Source of the DNA: Terriglobia bacterium
GTDB taxonomy: Bacteria; Acidobacteriota; Terriglobia; Acidiferrales; UBA7541
Assembly: GCA_020072785.1 (NCBI GenBank)
Contig: JAIQGG010000009.1
Coordinates: 1 to 64,000, forward strand
DNA length: 64,000 nucleotides
Reading direction: 5' to 3'
Shown piece by piece: positions 1 to 64,000 of the stretch (its first letter is position 1; each line of letters starts with the position of its first letter). The notes below the pieces were generated by a model. The model ran no database searches. It saw only the letters and a list, made by a program, of their open reading frames with translations, and had not been told where the DNA came from. Position numbers and translations under genes: made by a program.

Positions 1-72
1 TCTCGCCTCGAGGCGAGAGACGCAACAGTTCTAGGCCCCGCCCGCTCTTCACGGCGTCGCGGCCGCATCCGG

Positions 73-462
73 CTACCCGTTAGCTTCGACAATAACCTTG
101 AGAGCCCCGCCCTTGCGCTGGATGAATGTCTGCAGGGCATCGTTCATCTGTTCCAGAGGGAAGTGATGGGTGATGATGGGCTTGGCAACGATCTTCCCGG
201 CAGCCAGCAGGGCCAGACTGCGCTGGCAGTCGGCCATCCCCTCCCCGCGCACGCCGGCCGCTCGCAGGTCCTCCAGGACGACGCCCTGGGCTGCCAGCTC
301 CGGGGCATAGCCCGCCGCCATTTGCGGCGGGGCGCTGAGAGTGATGGGCTGCAGCACGTGCAGCACGCGCACCTCCGTGCCCTGCGGGGGAAACTGCCCG
401 GCGACGGTCTTCAGCGCTTCTTCGGAAAACTTGGACTCATCCACCGCCAAAAGAATTTTCAT
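73..462 (-). pseudogene. Chimeric ORF: UspA N-terminus joined to zinc alcohol dehydrogenase C-terminus
   Basis: The 129-residue product starts with a universal stress protein strand (MKILLAVDES, residues 1-10) and continues as UspA to about residue 65. From about residue 75 it reads as the last part of a medium-chain Zn alcohol/threonine dehydrogenase (GMADCQRSLALLAAGKIVAKP, then THHFPLEQMNDAL and a KVIVEAN end). The UspA nucleotide-binding glycine loop and all catalytic dehydrogenase parts are missing, so neither parent activity is expected. A good ribosome site (GGAGG, 7 bases before the ATG) supports the start. It looks like an in-frame deletion between a uspA gene and a neighbouring adh gene. 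It may still be translated; I cannot tell whether it has a function. Confidence 0.7.
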
Positions 463-642
463 GATTGCCTCCAGGTCCGGGGATCCACTGCCTGGCCGAG
501 GCCTGGCGCGAAGAGGGGAATTGCGCGAGGCTTGCGTTGCGGGGCACTTGCCGTCTGCCTGCGGCACACGGCGCACCCACCCCGCAGCGCCCTACCGGAG
601 CGCTCCGGCTCTTCCTTTGTAACCCGGGCGGCCGGAAAAATG

Positions 643-660
643 CTGTGACCTGGGTCACAG
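643..660. promoter_or_regulatory. Perfect CRP/FNR-type palindrome
   Basis: CTGTGACCTGGGTCACAG has perfect 8-base arms around a 2-base centre and contains TGTGA-N6-TCACA, the consensus of CRP-family regulators. It lies between the divergent UspA/ADH chimera (start at 462) and the release-factor gene (start at 970), where a regulator of either gene would bind. The motif match is seen; the regulator and any effect are inferred. The rest of 463-969 holds no convincing gene. Confidence 0.6.
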
Positions 661-969
661 TGCGCTGGTGAGGGGCCAACGGAGTGCCTGCCCCGTGCGA
701 TGGCCGCCGTCACTTACCGCGGTGACCCAGGGCACATCGCCCTGGCCCCCGCTCCGCGACCATGGCCATGCTGGGGCCATCGCGGGGCTTTCGCCGGAGC
801 CCGAAAAGAGCGAAAATGAAGAGGCAAGGGCCGGCGGCACGGCGGTTCTCTGCTGTCCCCTCCACGCAGGAACTTACCGTCACGCCTGTCCGGCGCAGGG
901 CCCCGCAGGCGCGATCTGCCCACCGAGGCAGACGCGGAAGATCTTCCAGCCACGCCAGGAGAGACCACC

Positions 970-2166
970 ATGCTCACCCCCGCTCGTTTCCAGCTTCTCT
1001 TGCAGTTGCCCGCTCCCCTGCTGACCGCTTACGTCAGCACCAAGCCCACCGGGCGCTACCAGCACCGCCTCACCCCGGAATATCTGATCTGGCTGGACAA
1101 AGAAGCCAAAGCCATCGCCCTGACCTTGCCGCCCTCCGAGAAGGAACTCTTCCAGGAGCAGCTCGAGCGCACCAAAAACTATCTGCACACCTGGAAGCCG
1201 GAAGAGAAGGGCCTGGTGGTCTTTTCCGGAGCGGGGGCCTGGAGGCTCGTGCCCTTGCGCGTGGAAGTGGAAAACGAAGTTCGCTGGGGCCGCCCCGCGC
1301 TGACGCAATATTTGCGCCTGCTCAGCGAGAACAAACCCTGCGGCATCGTGGTCGTGGACCGCACGGGCGCACGCTTCCTGCGCTATCGGCTCGGCGAATT
1401 GAGCGAGTCCGCCAAGAAGCAGTTCCGCGTGGACATCTCACAATGGAAGAAGCCGGAAGTGGGCCACTTCTCGCGGGCCGGCGGCACCACTGGGGGCACC
1501 CGGAGGACCCGCGGCACGCAGCGCGATGTCTTCGCGCATCGCATGGACGCGCGGTACGGCCGCCTGTTCAGCGCCACCGCCAAACAGGCCATGGATCTCT
1601 GCGCCCGGGAGGGCCTCGCCGCGCTCTTCCTCGTGGGCTCCGAACGCCTGCTGGAGCCCATCAAGGAATCCTTTCCGCAAGAGTTCCGCTCCCGCGTTGT
1701 CTCCATTCCCGAAGACCTCTCCGGCCTTTCCGGGTCCGAGTTGCAGCAGCGCCTTGAGCCGCGCCTCACGGCCTGGTCCCTGCAGCAGGGCTCCGCACTG
1801 GTGACCTCGCTCCTCGCGGACGAGGCGGCCACAGTGGTCGGCTTCGACCAGACCCTCGCCCATCTCCAGAAAGGCAAGATCCGCGCCCTCGTGCTCACCC
1901 GCGACCTTGACGCCATCCTACATCACTGCGTCGTCTGCAACTGGATGGACCGCTCGGGGGATCCGCGCTGCCCGGTCTGCGGGGGCAAGCGCACCGCAGT
2001 GACCCTGCGCGATGTTCTGCCCGGCCTGGCGCACTCCCACAAGGTCGGAGTCGAGGTCGTGAGCGGCGCAGCCGCGGAACGCCTCCAAGCAGAGGGCGGG
2101 ATGGGCGCCTGGCTCCGCCAGCCCAAGCAGACCCGGCTGCGCCAGCCGGCAAGGCGCGCCAGCTAA
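970..2166 (+). CDS. aeRF1-type (VLRF1/baeRF-like) release factor family protein
   Basis: A 398-residue protein resembling bacterial archaeo-eukaryotic release factor 1-like proteins. These have the middle and C-terminal folds of eRF1 and are thought to act on stalled ribosomes. Residues about 110-150 form a strand-rich region (GIVVVDRTGARFLRYRLGEL) typical of the family. Residues 160-260 contain a basic, glycine-rich segment and the helix AHRMDARYGRLFSATAKQAM. The C-terminal domain carries a zinc-ribbon-like set CVVC...CPVCGG near residues 319-340. It is preceded by GGAGAGACCACC before the ATG. Its neighbours are stress proteins and an acetyl-CoA/PDH operon, which fits a starvation or hypoxia role by inference. 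The exact subfamily is uncertain. Confidence 0.7.
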   Translation: MLTPARFQLLLQLPAPLLTAYVSTKPTGRYQHRLTPEYLIWLDKEAKAIALTLPPSEKELFQEQLERTKNYLHTWKPEEKGLVVFSGAGAWRLVPLRVEVENEVRWGRPALTQYLRLLSENKPCGIVVVDRTGARFLRYRLGELSESAKKQFRVDISQWKKPEVGHFSRAGGTTGGTRRTRGTQRDVFAHRMDARYGRLFSATAKQAMDLCAREGLAALFLVGSERLLEPIKESFPQEFRSRVVSIPEDLSGLSGSELQQRLEPRLTAWSLQQGSALVTSLLADEAATVVGFDQTLAHLQKGKIRALVLTRDLDAILHHCVVCNWMDRSGDPRCPVCGGKRTAVTLRDVLPGLAHSHKVGVEVVSGAAAERLQAEGGMGAWLRQPKQTRLRQPARRAS

Positions 2167-2264
2167 CGTGGCGCTTCGGAAGTTTCCTGTAATTCGCAAC
2201 AAGGGGTCAGGGTTTCAGTCCTGACAAGGACATTCGAGCGAGCTGCAGCGAGTTTGCGCGGCAG

Positions 2265-5032
<2,768 letters not shown>

Positions 5033-5036
<4 letters not shown>

Positions 5037-6008
5037 GCAAGATGACCTATCGCGAAGCCGTCCGCGCCGCGCTGCGCAAGGCCCTGCGCAGCGATCCCCG
5101 CGTCTTTCTCATGGGCGAGGACGTCGGGCGTTACGGCGGGGCCTTCGCCGTCAGCCACGGCCTTCTCGCAGAGTTCGGCCCGGAGCGCATCCGCGACACC
5201 CCGCTCTCCGAATCCACCTTCGTCGGGGCGGGCATCGGGGCCGCCCTCGGCGGCCTGCGGCCCATCGTCGAGATCATGACCGTCAACTTCAGCCTGCTGG
5301 CCATGGATCAGATCCTCAACAACGCCGCCACGCTCCGGCACATGTCCGGGGGGCAGCTGAACGTGCCGCTAGTGGTGCGCATGGCCACGGGCGGCGGGCG
5401 GCAGATGGCCGCGCAGCATTCCAACAGCCTGGAAGGCTGGTACGCGCACATTCCCGGGATCCGGGTCCTCGCGCCGGCCACCGTGGGCGACGCCTACGGC
5501 ATGCTCCTCGGCGCGCTGCGCGAGGCCGATCCCGTCTTCATCTTCGAGCACGCCACCTTGTATCCACTCGAGGGCGAAGTGGACGAATCCGCCGAGCCCG
5601 CGGAGATCACGCGCGCCGCCGTGCGCCGTTCCGGAGGCGACGTCACGCTCATCACCTACTGCGGCTCGCTTGGCAAAACCCTGCAGGCCGCCGAGCGCCT
5701 GGCCCAGGCCGGCATCGAAGCCGAAGTCCTCGATCTGCGCTCGCTGCGCCCGCTCGACACCCCGGCGATCCTGGCCTCCGTCGCCAAAACCCACCGCGCC
5801 ATCGTCGTGGACGAGGCCTGGCGCACCGGCAGCCTGGCCGCTGAGATCAGCGCGCAGATCATGGAGAAGGCCTTTGACGACCTCGACGCCCCCGTGGCCC
5901 GCGTCTGCAGCGCCGAGGTTCCCATGCCCTACGCCAAACATCTCGAGACGGCGGCCCTGCCCAAGGTCGAAGAAATTGTCCGCGCCGCCCAGGAGCTTGT
6001 CCCCCGCC

Positions 6009-6016
<8 letters not shown>
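5033..6016 (+). CDS. pdhB: Pyruvate (2-oxo acid) dehydrogenase E1 component, beta subunit
   Basis: A 327-residue transketolase-like beta subunit that pairs with the preceding alpha subunit. The start [14 protein letters not shown] and the segment [15 protein letters not shown] are typical, as are the active-site region [17 protein letters not shown] and the C-terminal [11 protein letters not shown]. The start at 5033 overlaps the alpha stop by four bases (ATGA). It ends 8 bases inside the E2 gene. The upstream in-frame extension is a shadow of the alpha gene and was discarded. Confidence 0.88.
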
Positions 6017-7201
<1,185 letters not shown>

Positions 7202-7205
<4 letters not shown>

Positions 7206-7453
7206 GCAAAGACGAAATCCGCGCCACCGTGCTCCGCGTGCTCGGCCAGATTGCGCCGGAAGCCGACCTCACCCAGCTCAACCCCACCCGCCGCCTCCGC
7301 GACCAACTGGACATCGACTCCATGGACCTGCTCAACTTCGTCATCGGGCTGCACAAGGAATTGCACGTGGAAATCCCCGAGGCCGACTACCCCAAACTGG
7401 CCACGCTCCAGGGTTGTGTGGATTATCTTGCGGGTTTCAGCGGTCGCCCGTAG
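7202..7453 (+). CDS. Acyl carrier protein
   Basis: An 83-residue acyl carrier protein. The 4'-phosphopantetheine serine is in [11 protein letters not shown], in the usual four-helix context. It is the last gene of the ligase/E1/E2 operon and is coupled to E2 by an ATGA overlap. A dedicated carrier protein behind a dehydrogenase complex suggests that acyl groups may be passed to a carrier, or that it serves lipoyl/octanoyl supply; both are inference. Its 3' end overlaps the convergent UspA gene by 17 bases. Confidence 0.85.
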
Positions 7454-8336
7454 CGGTTTGTGACTTTTCGGGCTGCGTCCCTTCCTGGTCGTCGAGCAGC
7501 AGGAGCGAAGTGTCCACCTCGCGCAGCAGCAGCTGGAGCGTGTCCGGCTTGAAGAAACGCGTCTTGCCCGCCAGCACCAGCACCCCGGCCTCTTCCGACT
7601 TGATCGCGCGCAGCAGCCCCGCTTCATCGCGCGGATACACCGCGCGGAAGCGCACCTGCAAGCCCTGCTCTCTCAGCAGCGCCCCCGCCTGCCCCTGCAA
7701 ACGCCGCGCACTCTCCGCGTCTTCCGCAAACAGCAACACCACCACCTTCCCGCATCCCGCTTCCGCGAATTCCGCCGCTACACGCACGGCGTGGTGCGCC
7801 GCCGCAGACCCGTCAAAACAAACCAGCACCGGCAGACTCAGCACGAGCCCGCGATCCGAGAGCAGCAGCACCGGCATGGTTATGGCCGCCGCCGTCTGGG
7901 CCGTCGAGCCAATCCGCGATTTTAGCGAAGACGACCAGCCACACCGCCCCAGCGTCAGCAGGTCCACTCCCGCGGCCGCCGCCAGCACTTCCACCGCCAC
8001 CTGTCCGCGCACGATCCGGAACGACCACTCGACCTGCGCGCCTTCCGCCGCCGCGGCCAGGGCCTTGCGCGCCTGTTCCGCCTGCGCCCGCAGCTTCTGC
8101 TCCATCCTCGCGCGGTCCAGCGGGGCCTGCCGCGCGGTCAAATACTGCACCTCGCGCGCCAGCGGCGAATCCGCCAGCCGCAGCAGGTCCACGTCTTCCA
8201 CGAACAGCCCGAGCAGCTCCGCTTCCATGCGCGCCGCCAGCTCCACCGCAGCGCGCAGCGCGGCCAGGCTGTGCGGCGAAGCATCCAGCGCCACGAGAAT
8301 GCGCCGGATCGCCGCCATGCTGCGCGGCTCGCTCAC
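7437..8336 (-). CDS. Universal stress protein, UspA family, two-domain
   Basis: A 299-residue protein. The N-terminal UspA domain begins IRRILVALDASPHSLAALRAA. The second half is diverged but still UspA-like (LPVLVCFDGSAAAHHAVRVA, then VLVLAGKTRFF). UspA proteins bind ATP or AMP and accumulate under starvation and low oxygen. I chose the GTG at 8336 because it overlaps the lonB stop (GTGA) and has a strong GGAGG site; ATG 8318 is an alternative. It is co-transcribed after lonB. Confidence 0.78.
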   Translation of the reverse strand: MSEPRSMAAIRRILVALDASPHSLAALRAAVELAARMEAELLGLFVEDVDLLRLADSPLAREVQYLTARQAPLDRARMEQKLRAQAEQARKALAAAAEGAQVEWSFRIVRGQVAVEVLAAAAGVDLLTLGRCGWSSSLKSRIGSTAQTAAAITMPVLLLSDRGLVLSLPVLVCFDGSAAAHHAVRVAAEFAEAGCGKVVVLLFAEDAESARRLQGQAGALLREQGLQVRFRAVYPRDEAGLLRAIKSEEAGVLVLAGKTRFFKPDTLQLLLREVDTSLLLLDDQEGTQPEKSQTATGDR

Positions 8337-10756
8337 GCCTCGCCCTCCGTTTTCTGCCGCGCCACCGCGGCCAGACGTTTCTCCGCCAGTTCGATCAGCC
8401 GCGCTTCCACCCGCTGGTTCACGCTGCCCTCGGGAAATTTCCCGCCCGCGTCGCGCTGGCCCGCGGCAACTCCGGTGAGAATCTCGATCCCCTGATCGAT
8501 GTTCTCCACGGAGTAGATCTGGAATTTTCCCGCGGCGACCGCGTCCACCACTTCCTGGCGCAGCATCAGGTGCCGCACATTGGACGCGGGGATCAGCACG
8601 CCCTGCTCCCCCGTGAGCCCGCGGGCCTTGCACAGATCGAAGAAGCCCTCGATCTTCTCGTTCACCCCGCCGATGGCCTGCACCTGCCCGTGCTGGTTCA
8701 CCGAACCGGTCACCGCCAGCGCCTGGCGGATGGGCGCTCCGGAAAGCGCGGAGAGCAGCGCGTAGAGTTCCGCCGAGGACGCGCTGTCGCCCTCGACCGC
8801 ACCGTAGGACTGCTCGAACACCAGGCTGGCCGAGAGCGAGAGCGGCCGGTCCTCCGCATAGCGCGCCCCCAGAAAACCGGAAAGAATCAGCACGCCCTTG
8901 GAGTGAATGGGTCCGCCCAGCTCGACCTCCCGCTCGATGTCGATCACCTCGCCCTTGCCCAGGCGCACCCGCGCCGTGATGCGCGTGGGATGCCCGAAGG
9001 CATACTGGCCCAGTTCGATCACCGACAGCCCGTTCACCTGGCCCGCGCGCTCGCCCGCCGTGTCAATCAGCAGCGTGCCCTTGAGCACCGCCTCCTGCAG
9101 CCGCTCACGCACCCGGTCGGCGCGGTGAATCTGCGCGTCGATGGCCCGCTGCACGTCCGCGGCGCGCACCGCCGCCTGGCCCGCTTCCCGCGACCAGTAG
9201 TCGGCTTCGCGCAGCAGGTCCACCAGGCTGCGCCGGTGCGTCAGCAGCTTTTCGGAATCCCCGGCGGCGCGCGAGCTGTGCTCCACCACGCGCGCCACCG
9301 CTGGCGCGGCGAAGGGCAGCAGCTTCTCCTCGCGCGCGATGGTCCCGATCAGGCGGGCATAGAGCTGATCGTTCCCCCCGCGCTCCATGTGCTCCTCGAA
9401 ATCCGCCCCCACCTTGAAGAGCTCGTTGAATTCCGGGTCGTACGCGCTGAGCAGGTAGTACAGCAGCCGCTCCCCCAGCAGCACCACCTTCACCTGCAGG
9501 GGAATCGGCTTGGGCTGCAGCGACACCGTGCTCACCAGGCTGAGCATCTGCCCCAGCGATTCGATGCGCATCTCCCCCGAACGCAGCGCGCGCTTCAGGC
9601 CTTCCCAGGCATACGGCTGCAGCAGTACCTTGTAGGCGTCCAGAATGAGATATCCGCCGTTGGCCCGGTGCAGCGCCCCCGCACGAATCAGATTGAAATC
9701 CGTGGACAGCGCCCCCATCTGCGCCATGTATTCCACCTGCCCCACCAGGTTCTGATAGGTGGGGTGATCCGGCGCGACCACCGGCGCGCCGTGGTTGCTG
9801 CTGTGATCGATCACCAGATTGACCTGGTAGCGGCGCAGAAACATCGAGCCCTTGCCCACATGCGGCTGCGAGATGCCCATCAGCGCCGCCAAGGGGTGTT
9901 CCGGCGGGCTCAGGAACTGGTCGGCGTTCACTATCACGTCCTGCTGCATGGCCTTCAGGTGGGCCACCACTTCCGGCAGATCCAGGTAATTCTTCTGCAG
10001 TTCGTCCAGCAGATGCCCCACGGCGAAGATGGTCACTTCGCGGTTCAGCTCGCGGATCTTCTCCCGCCGCTCTTTCTCCCACAGCGGCACCTGCCGCAGC
10101 ACTGCCTCCAGCCTCTCCTGCAGTGCGGCGATCTGCTTTTCAATCCGATTCAGCTCCGTTTCGGGGAGCCGCCGCATGTCCTCCGCTCCCAGCACTTCGC
10201 CCTTGCGCGTGGGCGCCAGCACGATGCCCGTCGGCGTCCGCAGCACCGCAATGCCTTTGGTGTCGGCATCGTGCTGGATCTCGTCAAAGGCCTTTTCCTG
10301 GCGCTCCTTGCTCTCCTGGTCGATCACCTGCTTTCGCGCCCGGTAGCTCTCGCTCTCGAAGACCGAGGGGATCACCGACTGCAGGTCCTCCAGCAGCCGC
10401 TGCACATCCTGGTGCAGCTTGGCGCCGCGTCCCGGCGGGAGCTGCAGCGCGCGCGGCTCCTCCGGATGCCCGAAGTTGTTGACGTAGCACCAGTCCGGCG
10501 GCGTGGGCTCGTTGGCCGCCTGCTGCTCCAGAATCCGCCGCACCGTCGAGTATTCCCCCGTGCCCGGCGACCCCAGGAGGAAGAGATTGAAGCCCTGGCG
10601 GCGGATGCCGATGCCGAAGCGCACCGCTTCCACCGCACGCTCTTGGCCGATAATTTCGGTGAGCTCTTGGAGTTCGGCCGTCGTCTGAAAAGAAAACTGC
10701 CCGGGATCACAGCGGCGGAAAAGCAACTCCGGGGGCAACGCTTGTGGGTTCTTCAT
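8333..10756 (-). CDS. LonB-like ATP-dependent protease
   Basis: An 807-residue protein with an AAA-type N-terminal part and a C-terminal Lon-type protease domain. The catalytic Ser is in EGDSASSAEL (about residue 670) and the catalytic Lys in GGVNEKIEGFFD (about 713), so the Ser-Lys dyad is intact. The Walker A loop reads GSPGTGEYS: the usual lysine is a glutamate, so ATP binding may be weak or atypical. The Walker B-like LILDAYKVLLQ also lacks the usual catalytic glutamate. Such loops are degenerate in some LonB/YcbZ-type relatives. It sits between a CBS-pair protein and a UspA protein in a stress operon and probably removes damaged proteins. Confidence 0.82.
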   Translation of the reverse strand: MKNPQALPPELLFRRCDPGQFSFQTTAELQELTEIIGQERAVEAVRFGIGIRRQGFNLFLLGSPGTGEYSTVRRILEQQAANEPTPPDWCYVNNFGHPEEPRALQLPPGRGAKLHQDVQRLLEDLQSVIPSVFESESYRARKQVIDQESKERQEKAFDEIQHDADTKGIAVLRTPTGIVLAPTRKGEVLGAEDMRRLPETELNRIEKQIAALQERLEAVLRQVPLWEKERREKIRELNREVTIFAVGHLLDELQKNYLDLPEVVAHLKAMQQDVIVNADQFLSPPEHPLAALMGISQPHVGKGSMFLRRYQVNLVIDHSSNHGAPVVAPDHPTYQNLVGQVEYMAQMGALSTDFNLIRAGALHRANGGYLILDAYKVLLQPYAWEGLKRALRSGEMRIESLGQMLSLVSTVSLQPKPIPLQVKVVLLGERLLYYLLSAYDPEFNELFKVGADFEEHMERGGNDQLYARLIGTIAREEKLLPFAAPAVARVVEHSSRAAGDSEKLLTHRRSLVDLLREADYWSREAGQAAVRAADVQRAIDAQIHRADRVRERLQEAVLKGTLLIDTAGERAGQVNGLSVIELGQYAFGHPTRITARVRLGKGEVIDIEREVELGGPIHSKGVLILSGFLGARYAEDRPLSLSASLVFEQSYGAVEGDSASSAELYALLSALSGAPIRQALAVTGSVNQHGQVQAIGGVNEKIEGFFDLCKARGLTGEQGVLIPASNVRHLMLRQEVVDAVAAGKFQIYSVENIDQGIEILTGVAAGQRDAGGKFPEGSVNQRVEARLIELAEKRLAAVARQKTEGEA

Positions 10757-10855
10757 CGTGCCATTCCTTAGAAATGGGCTCTCTCGTATTGGCTCACGCT
10801 GGTCCAGACGGGAGTTCAGCGCTTCCCCGGAAAAGAATCTTCCGATGGTCAGGAT

Positions 10856-10880
10856 GCGGGCCGGACAGGGTCCGGCCCGC
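10856..10880. other. Strong 11-bp hairpin between the CBS gene and lonB
   Basis: The arms GCGGGCCGGAC and GTCCGGCCCGC pair perfectly over 11 bp with a 3-base loop. It lies 24 bases after the CBS stop and 100 bases before the lonB start in the direction of transcription. No run of U follows on the minus strand, so it is not a classical terminator. A transcript-stabilising or processing element that sets different levels of the two genes is the likeliest reading. Confidence 0.6.
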
Positions 10881-10903
10881 AGGAACTTCAGGTCACGCGC
10901 GCT

Positions 10904-11377
10904 TCAGCTATGCACCGCCTGCGGCACCTGCCGCTGGGTGATGGCCTGGAAAATATGCACCACCTCTTCGCTGGAGAGCTCCGGCCTTTTCCCGTAGCCC
11001 GCGGCCTCGGCGTGCAGGACGACATCGTCCATAGAGACCACTCCCACCAGCGTGCCAGTTGCACTGATCACCGGGAGACGCCGCACCCGCCCATCTTTCA
11101 TCGTTTCCAGCGCCCGGTGGATGTCCTCCTCCGGCCTGCAGGAGAAGATCTTCCGGACCATTACTTCACCGACGGTGATTTCCCCGGACAGCTTCCCCCG
11201 CGTGCCCAGGGCGATGCAAATGTCCCGGTCGGTGATTACGCCGGCGACTTTGCCGTCGCTTCCCACCACCGGGAGAAATCCGCAGTTCGCATTCCACATC
11301 AGTTCCGTCGCCGACCCGAGATTGGTCTCCGGCTGGCAGTAGTACGGCGTTCCCATCATTACGTCTTTCACTTTCAT
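10904..11377 (-). CDS. CBS-domain-pair protein
   Basis: A 157-residue protein made of two CBS domains (residues about 1-62 and 67-130; KVAGVITDRDICIAL and GTLVGVVSMDDVVLHAEA). CBS pairs bind adenosine nucleotides and report energy charge. There is no attached catalytic or membrane domain, so it would act on a partner protein. AAGGAG lies 6-7 bases before the ATG. It follows a tandem UspA gene and precedes lonB in the same direction. Confidence 0.85.
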   Translation of the reverse strand: MKVKDVMMGTPYYCQPETNLGSATELMWNANCGFLPVVGSDGKVAGVITDRDICIALGTRGKLSGEITVGEVMVRKIFSCRPEEDIHRALETMKDGRVRRLPVISATGTLVGVVSMDDVVLHAEAAGYGKRPELSSEEVVHIFQAITQRQVPQAVHS

Positions 11378-11391
11378 GGCAGTTCTCCTTT

Positions 11392-12291
11392 CTACGTTGC
11401 TTCCCTTTGTAAGCTATGTTCCCGGATGATCTCTACCGAACACGCAGCGTGCAGGGCCACCGTCTCCGAAACGCTGCCCATGGTCAGGCGGTCGAACCCC
11501 CGCTTCCCGTGGGAACCCAGCACGATCATCCGGGCATGCCACTTCTCCGCTTCGTTCAGAATCGCCTGGGAAGGCATCTCCCAGAGAACGGGCACTTCCG
11601 TGCTCACCTTCAACCCCTTGCCGGAAAGAATCGTTTCCCCCTCGGCTGCGTAGGCCCGTGCATGTTCCATCTCCGATTTGTTGACCTCTTCGATCTCCGC
11701 GGCGTCGAAGTAAGGAAATTCCTGCAGCGGCAGCACCAGTTCCGGCACTGCCAGCACCTTCACTTCGCTCCCCTGCGGCCACGGCCGGCTGGCCACCGAG
11801 CGCAGCGCCGCCGCGGAAAACGCCGAGCCGTCCGTGGCCACCAGGATCTTCATCTTGGCGTCCTTCCCTCCATCTCCCTCCTTGGCGCGCGCCCGGACAA
11901 TCTCCACCGAGCACGGCGCGCGTCGCAGCGCCGCGCGGGCCGTGCTCCCCAGAAAAAAGCGCGCCATGTTGCCGTGCCCGTGCGATCCCACCAGCAGCAG
12001 GTCCGCCTCCCAGCCCGCGGCGTACCCGCTGATCGCCCGCCGCGGATTTCCCAGGATCACGTCCGTGTAGCATTTCCAGCCCGCTTTCTCCAGGCTCTCC
12101 GTCGCGCTCTGGAGCTGGCTGCGCGCCGCGGCTTTTGCTTTTTCCAGCAGCAGGGGCGCTTTCGCAAATCCGTACGGATCCACCACCGTCAGCAGGGAAA
12201 AATTCGAGCCTGCAGGCCACGGCCGCGCCGCTGCTTCCTGCAGGATGGCCGCCGCAGACGGGGTTGCATCCAGTGCAATGAGGACTCTCAT
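11392..12291 (-). CDS. Tandem universal stress protein (two UspA domains)
   Basis: A 299-residue protein. Domain one (about 1-145) begins MRVLIALDATPSAAAILQEA and has the nucleotide loop GSHGHGNMARFFLGSTA. Domain two (about 150-297) begins MKILVATDGSAFSAAALRS and has GSHGKRGFDRLTMGSVSE. Both domains keep the G-x2-G-x9-G(S/T) ATP-binding signature, so both should bind ATP. The ATG at 12291 is 8 bases after AAGGAG and is preferred over the GTG at 12300. It is the first gene of the usp-CBS-lonB-usp operon. Confidence 0.87.
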   Translation of the reverse strand: MRVLIALDATPSAAAILQEAAARPWPAGSNFSLLTVVDPYGFAKAPLLLEKAKAAARSQLQSATESLEKAGWKCYTDVILGNPRRAISGYAAGWEADLLLVGSHGHGNMARFFLGSTARAALRRAPCSVEIVRARAKEGDGGKDAKMKILVATDGSAFSAAALRSVASRPWPQGSEVKVLAVPELVLPLQEFPYFDAAEIEEVNKSEMEHARAYAAEGETILSGKGLKVSTEVPVLWEMPSQAILNEAEKWHARMIVLGSHGKRGFDRLTMGSVSETVALHAACSVEIIREHSLQREAT

Positions 12292-12300
12292 GAATTTCAC

Positions 12301-12770
12301 TCCTTGCTGCGTCGCGTGCGCTGCGCCCGCCGGCAGTCCGGAGAGAGTCCCGCGGGAGCGGCAGGGTTTCGGGCGGCGACCGGACGAAGGGCTATGTTTT
12401 CCGGTGCCTTGGTGATTGCGTATTGGCCGATTCGGCCTCGGTCATCCGCAGGATCTTTCCTCCGCCGGTTGCGCTGGCGGACTGCTCCTGCGTGTCCATG
12501 ACGGGAATCCCGCGAATCGCAAGCTCAGCCATACGGCTCGTTCCTGGTCTTCTCGGGTTTGTACCGCGCAGGAAGGGGGCCCTCATCTTACACGATTTCT
12601 ACCGGCAAGTTCACTTATCCCCCGTACTTATTGTGAGTCGCCGCCGAGCAAAGGTGCAGTGCGCCAGGTCACAACTTCGCCCGCTGCGCGTCACGGAGTC
12701 TACCGCGTTTCCGCGGCGAAGGGGGAGAGCGATGACCGGAGAGCTATAAAAAGAGGAAAAATCCGATAAT
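12301..12770. other. Intergenic region, no gene seen
   Basis: Divergent spacer between the tandem UspA gene and the box regulator. A 64-codon minus-strand frame (12392-12586) has no recognisable domain and is not called. The promoter of the usp operon should lie at the left end, but I see no clear -35/-10 pair. From about 12730 the sequence becomes AT-rich and leads into the box control region. Confidence 0.5.
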
Positions 12771-12775
12771 CATGC

Positions 12776-12789
12776 TGCACAATAGTGCA
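12776..12789. promoter_or_regulatory. TGCAC-N4-GTGCA inverted repeat, candidate box operator
   Basis: TGCACAATAGTGCA is a perfect 5-bp inverted repeat with a 4-base centre, about 200 bases upstream of the box regulator gene. The benzoyl-CoA-responsive regulators BzdR and BoxR are known to bind operators built on TGCA repeats. Assignment as an operator is inference from that motif and the position. Confidence 0.4.
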
Positions 12790-12926
12790 TTTCCGGAAAG
12801 AAGCGTTTCTTGAATCCTTGCAGCCAGACCCTTTAGATTTAATTAACTATATTTAGAATCTGTTATATACATCTAATTTGTAAACCAGAAAAGTGGCCGG
12901 AAGAGGACTATCGCTTCTATTCTAGC

Positions 12927-12960
12927 TTGACGATATAGCCCATGCATGCATTATACTGCA
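12927..12960 (+). promoter_or_regulatory. Promoter of the box operon with overlapping TGCA repeats
   Basis: A sigma70-type promoter: -35 TTGACG (12927-12932), 18-base spacer, -10 TTATAC (12951-12956). The regulator ATG is at 12983, giving a short leader of about 20 bases. Three TGCA units (12943, 12947, 12957) sit within and just after the spacer and flank the -10 box, where a bound repressor would block RNA polymerase. TGCA units are characteristic of BzdR/BoxR operators, so autoregulation released by benzoyl-CoA is a reasonable inference. Confidence 0.6.
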
Positions 12961-12982
12961 CGCTCATTGCGACTCCATAGCT

Positions 12983-13891
12983 ATGGCCACTAAACTCAAC
13001 TCTGGTGAACTGGCTGCACACCTTGGTGCGCCAGCCGATTCCGAAAGTGCGTTTCTCCTGTTCCTCGGCAGGCATGTGCGCGGAGTGCGCGCCCGCCGCG
13101 GCATGACCCGCAAAATGGTGGCCAAGGAGGCCGACGTTTCCGAACGCCACCTGGCCCAACTGGAAGCCGGCGAAGGCAACGTCTCCGTCGTCCTCCTGCG
13201 GCGCATCGCCCTGGCCCTGAACGTCTCCCTTGTCGAGCTGTTCGCTCCCGAAACGGAAGAGTTTTCCGAGAAGCGGATGATCCAGGAGTTTCTCGAACAT
13301 CTTCCGAAACACCGCTTGGAGGAGATCCTCGGCCGGCTCACCCACAGCATCCGGCTGGAAGAGAAACGGCGCAGCGAGCACATCGCGCTCATCGGCCTGC
13401 GCGGCGCGGGAAAATCGACGCTGGGCAGCCGGCTGTCCCAGGAGCGGAACGTCCCCTTCATCGAGCTCGATCGAGAGATCGAAAAAGAGACGGGCATGCC
13501 GCTGGACGAGATTTTTTCCCTCTACGGGCAGGCCGGCTACCGGCGCATCGAAAAGCGCGCCTTGAAGCGCGTGCTGCAGGAGCAGCCCAGCGCTATCCTC
13601 TCCGTTGGCGGAGGCGTGGTCTCCGAAAAAGAGACCTACGAATATCTGCTGGCCCACTGCTACACAGTCTGGGTGAAGGCCCAGCCCGAAGAGCACATGG
13701 CGCGGGTGGTCGCCCAGGGCGATTTCCGGGCCATGGCCGAGAACGACGAAGCCATGGAAGACCTGCGGAGCATCCTGGAAGCCCGCGAGCCGCTCTACCG
13801 CAGGGCCGATCTGCAGCTCGATACTTCCGGGGAAGACGTCGAACAGAGTTTTCAGAAATTGAAGCTAGCACTGCAAACCGAGTTTGCCTAG
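12983..13891 (+). CDS. boxR: BoxR/BzdR-type transcriptional regulator (XRE HTH + shikimate-kinase-like domain)
   Basis: A 302-residue regulator. Residues about 28-90 form an XRE-type helix-turn-helix (RARRGMTRKMVAKEADVSER). Residues about 130-300 resemble shikimate kinase, with P-loop GLRGAGKSTLGSRLS and LSVGGGVVSE. In BzdR and BoxR this kinase-like domain binds benzoyl-CoA as the inducer. It stands 9 bases before boxC in the same direction, so the regulator is the first gene of the operon it should control. Family assignment is strong; the effector is inferred from the family and the adjacent box genes. Confidence 0.88.
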   Translation: MATKLNSGELAAHLGAPADSESAFLLFLGRHVRGVRARRGMTRKMVAKEADVSERHLAQLEAGEGNVSVVLLRRIALALNVSLVELFAPETEEFSEKRMIQEFLEHLPKHRLEEILGRLTHSIRLEEKRRSEHIALIGLRGAGKSTLGSRLSQERNVPFIELDREIEKETGMPLDEIFSLYGQAGYRRIEKRALKRVLQEQPSAILSVGGGVVSEKETYEYLLAHCYTVWVKAQPEEHMARVVAQGDFRAMAENDEAMEDLRSILEAREPLYRRADLQLDTSGEDVEQSFQKLKLALQTEFA

Positions 13892-13900
13892 GAGATTACC

Positions 13901-15580
13901 GTGGACGCAGCATTTGCTCAGGAAGCGCAGGCCAAATTCGATCCGGTGGACTACCAGACCGACCCCGCGCGCTACAAGCACTGGCGCCTGGCGTTCGACG
14001 GCCCCGTGGGCACGCTCACCATGGACGTCAACGAAGAGTGCGGCATCCGCCCGGGCTACAAGCTCAAGCTGAACTCCTACGACCTGGGCGTGGATATCGA
14101 GCTGCACGACGCCCTGCAGCGGATCCGCTTCGAGCATCCGGAGATCCGCTCCGTGGTCCTGAGCAGCGCCAAGAACCGCATCTTCTGCTCCGGCGCCAAT
14201 ATCTACATGCTGGGGCTTTCCTCGCACGCCTGGAAAGTGAACTTCTGCAAATTCACCAACGAAACGCGCAACGGCATCGAAGACGCCAGCGCGCACTCCG
14301 GCCTCAAGTTCCTGGCCGCTTTGAACGGCACGACCGCCGGGGGCGGCTACGAGCTGGCCCTGGCCTGCGACGAAATCGTTCTGGTGGACGATCGCTCTTC
14401 CGCCGTCAGCCTGCCCGAGGTTCCCCTGCTGGGCGTTCTCCCCGGCACCGGCGGCCTGACCCGCGTGACCGACAAGCGCAAAGTCCGCCGGGACCATGCC
14501 GATATTTTCTCGACCACCCCGGACGGCCTGCGCGGCCAGCGCGCCAAGGACTGGCGCCTCGTGGATGAGGTGGTCAAGACCCAGCAGTTCGCCGAGCACA
14601 TCAAACAGCGCGCCGTGCAACTTGCGGCACAAAGCGACCGCCCGGCGAACGCCAAGGGCGTGCCGCTCGCGCCGTTGCAGCGCACCGCCGATGCCACGGG
14701 CCTGCACTATGAATACGTCGACGCCCAGATCCATCGCGAAAGCCGCACGGTCACCATCACCGTGCGCGCCCCGGAGAGCGTCACCGAAGACACCGCCGAG
14801 AAGGCCGTTGCCGCGGGCGCGCGCTGGTGGCCCCTGCAGATGGCCCGCGAGCTGGACGACGCCATCCTCAGCCTGCGCACCAACGAACTCGAGCTGGGCT
14901 TGTGGATTTTCAAGACCGCCGGAAATTCCGAAGCGGTCCTCGCCACCGACGATTTCCTGCTGAAGCATCAGGACCACTGGTTCATCCGCGAGGTCCTGGG
15001 CATGATGCGGCGCACGTTCGCCCGCCTGGATGTCACCGCGCGCTCTCTGTTTGCCGTGGTGGAGCCCGGCTCCTGCTTCGCCGGCACGCTGCTGGAACTG
15101 GCGCTGGCCGCCGACCGCGTCTACATGCTGGATGCGCAGGAAGGCGACACCGGCTCGCTCACGCTCTCGCGCATCAATTTTGGCGCCCTGCCGATGGTGA
15201 ATCACCTCTCACGCCTGGCCGCGCGCTTCTACCAGGACGAGCAGCAGCTCAGCGCTCTGCGCGCCCTGGCCGGCAAGAAACTTTCCGCGCGCGAAGCCGT
15301 AGACGCCGGCCTGGTCACCGCCGCGCCCGACGATCTGGACTGGCAGGATGAGCTGCGCCTGGCCATCGAGTCCCGCGTCGCGCTCTCGCCCGACGCGCTG
15401 ACCGGCCTCGAAGCCAATCTGCGCTTCGGCCTGCCGGAAACGCTGGAGACGCGCGTGTTCGGGCGCCTCTCCGCCTGGCAGAACTGGATCTTCATCCGCC
15501 CGAATGCCGTGGGCGCCAGCGGCGCCCTGAAGGTCTACGGCACGGGCGCCCCGGTGAAATTCAACTGGGAAAGAGTTTAG
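13901..15580 (+). CDS. boxC: 2,3-epoxybenzoyl-CoA dihydrolase (benzoyl-CoA-dihydrodiol lyase) BoxC
   Basis: A 559-residue enzyme of the aerobic CoA-dependent benzoate pathway. It hydrolyses and opens the epoxidised ring of benzoyl-CoA to 3,4-dehydroadipyl-CoA semialdehyde and formate. It belongs to the crotonase superfamily: oxyanion-hole segments CSGANIYMLGLSSHAWKVNF (about residue 97) and LNGTTAGGGYELALACDEI (about 140) are clear, and a second crotonase-like half follows (GSCFAGTLLELALAADRVYM). The length is as expected for BoxC. The GTG start has AGGAGA 7 bases upstream. It lies between boxR and boxB. Confidence 0.93.
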   Translation: MDAAFAQEAQAKFDPVDYQTDPARYKHWRLAFDGPVGTLTMDVNEECGIRPGYKLKLNSYDLGVDIELHDALQRIRFEHPEIRSVVLSSAKNRIFCSGANIYMLGLSSHAWKVNFCKFTNETRNGIEDASAHSGLKFLAALNGTTAGGGYELALACDEIVLVDDRSSAVSLPEVPLLGVLPGTGGLTRVTDKRKVRRDHADIFSTTPDGLRGQRAKDWRLVDEVVKTQQFAEHIKQRAVQLAAQSDRPANAKGVPLAPLQRTADATGLHYEYVDAQIHRESRTVTITVRAPESVTEDTAEKAVAAGARWWPLQMARELDDAILSLRTNELELGLWIFKTAGNSEAVLATDDFLLKHQDHWFIREVLGMMRRTFARLDVTARSLFAVVEPGSCFAGTLLELALAADRVYMLDAQEGDTGSLTLSRINFGALPMVNHLSRLAARFYQDEQQLSALRALAGKKLSAREAVDAGLVTAAPDDLDWQDELRLAIESRVALSPDALTGLEANLRFGLPETLETRVFGRLSAWQNWIFIRPNAVGASGALKVYGTGAPVKFNWERV

Positions 15581-15599
15581 GAGTCTTTTGAAAAACCGG

Positions 15600-15631
15600 C
15601 ATTCCGAGCGAAGCGAGGAACCGCGCTTCGC
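15600..15631. repeat. REP-like intergenic hairpin between boxC and boxB
   Basis: The phrase CATTCCGAGCGAAGCGAGGA is followed by a reverse copy that gives an 8-bp stem, GCGAAGCG (15608-15615) with CGCTTCGC (15624-15631), and an 8-base loop. A related CATTCCGAG phrase occurs at about 40693 and again at about 51066, so it looks like a dispersed intergenic repeat. Sitting 28 bases before boxB, it could tune mRNA stability between the two genes. Confidence 0.55.
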
Positions 15632-15658
15632 TGGTCAAAATTCAACAGGGAGATGGCG

Positions 15659-17083
15659 ATGATCGATTACACCGAGAAAATTCCCAACAACGTGGACCTG
15701 GGCCGCGACCGCGTACTGCAGCGCGCCCTCGAGCACTGGCAGCCCGCCTACATGGGCTGGTGGTACGACATGGGCCCGAGCGAGAGCCACAATTACGAAG
15801 TCTATCTGCGCACCGCCATCAGCGTGGAGCCCGATGGCTGGGCCAAGTTCGGCTACGTGCGCATGCCCGATTACCGCTGGGGCATCTTCCTGCAGCCGCG
15901 CGACCCCAATCGCCTGGTCAATTTCGGCACGCACAAGGGCGATTCCGCCTGGCAGGAAGTCCCCGGGGAATACCGCTCCGCGTTGCGCCGCATCATCGTC
16001 ACCCAGGGTGACACCGAGCCCGCGTCCGTCGAGCAGCAGCGCATGCTGGGCATGTGCTGCCCCTCGCTCTACGACCTGCGGAATATTTTTCAGGTCAACG
16101 TCGAGGAAGGCCGGCACCTGTGGGCCATGGTCTATCTGTTGCACCGCTACTTCGGCCGCGACGGCCGCGAGGAAGCCGAAGCCCTGCTGGACCGGCGCTC
16201 CGGCGACGCCGACAATCCGCGCATTCTGGGGGCCTTCAACGAGCCCACGCCGGACTGGCTGGCTTTCTACATGTTCACTTTTTTCACCGACCGCGACGGC
16301 AAGTTCCAGCTCAGCGCCCTCGCCGAATCCGGTTTCGATCCCCTGGCGCGCACCTGCCGCTTCATGCTCACCGAGGAAGCCCATCACATGTTCGTGGGGG
16401 AAACCGGCGTCGGGCGCATTCTCCAGCGCACCTGCGAAGTGATGCGCGAACACAAGGTGGAAACTCCCGCGGACGTGCGCGCCCTGGGCGTCATCGATTT
16501 GCAAACCATCCAGCGCTACCTCAACTTTCATTACAGCGTCACCATCGACCTCTTCGGCTCCGACGCCTCCTCCAACGCCGCTACCTACTACACCACCGGC
16601 CTCAAAGGGCGCTACGAGGAGACCAAGCTCACCGACGATCACATCCTGAGCGATGCCGCCTACCCCATCTTCGAGGTCACTGGAAACAAGATCGTGGAAC
16701 GCCAAGTGCCCGCGCTCACCGCCATCAACGAGCGCCTGCGCGACGACTATATCGGGGAGATTCAGGCCGGCGTGGACCGCTGGAACAAAATCATCGAGAA
16801 GACCGGCGTGGCCTTCCGCCTCACCCTCCCGCACAAGGGATTCCACCGCGCCATCGGCAACTTTGCCGGCCACTACATCAGCCCCGACGGGGAAGTCCTG
16901 AGCCAGGAAGCGTGGACCGACCGCCAGCACAAGTGGCTGCCCAGCCAGGAGGATTTTGCCTTCGTGCAGTCGCTGATGACCGGCCGCGTCGTCGAGCCCG
17001 GCAAATTCGCCAACTGGATCGCCCCGCCGATCCGCGGCATCAATAGCCAGCCGCTGAACTTCGAGTACGTGCGCTTCAATTGA
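15659..17083 (+). CDS. boxB: Benzoyl-CoA 2,3-epoxidase, oxygenase subunit BoxB
   Basis: A 474-residue di-iron oxygenase that inserts one O atom into benzoyl-CoA to give the 2,3-epoxide. The ligand segment LTEEAHHMFVGETG (about residue 240) and a second EAHH-type carboxylate helix region are typical of BoxB, and the sequence WWYDMGPSESHNYEVYLRT near the start is characteristic. ATG 15659 is preferred to ATG 15653 because the GGGAG site would be too close to the latter. Electrons normally come from the reductase BoxA, which is not in this window. tRNA-Leu follows on the opposite strand, so the operon ends here. Confidence 0.93.
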   Translation: MIDYTEKIPNNVDLGRDRVLQRALEHWQPAYMGWWYDMGPSESHNYEVYLRTAISVEPDGWAKFGYVRMPDYRWGIFLQPRDPNRLVNFGTHKGDSAWQEVPGEYRSALRRIIVTQGDTEPASVEQQRMLGMCCPSLYDLRNIFQVNVEEGRHLWAMVYLLHRYFGRDGREEAEALLDRRSGDADNPRILGAFNEPTPDWLAFYMFTFFTDRDGKFQLSALAESGFDPLARTCRFMLTEEAHHMFVGETGVGRILQRTCEVMREHKVETPADVRALGVIDLQTIQRYLNFHYSVTIDLFGSDASSNAATYYTTGLKGRYEETKLTDDHILSDAAYPIFEVTGNKIVERQVPALTAINERLRDDYIGEIQAGVDRWNKIIEKTGVAFRLTLPHKGFHRAIGNFAGHYISPDGEVLSQEAWTDRQHKWLPSQEDFAFVQSLMTGRVVEPGKFANWIAPPIRGINSQPLNFEYVRFN

Positions 17084-17113
17084 CCGGGGAATTGCCGCTC
17101 GCTGGCGGAGAAG

Positions 17114-17201
17114 GTGGTGCGGGAGAAGGGATTTGAACCCCTATGGCCTTGCGGCCGCCAGCTCCTAAGGCTGGTGCGTCTGCCAGTTCCGCCACTCCCG
17201 C
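17114..17201 (-). tRNA. tRNA-Leu (anticodon TAG)
   Basis: A complete cloverleaf on the minus strand. The 7-bp acceptor stem is GCGGGAG with CTCCCGC, the anticodon stem/loop is CCAGC-CTTAGGA-GCTGG (anticodon TAG), there is a long variable arm typical of tRNA-Leu, and the T arm contains GGTTCAAATCC. The CCA end is encoded (17114-17116). Confidence 0.95.
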
Positions 17202-17294
17202 GCCGCAAAAGACACTATACCGGGATTCGACGGCGATTCTCCAGTGTCTAGCGCGGCCTCCGTGCGCAGCGCGCGGCGGCCAGGGAGAATCCCG

Positions 17295-18590
17295 TCAGTC
17301 CAGTTGCTTGCCGAGCGTTTCCGGCAGGGTGAGCGTGAGCAGCGCGGCCACGAAAAACGCTCCGGCCTGCAGAAAAAACGCGGGGCCCAGACCGTAGTGT
17401 TTGGCGAGCGCGCCCACGGCGAAGGGCGCGGCGGCGGAGAGGCCGCGGCCGATGTTGTAGCTGAGGCCCATGGCGGCGGCGCGAATCTCGCCGGGAAAGA
17501 TTTCGCTGGCGATGGCCGCATAACCGGAAAAGAAGCCGGTGCCGAAGAAGGCTACCAACGGCCCCAGCACGAGCAGCCAGAGCGGGCTGCGCGTCATCCC
17601 GTAGAGCGGCACCAGCATCGCCGCAACCAGCAGATAGGTGAAATACGGTTTTCTCCGTCCATAGGCGTCGGCGAAGAAGCCGAACATCGCGTACCCCAGC
17701 CATTTCCCGAAAGTCAGCACCAGAAAAAAGCTGGTGGTCTTGACCAGGCTCAAGCCGCGCCCGCCCTGCGCCACCGGCAGCGAGAGATACGCCGGAATCC
17801 ACGTAAACAGGCCCCAGTAGCCGAACATCCCGCAGGTGTTCATGGCCGTGGCCAGGATCCCGTTGCGCAGAACCTTGCCGCGCAGCAGAGACCACGGCGA
17901 CGTTTTCTGCCGCGGCGCTTTTTCCCGCTGCAGCCACACTTCCGGCTCCGGCACGCGCCGCTGAATCCAGAAGACCAGCAGGGCCGGCAGCACCCCGACG
18001 AAAAAGACCGCGCGCCAGCCGAAATGCGGGAGCACGAAGGCCACCACCAGGGCGGCGATGGCCTCGCCGATGGCGTAGGCCGACTGCATCAGGCCGAGCG
18101 CTTTGCCGCGATGCGCCGGGCGCCAGGTCTCCGCGATTAGCGCCGCTGCGGTGGTCCATTCGCCGCCCATGCCCAGGCCGAGGAGAAAACGGAACACCGC
18201 GAGTTGCGGCACGCTCTGCGAGAAGCCGCAGGCCGCGCTGGCCAGCGAATAGATCAGGATGGAGATCATCAGCGCGCGCGTGCGCCCGATGCGGTCGGCC
18301 ACCACGCCGAAGAGAAATCCGCCGAGCGCCGAAGCCACCAGGGTCAGCGAATTCAGCAATCCCGCGGTGGCCTTGTCCATGCCGAAATTGCGGATCAAGT
18401 AGGTCAGGACCAGCGAGTACAACATCACGTCCATCGCGTCCAGCATCCAGCCCAGTCCGCCGGCGAAGAGCGAGCGGCGCTCCGCGGTGGTGACGTCCGC
18501 GATCCAGGAAAGATCGAAAACGCCGCGCGGTGTCTCTGCTGCGGGTGCGGATGGTGTCGGTGCTGCGGGTCCGGCAGGCACGTTGCTCAT
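17295..18590 (-). CDS. MFS transporter, aromatic acid/sialate:H+ symporter-like
   Basis: A 431-residue, twelve-helix major facilitator. Helix 1 carries GWMLDAMDVMLYSLVLTYL, with the acidic residues seen in AAHS/SHS symporters. The loop 2-3 signature is GVVADRIGRTRALM, and the repeat in the second half is FGFFADAYGRRKPYF. An Ala/Pro-rich cytoplasmic N-terminus of about 35 residues precedes helix 1. The ATG at 18590 is chosen; GGAG is 11 bases upstream. Since it lies beside the box genes, uptake of benzoate or a similar acid is possible but unproven. Confidence 0.82.
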   Translation of the reverse strand: MSNVPAGPAAPTPSAPAAETPRGVFDLSWIADVTTAERRSLFAGGLGWMLDAMDVMLYSLVLTYLIRNFGMDKATAGLLNSLTLVASALGGFLFGVVADRIGRTRALMISILIYSLASAACGFSQSVPQLAVFRFLLGLGMGGEWTTAAALIAETWRPAHRGKALGLMQSAYAIGEAIAALVVAFVLPHFGWRAVFFVGVLPALLVFWIQRRVPEPEVWLQREKAPRQKTSPWSLLRGKVLRNGILATAMNTCGMFGYWGLFTWIPAYLSLPVAQGGRGLSLVKTTSFFLVLTFGKWLGYAMFGFFADAYGRRKPYFTYLLVAAMLVPLYGMTRSPLWLLVLGPLVAFFGTGFFSGYAAIASEIFPGEIRAAAMGLSYNIGRGLSAAAPFAVGALAKHYGLGPAFFLQAGAFFVAALLTLTLPETLGKQLD

Positions 18591-18845
18591 GCGCAGGTGT
18601 GCTCCATGACGTGGCCCCGATTGTAGCGGAACCCGCACCGCTGCGGTACGGAATGAGGCGGCGAGCTTGCGGCATTTCCGGCTGAGAAGAAAGGCGAGAA
18701 GACAGCACCGTAAAGCGCATGCCAGGTTGCACAGATTTCAGTTTGTATCGTTCGCTTCCGCAGGCACAGGCTGAAGCCTGTGCTGCTCGAGCTTCTGGGG
18801 CTCTTCCTCTTTCTTCGTTTCGGCTGCACAATCTCTCATCTGCAG

Positions 18846-20009
18846 ATGACCCACAAATTTGATGCGGTGATCCTGGGCGCGGGGGCGGCGGGGCTGCTGT
18901 GCGCGGTGGAGGCGGGCAAGCGCGGGCGGCGCGTGGCGGTGCTGGAGCATGCCGAGCGGGCGGGGAAGAAGATCCTGATCTCCGGCGGGGGGCGCTGCAA
19001 TTTCACCAACCTGCACTGCCGGGCGGAAAATTTTCTCTCCGCGAACCTGCACTTCGCGAAATCGGCGCTGGCGCGGTACACGCCGGCGGACTTCATTGCG
19101 CTGGTGGAAAAGCACGGCATCCCCTGGCACGAGAAGACGCTGGGGCAGCTCTTCTGCGACCGCTCGGCGCAGGACATTCTGGACATGCTGGAGGCGGAAT
19201 GCCGGGCGGCCGGTGTGCAGATATTTCTGCAGAGCCGGATCCGCGAGGTGCGGCGAGCGACTGAATTCGTAGTGCGCACCGACGCGGCGGAATTCCGCGC
19301 GCCGGCGCTGGTGGTGGCCACGGGCGGGCTCTCCATCCCGAAGATGGGAGCGAGCGGGATGGGCTACGAGCTGGCGCGGCAATTCGGGCTGAAGATCGTG
19401 CCGACGCGGCCGGCACTGGTGCCGCTGGTGCTCGGTGGCAAAGACCGCAGCCGGTACTGCAATCTGGCGGGGGTCTCGGCGGAAGTGGTCGCGGGCACGG
19501 ATGGCCACGCGTTCCGGGAGAAGATGCTGATTACGCACCGCGGGCTGAGCGGGCCGGCGATCCTGCAGATTTCGTCGTATTGGGAGAAAGGCAAGCGCAT
19601 CCGCATCGACCTGGCGCCGGAACGCGAGGTGACGGCGGCGATCCGCGAAGGGCAGGCGCGCAACATGGCCGCGGCGCGCTCTGCGCTCCAGGGAGTGCTG
19701 CCGAAGCGTTTTGCAGAGCGCTGGCTGGAGCTGCACAAGCCGCGGGCCTGGACGAACGAAGCGCTGGCGGAGCTCGAGCAGCAGGTGCACGAATGGACGC
19801 TTGCGCCCACGGGCACCGAGGGCTACGAAAAAGCCGAGGTCACCGCGGGCGGAGTGGACACCGAGGAGCTGTCGAGCAAGACGATGGAAAGCCGGAAAGT
19901 GCCGGGGCTGTTTTTCATCGGCGAGGTTGTGGACGTCACGGGGCAGCTCGGCGGCTTCAATTTCCAATGGGCCTGGGCCTCCGGCGCGGCCGCGGGGCGG
20001 GCTCTATGA
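18846..20009 (+). CDS. FAD/NAD(P)-dependent oxidoreductase, BaiN/HI0933 family
   Basis: A 387-residue flavoprotein of the HI0933 family. The FAD dinucleotide fold is at the N-terminus (DAVILGAGAAGLLCAVEAGK), followed by the family motif GKKILISGGGRCNFTN. GFNFQWAWASGAAAGRA at the C-terminus is the second flavin contact. The ATG at 18846 is the natural start; an upstream hydrophobic extension is out of family. The physiological substrate of these proteins is mostly unknown. Confidence 0.87.
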   Translation: MTHKFDAVILGAGAAGLLCAVEAGKRGRRVAVLEHAERAGKKILISGGGRCNFTNLHCRAENFLSANLHFAKSALARYTPADFIALVEKHGIPWHEKTLGQLFCDRSAQDILDMLEAECRAAGVQIFLQSRIREVRRATEFVVRTDAAEFRAPALVVATGGLSIPKMGASGMGYELARQFGLKIVPTRPALVPLVLGGKDRSRYCNLAGVSAEVVAGTDGHAFREKMLITHRGLSGPAILQISSYWEKGKRIRIDLAPEREVTAAIREGQARNMAAARSALQGVLPKRFAERWLELHKPRAWTNEALAELEQQVHEWTLAPTGTEGYEKAEVTAGGVDTEELSSKTMESRKVPGLFFIGEVVDVTGQLGGFNFQWAWASGAAAGRAL

Positions 20010-20059
20010 CTTTTGCGCGGAGCCGCGGATCGCAAACAACGGGGCAGGCGCGAACTTGC

Positions 20060-20377
20060 TCACGCAGATAGTTTTACTTCGCTGATCTGGATGGTGGGCT
20101 GGGTGTTGGTGTAATTCGGCACGTCCGCCTGAATGGCCGGGGTATGGGGACCGAACGACGCCTGGACGGCCTCCACCGACTCGAATATGAAGTGGGCCAT
20201 TGCCAGATAGGCCGGCGGCAATCCGGGCCCCGGCCCGCCGAGACCCTGCTCCACCGAATAACTCTTGATGGCCGGGCCAACATTGCGAAGGACCATCGGT
20301 ATGTGCCGATTGCAGTAGTAAGCCATGTCGAAGGTGCTGCCCGGAGTGTTTGGATACATCACGCTGAGTTTGATCAC
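20060..20377 (-). CDS. EthD family protein
   Basis: A 105-residue dimeric alpha-beta barrel protein. MIKLSVMYPNTPGSTFDMAY, then YYCNRHIPM and the central GGPGPGLPPAYLAMAHFIFE, match the EthD family found next to P450 and catabolic enzymes. It converges with the flavoprotein gene and stands alone between it and the ABC-F gene. Role unknown. Confidence 0.85.
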   Translation of the reverse strand: MIKLSVMYPNTPGSTFDMAYYCNRHIPMVLRNVGPAIKSYSVEQGLGGPGPGLPPAYLAMAHFIFESVEAVQASFGPHTPAIQADVPNYTNTQPTIQISEVKLSA

Positions 20378-20416
20378 TGTGTGCGTCTCCTGAATGGCCG
20401 TTAAATTAGCATGATC

Positions 20417-22231
20417 TCAGCCTTTTTTCTCTTCCAGTTGGGCCCAGCGGGCGTAGAGGGCATCGACGGCGCGCTGGGCTTCTTCCAATTGGAGGCAGGC
20501 GGCGTGCAGGCGCGGGGCGTCGCTCATGATGGCGGAGTCTTCGAGAGCGGCGTGCTTGGCGTGGAGATCCTGCTCGGCCTCGGCGATGCGCTGTTCCATG
20601 GCGGCGAATTCGCGGGCTTCCTGATAGGAGAGTTTTTTCTTCGCGGCGGCTGGAGGTGACGTTGGCACGGCGGGAGAGGGCCGGGTTGCGGATGGTTGCG
20701 TGGAAGCGGTCTGTTTCTGCTGCGACTCCTGCCACTCCTCCCACTGCAAGTAGTCGGCAAAGCGCTCCGCGCTACCCAGGCCGTCGAGGCCGAGGACCAC
20801 GGTCGAGACGCGGTCGAGCATGTAGCGGTCGTGGGTGACCAGCACCAGCGCGCCGGGATACTCGAGCAGACTCTCTTCGAGAATTTCCAGCGTGGGGATG
20901 TCGAGATCGTTGGTCGGTTCGTCCAGGAGCAGAACGTCGGCGGGCTGGAGCATAAGCTGGGCGATCAGCACGCGGGCGCGCTCGCCGCCGGAAAGTCTCC
21001 CCACGGGCGTCTCGAGGTCCCCGGCGGCGAAGAGAAAGCGCGCGGCCCAGGCGGCGACGTGAATCACGCGCTCCTGGTAGATGACCGAATCGCTGTCGGG
21101 GGCCAGGGCGCGGCGCAGGGAAACGCAGGGATCGAGCTGGCGGCTCTGGTCGAAGTAAACGATGCGCAGGGGGTCGGCGCGACGGATGGTGCCGGCGGTG
21201 GGCTCAAGCTCCCCGCGCAGCAGGCGGAGAAGGGTGGTTTTGCCGCTGCCGTTGGGGCCGACGAGGCCCACGCGCATTCCCGAGGTGACGCTGAAATCGA
21301 TGTCCTGGAACAGGGTGCGCTCGCCGATGGCGTAGCTCACGCCCTCGAGGGTGATCAGCTGCTTGGTCTTGCGATGGGACGCGGAAAAATCGATGCGTGC
21401 GATGACGCTGCGCGTGCGCGCGCTCAGGCCGGCGAGTTCGCCGATCAGCTCGTGGGCTTTGTCGATGCGCGCTTTGGATTTGGTGGTGCGGGCCTTGGGG
21501 CCGCGGCGCAGCCATTCGATCTCGGTGTGCACGCGGTTCTCGATGGCCTCCTGGTGCTTGCGCTGCGCGTGGAGGTAGGCCTCCTTGGCCAGCAGGAAGT
21601 TGCTGTAATTGCCGCGGACGCGCAGCAGGCCGTCTTCATAGATGCGGTCGAGCTCCACCACGTCGTTGGCGACGTTTTCCAGGAAGTAGCGATCGTGGCT
21701 AACGACGACGCAGGCGAACGGCGCGTTCTGCAGCACGCCTTCGAGCCACTCGATGCCGGCGAGGTCCAGGTGGTTGGTGGGCTCGTCGAGCAGGAGAATA
21801 TCCGGCTGCTGCACGAGGGCTTCAACAATCGCCAGGCGTTTGCGCCAGCCGCCGGAAAGCGCCGCCGCTTCGGCGTCCAGGTCGTTGAAACCGGCGCGGC
21901 CCAGCGGTTCGGCCATGCGGGAGAGCCACTCGGCGTGGGGCACGGCGGCGCGTTCGAGGGCGCCCTCGATGACGGAGCGGATCGTTGCGCCCGAAGCAAA
22001 CTCAGAACTCTGCGTGACGCAGGCGAAGCGGGTGCGCTTGCGGATGGCGATCTCCCCGCTGTCCGGCTTCACGCGGCCGTGGAGAATCTCCAGGAGGGTG
22101 GATTTCCCCGAACCGTTGGGGCCGATCACGCCGATGCGGTCGCCTTCGGAAACGGAGAAGGAGAGGTTTTGGAACAGCGGAGCGCTGCCGTATCGCTTCG
22201 AAAGTCCCTGGGCATTGATAATCGGAGGCAA
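20417..22231 (-). CDS. ABC-F family ATPase, Uup-like
   Basis: A 604-residue soluble protein with two ABC ATPase cassettes and no membrane segment. Walker A motifs are GPNGSGKSTLLE (about residue 38) and GPNGSGKTTLLR (about 325); signature motifs are LSGGWRKRLA and LSGGERARVLIAQLM; Walker B strands are ILLLDEPTNHLD and VLLLDEPTNDLD. An interdomain linker (about 230-285) and a Lys/Gln-rich C-terminal coiled coil (about 525-600) are as in Uup, which acts on ribosomes or branched DNA. Single-gene unit. Confidence 0.88.
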   Translation of the reverse strand: MPPIINAQGLSKRYGSAPLFQNLSFSVSEGDRIGVIGPNGSGKSTLLEILHGRVKPDSGEIAIRKRTRFACVTQSSEFASGATIRSVIEGALERAAVPHAEWLSRMAEPLGRAGFNDLDAEAAALSGGWRKRLAIVEALVQQPDILLLDEPTNHLDLAGIEWLEGVLQNAPFACVVVSHDRYFLENVANDVVELDRIYEDGLLRVRGNYSNFLLAKEAYLHAQRKHQEAIENRVHTEIEWLRRGPKARTTKSKARIDKAHELIGELAGLSARTRSVIARIDFSASHRKTKQLITLEGVSYAIGERTLFQDIDFSVTSGMRVGLVGPNGSGKTTLLRLLRGELEPTAGTIRRADPLRIVYFDQSRQLDPCVSLRRALAPDSDSVIYQERVIHVAAWAARFLFAAGDLETPVGRLSGGERARVLIAQLMLQPADVLLLDEPTNDLDIPTLEILEESLLEYPGALVLVTHDRYMLDRVSTVVLGLDGLGSAERFADYLQWEEWQESQQKQTASTQPSATRPSPAVPTSPPAAAKKKLSYQEAREFAAMEQRIAEAEQDLHAKHAALEDSAIMSDAPRLHAACLQLEEAQRAVDALYARWAQLEEKKG

Positions 22232-22310
22232 CGGACGCGGTAATCTCCTGTGGTGTGCTTACACTCAAGAATAGCAGAACTGGCGGCGGAACATCGGAGG
22301 GCGCAGCAGG

Positions 22311-22454
22311 TTAGAACCAATCGCTGCGATAAGCCACCCACCAGCTCACCACGCCGATGGGGAGAGTTGCTACGATAGCCCACCAGAATGGCAAAGCGAC
22401 ATCCGCGACCAGGCCCAGGGCGGTGAAGGCGGTCCAGAAGATCTTCTTTTGCAT
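22311..22454 (-). CDS. Small membrane protein
   Basis: A 47-residue frame beginning MQKKIFWTAFTALGLVADVA with two short hydrophobic segments and ending VAYRSDWF. The longer frame upstream is arginine/proline-rich and looks non-coding, so only this part is called. No family recognised; it could be a small inner-membrane protein. Confidence 0.45.
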   Translation of the reverse strand: MQKKIFWTAFTALGLVADVALPFWWAIVATLPIGVVSWWVAYRSDWF

Positions 22455-22568
22455 GTCTTTATTGTAGCCCGGATACACCGGGGTGAGGTGACGGCGATTG
22501 CGGAGATTGCTTGCGCCGCACGGGTCTGCTAGGCTGCGCGAAAGTAACGGCGGCGCGGGAGGTGGGCG

Positions 22569-23057
22569 ATGGTGTTCTGCACGAAGTGCGGCGGACAGAT
22601 GGACGAGCGGGCGGCGTTCTGCCCGCAATGCGGCACGGCGCACACGCCGGGGTCCGGGACCCCGCCTGGGAAAGGAAATGCGGCTGCGGGGAGCCCCGCC
22701 GGGGCGCAGGGCGGGCTCTCGGAAAACGCCGCGGCGGCGCTTTCCTACGCGCTGGGCTGGCTCACCGGGATTATTTTTCTGCTGATTGACAAGCGGCCGT
22801 ACGTGCGTTTTCACGCCGCGCAATCGCTGGTGGTGTTCGGCGTGCTGCACGTGTTTCGCAGCATCCTTGCGGTGCTATTCGGGGTGGGGATTTTTGCCGG
22901 GGGGCGGCACCTGCTGGCGCCGGGAGTTCTGGTGCTGCACGTGATCAGCCTGGCCACTCTTCTCCTGTGGATTCTGCTGCTGATCAAGGCGTATCAGGGC
23001 GAGAAGTTCCGGGTGCCAGTGGCGTGCGAGATCGCCGACGGCCTGGTGGGGAAATAG
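22569..23057 (+). CDS. Zinc-ribbon and DUF4870-like membrane protein
   Basis: A 162-residue protein. An N-terminal zinc ribbon (FCTKCGGQMDERAAFCPQCG, residues 3-22) is followed by a Gly-rich linker. A DUF4870-type membrane domain follows (ALSYALGWLTGIIFLLIDKR, then VRFHAAQSLVVFGVLHVF and two further hydrophobic helices). Function unknown; such proteins are common in Acidobacteria and Firmicutes. Confidence 0.82.
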   Translation: MVFCTKCGGQMDERAAFCPQCGTAHTPGSGTPPGKGNAAAGSPAGAQGGLSENAAAALSYALGWLTGIIFLLIDKRPYVRFHAAQSLVVFGVLHVFRSILAVLFGVGIFAGGRHLLAPGVLVLHVISLATLLLWILLLIKAYQGEKFRVPVACEIADGLVGK

Positions 23058-23102
23058 GAGCCTGCGCGCGGGCCAAAGCCCGCAGGGCGCGGAGCCGCTG
23101 CA

Positions 23103-23405
23103 TCACATGCCGCTGCCGCTGTGCGTGGCGCGCTCGATGTTGTCCGCGATGCGCAGAACCTGAAGAATGAATTCGAGGCCCAGGCGCACGCACAGAATCC
23201 AGACGAACAGGCCCGCGATCCCGGCTACGAGCACCAACACAGCCTGCGCCGGCGATTGCTGGTAGGCGGTAACGACCAGAGCGACGACGGTGACGCCTCC
23301 GCCGAGGAGCGCCAGGACGTAGAGGAGCTTGACGAGGCGGCGGAGTAGAGACTGTTCGAAGGAAAAGTCGAACAGGCCCACGAAGAAGTTCTGTCCATCC
23401 GGCAT
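23103..23405 (-). CDS. DUF4282-like membrane protein
   Basis: A 100-residue protein with an N-terminal FFVGLFDFSFEQSLLRRLVK segment, two transmembrane helices (VLALLGGGVTVVALVVTAY and VLVLVAGIAGLFVWILCVR) and the amphipathic LEFILQVLRIADNIERA end typical of DUF4282. It converges with the DUF4870-like gene. Function unknown. Confidence 0.78.
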   Translation of the reverse strand: MPDGQNFFVGLFDFSFEQSLLRRLVKLLYVLALLGGGVTVVALVVTAYQQSPAQAVLVLVAGIAGLFVWILCVRLGLEFILQVLRIADNIERATHSGSGM

Positions 23406-23676
23406 GATGCCTCCTGAGAAGTGGTTTGGCGGCTGGGTGCCTGAAGATAACTAAAGGGTTTTCGGGGGAGAAGTCAAGCGCGCGGGATGCCGGGAGCAAG
23501 GCGTGCCATGCGGCGGGGATACCTGTGGCGCATGGGAGACGGGGCCGTCTTCCGGAGGGACGCCGCGGGCGCTCCGGGTTTCCACTTGACTTTCCTGTTG
23601 CCGCCGTCCAGATTAAATAGCTTTGTTCTCTCCGGTGTGACACTCCGGGGGAGGGAAAGGCCATTTCGCGCTCACT

Positions 23677-24636
23677 ATGACTCGGGTTCGGCTCTGTTTC
23701 CACGACCGTTGCTTCGACGGCATGGCCTCCGCGGCTCTCTTCTACCGCTTCTACCGCGAGCGTTTCGATGCGCAGGCGGAGTTCCAGTTCACGGGCATGA
23801 CACACCGCGCGGCGCAGCCCTGGGAAGAGGGGCTGTTCGACGGCGACGAGAACGTCATCGTGGATTTCAAGTACTCGAATTCGCCGCGGGTGACCTGGTG
23901 GTTCGATCATCACCAGAGCGCCTTCCTGACGCCGGCGGACGCGGAGCATTTCCGGAAGCGCGGCAGCGGGCACCTGTTCTACGACCCCACGTACAAGTCC
24001 TGCACCAAGCTGATCGCCACGGTGGCGCGGGAGAAGTTCGGCTATGACACGGCGCCGCTCGCGGAACTGATTCACTGGGGCGACATTATTGATGGGGCGC
24101 AGTATCCGACGCCGCAGTTTGCCGTGGAGCTGACCGAGCCGGCAACGCAACTGGCGCTGGTCATCGAGGCGGCGCCAGAAAACGGGCTGCCGGCGCGGCT
24201 GATTCCGGAGGCAGCCTACCGGCCGCTGGCGGAGGTGGTGAAACTGCCGCTGGTGGCGCAGCATCTGGGCCCGCTGCTGGAGCGGCACCGCAAATCCATC
24301 GAGGTGCTGCGCGAGCGCATTGATGCGCGCGACGGCGTGATTTTCTTTGACGTGAGCGATCTGGACCTGGAGGGCTACAACAAGTTCATTCCCTACCTGC
24401 TGCATCCGGAATGCACGTATTCGGTGAGCGTGAGCGCGTCAGCGGTGCGCTCCAAGGTGTCGCTGGGGTCGAATCCGTGGATTCCCGGCGGGGTGGACCA
24501 GAATTTGGCGTCGCTGGCGGAGAAATTCGGCGGCGGCGGACACCCCAAGGTGGCGGCGATCTCTTTCGAGCCGGGCGACCTGGCGCGGGCGCGGGAAGTG
24601 GCCGCGGAAATTACCGTCCAGCTACGGCGCAAGTAA
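23677..24636 (+). CDS. DHH-family phosphoesterase
   Basis: A 319-residue DHH/DHHA1-type protein. It has HDRCFDGMASAALFYRF near the start (metal ligands), VIVDFKYSNSPRVTWWFDHH with the DHH triad at about residue 91, a further acidic segment LIHWGDIIDGAQY, and the C-terminal GGGGHPKVAAISFE characteristic of DHHA1 (GGGHxxAA). Relatives degrade oligoribonucleotides or cyclic dinucleotides. It lies 67 bases before tRNA-Lys and is the last backbone gene before the island. Confidence 0.85.
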   Translation: MTRVRLCFHDRCFDGMASAALFYRFYRERFDAQAEFQFTGMTHRAAQPWEEGLFDGDENVIVDFKYSNSPRVTWWFDHHQSAFLTPADAEHFRKRGSGHLFYDPTYKSCTKLIATVAREKFGYDTAPLAELIHWGDIIDGAQYPTPQFAVELTEPATQLALVIEAAPENGLPARLIPEAAYRPLAEVVKLPLVAQHLGPLLERHRKSIEVLRERIDARDGVIFFDVSDLDLEGYNKFIPYLLHPECTYSVSVSASAVRSKVSLGSNPWIPGGVDQNLASLAEKFGGGGHPKVAAISFEPGDLARAREVAAEITVQLRRK

Positions 24637-24703
24637 GGGCCGAGCGCCGATTCGACAAAAGCAGCGTTCCCATGTAAAATTTTTTAAGGTTTTTGCCATC
24701 AGT

Positions 24704-24784
<81 letters not shown>

Positions 24785-24807
24785 TTCAATAACCGCCGAA
24801 AATGCAA

Positions 24808-24933
24808 TCAGTTGACCCTGTGTGGCTCCTCCGGGCCAGAAGCTGATTTGGGAACATCTGGGAACAAAACCCCTGCGACTCGCTCGACCGCACGCCGTTG
24901 CGAGTCAGGGATTGCATGCATGTAGGTGTTGAG
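24808..24933 (-). pseudogene. Tyrosine recombinase remnant (C-terminal end only)
   Basis: 41 codons and a stop on the minus strand read LNTYMHAIPDSQRRAVERVA and on to GVLF. They include the catalytic tyrosine segment (NTYMHA) of a phage-type integrase. The rest of the gene is gone. It closely resembles the tail of the second remnant at 44476-44820. It sits 24 bases from the attachment repeat, the usual place for an integrase gene, so this element can no longer move by itself. Confidence 0.8.
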
Positions 24934-25391
24934 CTTTCTGGGGTTTCACGGAAATTGGAGCGAATTGTTACAGCGAATTCCGTGGCGACAGCGTGGAATA
25001 AATGGCTGGCGGAGTGTATTTCTGATGCGAATTTGGGCTTATCGAACCGCCCGATGACAGCTACGCTCGGCTAAGGGTGACTAAGGTATCAGCTTGTGAC
25101 ACATTACGTCAGGGCCACCCGTCCAATCAGCCGGTCGTGCGTGGCTTATTGGGATTGAGCTTAGCTAGTACAGGCTAGTGCAGGCGCTGAAGCGCAGCAA
25201 GGGTCGTCGCCGCATTTTTCTTGTTGGCAGAGTCAGTCGTTCCTCCGCAATGGCGGGAACGTTAGTCGATGGTTAGTTGCGGCAAAATATAATATACCTT
25301 TTGAAATTCATTGTGAAATAGGCTAGCGGGGACGACTGCGTCGCTTGTCAAATAGCGGGGATCATCCTGGGATCGCGATCTGGATGCTCCA
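24934..25391. other. Intergenic region at the start of the island
   Basis: About 460 bases without a recognisable gene. A -10-like TATAAT occurs at 25288-25293 about 100 bases before the kinase gene, but no convincing -35 is seen. The base composition is clearly more AT-rich than the flanking chromosome. Confidence 0.4.
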
Positions 25392-27677
25392 TTGCCACGA
25401 GTCGACTGCAGCGGGCTGGTCGGAATGCGAGGTCAAACGTTGAGTAGTGCTCAACAGAAGCGGCGCGAACAAGAACTATTCCACAGCCAGGCATATTTGG
25501 CCAGTGTCGTCGAATCTGCGACAGACGCCATCATAACGATTGATTCGAGCCAGAACATCGTTTTGTTCAATGCAGCGGCGGAAAAAATGTTCCGCTGTTC
25601 CACCGAGCAGACGCTGGGCAAGCCAATCACGCAGTTCATTCCCCAGAGTTTCCGCAAGCAACATATTGAGTGGGTTCGTGGATTTGGCGAGGGTACGGTC
25701 GCATTGCGCCGGATGGGGCCCCTGGGTGAAGTCGCCGGGTTAAGGGCTGACGACAGCCGGTTTCTGGCCGAAGTTTCGATCTCGAAGTGTGCTGTGAATG
25801 GGGAATTGTTTTTTACCGCCATCCTGCGTGACATAACGGAGCGGAAGCGGGCCGCAGAAGAGCTTCGTGCCGGGGAAGAGCGGTTTCGAAAGTTGTTCAA
25901 GAGCCTGCCCATTCCTACGTATTCCTGGCAGTGGCGGGACGGTGATTTCGTGTTGGTTGATTTCAGCGACGCGGCCGGGGAAGCCACTGCGGGACGGATT
26001 TCGACTGTTTTGGGCGCCACGGCTGGGCAGGTCTTCGCCGGGCATTTGGAAATCGCCGAAGATTTGCGCCGGTGCTATGAAGAGAAACACACCATCCGCA
26101 GAGAATTCGTATACAAGTTTGCGAGGACGGGACGCATCGCGAATATTGACGCGACGTATGTATTCGTACCCCCGGATATCGTTGTCGCCCACACCTTCGA
26201 CATCACGGAACGCAAAGCGACAGAGAACACCCTGATCAAGCTGTCGAACGTCGCGGAGCAGACGGCGGATTCCATCATCATCACGGACCGGGACGGAGTG
26301 ATCGAGTACGTCAACCCCGCGCTTGAAAAGCTCACCGGTTACACCGCTGCAGAGGTTCTGGGGAGAAAGCCGAGCATTCTCAAGTCCGAGAAGATGAACC
26401 CGGCTTTTTTTGCCAAGTTGTGGGACACGATCGTGGCAGGAGAGCCATTCCGTGGCGTATTCCTCAATCAGAAAAAGAACGGCGAACTCTATTATGAGGA
26501 TAAGACAATTTCTCCGTTGAAGAACGAGCAGGGAGAGATTACGCACTTTGTGTCGGTCGGCCGTGACAGGACCGAACAGATGAAAGCTGAAGAAGAGGAG
26601 CACCGTCTCCGGACCGCCCTGGAAAACGCCGCGAGAGAGTGGAAACTCACGTTTGATGCGGTTCATTCGGCCATTTTGATCACTGATGCCGAGGGATTGG
26701 TCCAGCGGCTCAACCAGGCAGCGCGAGAGCTGCTGGGCCTTAGTTACGATGACGCAATTGGGTGCAACCTAGTCCAGTTTTCACCTGCGGAGCTGTGGGG
26801 GGCGGTGAATGCGGTCCTGCTGGAATCCCGAGAGTGGCGCCAGCCCTCTTCCCGGCAAATCCTCGATCCGAAGAGCGGGAAGAGCTGGTATTTGCACGTG
26901 AGCCAGTTCATGGACCCTTCCCTGGACAAAGAGCATATGCTCATCACGCTGCGAGACGTCACCGCCCTGGTGGATCTGCAGGAGTCGGTTCGCAGAAGCG
27001 AAACGATGTCCGCGATGGGGACGCTTGTGGCGGGCGTTGCGCACGAGATACGCAATCCGCTTTTCAGCATTTCTGCCACGCTGGATGCGATTGAGGCGCG
27101 CTTCGGGGTCCGCGCAGAATATGCGGAATACATGAGAAACCTGAGGCATGAACTCAGTCGTCTGAGTGGGCTGATGGAGGAGCTTCTGGACTACGGGAAA
27201 CCGGCAGGGCTGGACATGGCCGATACGACAATCGAAGCGATTGTGAGCAACGCTGTCCAAACCTGCTGGGTCCTGGCCCGGAAGTACGGGGTGGAGATCG
27301 TCTCGCACGTTGGCCCCGATTTGCCCCTGGTCCGGGTCGATGGCCGACGGATAGCCGAGATATTTCGGAACGTGCTCGAGAATGCCATTCAGCATTCCGC
27401 CAAAGACGCGAAGGTGACGATCGATGCCCGGACGGTTCGGGAAGAGCAACAGACGTGGATCGAATGTGTGGTCAAAGACAGCGGGCCGGGTTTTCGTCCG
27501 GAGGACCTGCCGCACCTGTTCGAACCCTTCTTCACGCGGCGGCGCGGCGGAACCGGTATGGGTCTCGCAATCGTTGAGCGCGCCATCGAGCAGCACGGGG
27601 GTAAGATCATTGCGCGCAATCGCCCGGAGGGTGGCGCGGAGATGCTGATTCGTCTGCGGGCACGGCAGTTGGCTTGA
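25392..27677 (+). CDS. Multi-PAS sensor histidine kinase
   Basis: A 761-residue cytoplasmic kinase with no membrane helix. Four PAS-type domains occupy about residues 30-150, 155-275, 280-400 and 410-525; the third contains the conserved SIIITDRDGVIEYVNPALEK. The dimerisation domain has the phosphorylated His in GVAHEIRNPLFSISATLDA (about 551). The ATPase domain has the N box VLENAIQHSAKDAKV and G boxes DSGPGFRPEDL and GGTGMGLAIVERAIEQHGG. A TTG start at 25392 is assumed; ATG 25425 is an alternative. The regulator gene 20 bases downstream is the expected partner. Soluble PAS input suggests an internal redox, gas or light signal. Confidence 0.87.
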   Translation: MPRVDCSGLVGMRGQTLSSAQQKRREQELFHSQAYLASVVESATDAIITIDSSQNIVLFNAAAEKMFRCSTEQTLGKPITQFIPQSFRKQHIEWVRGFGEGTVALRRMGPLGEVAGLRADDSRFLAEVSISKCAVNGELFFTAILRDITERKRAAEELRAGEERFRKLFKSLPIPTYSWQWRDGDFVLVDFSDAAGEATAGRISTVLGATAGQVFAGHLEIAEDLRRCYEEKHTIRREFVYKFARTGRIANIDATYVFVPPDIVVAHTFDITERKATENTLIKLSNVAEQTADSIIITDRDGVIEYVNPALEKLTGYTAAEVLGRKPSILKSEKMNPAFFAKLWDTIVAGEPFRGVFLNQKKNGELYYEDKTISPLKNEQGEITHFVSVGRDRTEQMKAEEEEHRLRTALENAAREWKLTFDAVHSAILITDAEGLVQRLNQAARELLGLSYDDAIGCNLVQFSPAELWGAVNAVLLESREWRQPSSRQILDPKSGKSWYLHVSQFMDPSLDKEHMLITLRDVTALVDLQESVRRSETMSAMGTLVAGVAHEIRNPLFSISATLDAIEARFGVRAEYAEYMRNLRHELSRLSGLMEELLDYGKPAGLDMADTTIEAIVSNAVQTCWVLARKYGVEIVSHVGPDLPLVRVDGRRIAEIFRNVLENAIQHSAKDAKVTIDARTVREEQQTWIECVVKDSGPGFRPEDLPHLFEPFFTRRRGGTGMGLAIVERAIEQHGGKIIARNRPEGGAEMLIRLRARQLA

Positions 27678-27697
27678 TTTCCTGGGAGGTATGAGCG

Positions 27698-29050
27698 TTG
27701 GCCAGAAATCGTATCTTGCTGGTGGATGATGAAGCGGGGATCCGGTTCGGCGTCGGAGAATTCCTGGCGGCCCACGAGCAGGAGGTTCGCCATGCGGAGT
27801 CCTGCGCGGGGGCCGAGGAAGTGCTGCGTTCCTGGAGGGCGGATATCGTCGTTTGCGATTATGCACTGCTCGATGGAAACGCCCTGGAGTTACTGCCGCG
27901 GCTCAAGGCCATCGACCCGTATGTATCCGTGATCGTCTTGACCGGCCACGGGAGTATCGAACTGGCAGTGCGGGCGATTCAGGAGGGAGCGGAACAGTTC
28001 TTGACCAAGCCGGTGGAGTTGCCGGCCTTGCTGGTGGTGCTGGAACGCCTGTGCGAACAGCGCCGGAACCGCCAGCGCCAAATGGCAACACAGTCCAGGG
28101 AGTCCCGAGAAGCAGTGAATCCTTTTGTCGGCAGCGATCCGTTGATCAGGCGTTTGCGGGAAGTCCTCGAGCGGGTAGCCGTATCGGACAGCCCCATCCT
28201 GATTCAGGGGGAGACGGGGACGGGCAAGAGCGTACTAGCGGCATGGATCCATCAACATGGTCCGAGAGGTCAGGAAGCGTTTGTGGACGTGAACTGCGCG
28301 GGATTGACGCACGATCTCCTGGAGACGGAGCTTTTTGGGCACCAGAAGGGTGCATTTACCGGGGCGCTGAGCAACAAGGTAGGCCTGCTGGAGGTGGCGC
28401 ACCGCGGCACCGTGTTTCTGGATGAGATCGGCGATGTGGACGCGGCAGTTCAGCCAAAGTTGCTCAAGGTCGTCGAGGAGAAGCGCTTTCGAAGGCTGGG
28501 CGACGTACGGGACTGCTGCGTGGACGTGCGGCTCATCGCAGCGACGCATCGGGATTTAGCTGCCCGCGTGCGCCAGGGTTTGTTCCGGGATGACCTCTAT
28601 TTTCGTATCAGCACCATACCGATCCGCGTGCCTCCGCTGCGCGAAAGGAGCGGAGATATTCCCGCGCTCGCGCAGCAGATCCTGGATGGCTTTGCCGGCC
28701 GTTATGGGCGGAAGGGAATCACGCTGGACGCGGATGCGGTAGCCGCTCTGCAGTCGTATGAATGGCCTGGAAATATCCGTGAAATGCGAAATGTGCTGGA
28801 ACGCGCGGTTCTCCTGACGGAAGAAAATGTGATAGCTCGGCAAGATCTCCATTTCGAGCGGCCGGAGAAGGAAACCGACGCACTTTTCGATCCCTCCCTC
28901 TCTCTCGATCAGGTGGAGAAGCTGCACATCATTCGAATGCTGAAGCGGGCGAGCGGGAGTGTGGACAAGGCAGCAGAACAATTAGGCATGCCCCGCAGCA
29001 CGCTCTACCACAAGATCAAACAACACGGAATCGTCCTGTCTAAAGTCTAG
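27698..29050 (+). CDS. NtrC-type sigma54-dependent response regulator
   Basis: A 450-residue regulator. The receiver domain (about 1-120) keeps the acidic pair LLVDDEAG and phospho-Asp in [10 protein letters not shown], with T in VLTGHGS and K in LTKPVEL. The AAA+ domain has Walker [12 protein letters not shown], the sigma54-contacting GAFTGA loop, and Walker [14 protein letters not shown] Fis-type helix-turn-helix ends the protein ([20 protein letters not shown]). The TTG start at 27698 lies 8 bases after GGGAGG. It would activate sigma54 promoters in response to the upstream kinase and could also receive phosphate from CheA. Confidence 0.9.
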
Positions 29051-29186
29051 ACAAGCGATCCAAGATTCGGCACAGCCAAAGACCGCCTTACAACCTCGCT
29101 CCATAACCTATTGAAAACGCGGGTGTTCTTAAGAGTTACCCCATCCTTTCGACGGTGGCAGCGCAACTGCATTATTCCCCCCTGCG

Positions 29187-29597
29187 ATGGCACATAGGGT
29201 TCTGTTTGTGGACGACCAAGACGTCATCCTTTTCGCCATGCGCGAGTATTTCACTTTGCTCGGCTACGAAGTGGAGTGCACCAACGAATTGGAGCAAGCA
29301 GTCACATTAATCGGGCAACGCACGTATTCGTTGGTCATCGCGGATCTGCGATTGACCGGTTCGCGCGGTGCGGAAGGCTTGGAGATCGTCCGGGCTCTTC
29401 GCGGCAAGTCTCCGTCGGCGCGGGTGATTATGTTGACCGCGTATGGGTCGCCGGAGGTCGAGGCTGAGGCGAAGCGGTGTGGAGTGGACGCCTTTCTTCA
29501 CAAGCCGCAGCCCCTGGCGGATGTAGCGCGGTTGGCTGAACGGCTGCTGAAGGGTTTGCGCGTGTTTCCTGAGGGTTCGACACCAGCGGCGCTCTGA
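29187..29597 (+). CDS. Single-domain response regulator
   Basis: A 136-residue receiver without an output domain. The acidic pair is in LFVDDQDVILF, the phospho-Asp in SLVIADLRLTGSRG, then MLTAYGSPE (Thr) and FLHKPQPL (Lys). It lies 24 bases before cheA and so may be a phosphate acceptor for CheA or a phosphate sink beside the second CheY. Confidence 0.86.
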   Translation: MAHRVLFVDDQDVILFAMREYFTLLGYEVECTNELEQAVTLIGQRTYSLVIADLRLTGSRGAEGLEIVRALRGKSPSARVIMLTAYGSPEVEAEAKRCGVDAFLHKPQPLADVARLAERLLKGLRVFPEGSTPAAL

Positions 29598-29621
29598 TGG
29601 AGTGCGTGGAAAGGGATAAAG

Positions 29622-31769
29622 ATGGCTCGGAAGAACTTTGATGAGATCCTGAAAGAGTTTCTGGACGAGAGCTCGGAAGGACTGCAGCAGCTCGATACGC
29701 TGCTGGTGCGGTTGGAGAACGAGCGCGATTCCGCGCGTGTGGCCGACATCTTCCGTGTCATTCACAGTATCAAGGGCACATCGGGCCTTCTTGGATTGAA
29801 CAATCTGGAGATGCTGGCGCATGCCGGTGAAGACCTGCTCACGGACATTCGCGATGGGAATCTGATCCCCAACAAGGAAATCACGACAGCACTGCTGCAG
29901 ATGGTGGACCGCATCCGGGCGGCGATAGAGATCGTCGCACAGAAGAAGTCGGATGCTGAGTTTAATGCCGGCAGCCTGATTACCCGCCTGGGGTTGCTGA
30001 AACACTCCCAGGCGGATCAGGCGGGTTTGCCTCGGGCAGAGACTGTGAACCAAGCCGGCCCGGAAGCGCAGCAAGAAAGCGCCGCGGCGCCCGCACCCAG
30101 CGGTGTGGGCACGCAGCATCTTCGGGTTGACGTTTCCTTGCTCGACAAGCTGATGAACATGGTTGGTGAGTTGGTGCTCGTTCGCAACCAGATCCTGCAG
30201 CTAGGTCACTCCAATTCGGCGATTACCGCCTCCTCGCAAAAACTGCATCAGATCACCACCGAGCTGCAGGAAGGGATGATGAAGACCCGCATGCAGCCGG
30301 TGAGCAATCTGTGGGACCGGGTTCCACGCCTGGTACGCGATGTCTCGATCATCTGCAACAAGCAGGTCCGGGTGGAATTCGAAGGAGGTGAGACGGAGCT
30401 GGACAAGACGATCCTGGAATCGATCAAGGATCCGCTGACTCACTTGGTCCGCAACGCGATTGATCATGGCATTGAAGCACCGGAGGCGCGCCGGGCGAAA
30501 GGAAAGCCGGAAGAAGGCGCGATTATCCTGCGGGCCTACCATGACGGCGGGCAGGTGTGCATCGAGGTCAGCGACGACGGGCAAGGAATCGATACGGCCC
30601 GCATCGTCGCCGATGCGATCGAAAAAGGCTCCATCAGCGCGGACCAAGCAGCGCGCCTTTCCGAACGCGAGCAGAAAGCGCTGATGTTTCTGCCCGGGAT
30701 CAGCACTTCGATCGATGTCACCAAGGTTTCTGGCCGTGGCGTCGGCATGGACGTGGTTAAGACGAATACCGAGCGTATCGGCGGGACAGTGGACATCCTG
30801 GCCGCCCCGCACGGTGGAACCTGTTTCCGCCTGACGATTCCGCTGACGCTGGCGATCATTCCCGCGCTGGTGGTCGTGAGCCGCGGCGTCCGGTATGCGA
30901 TTCCCCAGGTCAATATTTTGGAACTCGTGCGCCTCGATGCCGATCAGGCAGCCGTTGAAATCGAACAAGCGCGTGGATGCAGCGTATACCGCCTCCGGGG
31001 GCGTTTGATTCCTATCCTCTACCTCCACGAAGTGCTTCGGCTGAAAGACAAGGATGCCAAACAGGAGCAGCCATCCGACGGCGTGAATCTTGTGATTCTA
31101 CAGGCTGGAATGCACTCGTTTGGCCTGGCCGTCGACGACATCAACGATACCGAAGAGATCGTGGTCAAACCGCTGGCCCGGCAACTCAAAGGACTCACCG
31201 TTTGTTCGGGTGCGACCATCATGGGCGATGGAGCGGTGGCCATGATTCTGGATGTAATCGGGCTCGCCCACCGCGCCGGAGTGGAAGTTCAGAACGAGGC
31301 GCAATCCCGAACGGCTTCCGAGGCGGCGCACGAGACGGAAATCGAGAGGCTGGTCATCTTCCGGGTGGGGAAGAACCGGCGGCTGGCAATGCCGCTAAAC
31401 CTGGTCGCCCGGCTGGAAGAATTCCCAAAGGACAAGCTGGAAAACTCCGCTGGGCAGCTCGTCGTGCAGTATCGCGGCGGGGTCATGCCGGTGGTTCCAC
31501 TGGCCAGCGTGCTGAATCTGGAAAGCGACAGCGAAGGCAGCGGTCTGGCCCAGGTGATCGTCTACGAAAAACAGGGGAAGAGCGTAGGGCTGATCGTTGA
31601 CGAGATCGTGGACATCGTCGAGGAGCGCCTCACCGTGCATGAAGCCGACTTCCACAAGAACATCCGGGGACGCGCGGTCATTCAGGGACGGGTGACCGAT
31701 CTACTGGAAATCCCGCACATCTCTGATCTGTGGTCCGGTGCGGCTCAGAGCATGCGAGGGGTGAACTGA
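29622..31769 (+). CDS. cheA: Chemotaxis-type histidine kinase CheA
   Basis: A 715-residue CheA. The P1 Hpt domain (1-108) has the phosphorylated His48 in FRVIHSIKGTSGLLG. No P2 domain is seen; a Pro/Ala-rich linker leads to the P3 dimerisation helices (about 165-230). The P4 ATPase has the N box DPLTHLVRNAIDHGIE and G boxes SDDGQGID and GRGVGMDVVK. Two CheW-like P5 domains follow (about 410-550 and 565-700), one more than in enteric CheA. CheA relays receptor state to CheY and CheB. It overlaps cheW by one base (TGATG). No flagellar genes are nearby. Confidence 0.93.
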   Translation: MARKNFDEILKEFLDESSEGLQQLDTLLVRLENERDSARVADIFRVIHSIKGTSGLLGLNNLEMLAHAGEDLLTDIRDGNLIPNKEITTALLQMVDRIRAAIEIVAQKKSDAEFNAGSLITRLGLLKHSQADQAGLPRAETVNQAGPEAQQESAAAPAPSGVGTQHLRVDVSLLDKLMNMVGELVLVRNQILQLGHSNSAITASSQKLHQITTELQEGMMKTRMQPVSNLWDRVPRLVRDVSIICNKQVRVEFEGGETELDKTILESIKDPLTHLVRNAIDHGIEAPEARRAKGKPEEGAIILRAYHDGGQVCIEVSDDGQGIDTARIVADAIEKGSISADQAARLSEREQKALMFLPGISTSIDVTKVSGRGVGMDVVKTNTERIGGTVDILAAPHGGTCFRLTIPLTLAIIPALVVVSRGVRYAIPQVNILELVRLDADQAAVEIEQARGCSVYRLRGRLIPILYLHEVLRLKDKDAKQEQPSDGVNLVILQAGMHSFGLAVDDINDTEEIVVKPLARQLKGLTVCSGATIMGDGAVAMILDVIGLAHRAGVEVQNEAQSRTASEAAHETEIERLVIFRVGKNRRLAMPLNLVARLEEFPKDKLENSAGQLVVQYRGGVMPVVPLASVLNLESDSEGSGLAQVIVYEKQGKSVGLIVDEIVDIVEERLTVHEADFHKNIRGRAVIQGRVTDLLEIPHISDLWSGAAQSMRGVN

Positions 31770-32248
31770 TGGCCATGCAGCAATTTTGCACGTTTCGGGT
31801 CGGTGGCGAATTGTTTGGGATCGAGGTCGAGCGCGTTCAGGAAGTGATCAATTACCAGGAGATGACGCCGATCCCATTTTCCTCGGCACTGCGCGGCCTG
31901 ATTAATCTTCGCGGCCAGATCATCGTGGCCATCGATCTGCGCACCCGGCTGCAGATGGAGGAACGGCCGGTGGATCAGCCGCCTATGAACGTGGTGTTGC
32001 GCAGCGATGACGGAGCCGTGAGCCTCCTTGTGGATGAGATCTGCGACGTGGTGAATGTGACGGAAAAGACGTTCGAAAGCGTTCCGGTCACGATGCGTTC
32101 GGCCTTCAAAGAAATCATCAGCGGCGTTCACAAGCTGGAAACGGACTTAATGCTGGTGCTCGATGCGCAGCACGCCATCGATGTCGGCGTCAAAATGCCA
32201 GCGGTGGATTCGGTTGCGCATACGGTGAATCAGGGTGAACCGAACTGA
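31769..32248 (+). CDS. cheW: Chemotaxis coupling protein CheW
   Basis: A 159-residue SH3-like coupling protein joining the receptor to CheA. It begins MAMQQFCTFRVGGELFGIEV and has the typical ALRGLINLRGQIIVAIDLR. The start at 31769 overlaps the cheA stop. The 200 bases that follow carry no convincing gene. Confidence 0.93.
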   Translation: MAMQQFCTFRVGGELFGIEVERVQEVINYQEMTPIPFSSALRGLINLRGQIIVAIDLRTRLQMEERPVDQPPMNVVLRSDDGAVSLLVDEICDVVNVTEKTFESVPVTMRSAFKEIISGVHKLETDLMLVLDAQHAIDVGVKMPAVDSVAHTVNQGEPN

Positions 32249-32447
32249 TTCAGAGAAAGAATGACCTCGGTGCAAGAAAAACGTTCGAGGCGGGTGAAGG
32301 TGTCGTGGAGCCACCAGATGTAAATGACGAATGCCCTCTCGCCAAGATGGATTTGAGCGGGGGCGAGCCAGGGGAGTTGGCGGACTGCGGTAAGAAGTGT
32401 TCGGCACAGTAGACGGGTCCTACGTTTAGGTGTTGGGAGGAAATGCT

Positions 32448-32834
32448 TTGTTGCGTCAACGCGCTCTGGTTGTGGATGACTCACAGGCAACCCGGTCGAT
32501 GCTAGCCACGATGCTGGATGATCTCGGGTTCGACGTGGAAGAAGCATGCGACGGGGCCGAAGCGATTGCCGTGCTTCGGAAAGGGATCACGTTTGATGTC
32601 CTCCTGGTGGATTGGAACATGCCCAACGTCGATGGCGTGGAGCTTGTCCATGCGGTGCGCAACGATCCCTTCTACAACAAGCAGGTTCGCCTGGTCATGG
32701 TGACCTCCGTGGACGAGCCGAACCTCATGGAAAAGGCGCTGACCACCGGCGCGAACGAATACCTCATGAAGCCATTCACAAAAGAGATGCTGGCCGACAA
32801 ATTGACATTGATTGGAATCGCAAGGAACAACTGA
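32448..32834 (+). CDS. cheY: CheY-like response regulator
   Basis: A 128-residue single receiver with all key residues: acidic pair LVVDDSQATR, phospho-Asp in LLVDWNMPNVDG, switch Ser/Thr in VMVTSVDEP and Lys in LMKPFTKEM. The WNMP context is typical of CheY. The TTG at 32448 is 7 bases after GGGAGG and is preferred. The stop overlaps cheB (TGATG). In the absence of a flagellum its target is unknown. Confidence 0.88.
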   Translation: MLRQRALVVDDSQATRSMLATMLDDLGFDVEEACDGAEAIAVLRKGITFDVLLVDWNMPNVDGVELVHAVRNDPFYNKQVRLVMVTSVDEPNLMEKALTTGANEYLMKPFTKEMLADKLTLIGIARNN

Positions 32835-33904
32835 TGGCCAATATTCGCATCCTCATCGTGGACGACTCCAGCCCGATCCGGAGTTCGATCTCCTCGTTGC
32901 TGGGAGAGGAGCCCGATCTGCAAGTTGTCGGGATCGCACGCAATGGGCGCATTGGTGTGGAGAAAGTCATGCAGGTCAGAGCGGACATCGTCCTTCTCGA
33001 CATCGAAATGCCCGAAATGGACGGCATGACCGCGCTTAAGATTATTCGTAAGGACCATCCAGATCTTCCAATCATCATGTTCAGCGCGCTGACGAAAAGA
33101 GGCGCTTCGCAAACACTGGAAGCGTTGGCGCTGGGCGCTGATGATTACGTGGCCAAGCCGTCGATGGAAAAAAATCTGGACCAGGCCCTGGAGAATTGCA
33201 AAAGGGAACTGGTTCCGAAGATTCGGGCACTCTGCGGACGGGCCACGCCGGACAAGAGGGCTACCGTGCGCGTGCCGGCGCCGAATCCAGGCAAGGTGTC
33301 GGGCCGGACGGACATAGTTGTGTTGACCGCTTCCACGGGGGGACCGAGCGCGCTTGAGGAACTCCTCCCGAGGTTTCCTGCGAATTGCCCAGTTCCCTTT
33401 GTGATCGTGCAATCCATGTTGCCGCTTTTGATCAAGAGCTTTGTCGAGCGTTTGCAGAGCCAATGCAGGATGAATGTAATGGAAACCGGGGACGCCCGGC
33501 CTCTGATTCCCGGAATCTACATCGCAACGGGCGGGAAGCATACGGTCGTGGAGCGCGTCGCAGATCAGATTCAAATTCGGGCGACGGAAGGCGCGTCAGA
33601 AAACTCCTTCCTTCCGTCGGCGGACGTCCTGTTGCGGTCGGTGACGGGCGTGTATGGCGGCAACTGCACGGTCGGGATATTGACGGGCATGGGGGATAAC
33701 GGCCTGAAAGGTTGCGAACATGTGTACGGCTGTGGCGGGGAGATTCTCGTGCAGGATCAGGAAAGTTCCAAGGTCTGGGGTATGCCAGCGGCAGTCCTGG
33801 AGGCGGGACTCGCGCACGGCGTATTTCCGTTGAATGCATTTTACGAACAGATTCACAGAAGGATTCAGGCGAGTAAATCCATCCCGGTAATGGCGACACC
33901 GTGA
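32834..33904 (+). CDS. CheB-like protein with degenerate methylesterase site
   Basis: A 356-residue protein with an intact receiver domain (LIVDDSSPIRSS, phospho-Asp in VLLDIEMPEMDG) and a CheB methylesterase domain (about 155-350). The nucleophile Ser is kept in TASTGGPSA (about residue 166). The motif that should be QHM, holding the catalytic His, reads QSM (VIVQSMLPLL, about 192). The motif that should be GMGxDG, holding the catalytic Asp, reads GMGDNG (about 286). Two of three catalytic residues are therefore changed. It is likely inactive as an esterase and may act as a phosphate sink or regulator. It lies between cheY and cheR with overlaps on both sides. Confidence 0.88.
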   Translation: MANIRILIVDDSSPIRSSISSLLGEEPDLQVVGIARNGRIGVEKVMQVRADIVLLDIEMPEMDGMTALKIIRKDHPDLPIIMFSALTKRGASQTLEALALGADDYVAKPSMEKNLDQALENCKRELVPKIRALCGRATPDKRATVRVPAPNPGKVSGRTDIVVLTASTGGPSALEELLPRFPANCPVPFVIVQSMLPLLIKSFVERLQSQCRMNVMETGDARPLIPGIYIATGGKHTVVERVADQIQIRATEGASENSFLPSADVLLRSVTGVYGGNCTVGILTGMGDNGLKGCEHVYGCGGEILVQDQESSKVWGMPAAVLEAGLAHGVFPLNAFYEQIHRRIQASKSIPVMATP

Positions 33905-34776
33905 GCGGAACTTTAGGCATGTCGGTCCGGCGAGAGGACTTCGACTACATACGCGCGCTCCTCAAGGGGCACTCGGGCGTATTTCTCGAAGATGGCAAGG
34001 AGTACCTCTTGGAGGTGAGATTGTCTCCTCTGTATGTAGACATGAAAGTGGACTCGATCGCCGAATTGGTGACGGTATTGCGGCGCGATGCAAACGCCGC
34101 GATGCGCGAACGTGTCCTCAATACGCTGCTGACCAACGAGACCTATTTCTTCCGCGACATCCATCCGTTCGAGGTGTTGCGCACCGATGCTCTGCCGAGA
34201 CTATTTGCCGCTCGCACCGGAAAGAAGCAACTCCGCATCTGGTCTGCCGCGTGTTCCACGGGGCAGGAGCCGTACAGCATCGCGATGATCGTTCATGAGC
34301 TCATGCAGGGTTGCCCGGGATATGCCGTCGAAATCATCGCTACCGATATCGCCGAGGAAAACCTGGAGCGTGCGAGGTCGGGCCAGTACACCCAGGCGGA
34401 AGTCAACCGGGGCCTGCCGGCGGCCATGCTGATCAAGCATTTCACGAAAAAGGACGCAATCTGGGAGATCAACGAATCCATCCGGCGCATGGTCACTTTT
34501 CGCAAGCTCAACTTGTTTGAGTCCTGGCATGGCGTCGGCGCAATGGACCTGGTTCTTCTTCGCAACGTCTTGATCTATTTCGACCAGGGCGCAAAGAAAG
34601 AGATCATCCGGCGCATCCGGCGGACCGTGGCGGACGATGGCGCCGTATTCCTCGGTGCGTCAGAGACCGTCTTGGGACTTTCGGATGAGTTCCACATCAT
34701 GCATTCGGGCAAGGCTTCCCTGTATCGTCCCAAAGCCGCCGAGATGGTTGCGGTTCCCGGAGAGGTGAAGCGATGA
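33901..34776 (+). CDS. cheR: Chemotaxis protein methyltransferase CheR
   Basis: A 291-residue SAM-dependent glutamate methyltransferase for receptors. An N-terminal all-alpha domain contains LNTLLTNETYFFRD. The SAM site is IWSAACSTGQEPYSIAM, followed by IIATDIAEENLERARSGQYT and LVLLRNVLIYFD, all diagnostic of CheR. The GTG start overlaps the upstream stop (GTGA); ATG 33919 is an alternative. A working CheR beside a likely dead CheB makes the second CheB at 39524 the probable counter-enzyme. Confidence 0.93.
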   Translation: MSGTLGMSVRREDFDYIRALLKGHSGVFLEDGKEYLLEVRLSPLYVDMKVDSIAELVTVLRRDANAAMRERVLNTLLTNETYFFRDIHPFEVLRTDALPRLFAARTGKKQLRIWSAACSTGQEPYSIAMIVHELMQGCPGYAVEIIATDIAEENLERARSGQYTQAEVNRGLPAAMLIKHFTKKDAIWEINESIRRMVTFRKLNLFESWHGVGAMDLVLLRNVLIYFDQGAKKEIIRRIRRTVADDGAVFLGASETVLGLSDEFHIMHSGKASLYRPKAAEMVAVPGEVKR

Positions 34777-34920
34777 GAATTCGGGTTGCCGGTCAAAACG
34801 GGAGTCTATCTGCAGTGGGGGTACGCAGGAATACGGGGGGAGATATGGAATTCAACATGAACCGCGGGATCGGTCCGGTCCAGCGAAATGCCTGTGCCGG
34901 CCGCGGCGGGAGGATCTGAG

Positions 34921-35283
34921 ATGTTGCATCTGGCTTCAACACTGGTTCTGTTGCTGGTGGCTGCGGGACTGTGGATACGCAAGCGCAATCCGCAGTGGCA
35001 TCAGCGGCTGATGATCGCCGCATTCGGCAGCGATCTTCTGCTGGTTCTGTATATCGAATTCACGCGTCACGCAGTCGAGAAGGTTGTGTCGCGCGTCCGG
35101 CCGCTGGTCTGGTTTCACGCCGGGGTGTCGCTGGCCGTGCTGGTCTGCTACGTCCTTATGATTCTCTTGGGGCGTCCGATGCTTGCGGGCAGGTACGAAA
35201 CACGCGCGCTGCATCGCGTGCTCGGAATCACCTTCGTCGTGCTCAGAAGCCTGAATTACGCGACCAGTTATATGGTGGTCTGA
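34921..35283 (+). CDS. Small four-helix membrane protein, DUF420-like
   Basis: A 120-residue protein with four predicted transmembrane helices: MLHLASTLVLLLVAAGLW, LMIAAFGSDLLLVLYIE, VWFHAGVSLAVLVCYVLMIL and RVLGITFVVLRSLNYATS. His residues at or near helix ends (LHLAS, WHQRL, WFHAGV, ALHRVL) recall DUF420/cytochrome-assembly-type proteins and could bind haem. GGGAGG lies 7 bases before the ATG. It stands between cheR and the truncated haemoglobin gene, which suggests it is part of the gas-sensing unit. Family assignment is tentative. Confidence 0.65.
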   Translation: MLHLASTLVLLLVAAGLWIRKRNPQWHQRLMIAAFGSDLLLVLYIEFTRHAVEKVVSRVRPLVWFHAGVSLAVLVCYVLMILLGRPMLAGRYETRALHRVLGITFVVLRSLNYATSYMVV

Positions 35284-35316
35284 AGCCGTTCTGTTCCGGA
35301 GCCGTTGGGAAATCGC

Positions 35317-35718
35317 ATGGGAAACCAGGAGACAGGCGTTCACCGGACCGATTCGCTCTACGCCCAGATGGGTGGAAGAACGCGCATTACCGCCGCGGCA
35401 GAAAGGTTCTACGAGAAAATTATGGCAGACGGCGATCTCAAGACTTTTTTCGCGGGGACCAACACAACGTGGATGAAGATGCGGTTGAGCCGGTATCTGA
35501 CGCAGGTCCTGGGCGGGCCGGCGCAATACAGGGGTCTCTCGATGAAGGCGGCGCATGCCCATCTGCACATCGAGCGGCGCCACTTCCAGCAAGCCGAAAA
35601 ACTCCTTGCGGCGGCCCTGGATGAGGTAGGCGTGCCGCCCAACGTGGTGGCAAGTGTGATGCAGAAGGTTATGGAGCTCGAACCGGATGTTGTCACGGAG
35701 GCACAATGTGCCCGCTGA
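35317..35718 (+). CDS. Truncated haemoglobin, group I type
   Basis: A 133-residue 2/2 globin. The SLYAQMGGRTRITAAAERFY start, LADGD-like turn (MADGDLKTFF), LGGPAQYRGLSM and the proximal His in MKAAHAHLHIERRHF follow the trHb-N pattern. Tyr B10 is kept (RFYEKIM). At the distal E11 position, where trHb-N usually has Gln, alignment by eye gives Leu, so ligand binding may differ from the paired receptor. It is paralogous to the globin domain of the next gene, and the two probably arose by duplication. Likely ligands are O2, NO or CO. Confidence 0.88.
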   Translation: MGNQETGVHRTDSLYAQMGGRTRITAAAERFYEKIMADGDLKTFFAGTNTTWMKMRLSRYLTQVLGGPAQYRGLSMKAAHAHLHIERRHFQQAEKLLAAALDEVGVPPNVVASVMQKVMELEPDVVTEAQCAR

Positions 35719-35899
35719 CGCTTCTCTGTCACAACGATTTTGTGGGTGGACCAGATGTGTAGCGGGGGGGACAAAACACGGGTCTTGAAGTGAACGATCG
35801 GGATTGCGTTCATCTGTTTCAAGGGTCTGAAGAGAGGCACCAGCCAGCTGGTGAATAGAAATCGCTCCGCCACGGAGCAAAAAAAGAAAAGGAGTCGTC

Positions 35900-37894
35900 A
35901 TGGGAGTCAAATTGCCGTCCGTTCGCCGCTCCGATTCGCTCTACGCTCAACTGGGCGGAAAGGCGAGTATCGAAGCGGCCGTCGAAAAGTTCTACGAGAA
36001 GGTCCTGGCAGATCGCGAGCTCAAGCCGTTTTTCGCCAAGACCAATATGACCTGGCTCAAGCTGCGCCAGACGCAGTTCATGAGCCAGGCCCTTGGGGGG
36101 CCCGCGGATTACAAGGGCCGCTCGATGAAGTCGGCGCACGCGAAGCTGCTTATTGAGCCGCGGCACTTCGAGCGCGTGGGCACGCACCTTGCGGTGACGC
36201 TCACCGAACTGGGTGTGCCGCCCGAGCTGGTGGATACGGTGATGGAGAAAATCGGCGGTCTTGAGGGGGACATCGTGACTGTGCGCAAGAATGATTCCGG
36301 AGATACAGAGCAGGGCCTGACCATGGCCCAAGTACGTGCGATGCTGGAAAATTCGCCCATCAACATCATGCTGGCGGATTTGGACATGAACATCATTTAT
36401 GTGAATCCAGCGTCCGAAAAGCTGCTGGGAACTCTCGAAAAATTCCTGCCGGTGACTGCAGATAAAGTCGTGGGGTCGAGTATCGACATCTTCCACAAGA
36501 ATGCGGCGTACCAGCGCAAGATTTTGAGCAATCCGAGAAACCTGCCGCACCGGTCGAACATTCAGATCGGCGACCAGACCGCCGATTTGCTGGCCACGGC
36601 GATCTACGACGAGAAGAACAACTACATTGGCCCGATGGTCACGTGGTCATTGATCACCGACCGTTTGAAGACCGAGACGGAAATGTCGCGCGTCATGTCC
36701 ATGATGGAAAACGCGCCCATCAACATCATGTCCGCCGACCTGGATCTGAAGCTCCAGTACCTCAATCCAGCCGCCAAGAACCTGATGAGGAAGATCGAGC
36801 AGTATCTCCCCGTCCGGGCCGATCAAATGATCGGCACGGCCATCGACATCTTCCACAAGAATCCTGAGCAGCAGCGCAAGTTCCTGTCCAATGACCGGAA
36901 CCTGCCCTTCAGCGCTCAGATCGAGATCGGCCCTGAATCGTTCGATCTGAAAGTCAGCGCCATCTACGATCAGAACAAGAAATATCTGGGTCCCATGGTC
37001 ACCTGGGAACAAATCACCGAAAAGCTGGCCGCCGAGCGCACCATCAAAGAGGCCCAGGAGCGCGAGCGGAAGCAGGTGGAAGAGCTGAAAACAACCATGG
37101 CGACGGTGGCGCAGAACGCTTCCGGCCTGGCCACGGCGTCGGAGGAGCTCACCGCTGTCAGCCAGCAGATGAGCACAAACGCGGAAGAGACGGCATCGCA
37201 GGCCAACGTGGTCTCGGCGGCTTCCGAGCAGGTGAACCGCAGCCTCCAGACGGTGGCCACCGGCACGGAGGAGATGAGCTCCAGCATCAAGGAGATCGCC
37301 AAGAACGCGGCGGACGCGGCCAAGGTTGCCAGCGAAGCGGTGAAGGTTGCGCAGTCGACCAACACGACCGTTGCCAAGCTGGGTGAATCGAGCGCCGAAA
37401 TCAGCCAGGTAATCAAGCTCATTACTTCCATCGCGCAGCAGACCAACCTGCTGGCGCTTAACGCCACCATCGAAGCCGCCCGCGCGGGCGAAGCCGGCAA
37501 AGGCTTCGCGGTCGTCGCCAACGAAGTGAAGGAACTGGCGAAGGAAACCGCGAAGGCCACCGAGGACATCAGCCGGAAGATCGAGGCGATCCAGAGCGAT
37601 ACCAAGGGTGCCGTTGAAGCGATCGGTGCGATCGGCGCGATCATCACCCAGGTGAACGACTTCTCCAACACCATTGCGACGGCCGTCGAAGAACAGAACG
37701 CCACGACGACTGAGATGACCCGCAACGTGAACGAAGCGGCTAAGGGCGCAGGCGAGATCGCGAAGAATATCGCCGGCGTGGCCGAAGCCGCCAAGAGCAC
37801 GTCCCGCGGGGCGGGGGATTCACAAAAGGCGGCGCAATCTCTGGCAAGTATGTCTGCCGAGTTGCGCGGTCTCGTGGGCCGGTACAAGTTCTGA
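35900..37894 (+). CDS. Chemoreceptor: truncated haemoglobin + 2 PAS + MCP signalling domain
   Basis: A 664-residue soluble receptor without membrane helices. Residues about 1-130 are a group-I truncated haemoglobin ([20 protein letters not shown]; Tyr B10; Gln at E11 in KLRQTQFM; proximal His in [15 protein letters not shown]). Two near-identical PAS domains follow (about 140-255 and 260-380; [20 protein letters not shown] and [20 protein letters not shown]). The rest is an MCP coiled coil whose hairpin tip contains [20 protein letters not shown] and [19 protein letters not shown]. There is no C-terminal NWETF-like tether. Known globin-coupled receptors such as HemAT use a 3/3 sensor globin, so a 2/2 globin here is unusual. 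It is the only receptor in the island. Confidence 0.93.
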
Positions 37895-37987
37895 ACCGGC
37901 CGCGGAACCCGGACGAGCGAAAGCGCATGTGTGGGACTCTCAGATCGCTGAACGCAGCGGCCGTACGACTGCGTCGGGGGTGTATCC

Positions 37988-39520
37988 ATGCAGCGTAAAC
38001 TGAAGCGCGCTGCCGAGCTGGGAGGCCTTGCCCGCACGATGGCAAGCCTCCAGCGCGGCAGCAGCGCTTCGGCCAGACAATCCCAAACGTCGGTCGTGCA
38101 ACGGCTCGCACAGTTGCACGGATTGCCCCAAAAGATCGGGCAAATCCTTTCTCTCGGAGAACTGGGCGGGGAAGAGCGGCTTTTCAGCTCGCTCACGGAA
38201 ACCGCCCCGGCGCTCTCCTCCCGGGAGGCCTTCGAGGAAATCGAAAAAGCGCTCGGGCGCCCACTCGGCGAATGTTTTGCGCATATCGAGGCGCAAGGCG
38301 TGGGCGCTTCGCTTGCACAAGTACACAAAGCGATTTTGCCTGACGGCCGCGCGGTGGCCGTCAAAATCCAATACCCCGGCATAGCCGACGCGCTGGACTT
38401 GGACCTGCGGGCGTTAGGCTGGCTCACGGCCCCCGTGGGCGGCCTGAACCGTGGCTTTGACCTGAGCGGTTATCGTCGCGAGATCGGTTCGATGTTTCGC
38501 GAGGAGCTGAACTACCGGCACGAAGCCGAGATGCTGGGTTCTTTCCGCGAGGTGGCGCGCCGCTCTCCGCGGGTGGAAATTCCCGAAGTGGTCGAGGAGT
38601 TCAGCAATGAACGCGTGCTGACGATGGCTTGGCTCGATGGCGAGCCTTTTGCTTCTACGCACGCTTGGCCCCTGGCAGCGCGAACGGAGGCGGCTTCGGT
38701 TCTTCTCCGCTTCTTTCTAGCGAGCTGCTTTTCCTGGGGACTTCTCCACGCCGATCCGCACGCCGGCAACTATCGCTTCCGATTAATTCAAGGTCGACCG
38801 GTGATCGGCTTGCTCGATTTTGGCTGCGTGAAGGCCCTGGACGCACGGGCCACCGGTGCGCTCTCCGCGCTCATCGAAGACACCGCCACCGGCGTATTCG
38901 ATCCGATCCGCGCGCGTTCTCACTTTGAAGCGATGGGGTTCCAGGCGCTCCTTCTGGCGCCCATGCAGCATCTGCTTCCCGGTCTGAGCGAGATTCTGTT
39001 CGAACCGTTCTCCAGGGAGCAGCCTTTTGATCTGAATGCCTGGCGGCTGGGCGAGCGGGTGGAAGCACATCTCGGCGAATTCCGGTGGAATTTCCGAATG
39101 GCCGGGCCGCCGCAGTTAATTTTCTTCATGCGTGCCTATCAGGGGCTCATCCAGTATCTGAAGGCTCTGGACGCACCGGTGAACTGGCAAGAGGAGTATC
39201 GCCGGCTGGCCGCTCCAGCGTTACTGCCGGAGCCGGGAGCGAAGGCTGCGGCTCAATCTGCATGGCCTGTCCGAGCGAAATCGAGCTCCTTGAAGATTCG
39301 AGTAGCGCAAAGCGGCCGCACGAAGGCCGAAGTCACCTTTCTCGCCACCGTAGCGGAGAACCTGCCCGAGCTGATGCCTCTGGGCCTGGAAGAGAAGCTC
39401 GCAAACCACGGCATTGATGTGGCTCAAATCGCGCAGAAAGCCGTCGCCGGAGGATTTGCGCCCGGTGATCTGTTCCATTTTGAAGAAGGGGCGAAGAGCT
39501 ACCGTGTCTGGCTCGAATAA
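37988..39520 (+). CDS. ABC1/UbiB-family atypical kinase
   Basis: A 510-residue ADCK/UbiB-type kinase-like protein. It has the N-terminal KxGQ motif (LPQKIGQILSLGE, about residue 48), a Gly/Ala nucleotide loop (QGVGASLAQVHKA), the lysine VAVKIQYPG, catalytic HADPHAGN (about 256) and DFG in LLDFGCVK. About 80 C-terminal residues after 425 are outside the usual family and unrecognised. No membrane anchor is seen. UbiB proteins support quinone synthesis, but here the gene lies 3 bases before cheB in a chemosensory island, so a signalling or haem/quinone-linked role is inferred. Confidence 0.87.
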   Translation: MQRKLKRAAELGGLARTMASLQRGSSASARQSQTSVVQRLAQLHGLPQKIGQILSLGELGGEERLFSSLTETAPALSSREAFEEIEKALGRPLGECFAHIEAQGVGASLAQVHKAILPDGRAVAVKIQYPGIADALDLDLRALGWLTAPVGGLNRGFDLSGYRREIGSMFREELNYRHEAEMLGSFREVARRSPRVEIPEVVEEFSNERVLTMAWLDGEPFASTHAWPLAARTEAASVLLRFFLASCFSWGLLHADPHAGNYRFRLIQGRPVIGLLDFGCVKALDARATGALSALIEDTATGVFDPIRARSHFEAMGFQALLLAPMQHLLPGLSEILFEPFSREQPFDLNAWRLGERVEAHLGEFRWNFRMAGPPQLIFFMRAYQGLIQYLKALDAPVNWQEEYRRLAAPALLPEPGAKAAAQSAWPVRAKSSSLKIRVAQSGRTKAEVTFLATVAENLPELMPLGLEEKLANHGIDVAQIAQKAVAGGFAPGDLFHFEEGAKSYRVWLE

Positions 39521-39523
39521 CGC

Positions 39524-40645
39524 ATGCCATCCATTCGCGTTCTCATCGTTGATGATTCCGTCGTCGTCCGCAAGGTAGTTTCTGAAGCCATCTCCAGCGA
39601 TCCCGCGATCCAAGTTGCCGGGACCGCTGCGGACGGCAAGATCGCTCTCGCGAAGATTCCGCTCCTCAACCCCGATATCATCACGCTCGATGTGGAGATG
39701 CCCGGCATAAACGGCATCGAAACGCTGAAAGAGATCCGAAGACTGTATCCGAAGCTCCCCGTCATCATGTTCAGCACGATGACCGAGCGCGGGGCTGCAA
39801 TCACACTCGATGCGCTGTCTCTGGGGGCTTCCGATTATGTGACCAAGCCCAGCAAGAGCGGCGATCCCGATGTGGCCGCGGAACGCGTCCGCACCGAGAT
39901 GGTTCCCAAGATCAAGGCGCTCTGTGCGCAGCGGCCCATCGAGCCGCCGTCTGCTCTGTTGGCGGCTCCCGCCACCGACGTGGCAGTTCCGCAATTGATC
40001 ATTCCTGCCGTGCCCAGGCAGGCTTCGTCGCGCATCGACATCCTCGCCATCGGAGCTTCCACCGGCGGCCCCAATGCGTTGGCCAAGATGTTGCCTCTGT
40101 TTCCCGCGAATTTTCCGATCCCCATCGTCATTGTGCAACACATGCCGCCGCTCTTCACGCGGCTGCTTTCCGACCGGCTCAACGATCAAACGAAGATCAC
40201 CATTCGCGAAGGGGTGCCGGGCAGCATTTTGGAACCCGGGCACGTCTGGATTGCCCCCGGGGATTTTCACATGGCCGTCGAGCGCTTTGGCGCAAATGTG
40301 CGGCTGGCGATGAACCAGAGATCGCACGAGAATTCCTGCCGTCCCTCGGTCGATGTGCTATTCCGTTCGGTGGCAAAAGTCTACGGCAGCAACGTCCTGG
40401 CCCTGGTTCTAACGGGTATGGGGGCGGACGGCGTGCGTGGTTCGCAACACATCCGCGAACAGGGCGGCCTGGTCTACGTTCAGGATGAGGCCAGCTCGGT
40501 GGTTTGGGGCATGCCAGGGCTGGTGGCGCAAGCCGGCCTCGCAGACGACATCATTCCCCTCGACATCATGGCCTATGAGATCGTGCGCCGCGTCAAAAAC
40601 AGCCGCTCGTTACCCGGGCGCAAGGTGGCAGGAATTGCCCAGTAG
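39524..40645 (+). CDS. cheB: Protein-glutamate methylesterase CheB
   Basis: A 373-residue CheB. The receiver domain (LIVDDSVVVRKV, phospho-Asp in ITLDVEMPGING) is joined by an Ala/Pro linker to a complete esterase domain with all three catalytic residues: Ser in GASTGGPNA, His in VQHMPPLFTR and Asp in TGMGADGVRG. It removes methyl groups added by CheR. It resembles the degenerate copy at 32834 and is the functional partner by inference. Confidence 0.93.
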   Translation: MPSIRVLIVDDSVVVRKVVSEAISSDPAIQVAGTAADGKIALAKIPLLNPDIITLDVEMPGINGIETLKEIRRLYPKLPVIMFSTMTERGAAITLDALSLGASDYVTKPSKSGDPDVAAERVRTEMVPKIKALCAQRPIEPPSALLAAPATDVAVPQLIIPAVPRQASSRIDILAIGASTGGPNALAKMLPLFPANFPIPIVIVQHMPPLFTRLLSDRLNDQTKITIREGVPGSILEPGHVWIAPGDFHMAVERFGANVRLAMNQRSHENSCRPSVDVLFRSVAKVYGSNVLALVLTGMGADGVRGSQHIREQGGLVYVQDEASSVVWGMPGLVAQAGLADDIIPLDIMAYEIVRRVKNSRSLPGRKVAGIAQ

Positions 40646-40897
40646 ATGAGACCCTTGATCCAAGACTTTGTTGAAGGACTGCTTACACTCATCATTCCGA
40701 GAAGCGAAGTGATGAGAAACCTCTCTCTTGTTTAGTCTTTTGTGCGGAGAGATTCCCATAAAATAGGGCCATGCAAGAACGCGGTGGCTTATCGGACAGT
40801 TCGACTCGCGGATTCCGAGGGCAGGGAAGCGTTGCGGACGCTCCAAAAGTTCCCCGGGGATGACGGGGGTCGAGAACAAGACCTAGCTCTGGCCTGA
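40646..40897. other. Intergenic region with a REP-like phrase
   Basis: About 250 bases after the chemosensory genes. The phrase CATTCCGAGAAGCGAAGTGA at about 40693 resembles the repeat between boxC and boxB. No gene or clear terminator seen; the flanking genes converge here. Confidence 0.4.
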
Positions 40898-41707
40898 TCA
40901 AGGATGAGTATCTGAAGCGCTTTGCTGCAGAGATAGCTCACTTCTGATGTGACCCCACAGCTTTATTCTCGCCTCAATCGAGGTCACAGCCGCCCGTTCG
41001 GCTTCCTGCCACTTAACCGTCGCATCTTCACATAACGAGGCGAGCATCTTCCTCGCCAGTGGCGCGTGATGATCCCCGTCGACTTCAATGTGTCTCTCGA
41101 GATACTGACGGAAGAAGTGGTACTCATCGGAGTAGAAAAGATTCAGCCGTTTCATGATCTGGGAAAACATCTGCGGGATAATGTCTTCACGGCCAAATAA
41201 GAAGGAGGCGGCAACCTCATGGGGTTTCCCGCGAGCCAGATCGAATGTGGTCCGAACAAAGTTAAGGGCCCCGTTTTCCGCGGAAAGACCTTTCAATGCG
41301 GCATCAAAAGCAGTTGCTCCTCGAACTTGGTCAATGAAATTCAGCACCGGTTTCGTGTCGGCGCCAATTTCCTCCATGGCACGCAAATAGAGCTCAAAAT
41401 GACTCAGGTACAGGCCTTCCCCAACTTCGTCAGATTCTTCACACAATACGATTTCATTAATAAATCGAGCAAGCTGTGGGTCCTTTGCTGGCAGCCAGGG
41501 TACGTCTATACAGGTCAGTTGTCGTTGCAGGGTTTTCAGCAGGGACATGAAATCCAAGACAGCAAAAACATGGGATTTCATGAAAGTCTGGATGGTCTGC
41601 AAATCCTTCAACTCTTCGTAAATGGGATGTGCTAAGAGGGCTTCTCGCTGCTTCGAGATCCGCGCTTCAAATGCCTCGAGATGTCCATTGCTGGAGAGTG
41701 TCTTCAT
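40898..41707 (-). CDS. DUF3050 protein (haem-oxygenase-like fold)
   Basis: A 269-residue all-alpha protein. The start region EARISKQREALLAHPIYEEL and HVFAVLDFMSLLKTLQRQLT fit DUF3050. Carboxylate/His segments EESDEVGEGLYLSHFELYL and HIEVDGDHHAPLARKML look like the ligands of haem-oxygenase-like di-iron proteins. Activity unknown. The ATG at 41707 is chosen; the longer frame adds 14 unlikely residues. It is the only intact minus-strand gene in the island. Confidence 0.75.
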   Translation of the reverse strand: MKTLSSNGHLEAFEARISKQREALLAHPIYEELKDLQTIQTFMKSHVFAVLDFMSLLKTLQRQLTCIDVPWLPAKDPQLARFINEIVLCEESDEVGEGLYLSHFELYLRAMEEIGADTKPVLNFIDQVRGATAFDAALKGLSAENGALNFVRTTFDLARGKPHEVAASFLFGREDIIPQMFSQIMKRLNLFYSDEYHFFRQYLERHIEVDGDHHAPLARKMLASLCEDATVKWQEAERAAVTSIEARIKLWGHIRSELSLQQSASDTHP

Positions 41708-41749
41708 CTGTTCTATGCCTCGGCAACCAGCCTGCATGCGTAAAGCCAC

Positions 41750-42164
41750 CAGATGTGGCCTCCTGCGAAGTTTCGCGGTATCTCAAATGCTCATCGGCGA
41801 TGGGTGATTCCGCAAACGAAGAAGCTCTTTTTCGATTCTAGTGATGCTTTCTGCGCTTGAGCAACAGTTATTAGGAATGCGTTGTCGTTAAGTGAAGACC
41901 ATCGGAGCTACAGAAACAAGAAATCCGCGAGGGATGGTTTACATAGGCATGTGAACGCGTGAAACAAGCAGCGGGTGGGTTGTTTTTACGTGCGTACAGC
42001 TCAGTGCCGGACGCTCCGAAATCTGCGGGGGTACCGGAGTGATTGACAATCTCCCTACTACGTCTATATAGTGCGGCCATTAATAGGATGTACAGACCGG
42101 GGTATCGGCATTATTGATTGATCTTTATAACGCTTCTTAAGCCGATACGAAATGGACCAGAGGT
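41750..42164. other. Intergenic region, no gene seen
   Basis: About 400 bases of low-GC sequence between the divergent DUF3050 and CHASE3 genes. It should hold both promoters, but I see no convincing promoter pair. Confidence 0.4.
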
Positions 42165-42656
42165 TTGCAATCATCCGTTCGGGCACGGACAGGGACCAGT
42201 TTAACCCTTACTTGCGCAATCGTGACCTGCCTTGCGCTTGTCTGGTATTCAAATATCCGCGCTTCCGTCGAAAACAGCCGCTGGGTAGGACAGACGGATG
42301 ATGTCCTCCTGGAAATCAGCGGAACTCTGCCGGCAATTGCGGATGCCGAAAGAACAAGCCACGGGTACATCATCACCGGTGAGGACTCCCGCCTAGAAAG
42401 CTTTCAATCTGCTCTTTCCCACGTAACGGAACATCTAGACAACCTGAAACGGCTGATCTCAGACAACCCGCGCCAACAAGAACGTGTTACTGCGATACAG
42501 CCTCGTATTGTCGGTCGACTCAAGTTGCTTCAAGAAGCCTCGATCTTGAAGCTCTCGGACGGCATGCCAGCATTAACCTGGCCCCGCTGGCTGCGAGAAT
42601 CCGAGGCATCCGCGATCAGGGGCGTACTGCTGCCGATTGAGATTGCCGTTCGCTGA
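42165..42656 (+). pseudogene. CHASE3-domain sensor fragment
   Basis: 163 codons. One N-terminal membrane helix (SLTLTCAIVTCLALVWYS) precedes a CHASE3 sensory domain (VLLEISGTLPAIADAERTSH, GYIITGEDSRLESFQSAL). The protein stops where a second helix and kinase domain should begin, so it looks like the 5' remnant of a sensor kinase. The last 35 residues are unrelated to CHASE3. A TTG start is assumed. Confidence 0.65.
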
Positions 42657-42689
42657 CTTCGTAACCCTGGCTCTGTGAGGAGGAGGTAA

Positions 42690-44336
42690 ATGACTGGATT
42701 CGAACAACCAGCAAAACCCCTCATGCCCTCCGAGTTTCGGCAGCTCGCCGACCTTGGCCGGTCGCTACTGGGGGCGTGGGATACGGAATGGAGAGGAATC
42801 GAGCAGCAGATCCACACTGCCGGACACGGAATGCTCTGCCGGGAGGGCTGCGTGCCCTGTTGCTACGCTCGCCGATTCTGCTCTCTTCCCGAAGCAGCGG
42901 TTATTATCGACCACATCGTGACGCGCTTCCCTGCCGGAATGCAGGAAGATCTTCGCTTGCGCGTTGAGTCCGTCGCTTCGTCTCTCCGCAGGCTCCGCGA
43001 GGATGGTCTATGTGATTCCGATGGAGCCTTCTTTCGCGCGGGCGGCCTTCAATGTCCTTTCTTGGAGGACGGACATTGCCAGATTTACTCGGTCAGGCCC
43101 ATCGAGTGCAGGGCCGTTTATAAGACCATCGGGCAAGACGCCTTGGATTGCCGCCGCTGTTCGCTCTCGGAACAGCGCGGGCCAGGGTACGCGATGCTGC
43201 AGCAATTCCGCAACAAAGCGCAAGAAAGTGAAACAGCGGGTGGCCTCGCGCGCGATCCCTCACAGCCCCGGTTCTTGGCGGAGGCCCTAAGCGAGTTGTG
43301 GACTCGGGACGCGCCCAGTGGATTTGCGTTTTTCACCAAGGACAGCCTGCGCACCCGGCTGGCCACCCGTGGCAGCTTCTGCGACCAAACATGGCAGGAC
43401 GACCGGCAAGATTACCAATCGCTTTCGGCACGACTATCGTTTCCTGAAGAGGGCGATTACGACGGCGACTTAACGGTGATACGAGAGGGACTCGACATAC
43501 ACGCGCTGTATGGCCGGCGTGTCGTCATGCCGGATGCGCCAGCGATCTTCTCGTTGTACAAGCGCCTCCCCGGCTGCCAGTTCGACTGGTCGGAGCGAAA
43601 GTTTCGATGGGAAGAGAAGCGCACTGCGGGGTTGCCCTATTCGGACTGTTGGCCAGGCGGGCTTCAAAAGCGCATGATGCTGTGGGAGGCCGCCAAACGA
43701 TCTCGAGGCAAGATGCTTTGCGTAGGCCTCGGCCTTGGTATCTTCCCGCAGTTCGCGTTGTCATTCCCAAGGGTCGAATCTGTCCACGTCGTGGAGCCGG
43801 ATCCCTTCGTCGTCAAGCTGGTGGCCGAAGCATGGTCGAAGCATGCCTGGCCGGGTGTTGAGCGCTGTGCGATCAGAAGAGGAAGCGTCGAGGAGCACCT
43901 CGCGGAAACCATCGAAAAATACGACACGGTTTGCTTCGACACCGGGAACGTGATTGACTTCGAATACCTGCCTCATTGGAACGAGTTGACGGCCCGGGCG
44001 GAAAGAGTGTTGGCTCCCAACGGCGAGGTTCTCGTGGTGGCCCGCGACCTCATGGTGCGCAATTTCCTCCGGACTGCTGTGCGTGTCGTTGAGCAACGCA
44101 CAAAGTACCTCGCTGCGGACCCCGCGGAAATGGAGAGCACTGCCAAAGGGCATCCCCTGCTGTACAGCGTTGTTTCCTGGCTGAGACAGCATCCCGATTG
44201 CAGTGACGAACAACTCCTGACGGAGGCATATCACCTGGCGACCAGCTTGAGGCGAGAAATGGGCCCGTGGTCCTGGGGTGAACCTCACACTTCTGGGAAC
44301 AAGTATGGGAACAAAACCCTCCCAAACACCGTGTAA
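42690..44336 (+). CDS. YkgJ-type cysteine-cluster protein fused to a methyltransferase domain
   Basis: A 548-residue fusion. Residues about 1-200 are a YkgJ/CxxCxxCC zinc- or iron-binding domain: CREGCVPCCYARRF near residue 50, CPFLEDGHCQIYSVRPIECR (about 115-135) and DCRRC. The middle (about 230-330) is unrecognised. Residues about 340-480 form a Rossmann SAM-binding domain (MLCVGLGLGIFPQFALSF, VHVVEPDPFVVKLVAEAW, YDTVCFDTGN) like spermidine-synthase-type methyltransferases. GAGGAGG precedes the ATG. The cysteine domain may bind the metal or the substrate being modified. It ends 62 bases before the right attachment site. Confidence 0.8.
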   Translation: MTGFEQPAKPLMPSEFRQLADLGRSLLGAWDTEWRGIEQQIHTAGHGMLCREGCVPCCYARRFCSLPEAAVIIDHIVTRFPAGMQEDLRLRVESVASSLRRLREDGLCDSDGAFFRAGGLQCPFLEDGHCQIYSVRPIECRAVYKTIGQDALDCRRCSLSEQRGPGYAMLQQFRNKAQESETAGGLARDPSQPRFLAEALSELWTRDAPSGFAFFTKDSLRTRLATRGSFCDQTWQDDRQDYQSLSARLSFPEEGDYDGDLTVIREGLDIHALYGRRVVMPDAPAIFSLYKRLPGCQFDWSERKFRWEEKRTAGLPYSDCWPGGLQKRMMLWEAAKRSRGKMLCVGLGLGIFPQFALSFPRVESVHVVEPDPFVVKLVAEAWSKHAWPGVERCAIRRGSVEEHLAETIEKYDTVCFDTGNVIDFEYLPHWNELTARAERVLAPNGEVLVVARDLMVRNFLRTAVRVVEQRTKYLAADPAEMESTAKGHPLLYSVVSWLRQHPDCSDEQLLTEAYHLATSLRREMGPWSWGEPHTSGNKYGNKTLPNTV

Positions 44337-44397
44337 AACCATGTTACATCACGCAGGGAAATGCTAGAAAAGCCAACTACATAGCGTTTCTGGAATG

Positions 44398-44442
44398 ATC
44401 AGCGGGTTGCAGGTTCGAGTCCTGCCCGGCTCACCACTGATT
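44398..44442 (+). repeat. Right attachment site: 45-bp copy of the tRNA-Lys 3' end
   Basis: Identical over 45 bases to 24740-24784 inside tRNA-Lys. The acceptor 5' half is absent, so this is not a tRNA gene. It marks the right end of the 19.66-kb element, or the boundary between two elements inserted one after the other. Confidence 0.92.
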
Positions 44443-44475
44443 CCTAACTTTCCGAAATACAACTAATTAGATTTT

Positions 44476-44820
44476 TCAGTCTTCGCGTGTTCCCTCCGAA
44501 TTCAGAACACTTGAGAACAAAACTCCCGCTACCCGCTCCACTGCCCGCCTTTGTGATTTCGGGATCGCATGCGAGTACGTGTTGAGCGTTGGTCCAAGAT
44601 CCGAGTGGCCCAGCAACGCCTGAGCAGTCTTGATCGATTCCCCCACTTCTGCGAGCAGCGTCGCATGTGTATGCCGGAACAAATGCCAGGAAACATGTGG
44701 CTGTTTGATCCGATCACACGCGGGCGCAAGCACACGGAAGTTTGGGCCACTTCGATCGTATTTTGCAATAGATCGATCCGTTTCCAGCGTACAGCCTCGT
44801 AGCTAGGATACTGGGCCATT
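44476..44820 (-). pseudogene. Tyrosine recombinase remnant with frameshift
   Basis: Minus-strand integrase 3' part. An upstream stretch in one frame reads AVRWKRIDLLQNTIEVAQT. After a frame change the C-terminal catalytic region continues with WHLFRHTHATLLAEVGESIK, GHSD and NTYSHAIPKSQRRAVERVA, so Arg, His and Tyr of the active site are present, but the N-terminus is missing and the frame is broken. Its tail is nearly the same as the remnant beside the left site. Two related integrases imply two insertions at the same tRNA. Confidence 0.8.
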
Positions 44821-44884
44821 CGTCGGTCAGTATTGTGCACACTTACGCGAAAGTCGTAGACCGGCGCTCAGCCCTTCTCGTAAT

Positions 44885-45130
44885 TCACTTCAATCCGAAG
44901 CTGAAATTAATGCTGCTCCCGTCGTTCAGCTGGATGCGGAAGACATAAGTCTGGTTCGCAGCTAGATTCGCCGTGCTGATGTTGAAAATCCACTGCTGAC
45001 CGGAAGAATCCCAGCGGAACGCGGTATCCGCAGTAGTCGAACTGACCGTTTCTTCAACGTCCGTCGGCGTTCCGCTGACAATCTGCACCAGCAGGAAGCT
45101 TGCTACCACGCCGGGGGTCCCGATTCGCAA
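44885..45130 (-). pseudogene. PxKF-domain protein fragment
   Basis: The last 65 or so residues of a secreted surface protein with a PxKF-type C-terminal domain (AFRWDSSGQQWIFNISTANL, YVFRIQLNDGSSINFSFGL, stop). No full-length protein extends upstream; at about 45120 the sequence changes to an unrelated fragment. Likely debris of an earlier rearrangement. Confidence 0.6.
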
Positions 45131-45489
45131 GGGCGATACCGGGCGCGCGCTCGATTCTTACAAGAAATCCCTTGCCATTCGCCTGGCTCTCTTCCGGAAA
45201 GATCCCGCCAATGAAGGGCTTCGGTTCAGGGTTGCGGATTGCCAGGCGGAGATTGGGAAAGCGTACGCAAGCATGGCGGAGCGCTCAACGGAGGCCCGGC
45301 GACCAATTGAAATTTTGCCGCGAAGCGAAGACCTGGATGCAGAAGGCCTTACCCGTGTTCCGGCAGAGGGAAGCGCAAGGCAAGCTTGCGGCTGGGGAAG
45401 TGGGAACACCCGAAACTTTGGCGCAGAAAATCAAAAACTGCGATCGCACCCTCGGGCGCCTGAGCGGCTTAGATTCTCAGCGCCATTAA
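45121..45489 (+). pseudogene. Frameshifted C-terminal remnant of a TPR/serine-threonine kinase-type protein
   Basis: Two frames together read GDTGRALDSYKKSLAIRLAL, FRVADCQAEIGKAYASMAE and then, after a shift near 45300, AKTWMQKALPVFRQREAQG and IKNCDRTLGRLSG. This is the TPR tail common in acidobacterial serine/threonine kinases. The kinase domain is absent. The interval 45490-45749 holds no recognisable gene. Confidence 0.55.
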
Positions 45490-45749
45490 TGCGTTGTTGA
45501 TGTTTTCAGACCTGCCGAGCAATCGCTGCGCGCTAAATTCAGTTGAACCAATCCAATCGCGCGGTTTGCGGCTGTGTGAGATAGACTGACCCAGAGCAAC
45601 AGTCTCCGGGTTCGAGGAAGCAACTCTCCCATGGCGGCGGACATCTTAGAGGCGGAAGCCCCGGACATTCTGAAGCCGGATGCGTGCGAAAGTTGCATTG
45701 TCTGGAATGGATTTTTGATATGGCTCTACCTCCGTCACGCTCGACAAGA

Positions 45750-48278
45750 ATGGACAAGGTGACTGCTTCCGCAATGGTGCGGCTTATGGCCGTCTGCCTT
45801 GCATTGCAGGTGGTTCTTAGTGTCCCGGTACGGGCCACGAATCAAGATCTCGGGCCGTCGATCCTCCTCCATATCAATGTCATTGACGAGAAGAATCAGC
45901 CGATAGAGGGCGCGCTTGGGGAAATCCGCCGCGAGGGAAAGCTCGTGGCGAGCCTGCCGACAGACAGAAACGGGAAGACGAGTCTCAGCGTTCCAGGTCC
46001 GGGAAGCTATCTCATCACGATCAGCAAAGAAGGTTACGTCAGCAACCAAATTACGGTAGAAATCCAGGCCAATCGTGACACTCCAGAGATGGACATCGTG
46101 CTGGCGAAACATGCTCTGAACCAGCAGAGCATCACGGTACAAGGGAAGATCACTGATCCGGTCGCGGAAAGCTCCAGTAGTCAGACGACCCTGGCGCCCA
46201 CAGAAGCCAAAGAGACGCCTGCGCGACCCGCAACGCTGACGGACGCTCTGCCGCTCATCCCGGGAATCGTGCGCGGCAAAGACGGCACGGTGAGAATCGC
46301 CGGCTACGGCGAAAACCACAGCGCGCTGCTCGTGAATTCCGTGGATGTGACCGACCCCGCCACGGGAAACTTCGGACTGAGCGTGCCCATCGATAGCGTG
46401 GAAACAATCGCCGTCTCGGAGATGCCCTACCTGGCGCAATACGGAAAATTCACGGCGGGGGTTGTCACAGCAGAAACGCGAAGGGGAGGGGACAAGTGGG
46501 AGTTCAGCCTGAATGACCCGCTCCCAGAATTTCGAATCCGGAGTGGACACCTCGTGGGGCTGAAAACGGCGACCCCGCGACTGAACTTCAGTGGTCCCTT
46601 GATTGCCAACCGGCTCTATTTCCTGGAGGGTGCGGAGTACGTGCTCAAGAAGCAGGAGGTGCGGACGCTGCCTTTCCCAGTGAATGAAACACGATCCACA
46701 GCGATCAATTCGTTCACGCAGGCGGATTGGATCGTTTCGTCCACTCAGGTGCTTACCCTCAGTTACCATTTCGCGCCGCATTCCGTGCGGTATGCGGGAC
46801 TGGACTTTTTCAATCCGCAGCCCGTCACACCTAATGCCAATTTTCATGAGTCCACCGGCGCGATTCTTGACCGGCTGTTGATTGCCGGTGGCGTGCTGCA
46901 AAGCACATTCGCCGTTACGCGCATCAAGAGCGAGGTGCAACCGCAAGGCCCGGCAGAGATGATCCTGAATCCGGCAGGGAATCAGGGGAGTTACTTCAGC
47001 CGGCAAGATCGCGACGCCACACGATTTGCATGGATAGAAAACTGGACGCTGCCGAAGCTGCATTTTGGCGGAGAACACACGCTGCAAATCGGTTCGTTGC
47101 TGGGGCACAGTGAAAACGAAGGCCAGTTCTCGGGCAGCCCGGTGCAGATTCAAGATGCCAGTGGACACCTGTTGCAGCGAGTCGTCTTCAGCGGCGGCAG
47201 CAGGTTCGCACTTTCCGACACGGAACCGGCGCTGTACGCGCAGGATCATTGGGTTTTGAGTCCGCGCCTTGCCCTGGAGGCCGGGATTCGCGTCGAAGGG
47301 CAGACCATCAGCCATACCACGCGCACAGCGCCGCGCCTGGGTTTCGTGTGGACCCCGTACCGGGACGGAAAGACGGTGGTGCGCGGCGGAGCTGGCGTGT
47401 TCTACGACTCCGTGCCGCTGAATGTCTATGCCTTCAGCAGTTATCCCCTGCAGACCGTTACTTCGTACGGCCCTTCCGGCGAGATTCTTGGGAATCCGAT
47501 CCAGTACCTCAACATCACGGAGGAGAAGGCGCAATCGAAGTTCCCGTTCGTGGACCGATCGCGGACCAGCGGGAACTTTGCTCCGTATAGCCTGGCATGG
47601 AATGTCGAGGTGGAACGCCCGGTAACGCGCCTGGTGACCTTGCGGGTGAAGTACCTGCAGAGCGTGGCGCAAGATCTGATTTCGATCCAGCCCGAAATCA
47701 TTCAGAACCAAAACGCTCTCGTACTGGGCTCGAGGGGGACTGCACGGACGCGCCAGTATGAGTTCACTGCCCGAATAGGCGGCGAAGGACGGCGGCAGTT
47801 CTTCCTGTCGTACGTCCGGCAATTCGCACGCGGAAACATCAGCGATGCAAATGAATTTCTGGGAGATATCCCTTTTCCCATCGTGCGGCAGAACCTGCTC
47901 GCGAGCTTGCCCAGTGAAATTCCCAATCGTTTTATATTCTGGGGAACGTATGCCCTGCCACGGAAGGTGCGGATAATACCGCACATGGAACTGCGGAATG
48001 GCTTTCCTTACCAGCCGACGGATGTGTACCAGCAATACGTCACACAAAGCTCCGGGGCGCAGGACCGATTTCCGTATTACTTTTCATTTGACCTGCGAGG
48101 GTCTAAAGATCTTCAGGTCTCACCCAAATATGCAGTCCGGCTCTCTGCAACCGTTCAGAATCTGACGAATCACTTCAATCCTCTGGAAGTGCATTCGAAT
48201 GTGGCAGACCCGCGATATGGCATCTTCTTCGGAAATATCCACCGCAGGGTCTTGCTCGATTTTGACGTTCTATTCTGA
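45750..48278 (+). CDS. TonB-dependent receptor, Oar-like, with carboxypeptidase-regulatory-like domain
   Basis: About 842 residues. A signal peptide (MVRLMAVCLALQVVLSVPVR) precedes a CarboxypepD_reg-like fold (about 30-120; INVIDEKNQPIEGALGEIRR, GSYLITISKEGYVSNQ). A plug domain (about 155-260; LPLIPGIVRGKDGTVRIAGY) and a long beta-barrel follow, ending in LLDFDVLF with a terminal Phe as in outer-membrane proteins. No TonB box could be pinned down. The start is uncertain (ATG 45720 or 45750). It takes up or displays an unknown substrate and lies alone, converging with the his operon. Confidence 0.82.
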   Translation: MDKVTASAMVRLMAVCLALQVVLSVPVRATNQDLGPSILLHINVIDEKNQPIEGALGEIRREGKLVASLPTDRNGKTSLSVPGPGSYLITISKEGYVSNQITVEIQANRDTPEMDIVLAKHALNQQSITVQGKITDPVAESSSSQTTLAPTEAKETPARPATLTDALPLIPGIVRGKDGTVRIAGYGENHSALLVNSVDVTDPATGNFGLSVPIDSVETIAVSEMPYLAQYGKFTAGVVTAETRRGGDKWEFSLNDPLPEFRIRSGHLVGLKTATPRLNFSGPLIANRLYFLEGAEYVLKKQEVRTLPFPVNETRSTAINSFTQADWIVSSTQVLTLSYHFAPHSVRYAGLDFFNPQPVTPNANFHESTGAILDRLLIAGGVLQSTFAVTRIKSEVQPQGPAEMILNPAGNQGSYFSRQDRDATRFAWIENWTLPKLHFGGEHTLQIGSLLGHSENEGQFSGSPVQIQDASGHLLQRVVFSGGSRFALSDTEPALYAQDHWVLSPRLALEAGIRVEGQTISHTTRTAPRLGFVWTPYRDGKTVVRGGAGVFYDSVPLNVYAFSSYPLQTVTSYGPSGEILGNPIQYLNITEEKAQSKFPFVDRSRTSGNFAPYSLAWNVEVERPVTRLVTLRVKYLQSVAQDLISIQPEIIQNQNALVLGSRGTARTRQYEFTARIGGEGRRQFFLSYVRQFARGNISDANEFLGDIPFPIVRQNLLASLPSEIPNRFIFWGTYALPRKVRIIPHMELRNGFPYQPTDVYQQYVTQSSGAQDRFPYYFSFDLRGSKDLQVSPKYAVRLSATVQNLTNHFNPLEVHSNVADPRYGIFFGNIHRRVLLDFDVLF

Positions 48279-48297
48279 GGAGTCCTTGCGGCAGAAG

Positions 48298-48320
48298 AAA
48301 AAGCCAAGCCCCGGCCTGGC
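48298..48320 (-). terminator. Intrinsic terminator of the his operon
   Basis: On the minus strand GCCAGGC-CGGG-GCTTGGC forms a 7-bp stem with one G-U pair, followed by five U. It is 66 bases beyond the hisA stop. Confidence 0.65.
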
Positions 48321-48385
48321 AAATCATCAGGAAGGCCAGCTCGTCCGGATAGAGCCGGATATTGCAGCGGATGGTCTCCGGGGAA

Positions 48386-49075
48386 TTAGCGCAGGCGATT
48401 CTTATAGACGGCCATGCCCACGGCAGCGTCCATGCCCATCTTTGCGAGGGCGGCGATTTCACGGCGCGTCTTGATTCCCCCCGCGGCGATGATGGGATGG
48501 GTGGTAACGCCGCGCAGTTTGCGAAACCATTTGAGATTCACTCCGCTCATCGTGCCTTCGCGGTCCACGTCCGTGCAAAGAAATCCGCCACAGAAGGGTT
48601 CGAGTTCCGGCATGAGGCTTTCCGCGCGCAGCGCCAAGCCCTTCCGCCATCCGTGAATCGTGATGTGTCCCTTTTTTGTATCCAGCGCCACAAGGATGCG
48701 CTTGCGATCCACTTTTTTTGCAAGCTGCCGGAAAAAGGGCGCGTTGACCTGGCCACGAGCAAACGCCGAGCTGCCGATGATCACCTGCGCTGCGCCCCAG
48801 CCAATCACTTCCGCGGCTCTGGCAACCGTGCGAATTCCGCCGCCGACCCGCACCTTCATTCCATACTTCTTTTTCGCCTGCGAGCAGAGGTCGTGCACGA
48901 GGCGGTTATTGGCGCCTTTGCCCATTGCGGCATCCAGATCGATGATGTGCAGCCAGGGATAGTTCTGGAATTTACTGAGCAGGCCAAACACATCCGCGAC
49001 GGCCAGCTCGCGCCTTCGTCCCTGCACAAGCTGCACCGCTTGTCCGTTCTGCAGATCGATGCAAGGGATCAGCAT
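48386..49075 (-). CDS. hisA: Phosphoribosylformimino-AICAR-phosphate isomerase HisA
   Basis: A 229-residue (beta/alpha)8 barrel that isomerises ProFAR to PRFAR. The first catalytic Asp is in IPCIDLQNGQAVQLVQG and the second in ILVALDTKKG; phosphate loops are VGGGIRT and AAGGIKT. It overlaps hisF by 7 bases and is the last gene of the operon. It is slightly short for the family. Confidence 0.93.
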   Translation of the reverse strand: MLIPCIDLQNGQAVQLVQGRRRELAVADVFGLLSKFQNYPWLHIIDLDAAMGKGANNRLVHDLCSQAKKKYGMKVRVGGGIRTVARAAEVIGWGAAQVIIGSSAFARGQVNAPFFRQLAKKVDRKRILVALDTKKGHITIHGWRKGLALRAESLMPELEPFCGGFLCTDVDREGTMSGVNLKWFRKLRGVTTHPIIAAGGIKTRREIAALAKMGMDAAVGMAVYKNRLR

Positions 49076-49833
49076 GGCAGGCGCACCTCGACTCCGCGCG
49101 CCGCAAGAAACTGTTTTAATTCGCGAATGGGCTGCGATTGGTCATGGAAAATCGAGGCGGCCAGCGCCGCATCTGCCGCGCCTTCGTTAAAGATTTCCAC
49201 AAAATGCTCCGGCAATTTTGCGCCGCCCGAGGCAATGACCGGCACGGAGACCGCCCGGGAGATTCTTGCGGTGAGTGTGGTGTCGAAACCGCTTTGTGTG
49301 CCGTCGCGATCCACCGACGTCAGCAGGATTTCCCCCGCGCCCCGCGCAACGCCTTCCCGCGCCCAGACGATGGCGTCGCGCCCGGAAGATTCCCGCCCTC
49401 CGCGCACCATGACATCCCAGGAACCGGCTTTGCGCTTGGCGTCGATGGCCAGAACCACGGCCTGCGCCCCGAATTCACGCGAAAGCTCGGAGAGCAGCTC
49501 CGGGCGCTGCACGGCGGCGGTATTGACGGTGACCTTGTCGGCACCCGCGCGCACGACCGCGCGGGCATCCTCGAGGGTGCGAATGCCGCCACCTGCGGTC
49601 AAGGGAATGGCCAGCTCCGCCGCCACGCGGCGGATCGTCTCAAGGAAGGTTGGACGCCGGTCACGCGACGCCGCAATGTCCAGCACCACTAGTTCATCGG
49701 CGCCTTCCGCGTTGTAGCGAGCCGCCAGCTCGACGGGGTCGCCGGCATCGCGGAGGCCGGCAAAATTGACGCCTTTGACCACGCGTGCGCCGTCCGTATC
49801 GAGGCAGGGAAGGATTCTGCGTGCCAGGCTCAT
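49069..49833 (-). CDS. hisF: Imidazole glycerol phosphate synthase, cyclase subunit HisF
   Basis: A 254-residue barrel that cyclises PRFAR with ammonia from HisH. The catalytic Asp residues are in ILPCLDTDGARVVKGVNF and VLAIDAKRKAG; phosphate loops are LTAGGGIRTLEDA and IASGGAK. The ATG at 49833 overlaps the hisH stop (ATGA). The long upstream frame is a shadow of hisH. Confidence 0.95.
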   Translation of the reverse strand: MSLARRILPCLDTDGARVVKGVNFAGLRDAGDPVELAARYNAEGADELVVLDIAASRDRRPTFLETIRRVAAELAIPLTAGGGIRTLEDARAVVRAGADKVTVNTAAVQRPELLSELSREFGAQAVVLAIDAKRKAGSWDVMVRGGRESSGRDAIVWAREGVARGAGEILLTSVDRDGTQSGFDTTLTARISRAVSVPVIASGGAKLPEHFVEIFNEGAADAALAASIFHDQSQPIRELKQFLAARGVEVRLPC

Positions 49834-50435
49834 GCCGCCATCCTCAGGAAGTTCTGCAGGACGCGGGCCCCGGCCTCGCTGCTTTTTTCCGGGTGAAACT
49901 GCACCGCGCAAAGATTGTGCTTTTCCAGAGCCGCCACAAAGTCCGTTCCGTGCGTGCAGGTCGCCACCACATCCGCGTCCGCGCTTGCGGCGGCATAAGA
50001 ATGAGCAAAATAAAAGTAAGAGCTGGGGCCGATTCCTTCGAGCAGCCGGGATTCGCGGCGCTGCTGCACCTGGTTCCAGCCCATGTGCGGGAGCTTGACG
50101 GTGCCCGGCAGGGAGCGCACGTGCCCGGGCAGCAAGTTCAGGCCGGCCAGTTCGGGCGCTTCCTCGCTGGATTCGTAGAGCGCCTGGAGTCCGAGGCAAA
50201 TCCCCAGAAACGGCACGCCGCGGCCGATCGCTTCGGTTAGAGGGCCGCGCAGTCCCCGCTCATCCAGCGCGCGGATCAGCGCCGCATAATGGCCGACACC
50301 GGGCAACAACAGCGCCGCGGCTTTCGAAATGCCATCCGGCGAGCTGGTGCGCTCGGAAGCGGTATCCAGGCGCTGCAAGGCGCGCTCGACGGATGGAACA
50401 TTTCCCGCGCCGTAATCCACGAGTGTCACCTTCAT
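49830..50435 (-). CDS. hisH: Imidazole glycerol phosphate synthase, glutamine amidotransferase subunit HisH
   Basis: A 201-residue class I glutaminase. The nucleophile Cys is in FLGICLGLQALYE and the His/Glu pair in VQFHPEKSS. VDYGAGNVPSVERAL at the N-terminus is typical. The start at 50435 gives MKVTLVDYGAG. It starts one base after the hisB stop. Confidence 0.95.
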   Translation of the reverse strand: MKVTLVDYGAGNVPSVERALQRLDTASERTSSPDGISKAAALLLPGVGHYAALIRALDERGLRGPLTEAIGRGVPFLGICLGLQALYESSEEAPELAGLNLLPGHVRSLPGTVKLPHMGWNQVQQRRESRLLEGIGPSSYFYFAHSYAAASADADVVATCTHGTDFVAALEKHNLCAVQFHPEKSSEAGARVLQNFLRMAA

Positions 50436-50436
50436 G

Positions 50437-51027
50437 TCAGAGCAACCCCTTCGTGCTGGGCAGCACACGGCGCAAGCGCCTGTCCCGGGACACCGCGAAG
50501 CGCAGCGCTCGCGCGAAGGCCTTGAACATGGCCTCGACCTGGTGGTGCGACGATCGTCCGTAGAGCGCGCGGAGATGGACGTTGGCCCGCGCCGCCTGTG
50601 CGAAGCCCTGGAAAAAATCCTCCACCAGTTCGGTTTGAAAATCTCCGACCCGTGCCGCAGCGATCCGGCCCTTGACCACGCAGTAGGGCCGCCCGCCGAG
50701 GTCCACCGCGGCCGCCGCGAGAGTTTCGTCCATAGGCATCAGGAAATAGCCGGCGCGCAGAATTCCGCGCTTGGTCCGCAACGCCTGTAGCACCGCTTCG
50801 CCAAGAGCAATACCCGTGTCTTCCACGGTATGGTGCTGGTCCACGGCCAGATCGCCTTCTACGCGCAGATCCAGATCGAAGGCACCGTGCCGTGCCACCA
50901 GATCCAGCATGTGGTCGAAGAAACCGATGCCGGTCTTGACTCTCGCTTTTCCGCGTCCATCCAGATCCAAGCGCAGATGGATGTCTGTCTCGTTCGTTTT
51001 GCGATGAATCGTAGCCGTTCGTGGCAT
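50437..51027 (-). CDS. hisB: Imidazoleglycerol-phosphate dehydratase HisB
   Basis: A 196-residue monofunctional dehydratase with no phosphatase domain. The metal-binding repeats are [28 protein letters not shown] and [29 protein letters not shown] precedes the ATG at 51027. A 75-base gap separates it from hisC; that gap carries a CATTCCGAG repeat phrase. Confidence 0.95.
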
Positions 51028-51102
51028 GCTCACCTCAAATTGTTCCGGTACGCTCGCGCCACCGTCATTCCGAGCCGGCGTGGGCGGGCGGAAAATCATC
51101 CT

Positions 51103-52152
51103 TCACTTCTGCCGAAGCGCTCGCAAGAACCGCTGCATCTCTGCTTCCGTGCCAATCGTAATGCGCACAAACCCCGGCCCGATTTCTTTACTTCGCTCGC
51201 GCACCAGAATCCCCCGGCGCGCGAGCTTTTCGAATAATACCGGTCCGCCGGGCCCGAAATCCGCAAGCAAGAAATTTCCCGCGCTCGGATACGTCTTTAC
51301 GCCCAAACGCTTCAATTCCGCGGCGAACCATGCGCGCCGGCGTTTGACTTCCCGCACGTGCCTGCGCATCACCACCTGGTCGCGCACTGCGGCATCCGCG
51401 GCAACGAGTGCCGCCAGATTGACGGGGTAGGGAGGCATGGCGCGCCGCAAGAGCGCGAGCGACTTGGCGCAGGCAATCACTGCGCCCAGGCGCAAGGCTG
51501 CAAGTCCCGCAGCCTTCGAAAATGTTCGCGCCACAAACAACTGCGGATACCTGCGTATCCACGGGATGAGCGTCAGGCCGGAAAAGTCCGCATAGGCTTC
51601 GTCGATCACCACGGCAGTATGCGTCGCCGCCTTCAGAATCGCCTGCAACTGTGCCTTCCGGAGCAGCGTGCCCGTGGGATTATTGGGATTGGCGAGGAAC
51701 AGGACCCGCGGCCTTTTGCGCAACGCCAGAAGCGCGTCCGCGAGCGGAAACTCCATCTCGGCGTTGTAGCGCATGACGTCAATGCGCGCTGCAAAGATCT
51801 CCGCGTAGTAGCGGTACATCGGAAATGTCGGCTCGCAGATCAGAATGCGGCTCCCGGCATCCACGAAGGTGTCGAAGAAAACGCGCAGGGCATCGTCTCC
51901 GCCATTGGCCAGCAGCAGTTCTTGCGGGCGAACGCCGAAATAACGCGCCAGGCGCCGCGTGGGCGCTAGGTACTCGGGATACATGGCAAGCTGTTTCGCG
52001 CTCAGTTTCGCGAGGGCACGCAGCACCGCCGGAGCACAGCCCGCGGTGTTCTCGTTGAAATCCAGGCGCAGCTTGTTCCGCCGGCCCTCCGCGGGCGGCT
52101 CATAGGTGCGCCGTTCGAGGATGGCTCTGCGGACCGGCAACCGGACTTTCAT
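51103..52152 (-). CDS. hisC: Histidinol-phosphate aminotransferase HisC
   Basis: A 349-residue fold-type I PLP enzyme. Motifs are LDFNENTAGCAPAV, LANGGDDALRVFFD, FLANPNNPTGTL, VVIDEAYADFSG and the Schiff-base lysine in TFSKAAGLAALRLG. The start overlaps the hisD stop by four bases. Confidence 0.94.
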   Translation of the reverse strand: MKVRLPVRRAILERRTYEPPAEGRRNKLRLDFNENTAGCAPAVLRALAKLSAKQLAMYPEYLAPTRRLARYFGVRPQELLLANGGDDALRVFFDTFVDAGSRILICEPTFPMYRYYAEIFAARIDVMRYNAEMEFPLADALLALRKRPRVLFLANPNNPTGTLLRKAQLQAILKAATHTAVVIDEAYADFSGLTLIPWIRRYPQLFVARTFSKAAGLAALRLGAVIACAKSLALLRRAMPPYPVNLAALVAADAAVRDQVVMRRHVREVKRRRAWFAAELKRLGVKTYPSAGNFLLADFGPGGPVLFEKLARRGILVRERSKEIGPGFVRITIGTEAEMQRFLRALRQK

Positions 52153-53402
52153 CGCCGTACCTCCACGGCCTTCGCGTGCGCCAGCAATCCTTCGGCCTTC
52201 GCTAGGGTCCGGACATCCCCGGCCAGTCGGGCGAAGCCGCGCTGGCCGATGGATTGGACGCTGATGCATTTCACGAAATCGGCTGCGCAGAGGCCGCCGC
52301 GCATGCGCGCCCAGCCTCCGGTCGGCAGGACGTGGTTGCTGCCGCTCAGGTAGTCGCCCAGGGGCTGTGCGCCCCAGGGCCCCAGAAACACGGTTCCCGC
52401 CGCGCGGATCTTCTGCAGCAGCATTTGGGAATTGTCCGGGAGACTGAGGTGCTCCGGGGCAAAGCGGTTGACGAAATCGCATGCGGCGCCGAGCGAAGCG
52501 GCAAGCACGATGGCTCCCGTACGCCGCATGGACAGGTGTGCCGGATTGGCCGGCGGAAAACTCTTTAGTTGCGCCTCTGCTTCCGCAGCGACAGTCCGCG
52601 CGAGCTCCGCCGACGTGGTCACCAGATAGCTGCCCGCATCCGGCGCATGCTCCGCCTGGGCCAGCAGGTCCGCCGCAATCCAGCGTGGATTGCCCTTCGT
52701 CGCCAGGACGATGGCTTCCGTGGGTCCCGCCGGCAGATCGATCGCACAATCGCTGCTGACCAGCTGCTTTGCGGCGGTGACATAGCGGTTGCCGGGTCCA
52801 AAAATCTTGTCCACGCGCCGGATTTCGCGCGTTCCATAAGCCAGCGCCGCGATGGCCTGCGCGCCGCCAACCCTGGCTACCTCGGCGACACCGAGAAGCT
52901 TGGCCGCGGCCAGTAACTCCGCATTCGGTCGGGGGCAGACCACCACAATACGCGGCACTCCAGCTGCCAGCGCCGGAACTACGGTCATGACCAACGTCGA
53001 GACCAGGGCAAATCGCCCGCCGGGGATATAGCAGCCGATGGACTCGATGGGCCGGACCATCTGGCCGACCTTCACGCCCGGCTCGACGTCGAGCGTCCAC
53101 GGCCGGGGCAACTGTTTCTCGGCAACCCGCCGCACATTTCTGACGGAATGACGCAACGCCTGCAGGAAGTCAGCGCTCACTTCGCGGGCCAGGGCCCGCA
53201 TCTCGCGGCGCGCAATCCACACGCCCTCGCGCCGCAAATCCACTCCATCGAGTTTCTTGGCCCATGCCGCGAGAGCCACATCGCCGCGCTTGCGAACATC
53301 GGCAATAATCCGCGCGGCAATCCGCTCCGCCGCGGCGTCGCGCTGCTGGCGCGTCCGCAGAAACTGTTTCTCGAGCGCAGGGGTGAGTTTCAGGATGCGC
53401 AT
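52149..53402 (-). CDS. hisD: Histidinol dehydrogenase HisD
   Basis: A 417-residue zinc enzyme that oxidises L-histidinol to L-histidine. Recognisable segments are IGCYIPGGRFALVSTLVMT, VGGAQAIAALAYGT, KIFGPGNRYVTAAKQ, LLAQAEHAPDAGSYLVT with zinc ligands, and FAPEHLSL. It shares one base with the hisG stop (TAATG). Confidence 0.95.
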   Translation of the reverse strand: MRILKLTPALEKQFLRTRQQRDAAAERIAARIIADVRKRGDVALAAWAKKLDGVDLRREGVWIARREMRALAREVSADFLQALRHSVRNVRRVAEKQLPRPWTLDVEPGVKVGQMVRPIESIGCYIPGGRFALVSTLVMTVVPALAAGVPRIVVVCPRPNAELLAAAKLLGVAEVARVGGAQAIAALAYGTREIRRVDKIFGPGNRYVTAAKQLVSSDCAIDLPAGPTEAIVLATKGNPRWIAADLLAQAEHAPDAGSYLVTTSAELARTVAAEAEAQLKSFPPANPAHLSMRRTGAIVLAASLGAACDFVNRFAPEHLSLPDNSQMLLQKIRAAGTVFLGPWGAQPLGDYLSGSNHVLPTGGWARMRGGLCAADFVKCISVQSIGQRGFARLAGDVRTLAKAEGLLAHAKAVEVRR

Positions 53403-54274
53403 TACAGCACAATCTTGTTCAAGGGATACTCGACGATCCCCTGCGCGTTCGCGGCTTTGAGTTTGGGCAGAATCTGCCGCACCACCGCTTCCTCGATGAT
53501 CGTGTTCACCGCCACCCACTCGGAATCGCTCAGCGGCGATATCGTGGGATTCTTCAGCGCCGGCAGCACGCCGAGCACGGCCGCCAGATCCTCGCGCCGC
53601 ACGTTGAGCATCAGTCCCACCTTGCTGGCCGCAGCGATGGCCCCTTGCAGCATGAGGATCAGGTTTTCCGCCTTCTCGCGTTTCCAGGGATCCGCAGCCG
53701 CTGCGCGGTTCATGATGAAGACCGTCGCCGATTCGAGAATCGTATCGACGATGCGCAGGCGGTTGGCCCGCAGCGAGGATCCGGTCTCCGTCACTTCCAC
53801 GATGGCGTCGGCGAGCTGCGGCACTTTCACTTCCGTTGCGCCCCAGGAGAATTCCACGCGGGCCTGCACGCCATGCCGCGCCAGATACTTTTCGGTGATT
53901 TGCACCACCTCCGTTGCGATGACTTTGCCTTCCAGATCTTTCGGCGAGCGAATGGGCGAATCCTCCGGCACCGCGAGCACCCAGCGCACCCGCGCCAGTC
54001 TCTGTTTGGCGTAGACCAGCTCGGCCAGCTCCTCGACGGCCGCTCCGGTTTCGACGACCCAGTCGTGCCCGGTGATGCCGGCGTCCAGAGCCCCGGTCTC
54101 GACGTAGCGCGCCATCTCCTGCGCGCGCACCAGCAAGCATTCGATCTCCAGGTCGTCAATCGCCGGCACATAGCTGCGCGAACTCAGCGTGACCTTCCAG
54201 CCTCCGCGCGTCAAAAGGTCGATCGTCGCTTCCTGCAGGCTGCCCTTGGGGATTCCCAGCTTCAGCCGGCTCAT
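53402..54274 (-). CDS. hisG: ATP phosphoribosyltransferase HisG, long form
   Basis: A 290-residue enzyme of the first step (ATP + PRPP). The catalytic part has [30 protein letters not shown] and the PRPP loop region [20 protein letters not shown]. The extra C-terminal domain (about 215-290; [20 protein letters not shown]) is the histidine-binding allosteric module of the long form, so no HisZ is needed. It overlaps hisI by four bases. Confidence 0.95.
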
Positions 54275-54660
54275 CGTTTGTTCTCCTGTCCATAAACTTT
54301 TTCCGGCGAAAAGGTCCGCTCAGAGCTCACCGTAACGCTTCCATCGCCGTCCATTTTGCGGAAAAAGCAGCTGCGGTAGCCTTCGTGGCAAACCCCGGGT
54401 CCGGCGGCTTCGACGCGCACGAGCAGCGCATCGGCGTCGCAATCCACGAGCAGCTCGCGTACTTTCAACACATGCCCGCTGGATTCGCCCTTCTTCCAGA
54501 GGCGGTTTCTGGAGCGGCTGAAGAACACGACCTCGCGGGTCCGCAGCGTCTCGGCCAGGGCCTCCGCGTTCATAAAACCGAGCATCAGCACGTCGCCCGT
54601 TCCATGATCCTGCACGATGGCCGAAACCAGACCGCCGCTCTTTTCAAATGCCATTTCCAT
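54271..54660 (-). CDS. hisI: Phosphoribosyl-AMP cyclohydrolase HisI
   Basis: A 129-residue zinc cyclohydrolase. Motifs are [57 protein letters not shown] and [13 protein letters not shown], which hold the zinc Cys residues. There is no fused HisE pyrophosphohydrolase, and none in the operon. The ATG at 54660 has AAGGGGG 9 bases upstream; a longer frame back to 54762 runs through the attenuator and is rejected. First structural gene of the operon. Confidence 0.93.
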
Positions 54661-54688
54661 GGTGCTTTCCCCCTTGAAACTATTGCCC

Positions 54689-54727
54689 AAAAACAAAAAA
54701 CCCGCTGGGGCTTTTTGCGCCAGCGGG
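54689..54727 (-). terminator. Attenuator terminator before hisI
   Basis: On the minus strand CCCGCTGG (54727-54720) pairs with CCAGCGGG (54708-54701) over 8 bp, followed by a U run broken by one G. It lies between the His leader peptide and hisI, the classical place of an attenuator. Confidence 0.85.
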
Positions 54728-54772
54728 CCGATGAGTGCTTTGTTTAGCGAATCGCTATGCACACCTCATCGG
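54728..54772 (-). promoter_or_regulatory. Candidate upstream hairpin of the his attenuator
   Basis: CCGATGAG (54772-54765, within the end of the leader reading frame) is complementary over 8 bp to CTCATCGG (54735-54728), which directly abuts the terminator stem. A ribosome at the leader stop codon would cover the first arm, whereas one stalled on the His codons would leave it free. How this helix competes with the terminator is inference. Confidence 0.55.
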
Positions 54773-54829
54773 GCGCGGCGTGTGGCCGTGATGATGATGA
54801 TGCGCCCGGCGGTTGCGTGTGCTGAACAT
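54755..54829 (-). CDS. hisL: his operon leader peptide
   Basis: A 24-codon frame, MFSTRNRRA followed by five consecutive His codons, then GH and a short tail to a TAG stop. Six of seven codons in the centre encode histidine, as in proteobacterial his leader peptides. The predicted transcription start is only about 5 bases upstream, so the leader mRNA is almost leaderless. Scarce charged tRNA-His would stall the ribosome here and allow read-through of the terminator downstream. Confidence 0.88.
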
Positions 54830-54840
54830 TGCGAAGGAAG

Positions 54841-54869
54841 AGAATAAAGAATCTCCGCGGGTCTGTCAA
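54841..54869 (-). promoter_or_regulatory. Promoter of the his operon
   Basis: Minus strand: -35 TTGACA (54869-54864), 17-base spacer, -10 TATTCT (54846-54841). This is a near-consensus sigma70 promoter. The expected start point is about 54834, five bases before the hisL ATG. Confidence 0.82.
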
Positions 54870-54957
54870 TGCGAAGATTTCGAAAATTCAGCGTTGGCGC
54901 TGGATGCACCCGGAAGTTTGTGCGCGAGCAGGCATTCCGGGAAAGCGGTACGGAAAC

Positions 54958-55710
54958 TCACATGGGCGGAGCTTCGATCTGAATGGGCTGGTTCCAATCC
55001 GAATAACTGGTAACCATGCCACCACTGCCCATGCTCACGGCCACCGGCAGATGCTGATTCGGCTCGATGCACACCGTATAGCGCAAACCGTTATTGCCAT
55101 GCCGCTGCCCGGCGCTTCCGGGCAGCTTGAGATTCACCATCCACTGCTGGCAATTGCCGCTGCTGGTCCCGACGAAGGCTCCGCGGGCAATGTCTGCATT
55201 TTCCGACATTCTTGCCAGAAGGGTTACCTGTTCCCGGCCTTCATTCATCACCGCCCAGGGGGCGGGCTCGCCCGGGTTCTCTCCACAAGGGGACCATCCG
55301 CTTGGCGGGGTGTCCTGCACAGTCCAGGTGCCATCCTGCTGCTCAACGTACGCCTTGTTGGCGATGCGGACCGCATGGAAGGCGCGGTCGCCAATGGTGG
55401 TGGTGAAGCGCTCACGGTCCGGACAGGAAACCTCGATTAAGGTCTCGAGAGGATGGCCCGGATGCAGGCGCAATACGATCTTCATGCGGTAGCTCTTCGC
55501 ATTTTTTTTGGCATCAAAGGAGCGCTGAATTTCTGTTTTGCCCGTTGTGAAGCTCGCTTTTACGCCGGCCAGCAGCTTCTGCGTGTAACCAGGCTCTGTA
55601 ACGGCCACGCCGCTCAGTGTCGAAGGGCGTGTTGCAGAAGCGCGAATGAGCGCAATGGCTACGGCCATGAGCGCGATCACTCCGGTGGCTATTAAGATGA
55701 CTTTCTTCAT
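54958..55710 (-). CDS. Secreted or membrane-anchored protein of unknown function
   Basis: 250 residues. An N-terminal hydrophobic helix (VILIATGVIALMAVAIALIR) anchors or exports it. The rest is beta-rich with four Cys (SCPDRE, PCGENP, NCQQWM, VCIEPN). It has no haem motif. I do not recognise the family; a LolA/LppX-like lipid- or ligand-binding fold is one possibility. AAGGAAGGTAACC precedes the ATG. It is the last gene of the cytochrome cluster, 30 bases after the 12-haem cytochrome. Confidence 0.6.
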   Translation of the reverse strand: MKKVILIATGVIALMAVAIALIRASATRPSTLSGVAVTEPGYTQKLLAGVKASFTTGKTEIQRSFDAKKNAKSYRMKIVLRLHPGHPLETLIEVSCPDRERFTTTIGDRAFHAVRIANKAYVEQQDGTWTVQDTPPSGWSPCGENPGEPAPWAVMNEGREQVTLLARMSENADIARGAFVGTSSGNCQQWMVNLKLPGSAGQRHGNNGLRYTVCIEPNQHLPVAVSMGSGGMVTSYSDWNQPIQIEAPPM

Positions 55711-55740
55711 GGTTACCTTCCTTCGCTCGCGCCAGTCTCT

Positions 55741-57609
55741 TCAGTAGGACTCATTCTGATGATCCTCGCCATGGCAGCGCAGAGAACAGGAGCCGTGTCC
55801 GGGACTGGTTCGGGTGAACTGCAGCACCCCTTGGCTGTTGGGCGCGACAATGCTGCGGTCAAAATTTATCAGCATGGGCGCAGACGAAGCGTGGGGATCA
55901 TGACACGTGGAACAAGCGGCGCGTTGTTCCACAACGTGCAGGCTATGTTTTCCGAAACTGCGGTCCGCTAGCACGCTGTTCTGAACCTCGTGGCACTTAT
56001 CGCACAACGCGTAATTGGATAGCGTGTAGGTCACTCCGGAACCGTTGCTCCCCGGCGTGGCCGGCGGGGGTTCCATGGTGTCGCCGCGCTCCAGGATGTG
56101 CGGCAGATTGGACCCGTGCGGCCCGCTGGGGAGGTTGCCGGAAATACCCAGATTCCGCCCTGTGTCGCTGTTGTGGCAGTCGGTGCAGTAAATCTGGCTG
56201 CCACCGGAAAGCGGCCGGCTGGTGACCGGCGCGCCACTGGAATTCGTCACGTTTGTCCGCAGGCTCGGCACTTCGACCAGCGACAGATCGCGCGCCCGGG
56301 TCACCGGATGAAAGGAGGTGCTCAGCGTGAACTCGACGCGCGTGTTATAGGCGTTCAAGTTTCCGGCGTCGAATTGCCGCTGCGGATTGCGTCCGTAGCC
56401 GATGCCTGCCGTGCCGTAATCGAGAGCCTGCGGCTTATTGGCGCTATCGCCGTGGCACTTGAAGCAAATTTCATATTCGTTGACGGCTTGCGGCAGGAAC
56501 GAATTGCCCGCGGACTGGCCTTTTACGCCGAGCAGAGCCCCACTCACCAAAGGAGGCTGTGCCGTGACGCTACTGGCGATGTGAGGGTTGTGGCAGTCCG
56601 TGCACTCCGCATGGCGAGGCAGTCCCACGCCGGTTTCCGGAAGCGGATGCGCCGCGGAATTGGGACTTTCGGCGGCATCATGCGAGGAAGGCGTTAGCAG
56701 CACCGGGTGCTTGTAGGTCTTGCCCAGAAACTCCGTTTTGATATTGCGGTCGGTCACCGTGCCGTCGTGGCACTGGAAGCAGACGTTTTCTTCCGTTTGT
56801 TTCATTAGGCGCTGCGAAACCTGAGGCGCGTGCGGGCGATGGCAGCTCTCGCACCCGTTATTCCTGACTCCCGTGTATCCGGTGTGCGCTCCCTGGTCTT
56901 GCGTGTAGCGAAGGTCTTCCACCGGATCGGGCGGCCGGCTGTGCACCGAACCATCCCAGCCAATTTTCTGGTGGCAGGTCAGGCACAGGCTGGAGGCCTG
57001 GTTGGACTTCACCAGGAACTTGCGCGTAATCGGATCGGCGTCTTCCCGATGCGGATCGTGGCAGCTCGTACATTGCAGTTTGCCGCTTCGATCGAGGCGG
57101 ACGGGATCGGATGCCGGGGGGTTCAGAGTTTCCGGACCGGGTTGCGGCACAAAACTGAACGGATGGTCATTGCCAAAGGTCTGATCACCGGCAAGATTGG
57201 ACGCGGAACTGGCCGGCAATGTGTAGCCGTTGCCCTGAACGAAAGCAATGGCTCCGTCATTGACCGTGTCACCCAGAGCAATGGTCCCATCATGGCAACT
57301 GAGGCAAAGCTTGGAAATGTCTTGCGGCTGGATGGCGGTAACCGTGGATTGCAGCGTGCTGCTGCTGTAGGTGGGAAAATCCTGCGTCGACAGCCGGTGA
57401 TTCCACAGATAGTTACCCGGCGAGGCATTGTGGGGCGTGTGGCAGAAGACGCATGCGTCATCCGTGGACGAAGAACGGACCTGAGCAGAAGATCCCGCGC
57501 GAAAATCGTGCTTGCTGTTCAGGATGGCCGATTTGTTGCCGGTTTGAGCGTTGACCGCGGGCGCGATGCCCGCCAGCAACAAGAACGCGAAGTGTCTTGC
57601 GCCTCGCAC
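55741..57609 (-). CDS. Multihaem c-type cytochrome (12 haem motifs)
   Basis: A 622-residue exported cytochrome with signal peptide FAFLLLAGIAPAVNA. Eleven CxxCH motifs are present (CVFCH, CLSCH, CTSCH, CLTCH, CESCH, CFQCH, CTDCH twice, CFKCH, CDKCH, CSTCH). A twelfth, C-terminal site reads CSLRCH, a CX3CH variant. Repeats of the CHDPH type recall doubled-CXXCH cytochrome c3-like modules. A GTG start directly follows the stop of the NHL gene. Together with the barrel and two more cytochromes it could form a transmembrane and extracellular electron wire. Confidence 0.9.
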   Translation of the reverse strand: MRGARHFAFLLLAGIAPAVNAQTGNKSAILNSKHDFRAGSSAQVRSSSTDDACVFCHTPHNASPGNYLWNHRLSTQDFPTYSSSTLQSTVTAIQPQDISKLCLSCHDGTIALGDTVNDGAIAFVQGNGYTLPASSASNLAGDQTFGNDHPFSFVPQPGPETLNPPASDPVRLDRSGKLQCTSCHDPHREDADPITRKFLVKSNQASSLCLTCHQKIGWDGSVHSRPPDPVEDLRYTQDQGAHTGYTGVRNNGCESCHRPHAPQVSQRLMKQTEENVCFQCHDGTVTDRNIKTEFLGKTYKHPVLLTPSSHDAAESPNSAAHPLPETGVGLPRHAECTDCHNPHIASSVTAQPPLVSGALLGVKGQSAGNSFLPQAVNEYEICFKCHGDSANKPQALDYGTAGIGYGRNPQRQFDAGNLNAYNTRVEFTLSTSFHPVTRARDLSLVEVPSLRTNVTNSSGAPVTSRPLSGGSQIYCTDCHNSDTGRNLGISGNLPSGPHGSNLPHILERGDTMEPPPATPGSNGSGVTYTLSNYALCDKCHEVQNSVLADRSFGKHSLHVVEQRAACSTCHDPHASSAPMLINFDRSIVAPNSQGVLQFTRTSPGHGSCSLRCHGEDHQNESY

Positions 57610-58695
57610 TCAGCGGCCTCCCCCTCCGCCGGCCCTCGGGCGGAAGATCTCGACGCGGCCGTTCTGGCCATCGGCCACGTAGATTTTGCCTTCCTTGTCC
57701 AGGGCGATGCCGGTTGGCAGAAAGAACTCTCCCGGGGCGCTTCCGGTATTGCCGAAAGCAAAGAGCATCTGTCCGTCAGGGTCATAGGCCTGCACGCGGT
57801 CGTTTCTTCCTTCCACGACAAGAATGCGGCCCTGGCTGTCGACGACAATGCCCTTGGGCTTGTCGAACTCCCCGGAGTGGTCGCCCAATTGTCCGAATGC
57901 GGAGAGAAAGTTTCCGGAGGCATCCAGGTGCTGCACGCGGGAGTTGAGGGAGTCTACGATCCACAGAGTTCCGTCGGCGCCGATGGTTATGTGCGTCGGA
58001 TAATTGAACTCTACCGGGCCCTTTCCTGGCTTGCCGAAGCGGTTCAGCACTTTGCCGTCAGCGTTGAGCACCACCACGCGCATGGACACGGTATCCACCA
58101 CATATAGAATGTCCTGCTGGCGATCGATGGCCAGTCCCGTGCAGCGCTTGAAGATGCTCTCGTCGTTTCCCAGTCCGCCAAGCGTCCTCAGGAACTTGCC
58201 GTCCGGCCGGAAGACGAAGATGCGGGAGCGGCCGGAGTCGGTGACATAGATGCGGCCCTGGCTGTCGAGGGCGACGGCAATCGGAGAAAGGAAGGGGTCT
58301 GAAGCCGGTGGGTGAAGCTGTTTGTACTGGTGTCCGGCGCTGTCGAACATGTGCACGACCTGGCCCTTCGTGTCGGCCACCAGAACCCGGCCATTTGCAT
58401 CTACCGCAATTCCATGGGGCAAAACCATGCGGCGGTGGTCGTCTTCCAGCCCCAGCACCTTTTTGAGGAAGCGTTTGAAACCTGACGGCCGGCCCTTCAC
58501 GTCCGCGGGACTGCGCAGGGAGCCCAGGTAATCCACGGGCCCTAAGGAGACCGGCGCGGTGGGTGTGGGTGGCGTGGTGGAAGAAGAGGCGGTGACGGCG
58601 ATGGCCAGCACGAGCGCGCCCGCAACGGCAATTATGATTGGCAGCGCGACCTTTGTCTTGCGGTTCATGATGGCTACCGCTTTCCCCTTTCCCAT
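57610..58695 (-). CDS. NHL-repeat beta-propeller protein
   Basis: A 361-residue protein. One N-terminal helix (ALPIIIAVAGALVLAIAVTA) precedes about six NHL repeats from residue 90 (LPHGIAVDANGRVLVADTKG, LSPIAVALDSQGRIYVTDSG, FNYPTHITIGADGTLWIVDS, FDKPKGIVVDSQGRILVVEG, FLPTGIALDKEGKIYVADGQ). It probably acts as a periplasmic or surface scaffold for the cytochromes. The start may be ATG 58668 instead. Confidence 0.85.
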   Translation of the reverse strand: MGKGKAVAIMNRKTKVALPIIIAVAGALVLAIAVTASSSTTPPTPTAPVSLGPVDYLGSLRSPADVKGRPSGFKRFLKKVLGLEDDHRRMVLPHGIAVDANGRVLVADTKGQVVHMFDSAGHQYKQLHPPASDPFLSPIAVALDSQGRIYVTDSGRSRIFVFRPDGKFLRTLGGLGNDESIFKRCTGLAIDRQQDILYVVDTVSMRVVVLNADGKVLNRFGKPGKGPVEFNYPTHITIGADGTLWIVDSLNSRVQHLDASGNFLSAFGQLGDHSGEFDKPKGIVVDSQGRILVVEGRNDRVQAYDPDGQMLFAFGNTGSAPGEFFLPTGIALDKEGKIYVADGQNGRVEIFRPRAGGGGGR

Positions 58696-60576
58696 TCAGA
58701 AAATCCTGAAATCCCTGCCAATTCGCAGGTACCACATCGCCAAACGATTGCCCGTCAGGCCTGTAATCACGATCACGTTGTTTATATTACGGGAGTAGCC
58801 CCCTTCCAGCGAAAACCGGCCGAGACGGTAGCGCGCACTGGCCTGCAGATAGTTGTAGGTCTGGTCTGAAGCAACCAATTGTGTATCTTCCTTGCGCCAC
58901 GAGAATAAGACGTCCAGTCGGCGCTCCGGCCTTCCGATAATACTCAGGCCTTGGCTATGGGTAGTGCGGTCGAGCAGCGGAGTAGCCAGCAGCTGACTGA
59001 TGGGCAGCGGAATCACCAGGAACTGGCGGTCGATCAGACCAAGTGGGAAGAGGGCGCCAGCGCCGTCCATGAAAGAGCTGGTGAAAGCGAGTGAGAACAG
59101 GCGCTGGTCGGCTTGGATGGAATACGTGGTGCTCTTGCTGCGGGTGTTCCCGCTGACGTTCAGCAAATCCACCTGGGAGTATTCCGCACCGCCCCGCAGC
59201 CGGAAGTATTTTACGATGTGGGTCTCCGCTTCCACTCCCACACGCTTTTCAGCGGTGAACCCGCCGATCTGCTCCACCAGATTGAGCCGGGTATCCTGAG
59301 CGGACCCCGTGAGGCGCACGGAGCGCACGTTGCCCCAGCCGATACGTCCAAGGAAGCTATTCGACCAGGAGTTTGGCGAACGAGCCAGTGTCGTGCCCGC
59401 CAGCTGAAAGCGGCCGGTGTAGGCTCCCATCAGGTCAAAATGGTGCCAGCGGCGCTCCGCGGAGACGGTGGAGGCGGTTTCCGTGAAGGAGGTCCGGCTC
59501 TCGAGCACTCCGGTGACAGGAGTTGAGCGTATGGTTCGGACTTCTTGCGTCAAGCGCAGCCCTTCGAATAGACGGTAACCCACCCGCCCGCTGACCGCGT
59601 GCGAGACGCTGGAAACAAGGGAGAGCACCTGGATGGGACCTCCTCCGGGGACCACCACGTTGCCGAACCCCGCGCCCTCGAAGTCCACCTGAGTAAACGC
59701 ATAGCCAGCATCCAGCGATACCCGCGGACTGAGCTGCACGTTAAAGGTCACGTTGTTGGTGAACTCACTGTTGTCGCTTGTACCGTCACCCCCAAGATGG
59801 TCATGCCGCCACACCTCGCGGTTATCGAACAGCAGGCGCGCCTTGTTGTCCCAGAAAGTGCGATTGAGATTGAAGCCTGCAGCGCGAGTGGAATTATCAA
59901 ATAGACTATCCTGGCTGATCTGGGAGACACCGGCCGAATTGCCCTCGCCAACGGAAAAATTCCCCGCCCAGTGCCAGTCCTTCCAGAAGTCGGAAATGCC
60001 CAGGTTGAAGGCCTTCTCATCGTAAGTGCGGTCGGCGAACGACGTGGGCACATGCACCGCGCTGCCGTATTCCTGGAACGATGCGGTGATCCGGGGCAGG
60101 CTGGGGAACAGCATGTCCCACTGTACGTCGAGCCGGGAATTGTCATCGGTCTGATCCAGACCGAGCCCGCTGACCCCGTGGTTGTTCTTTGTGTAACTCG
60201 CCCGCAGCGGCACGTGGCTTTTGGGCAGAAAAACTCCGCCCAGGGCCAGGTTGATGCCTCCGGTGCTCAGGTCTCCGCGATCGGAGGTGTTGGCCCCTTT
60301 TTGAAAATTGAAGCCGGCATTGAGGCGCAGGAACCTGGGATCGAACAGAAAGCCGTCGCTATTCAGGCGAAAGTCGCCCACTGGAAAAAGCTGGCCGGCC
60401 TCTGTCTTTTGCCCCACCATGCTCTGCGTGGTATGGGTGATGCTGATCCCGGCAAATCCGGTGACATGCCAGCGCGGAGGCTCGTAGCCGGAATACTGGG
60501 CGTGCGCCAGCGTGCTAACCAACAGCGCCAGGGCTATGCTCAGCAGGATGGTCCGAATTGGTTTGGCGCTGGTCAT
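58696..60576 (-). CDS. Outer-membrane beta-barrel protein of a porin-cytochrome cluster
   Basis: A 626-residue protein with signal peptide ILLSIALALLVSTLAHA and then alternating amphipathic strands to the end; the last residues, YLRIGRDFRIF, have a terminal Phe as BamA substrates do. No plug or TonB features and no haem motifs. Its size fits the large sheath porins (MtrB/PioB or OmbB type) that hold a multihaem cytochrome in the outer membrane, though primary sequence similarity could not be judged. It is flanked by cytochromes on both sides. Confidence 0.75.
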   Translation of the reverse strand: MTSAKPIRTILLSIALALLVSTLAHAQYSGYEPPRWHVTGFAGISITHTTQSMVGQKTEAGQLFPVGDFRLNSDGFLFDPRFLRLNAGFNFQKGANTSDRGDLSTGGINLALGGVFLPKSHVPLRASYTKNNHGVSGLGLDQTDDNSRLDVQWDMLFPSLPRITASFQEYGSAVHVPTSFADRTYDEKAFNLGISDFWKDWHWAGNFSVGEGNSAGVSQISQDSLFDNSTRAAGFNLNRTFWDNKARLLFDNREVWRHDHLGGDGTSDNSEFTNNVTFNVQLSPRVSLDAGYAFTQVDFEGAGFGNVVVPGGGPIQVLSLVSSVSHAVSGRVGYRLFEGLRLTQEVRTIRSTPVTGVLESRTSFTETASTVSAERRWHHFDLMGAYTGRFQLAGTTLARSPNSWSNSFLGRIGWGNVRSVRLTGSAQDTRLNLVEQIGGFTAEKRVGVEAETHIVKYFRLRGGAEYSQVDLLNVSGNTRSKSTTYSIQADQRLFSLAFTSSFMDGAGALFPLGLIDRQFLVIPLPISQLLATPLLDRTTHSQGLSIIGRPERRLDVLFSWRKEDTQLVASDQTYNYLQASARYRLGRFSLEGGYSRNINNVIVITGLTGNRLAMWYLRIGRDFRIF

Positions 60577-60627
60577 GGAAAATTTGGGAGGGGGCAGCGA
60601 GGCTAAGCGCCCCCCTCCCTCGTGGTT

Positions 60628-61320
60628 TTACAGGTGGCAGTACACGCACGACGTCCCAGTCAGAGTCTGGGCCGGTGTGCTGGGGTACGTCCGGAAGAAC
60701 AGGTGCGCTCCCGAGCTGGGGCCTGCATGGGGATCGTGGCAGGTTGCGCACTGCATTCTGCCGGCGAAGAGCGGAACATTGCCGTTGCCGTCAACCGAGT
60801 TTTGGTCCGCGGCTGGCAATATGCCGATGGCTGCTGCCGTAGTGGGATCGGGGTAAACGAAATTGACCGGGTGCTGCTTGGTCAAGTCCCGTACCGTGGT
60901 GTCATCGGGCATGAAAAGGGTGCCCTGAGGAAGCGGTTGGAAGTTTGCGGCCGGTTGTACTTCGTACCAGGAGTTGATGGCAACCGTACCGTCATGGCAG
61001 CTCAAGCACAGGTTACTCACCACCAGCTGGCCGCCAAGGTCAGTCGGAGTGGAACGCATGCTATCGCTGGTGTAAACGCCATAGCTGGCGACGTTCGACA
61101 GGGTGTGGTTCCACAGCAAATAGCCGGGACCCGTCGGGGCGCTGCCAAATTTATGGGCAACGTGGCAGAAATTACAAAGTGTGTAGCTGGCGCCGCCCAA
61201 TTGCGTCTTGAAATCATGGGCGGAACCATACACGGCCGATTTGGGGGCCCTTGCGGCATACGCTGGAAACGCGATGCATACCGCCAAGGCCAACAGAGCG
61301 ACCTTTACGACTAGTTTCAT
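60628..61320 (-). CDS. Tetrahaem c-type cytochrome
   Basis: A 230-residue exported cytochrome. A signal peptide (VALLALAVCIAFPAYA) is followed by four CxxCH motifs: CNFCH, CLSCH, CATCH and CVYCH, the last one residue before the C-terminus. Segments such as LWNHTLS and CLSCHDGTVAI match the 12-haem protein, so the two are related. Suitable as a periplasmic carrier or as the plug of the barrel. Confidence 0.9.
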   Translation of the reverse strand: MKLVVKVALLALAVCIAFPAYAARAPKSAVYGSAHDFKTQLGGASYTLCNFCHVAHKFGSAPTGPGYLLWNHTLSNVASYGVYTSDSMRSTPTDLGGQLVVSNLCLSCHDGTVAINSWYEVQPAANFQPLPQGTLFMPDDTTVRDLTKQHPVNFVYPDPTTAAAIGILPAADQNSVDGNGNVPLFAGRMQCATCHDPHAGPSSGAHLFFRTYPSTPAQTLTGTSCVYCHL

Positions 61321-61422
61321 ACGGCCTCCTTGAACAACGACTGCTTATCCGGTGCACGTTCTCCGCAGCAGCAACCACAACTGCCGCGGCCCCTGTCCGG
61401 CTTATCGCCGGAACAGAAACTC

Positions 61423-62487
61423 TTAGTTTTCGCCCCCCAGGAATTGAAAGATCTGCAAACGATGATTCAGCTGATCGCTCACGTAGACCTTCTGGCTCTG
61501 GTCGATGTAAATTCCCAGGGGAAGGTTAAAGGCCCCGGGTACGTTGCCGAACTGTCCGATCCACATCAGCAGCACGCCCTTGGGGCTGAAAATCTGAAAA
61601 TTATTGAAGGCGGCGTCCACCACCCAGTAGTTGCCTTCCTTATCTATGGCAATGCCCTTGGGACGGGTGAACTCGCCCGGCCGGTCCCCCCGGGTGCCGA
61701 AGCGCCGCACAAACTTAAAACCTGGCGTAAACACCTGCACGGAGCAACTTCCCGTATCCGTAACTGCAAAACTGCCGTCGGGCCCCACGGCAATCCCCAC
61801 GGGAAAATTGAACTCGCCGTTCTTTTCGCCGCGCTTGCCGACTGTATTCTTTAGTTCCAGAGTGTCCAGATCGAACACCAGCACCTGGTGCAGATGAGAG
61901 TCCACCACGTAAAGGCGCCGGCGGCCTTCGTCCAGCGCCATGAAAGTGGGATTTTTGACGCCATCTTTGCCGCCCAAGGTGGCCAGGAGCTGGCCGTTGG
62001 GGTCGAACTTCAAGACCATGTGTTGCAGTGGATCGGAGACGAAGATGTTGTCTTGGGCATCCACCACGACGCCCAGCGGCGTCTGCAGCACAATGCCCCG
62101 GTCGCCCTGCAAACGGCTGACTGTTTTTTTCGCCTGGTCAATGATGAATACGACGGACCGCTGCGTGGAGGCGAAGATGATCCGCCCGTGCGAGTCCGTG
62201 GCAATTCCCGCAGGTTTCTCGAAAAACTCCGTGGCATTGGGGTCGGGATTGCCCACCATCTTGTCGAGCCAGGACTTTTTCTTTCTGGGCTCTATGTCGA
62301 AGTTGTTCGACAACTGCTGCAAATACTTGACGCGCGGTTTGTCCGGAGGCAGCGGCCAGATCAGCTGCGAGGTGTCCACCTTGGTCGCCTGCGGCTTCTG
62401 CTTGTCGGTTGCGGCTAGCAGAAGGGGCAGGGCCAAAGCTACAAGGGCTAGTTGCAGGAGGCGGATTGTTTTTCTGTCTTGGTTCAT
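61423..62487 (-). CDS. NHL-repeat beta-propeller protein
   Basis: A 354-residue protein with an N-terminal export signal (LLQLALVALALPLLLAA) and about six NHL repeats from residue 80 (FEKPAGIATDSHGRIIFAST, LQTPLGVVVDAQDNIFVSDP, FNFPVGIAVGPDGSFAVTDT, FTRPKGIAIDKEGNYWVVDA, FNLPLGIYIDQSQKVYVSDQ). Paralogous to the NHL gene at 57610. Pairing of NHL proteins with multihaem cytochromes is a recurring arrangement in metal-reducing bacteria. Confidence 0.85.
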   Translation of the reverse strand: MNQDRKTIRLLQLALVALALPLLLAATDKQKPQATKVDTSQLIWPLPPDKPRVKYLQQLSNNFDIEPRKKKSWLDKMVGNPDPNATEFFEKPAGIATDSHGRIIFASTQRSVVFIIDQAKKTVSRLQGDRGIVLQTPLGVVVDAQDNIFVSDPLQHMVLKFDPNGQLLATLGGKDGVKNPTFMALDEGRRRLYVVDSHLHQVLVFDLDTLELKNTVGKRGEKNGEFNFPVGIAVGPDGSFAVTDTGSCSVQVFTPGFKFVRRFGTRGDRPGEFTRPKGIAIDKEGNYWVVDAAFNNFQIFSPKGVLLMWIGQFGNVPGAFNLPLGIYIDQSQKVYVSDQLNHRLQIFQFLGGEN

Positions 62488-62499
62488 GACTGGCTCATC

Positions 62500-63321
62500 T
62501 CACGGGTTTTTGTCTTTGGGCTTCGGCGGCTTTTGCGGCATGGTCGAGGGCTGTTTGGAGCGCATTTGCGCTTCCTTCTCCCGTTGCGCTTCGAGTGCAT
62601 CCGCGCGTTTCTGCGCTTCCGCCATATTGGCTTCGTCATTGGCCAGATGGCAGGCATCGCATACGTCCATTTTTTTGCCCTTGTATTCCGTCACGCGGAT
62701 CAACTTCGCCCGCGTGGCGGCGTGGTTTTCATGACAGGTCAGGCAGGAAATCTTCTCCCCCGGTTGGAGCGGATTGGGAGCATCCGCGACCTTGTGGTTT
62801 CCCATCGGGTGACCAAACTTCAACGTCGGATCCAGCCCGATTTTGGGAATCTGGTTGAACTCTTCGCCGCTGAGCGTCTGCCCGGCAAACAACTCCACGC
62901 TTTCGCCCGCGTTGGCGCGCACCCCGTGGCAGGCCAGGCACAGCGCGTTCATCGGCGCGCGGGTCTGCGCGGTGAACTCCGAGCTGTGCGGGTCGTGGCA
63001 GACGATGCAGCGCTTCTGTTCGTAGGGGCGGTGCAGCATGCCGTCGTTTTCGACCTTGGCCAGCTCGTGGCAGGTGAGGCAGATCTCCCCGGCCGGCGCC
63101 GTCAGCCCGATCCGTGTGGTCTCCCCTTTGGTTTCCACGGTGTGGCAGGCCGTGCAGCCCAGGGCCATCGCCGAGTGCACGTGCTTGCCTTGCTGCTTTT
63201 CCGCGTGGCATTCCGTGCATTGCGCGGCGTCGAAGTCCGCCGCCAGTGCTACCGGATGCTCGGCCACTTGCTGCGGCGGGAGCGCCCACACCAATAGCGC
63301 ATAAAGGAAAAAGCAGATCAT
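62500..63321 (-). CDS. Heptahaem c-type cytochrome
   Basis: A 273-residue cytochrome. A hydrophobic N-terminus (MICFFLYALLVWALPP) precedes seven CxxCH motifs (CTECH, CTACH, CLTCH, CIVCH, CLACH, CLTCH, CDACH). A charged C-terminal coiled coil (AEAQKRADALEAQREKEAQM) and a Lys/Pro tail follow. First gene of the cluster, so probably the periplasmic electron donor. Confidence 0.9.
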   Translation of the reverse strand: MICFFLYALLVWALPPQQVAEHPVALAADFDAAQCTECHAEKQQGKHVHSAMALGCTACHTVETKGETTRIGLTAPAGEICLTCHELAKVENDGMLHRPYEQKRCIVCHDPHSSEFTAQTRAPMNALCLACHGVRANAGESVELFAGQTLSGEEFNQIPKIGLDPTLKFGHPMGNHKVADAPNPLQPGEKISCLTCHENHAATRAKLIRVTEYKGKKMDVCDACHLANDEANMAEAQKRADALEAQREKEAQMRSKQPSTMPQKPPKPKDKNP

Positions 63322-63597
63322 TCAGGTAAGGCTCCAGCTTGATCTAACTTTTTCTATACGCAATTTGCATGCCGCTCACCTGCAAGAAATGCGGTTTCTA
63401 ACATCTTTGCTAAAAACAACTTACGGTGGGTTGGTCAGCAGCTTTGTTCCAGAACGGTTGCGGGATGGGTGATTTCACTCAGTGTCGGGGTAAAAGTCGC
63501 AGATGGTTGACAAGGCAGGAGATATGCAAACTTTTTCCGTCCGATCACCACGAAGCGGGCAAAACAAATTTACGGAATTTTCAGCGGATCTGTCTGG
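63322..63597. other. Intergenic region upstream of the cytochrome cluster
   Basis: About 275 bases, AT-richer than its surroundings, between the TPR gene and the first cytochrome gene. It should hold the cluster promoter; I see no clear sigma70 or sigma54 pair. Confidence 0.4.
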
Positions 63598-64000
63598 CTA
63601 GGTTTGCCCGTTTTCCGCTTGTACGATGAGATCAAGAACGCGCTGCCGTTGCGAGAAATTCGGATTTGTCTCCAGCAGTTTTTTCCAGATGCTCAGTGCT
63701 CCGGCGATGTCCTTCAAGCCTTCCTGGCGGATGATTCCCAGGTTCATCATCGTCGGCGCGTAGTTCGGCTGAATCGCCAGGGCCTTGTCGTACTCGGCGA
63801 TGGCCTTCTCCGCTGAGCCTAGGTACCAGTAGGCCGTGCCCAGATCCGTGCGCACATCCATGTTCTTCGGATCGATCTCCAGCACGCGGCGGTAGTTTTC
63901 AATCGCTTCCTGGAACTGCTTGTGATCGTAATAAAAATTACCCAGCTGGATCAGCGCCACGCGGTTCTTCGGGTCGGCCTTTACCGCTGCGAGCAGCGGC
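63598..64000 (-). CDS. TPR-repeat protein, partial
   Basis: The C-terminal 133 residues of a TPR protein that continues beyond the right edge. Three TPR units are visible (ALIQLGNFYYDHKQFQEAIE, DVRTDLGTAYWYLGSAEKAI, APTMMNLGIIRQEGLKDIAG). Its position just upstream of the cytochrome cluster suggests a role in assembly, but that is inference. Confidence 0.85.
   Translation of the reverse strand, partial: PLLAAVKADPKNRVALIQLGNFYYDHKQFQEAIENYRRVLEIDPKNMDVRTDLGTAYWYLGSAEKAIAEYDKALAIQPNYAPTMMNLGIIRQEGLKDIAGALSIWKKLLETNPNFSQRQRVLDLIVQAENGQT

Follow-up and report, generated by a model that had tools for sequence, protein, structure and literature searches.

A chemosensory gene cluster with two CheB genes

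The window, which is the whole stretch of 64,000 nucleotides that was analysed, carries a chemosensory gene cluster encoding two CheB proteins (Table 1). The first of these, here called pseudo-CheB, is translated from a stop-free reading frame and is divided into two domains recognised by Pfam: an N-terminal receiver (PF00072; E 1e-25, 90.5 bits) and, C-terminal to it, a methylesterase-fold domain (CheB_methylest, PF01339; E 3.7e-47, 160.7 bits), each scoring over the cut-off. This order, PF00072 then PF01339, is the architecture of the CheB family. The second CheB is 45% identical to pseudo-CheB, has the same architecture and lies in the same operon region.

Table 1. Positions of the cluster genes and of the active-site codons of pseudo-CheB within the window
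Feature	Position	Strand	Basis or remark
PAS histidine kinase and NtrC-type regulator, upstream	25392..29050	+	syntenic in three genomes
Stand-alone receiver	29187..29597	+	Pfam
CheA: Hpt, dimerisation, ATPase, two CheW stretches, without receiver	29622..31769	+	Pfam
CheW	31730..32248	+	Pfam
CheY-like receiver	32430..32834	+	stop TGA shares one base with the pseudo-CheB ATG
Pseudo-CheB, 356 aa	32834..33904	+	receiver aa 6-119, linker, methylesterase-fold domain aa 162-339, triad S167-S194-N289
Ser167 codon, nucleophile position, kept	33332..33334	+	aligns to S164 of 1a2o
Ser194 codon, in place of catalytic His190	33413..33415	+	alignment with 1a2o; CheB domain comparison
Asn289 codon, in place of catalytic Asp286	33698..33700	+	alignment with 1a2o; CheB domain comparison
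CheR methyltransferase	33901..34776	+	GTGA 4-base overlap with pseudo-CheB, kept in three genomes
Truncated haemoglobin	35305..35718	+	Pfam
Cytoplasmic chemoreceptor: truncated globin, PAS, PAS, MCP signalling domain	35900..37894	+	Pfam
ABC1/AarF-like kinase-type protein	37988..39520	+	putative, sequence reading; position kept between MCP and intact CheB
Intact CheB, same cluster, 373 aa, S-H-D	39524..40645	+	Pfam; motif reading

Pseudo-CheB occurs in the same gene cluster in three genomes from two genera: the source genome, a second species of the same genus (G009) and a species of another genus in the same family (G078). The common order is PAS-kinase, NtrC-type regulator, receiver, CheA, CheW, CheY, pseudo-CheB and CheR, and this is followed by a small membrane protein, a truncated globin (in two of the three), the globin-PAS-PAS-MCP receptor, the ABC1-type kinase and the intact CheB. 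The H-box (HSIKG) and the ATP-site motifs of CheA are present. Related clusters in the class have one CheB each, with a Ser-His-Asp (S-H-D) triad, and in several of them it adjoins CheR. In each of the three genomes the ABC1/AarF-like gene separates the receptor from the intact cheB, and it is also found near che genes of a fourth genome (L161, 51% identity).

Methylation consensus sites lie at aa 453 and 593-594 of the chemoreceptor. As these sites are kept in all three species, CheR and the intact CheB could plausibly act on this receptor. It is the best-kept protein of the cluster, at 89-91% identity across the three species, and the free truncated haemoglobin is encoded just upstream of it. 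The source genome has three MCPs only and four CheBs. FliG was not found in its 98.9%-complete assembly and PilT is present, which excludes output of the cluster to flagella here, within the limits of that assembly, and makes type IV pili or gene regulation the probable output. G009 is likewise without FliG; G078 has it. G078 also has a second related chemosensory cluster (L160, C121), with an intact CheB that is 41% identical to pseudo-CheB. Elsewhere in the window, a short CHASE3 protein of 163 aa that has no recognised output domain is encoded downstream of the cluster (42165-42656), and three long open frames of 451-515 aa (20696-22243, 22984-24405 and 48362-49717) are without a Pfam match at E 1e-5.

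Active site and receiver of pseudo-CheB

Alignment with the solved Salmonella CheB (1a2o) places Ser164, His190 and Asp286 of that enzyme on Ser167, Ser194 and Asn289 of pseudo-CheB. The first-pass annotation had read two of three catalytic residues as replaced, and this is confirmed: the site is Ser-Ser-Asn with the nucleophile Ser kept. The motifs are TASTGG, VQSML and GMGDNG, so that VQSM stands for VQHM, as claimed, and VQSML is found in 3/3 species. The intact CheB reads GASTGG, VQHMP and GMGADG, and it does keep all three residues. As for the Asp, described earlier as shifted or lost, only loss holds up. The residue beside the former catalytic Asp (Asp288 here) is D, N or V across the three species (DNG, NNG, VDG), and because it varies in this way the Asp is, on the alignment, lost rather than shifted; an Asp one residue over and still usable was rejected as a conserved feature.

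The Ser-His-Asp triad that marks an active CheB methylesterase/glutaminase is S-S-N in pseudo-CheB, S-S-N in one orthologue and S-S-D in the other. A comparison of 149 distinct CheB domains, drawn from related genomes and a public genome scan, found S-H-D in 146, and the exceptions are exactly the three pseudo-CheBs. From the established chemistry of the catalytic triad, methylesterase action by pseudo-CheB, which is without the catalytic His, is very unlikely.

It could be proposed that the protein is still an esterase or deamidase in which Ser167 acts with other residues. The nucleophile and the oxyanion-side STGG and GMG motifs are kept, G078 keeps the Asp, and Lys313 is a new conserved residue. 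Against this, the residue at the position of His190 belongs to the catalytic triad in a characterised CheB (6ymz, S165-H191-D287; PMC7698151), and the catalytic His is invariant in 146/146 other CheB domains, which leaves residual catalysis highly improbable. Only slightly less improbable is that the domain now has another activity or ligand, so that it carries out different chemistry or senses receptor methylation where CheB would remove it; this is conceivable because Ser167 has been kept and Lys313 has become fixed in 3/3 species by the former active-site region.

The fold itself appears to be kept. The predicted model has a mean pLDDT of 92.9 and superposes on 6ymz_B with Z 43.3 (rmsd 1.8, 325 residues) and on 1a2o_A with Z 41.5. 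Its input was an alignment of 39 CheBs that are otherwise canonical, with the two orthologues left out, and the model therefore shows only that the sequence is compatible with a CheB fold over its whole length and is silent on the state of the active site. A single-sequence prediction gave a pLDDT of 37 and was set aside.

The receiver was said in the first-pass annotation to be intact, and the phosphorylation site is indeed complete: the acid pair D10/D11, D56, S84 and K108 are all there, with E in place of D10 in one orthologue. The three pseudo-CheBs keep 24-25 of 26 conserved receiver positions, and the receiver is predicted, with support from these residues, to be phosphorylatable. Cysteines 122, 185, 211, 278 and 294 are common to the three pseudo-CheBs, and four of the five lie in the methylesterase-fold domain, referred to below as the altered domain.

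Orthologues and constraint

The G009 orthologue is 74% identical to pseudo-CheB and reads TASTGG/VQSML/GMGNNG; that of G078 is 72% identical and reads SASTGG/VQSML/GMGVDG. Thus, His to Ser is found in 3/3 species and Asp to Asn in 2/3. In a check of orthologue conservation that had been set beforehand, His was restored in 0/2, which supports its loss, and Asp was present in one of the two (G078). Sequencing error or a fresh mutation was rejected as an explanation, two orthologues having the same His to Ser change in the same gene cluster. The distribution is patchy, at 3/89 family genomes. A sample of 36 genus, 89 family, 399 class and 396 phylum genomes yielded no further orthologue, nor did the best 80 matches of the public genome scan; no close match turned up on plasmids, where the best was 45%, or on viral contigs.

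In the tree the three pseudo-CheBs group together with full support, and the stem that leads to this clade measures about 1.2 changes per column. Tree paths to other CheBs are 2.35 for the altered domain, vs 1.15 among those CheBs, and 1.38 vs 0.84 for the receiver, so most of the divergence is in the altered domain. The three proteins keep 33, 31 and 31 of the 45 conserved positions there; among other CheBs the lowest count is 36 and the median 44. Most of the replacements are identical across the three species, and those common to 3/3 are 164 L, 194 S, 196 L, 199 L, 204 V, 221 A, 267 L and 313 K. Within the pseudo-CheBs, as within the intact CheBs, the window copy branches outside G009 and G078, which means that the Asp was lost twice, or was lost once and then regained.

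The clade is placed apart from the intact CheB of the same cluster, again on its long stem. A sister grouping of the two had an AU p of 0.219, where the program warns of joined long branches. An origin of pseudo-CheB as a recent tandem duplicate of the intact CheB is not supported by the tree, nor is it rejected by that test. In the same tree a Bryobacteraceae record nests among genomes of the same class, from which the host would appear to be an acidobacterium of the Terriglobia.

All three pseudo-CheBs are open and full-length at about 72-77% identity, and the length of 356 aa, the frame and the 4-base GTGA overlap with cheR are the same in 3/3 species. Their dN/dS by NG86 is 0.16-0.24 over the whole protein, about 0.2-0.26 in the altered domain and lower, at 0.09-0.13, in the receiver, these values being rough as dS is near 1 and near saturation. 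The ratio of dN in the catalytic domain to dN in the receiver is 1.5-2.9 for pseudo-CheB vs 2.0-3.7 for the intact CheB. Because these ratios resemble each other, the altered domain does not seem to be simply drifting and is, by these sequence estimates, under purifying selection.

The same data bear on whether this is a gene on its way out, whose function was lost with the arrival or retention of a second CheB. Pseudo-CheB as a whole does evolve faster than the intact CheB (catalytic-domain identity among species of 69-71% vs 79-86%), the WGMP motif is also gone in G009 and G078, and the loss of Asp is incomplete across the clade. However, neither a broken frame nor lost constraint, the marks of a pseudogene, was found: the copies are full-length in three species, dN is well below dS, the receiver is conserved and the overlap with cheR is kept. 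Polar selection on cheR translation could act here, yet it would not hold the amino-acid sequence. Decay is thus improbable and, as three copies are intact, the weakest of the serious readings. We conclude that 32834-33904 encodes a pseudo-methylesterase that is conserved and belongs to one globin-PAS-MCP chemosensory system; its loss of activity we infer from the residues replaced.

A proposed role in receptor adaptation

Receptor adaptation is usually presented as a balance of CheR and CheB activities. The reading we favour, tentatively and at a little under an even chance, is that pseudo-CheB competes with the intact CheB under the control of phosphorylation and without catalysis. This would be the simplest role for a protein with a phosphate-accepting receiver and a conserved CheB-fold domain, encoded in one transcript region with CheY and CheR beside an active CheB. 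Here, pseudo-CheB would hydrolyse no receptor methyl ester at a useful rate, and its receiver would be phosphorylated by CheA as is that of the intact CheB. Phosphorylation would expose the methylesterase-fold domain, which would then bind the same receptor and/or CheA. The two CheBs would contest phosphate and receptor sites, demethylation would be slower, and the outcome would be a slower or graded adaptation of an oxygen/redox-sensing receptor.

Competition is supported by the His to Ser orthologues with the same gene order in three genomes, set against 146 other domains that are S-H-D only. In addition, the altered domain keeps its fold, length and frame, the receiver quintet is kept, and the receptor methylation sites, CheR and the intact CheB are all retained in the cluster. 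The patchy spread counts against it. Also, residues adjoining the active site are replaced (196, 199, 200 and 232, and 317-318 in two species); these may also serve substrate binding, and their replacement would then count against competition, because competition requires that the altered domain bind the receptor.

The earlier proposal was of a pseudo-esterase that still takes phosphate, acting as a sink or competitor. The first part is supported in the sequence by the quintet and the conserved receiver positions; the second we still infer, and its competitor half fits better than a pure sink, the altered domain being still under purifying selection. As a pure sink, the receiver would drain phosphate from CheA to end signalling and the rest of the protein would be a passive remnant. 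The receiver is the best-kept part of the protein (82-89% identity among species, quintet intact), and a sink could matter for the other receivers encoded in the cluster (29187, 32430). Chemotaxis has established precedents for phosphate sinks in S. meliloti CheY1 and R. sphaeroides CheY6 (PMC2924250), and pseudo-CheB may share with them the role of an alternative acceptor of CheA phosphate. But the known examples in that paper are CheYs, of a single domain, while pseudo-CheB keeps a full second domain. A sink needs the receiver only, and the altered domain is full length and stop-free, with a dN/dS of about 0.2-0.26 and a ratio of catalytic-domain to receiver dN like that of the intact CheB. 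As the former catalytic domain stays constrained, a pure sink is less likely and we regard it as rather doubtful.

Alternatively, phosphorylation may govern whether the altered domain binds a new partner, such as the translationally coupled CheR or another cluster protein, in the manner of an adaptor or output regulator. The altered domain changed in a burst on the clade stem and was constrained afterwards, and three species have the same replacements; this is the pattern of a changed role, and the conserved overlap with cheR points the same way. Against this, cheB-cheR adjacency is common for intact CheBs too. Such an adaptor role would be as compatible with the burst as competition is, and overall we think it unlikely.

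Known CheBs place these readings in context. The CheBs of Salmonella (1A2O) and Pectobacterium (6YMZ) are like pseudo-CheB in domain order, fold (Z 41-43), receiver phosphorylation site, nucleophile Ser and cheY-cheR position, and differ from it in the triad and at about ten more conserved catalytic-domain positions that are replaced in pseudo-CheB. The intact CheB of the cluster is unlike it in that its S-H-D is complete, it evolves more slowly and it groups with CheBs of related clusters. R. sphaeroides CheB2, a proposed phosphorelay intermediate, is likewise a CheB with a suggested phosphate-handling role, but it is an active methylesterase (PMC2924250), whereas pseudo-CheB is without catalytic residues. 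A search for pseudo, inactive or degenerate CheBs found none in open-access text, which is weak evidence of absence; the family and the fold are known, and on that evidence conserved loss of the triad appears to be undescribed in the literature searched.

A full-length CheB without the catalytic His, beside an active CheB and with one receptor, is a natural case in which phosphate competition, receptor occupancy and catalysis could be told apart. If pseudo-CheB is a sink, then a CheB rather than a CheY would serve in that capacity. If it is a competitor, a pseudoenzyme brake would join the known controls of adaptation.

Follow-up and report, generated by a model that had tools for sequence, protein, structure and literature searches.

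Textbook globin-coupled chemoreceptors have, to our knowledge, 3/3 globins only, and 2/2 haemoglobins are usually treated as stand-alone gas binders. A chemoreceptor gene in a soil bacterium of the Terriglobia raises the question of whether a 2/2 haemoglobin can head such a receptor, and what that receptor would sense. The window, by which we mean the whole stretch of 64,000 nucleotides that was analysed, lies on contig 9 of a 3.73-Mb genome that is 98.9% complete, and its closest named relatives are Terriglobia (Acidobacteriota) MAGs. The receptor and its domains, which include a truncated haemoglobin (trHb), are located as follows.

35900..37894, + strand: soluble chemoreceptor of 664 amino acids with a trHb-PAS-PAS-MCP layout, ATG start (Pfam; kept in L026/L067 and L027/L145)
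35936..36274, + strand: group-I trHb domain with Tyr32 (B10), Leu53 (E7), Gln57 (E11) and His80 (F8, proximal) (Pfam, alignment, model)
36338..36667, + strand: PAS1 (amino acids 147-256), Aer2 type, with His199 and Trp249 (PDB profile match, alignment)
36698..37027, + strand: PAS2 (amino acids 267-376), Aer2 type, with His319 and Trp369 at equivalent positions (PDB match, alignment)
37301..37789, + strand: MCP signalling domain (amino acids 468-630) (Pfam)

In Pfam, the receptor matches Bac_globin (PF01152) at amino acids 13-125 (E 1.6e-20; 74 bits against a cut-off of 21), PAS over amino acids 144-185 and 267-373, and MCPsignal at amino acids 468-630 (E 1e-31), which supports the fusion of a globin to two PAS domains and an MCP domain that a preliminary description had read from the sequence. 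Hydropathy predicted no membrane helix (maximum KD19 1.08), and no stretch reaches membrane-helix hydrophobicity, which indicates that the receptor is soluble, as that description had also proposed. The arrangement recurs in two other genomes at 86-88% globin identity, which indicates that it is neither chance nor an assembly error; an assembly chimera was rejected because the identical arrangement is seen in three genomes. Locus L026 is apparently the same contig as that of G009, a genome from the same GTDB genus as the window.

The globin is unambiguously a group-I trHb. Its nearest solved relatives are all group-I trHbs, the best being HbN of M. tuberculosis (118 residues aligned without gaps, E 2.9e-24), and a profile built from eleven receptor globins matched HbN in the PDB at E 2e-36. 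The residues that mark group I, Tyr B10, Gln at E7 or E11 and His F8, were found as Tyr32, Gln57 and His80, in agreement with the proximal His, Tyr B10 and Gln E11 of the preliminary description. All 11 aligned receptor globins share Tyr B10, Gln E11 and His F8 without exception, and Leu E7 is nearly invariant, whereas overall identity between lineages is ~50%. Like HbN, the receptor globin has a distal Tyr B10, Leu E7 and Gln E11, a proximal His and the same fold (Z ~22). HbN is, however, a single-domain protein, whereas here the trHb forms the head of a chemoreceptor.

The preliminary description had set this head apart from the 3/3 sensor globins, and two of the checks that it named, a profile comparison and a structure prediction, both favour its assignment. 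Protoglobin (PF11563) gave no match to the receptor globin in Pfam at E<=0.01, and a PDB search with the eleven-globin profile, extended to E=10, returned no chain of a globin-coupled sensor. The outcome that the description had named as refuting it, a better score for a sensor-globin profile, thus did not arise. The AlphaFold2 model of the globin (pLDDT 86.7) has group-I trHbs (HbN, Tetrahymena, Paramecium) as its best structural matches (TM 0.82-0.85, Z ~22), which indicates the 2-over-2 fold, and no sensor globin is among the structural matches listed. A hidden 3/3 sensor globin was accordingly rejected by Pfam and by the PDB profile, and the structural matches listed agree. The receptor resembles HemAT, in which a 3/3 sensor globin is joined to an MCP, in carrying an N-terminal globin on a soluble MCP and in its presumed signalling from gas to CheA. 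In contrast to HemAT, its globin lacks a sensor-globin profile match and is a group-I 2/2 trHb of another lineage, and predicted haem-PAS domains intervene.

The PAS region has as its only convincing PDB relatives Aer2 of P. aeruginosa (3vol, 4hi4) and of V. cholerae (6ceq), with E values of 2e-16 to 6e-23. The His of the motif IDIFHKN (His199) aligns with Aer2 His234, a position that was assigned by counting along 4hi4, and the Trp of MVTW (Trp249) aligns with Aer2 Trp283, which stabilises bound O2. With His319 and Trp369 in the second domain, the ligand His and distal Trp of Aer2 are thus present in both. In Aer2, PAS domains bind haem via the ligand His234 and sense O2, and some receptors have two or three haem-PAS domains (reviewed in PMC13401364). 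All three PAS domains of V. vulnificus Aer2 bind haem (PMC13401364), which provides a precedent for several haems in one receptor. The receptor is like Aer2 of P. aeruginosa, V. cholerae and V. vulnificus in its tandem PAS domains with ligand His and Trp that feed an MCP, but unlike Aer2 it adds an N-terminal trHb. Pfam matches at E<=0.01 include no HAMP domain, which Aer2 has around its PAS domains, and the receptor scored 297 bits against a cut-off of 1200 for the Aer2 equivalog NF041847. The AlphaFold2 model of PAS1-PAS2 was poor (pLDDT 50), so the haem pockets of these domains are read from sequence only. We consider it likely that both PAS domains bind haem. Their Aer2 type was missed in the preliminary description, and the globin is probably not the sole haem sensor in the protein.

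The same architecture is present in three Terriglobia genomes (G000, the window's own, together with G009 and G451), and within the window's GTDB genus it was found in 2 of the 36 genomes sampled, the window's own included. Seven of 149 Vicinamibacteria carry it (G381, G423, G721, G765, G775, G780 and G788); the class of G381 within Acidobacteriota we take to be Vicinamibacteria, from the general look of the genomes. It also occurs in one of 236 Opitutae sampled (G453, Verrucomicrobiota) and in at least three Planctomycetota (G1320, G1407 and G1195), as well as in G1370; G1407 runs into the contig end ahead of its MCP domain, the frame of G1370 is broken, and G1195 carries a GAF domain and a decayed globin. 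These occurrences show that the architecture is conserved across Acidobacteriota, Verrucomicrobiota (Opitutae) and Planctomycetota. Long open frames with trHb in Pseudomonadota and elsewhere (L127-L133, L136) were rejected as fusions, being read-through upstream of the gene, and L066 is read-through as well. A planctomycete locus, L174:4412-6709, encodes a trHb-GAF-PAS-MCP protein whose globin seemingly has no proximal His and whose PAS has no Trp, which makes it a naturally occurring candidate for a receptor that has abandoned haem. In another setting, one acidobacterial genome (G424) holds two copies (L064, L065) of a protein in which ankyrin-like repeats follow a trHb-like domain.

Every family member with retrieved flanks lies inside a che cluster. 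In the window its other genes, listed in their order, are the following, with the receptor falling between the stand-alone trHb and the ABC1 gene.

29622..31769, + strand: CheA (Hpt, dimerisation, ATPase and two CheW-like stretches) (Pfam)
31730..32248, + strand: CheW (Pfam)
32430..32834, + strand: CheY-like single receiver (read from the translation)
32837..33904, + strand: first CheB (likely start; the listed ORF opens at 32612)
33901..34776, + strand: CheR (Pfam)
34888..35283, + strand: small DUF420-like membrane protein (29.0 bits, just under the cut-off of 30.5)
35305..35718, + strand: stand-alone group-I trHb (Pfam; 54% identical to the receptor globin)
37988..39520, + strand: ABC1/UbiB-family atypical kinase with KxGQ, HADPHxGN and DFG motifs (93 bases downstream of the receptor)
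39524..40645, + strand: second CheB (Pfam)

The stand-alone trHb keeps the proximal His, and its Gln E11 is replaced by Leu here and by Phe in G009; the gene is missing in G451. In the tree it is nested with the Terriglobia receptor globins (support 0.989), which together with the 54% identity suggests that duplication of the receptor's globin head is its most likely origin. The DUF420-like protein, which contains several histidines and sits between the CheR and trHb genes, has a homologue beside the receptor in the Vicinamibacteria genome G788, and it could act in the membrane as a haem or redox partner. On the opposite strand, directly past the cluster, a DUF3050 protein (40901-41749, - strand) gave a weak haem-oxygenase-like match.

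Overall, we think it rather probable that the protein is a cytoplasmic diatomic-gas receptor with three haems that acts on its own CheA. The trHb domain very likely binds haem, and the receptor as a whole probably holds three haems, in domains of two different folds. In the mechanism that we propose, the trHb would hold haem b via His80, with O2 (or NO) held by Tyr32 and Gln57 as in HbN, and PAS1 and PAS2 would each bind haem b via His199 and His319, with Trp249 and Trp369 in contact with the bound gas, as happens in Aer2. Signals from ligand binding in the three domains would pass through coiled linkers to the MCP hairpin and from there to the activity of the neighbouring CheA, while CheR and CheB would adapt the receptor. 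Three haems of two folds might widen the O2 range, or globin and PAS might read different gases, and the stand-alone trHb, as a duplicate with an altered pocket, may scavenge or buffer gas near the receptor. We favour O2, with moderate confidence, as the main physiological ligand.

The main rival to this mechanism is a globin directed at NO, and we regard it as a tentative possibility. HbN-type pockets are good NO dioxygenases, and the receptor has the HbN pocket of Tyr B10, Leu E7 and Gln E11 and is adjoined by a trHb duplicate. The trHb could thus be an NO sensor that reports NO to CheA, or an NO dioxygenase that removes NO and leaves the PAS haems to read O2 without interference, with the stand-alone trHb acting likewise. 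However, no reductase was recognised among the scanned cluster genes, and in several phyla the globin is part of the same polypeptide as an MCP, which suits sensing better than catalysis.

A second alternative to the three-haem receptor is that only the globin senses gas and that the PAS domains, without haem, relay the signal, mediate dimerisation or bind flavin. Relay functions are common among PAS domains, and in G453 and G780 the first PAS is not of the Aer2 type and is an ordinary S-box PAS, which indicates that two haem-PAS domains are not universal in the family. In contrast, all 27 of the distinct related PAS domains gathered here retain the haem-ligand His and 26 of them retain the Trp, and the single domain without Trp is that of L174, whose globin also has no recognisable proximal His. 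Since haem-PAS domains are moreover the only convincing PDB relatives of this region, we consider the globin-only alternative unlikely. It is very improbable that domain shuffling left the globin as an inert or degenerate remnant in a receptor that reads redox or another cytoplasmic cue via PAS, since the pocket residues are invariant in all eleven receptor globins despite their divergence, even if the globin has decayed in at least one relative (L174).

The receptor has a published counterpart in Corallococcus coralloides. For Cc_4972, Sharma, Parales and Singer (2018) reported a combination of PAS, Bac_globin and MCPsignal domains and proposed oxygen sensing by this putative aerotaxis receptor (PMC6194562), and a 2026 aerotaxis review cites and repeats the description. 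The architecture is therefore already known by prediction, and the distinct sensor class proposed in the preliminary description is not supported as new. On rarity, for which that description had wanted a database search, the 2018 article calls the Bac_globin-PAS-MCP combination rare, with seven cases in 8,075 complete genomes (PMC6194562). In the groups sampled here, the architecture recurs in Terriglobia, Vicinamibacteria, Opitutae and Planctomycetota. Our literature search found no experimental test of any Bac_globin-PAS-MCP receptor.

By description, the receptor is of the same kind as Cc_4972 (PMC6194562), with PF01152, PAS and MCPsignal in one soluble protein, and its CheA-CheW-CheB-CheR cluster with ABC1 corresponds to the gene set of cluster Cc-5 (CheA, CheW, MCP, ABC1, CheB, CheR), for which an oxygen-sensing role was likewise proposed. 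The two differ in that the receptor here has two PAS domains, both with the Aer2 haem signature, a point not found in the consulted sections of that article; in that the cluster here includes a DUF420 protein, a stand-alone trHb and a second CheB; and in that no ABM gene is among the genes scanned here. To the published description our analysis adds that the globin belongs to group I, as its pocket residues and fold show, that both PAS domains bear the Aer2 haem signature, that the architecture is more widely distributed, that a subfamily of ABC1 recurs, that the trHb is duplicated and that the output is likely non-flagellar. We conclude that 2/2 haemoglobins head chemoreceptors in several phyla, alongside PAS domains predicted as haem sensors, and that this family allows a direct test of how two haem folds split the work, be it by range, gas choice or protection.

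An ABC1 gene lies within the che cluster in all three Terriglobia, in G788 and in G453; it is absent from the retrieved stretch in G381, G775 and G780, and the contig ends too early in G423, G721 and G765. The genomes with a cluster ABC1 have only one to three ABC1 genes each, and by a rough estimate from gene numbers one would fall within 10 kb by chance with a probability of 0.4 to 1.1% per lineage. The cluster ABC1s share 37-42% identity across phyla against 21-25% with full-length non-cluster copies, so they look like a subfamily. In the 2018 article, ABC1 was found in the C. coralloides che cluster and in no other (PMC6194562). Its recurrence here in three further lineages contradicts the published view that a single myxobacterium acquired it locally, and suggests a functional connection, perhaps to quinone or respiratory state.

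We also considered the output of the pathway. FliG is absent from G000 and G009, both about 99% complete, and PilT is present in both, which suggests a non-flagellar output. G451 and the relatives tested outside the genus have FliG, and PilT is present in all, which suggests that the output may differ within the group. With FliG alone as the flagellar marker, which is weak evidence, the output is likely non-flagellar in the window's species and is probably type IV pili or another non-flagellar process. Our confidence is evenly divided on the full proposal, in which a tri-haem receptor (2/2 globin plus two Aer2-type PAS domains), a dedicated ABC1-family kinase and a spare trHb would form a gas-sensing module conserved in several phyla and non-flagellar in this species.

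A separate case was observed in the class of the Rhodospirillaceae MAG G452, where 7 of 190 sampled genomes encode CheA kinases with a trHb between the Hpt and dimerisation domains. The loci are as follows.

L165:2-2620
L167:4353-7952
L168:6896-9895
L169:2116-5154
L170:598-3600
L171:979-4089
L028:4639-6009

The Pfam architecture was confirmed for four of them. In the tree their globins fall outside the receptor clade, which suggests a separate entry of trHb into the Che pathway. A literature search found no paper on trHb-inserted CheA, which is possibly more novel than the receptor. In L165 and L167, a second trHb splits the CheW-like domain.
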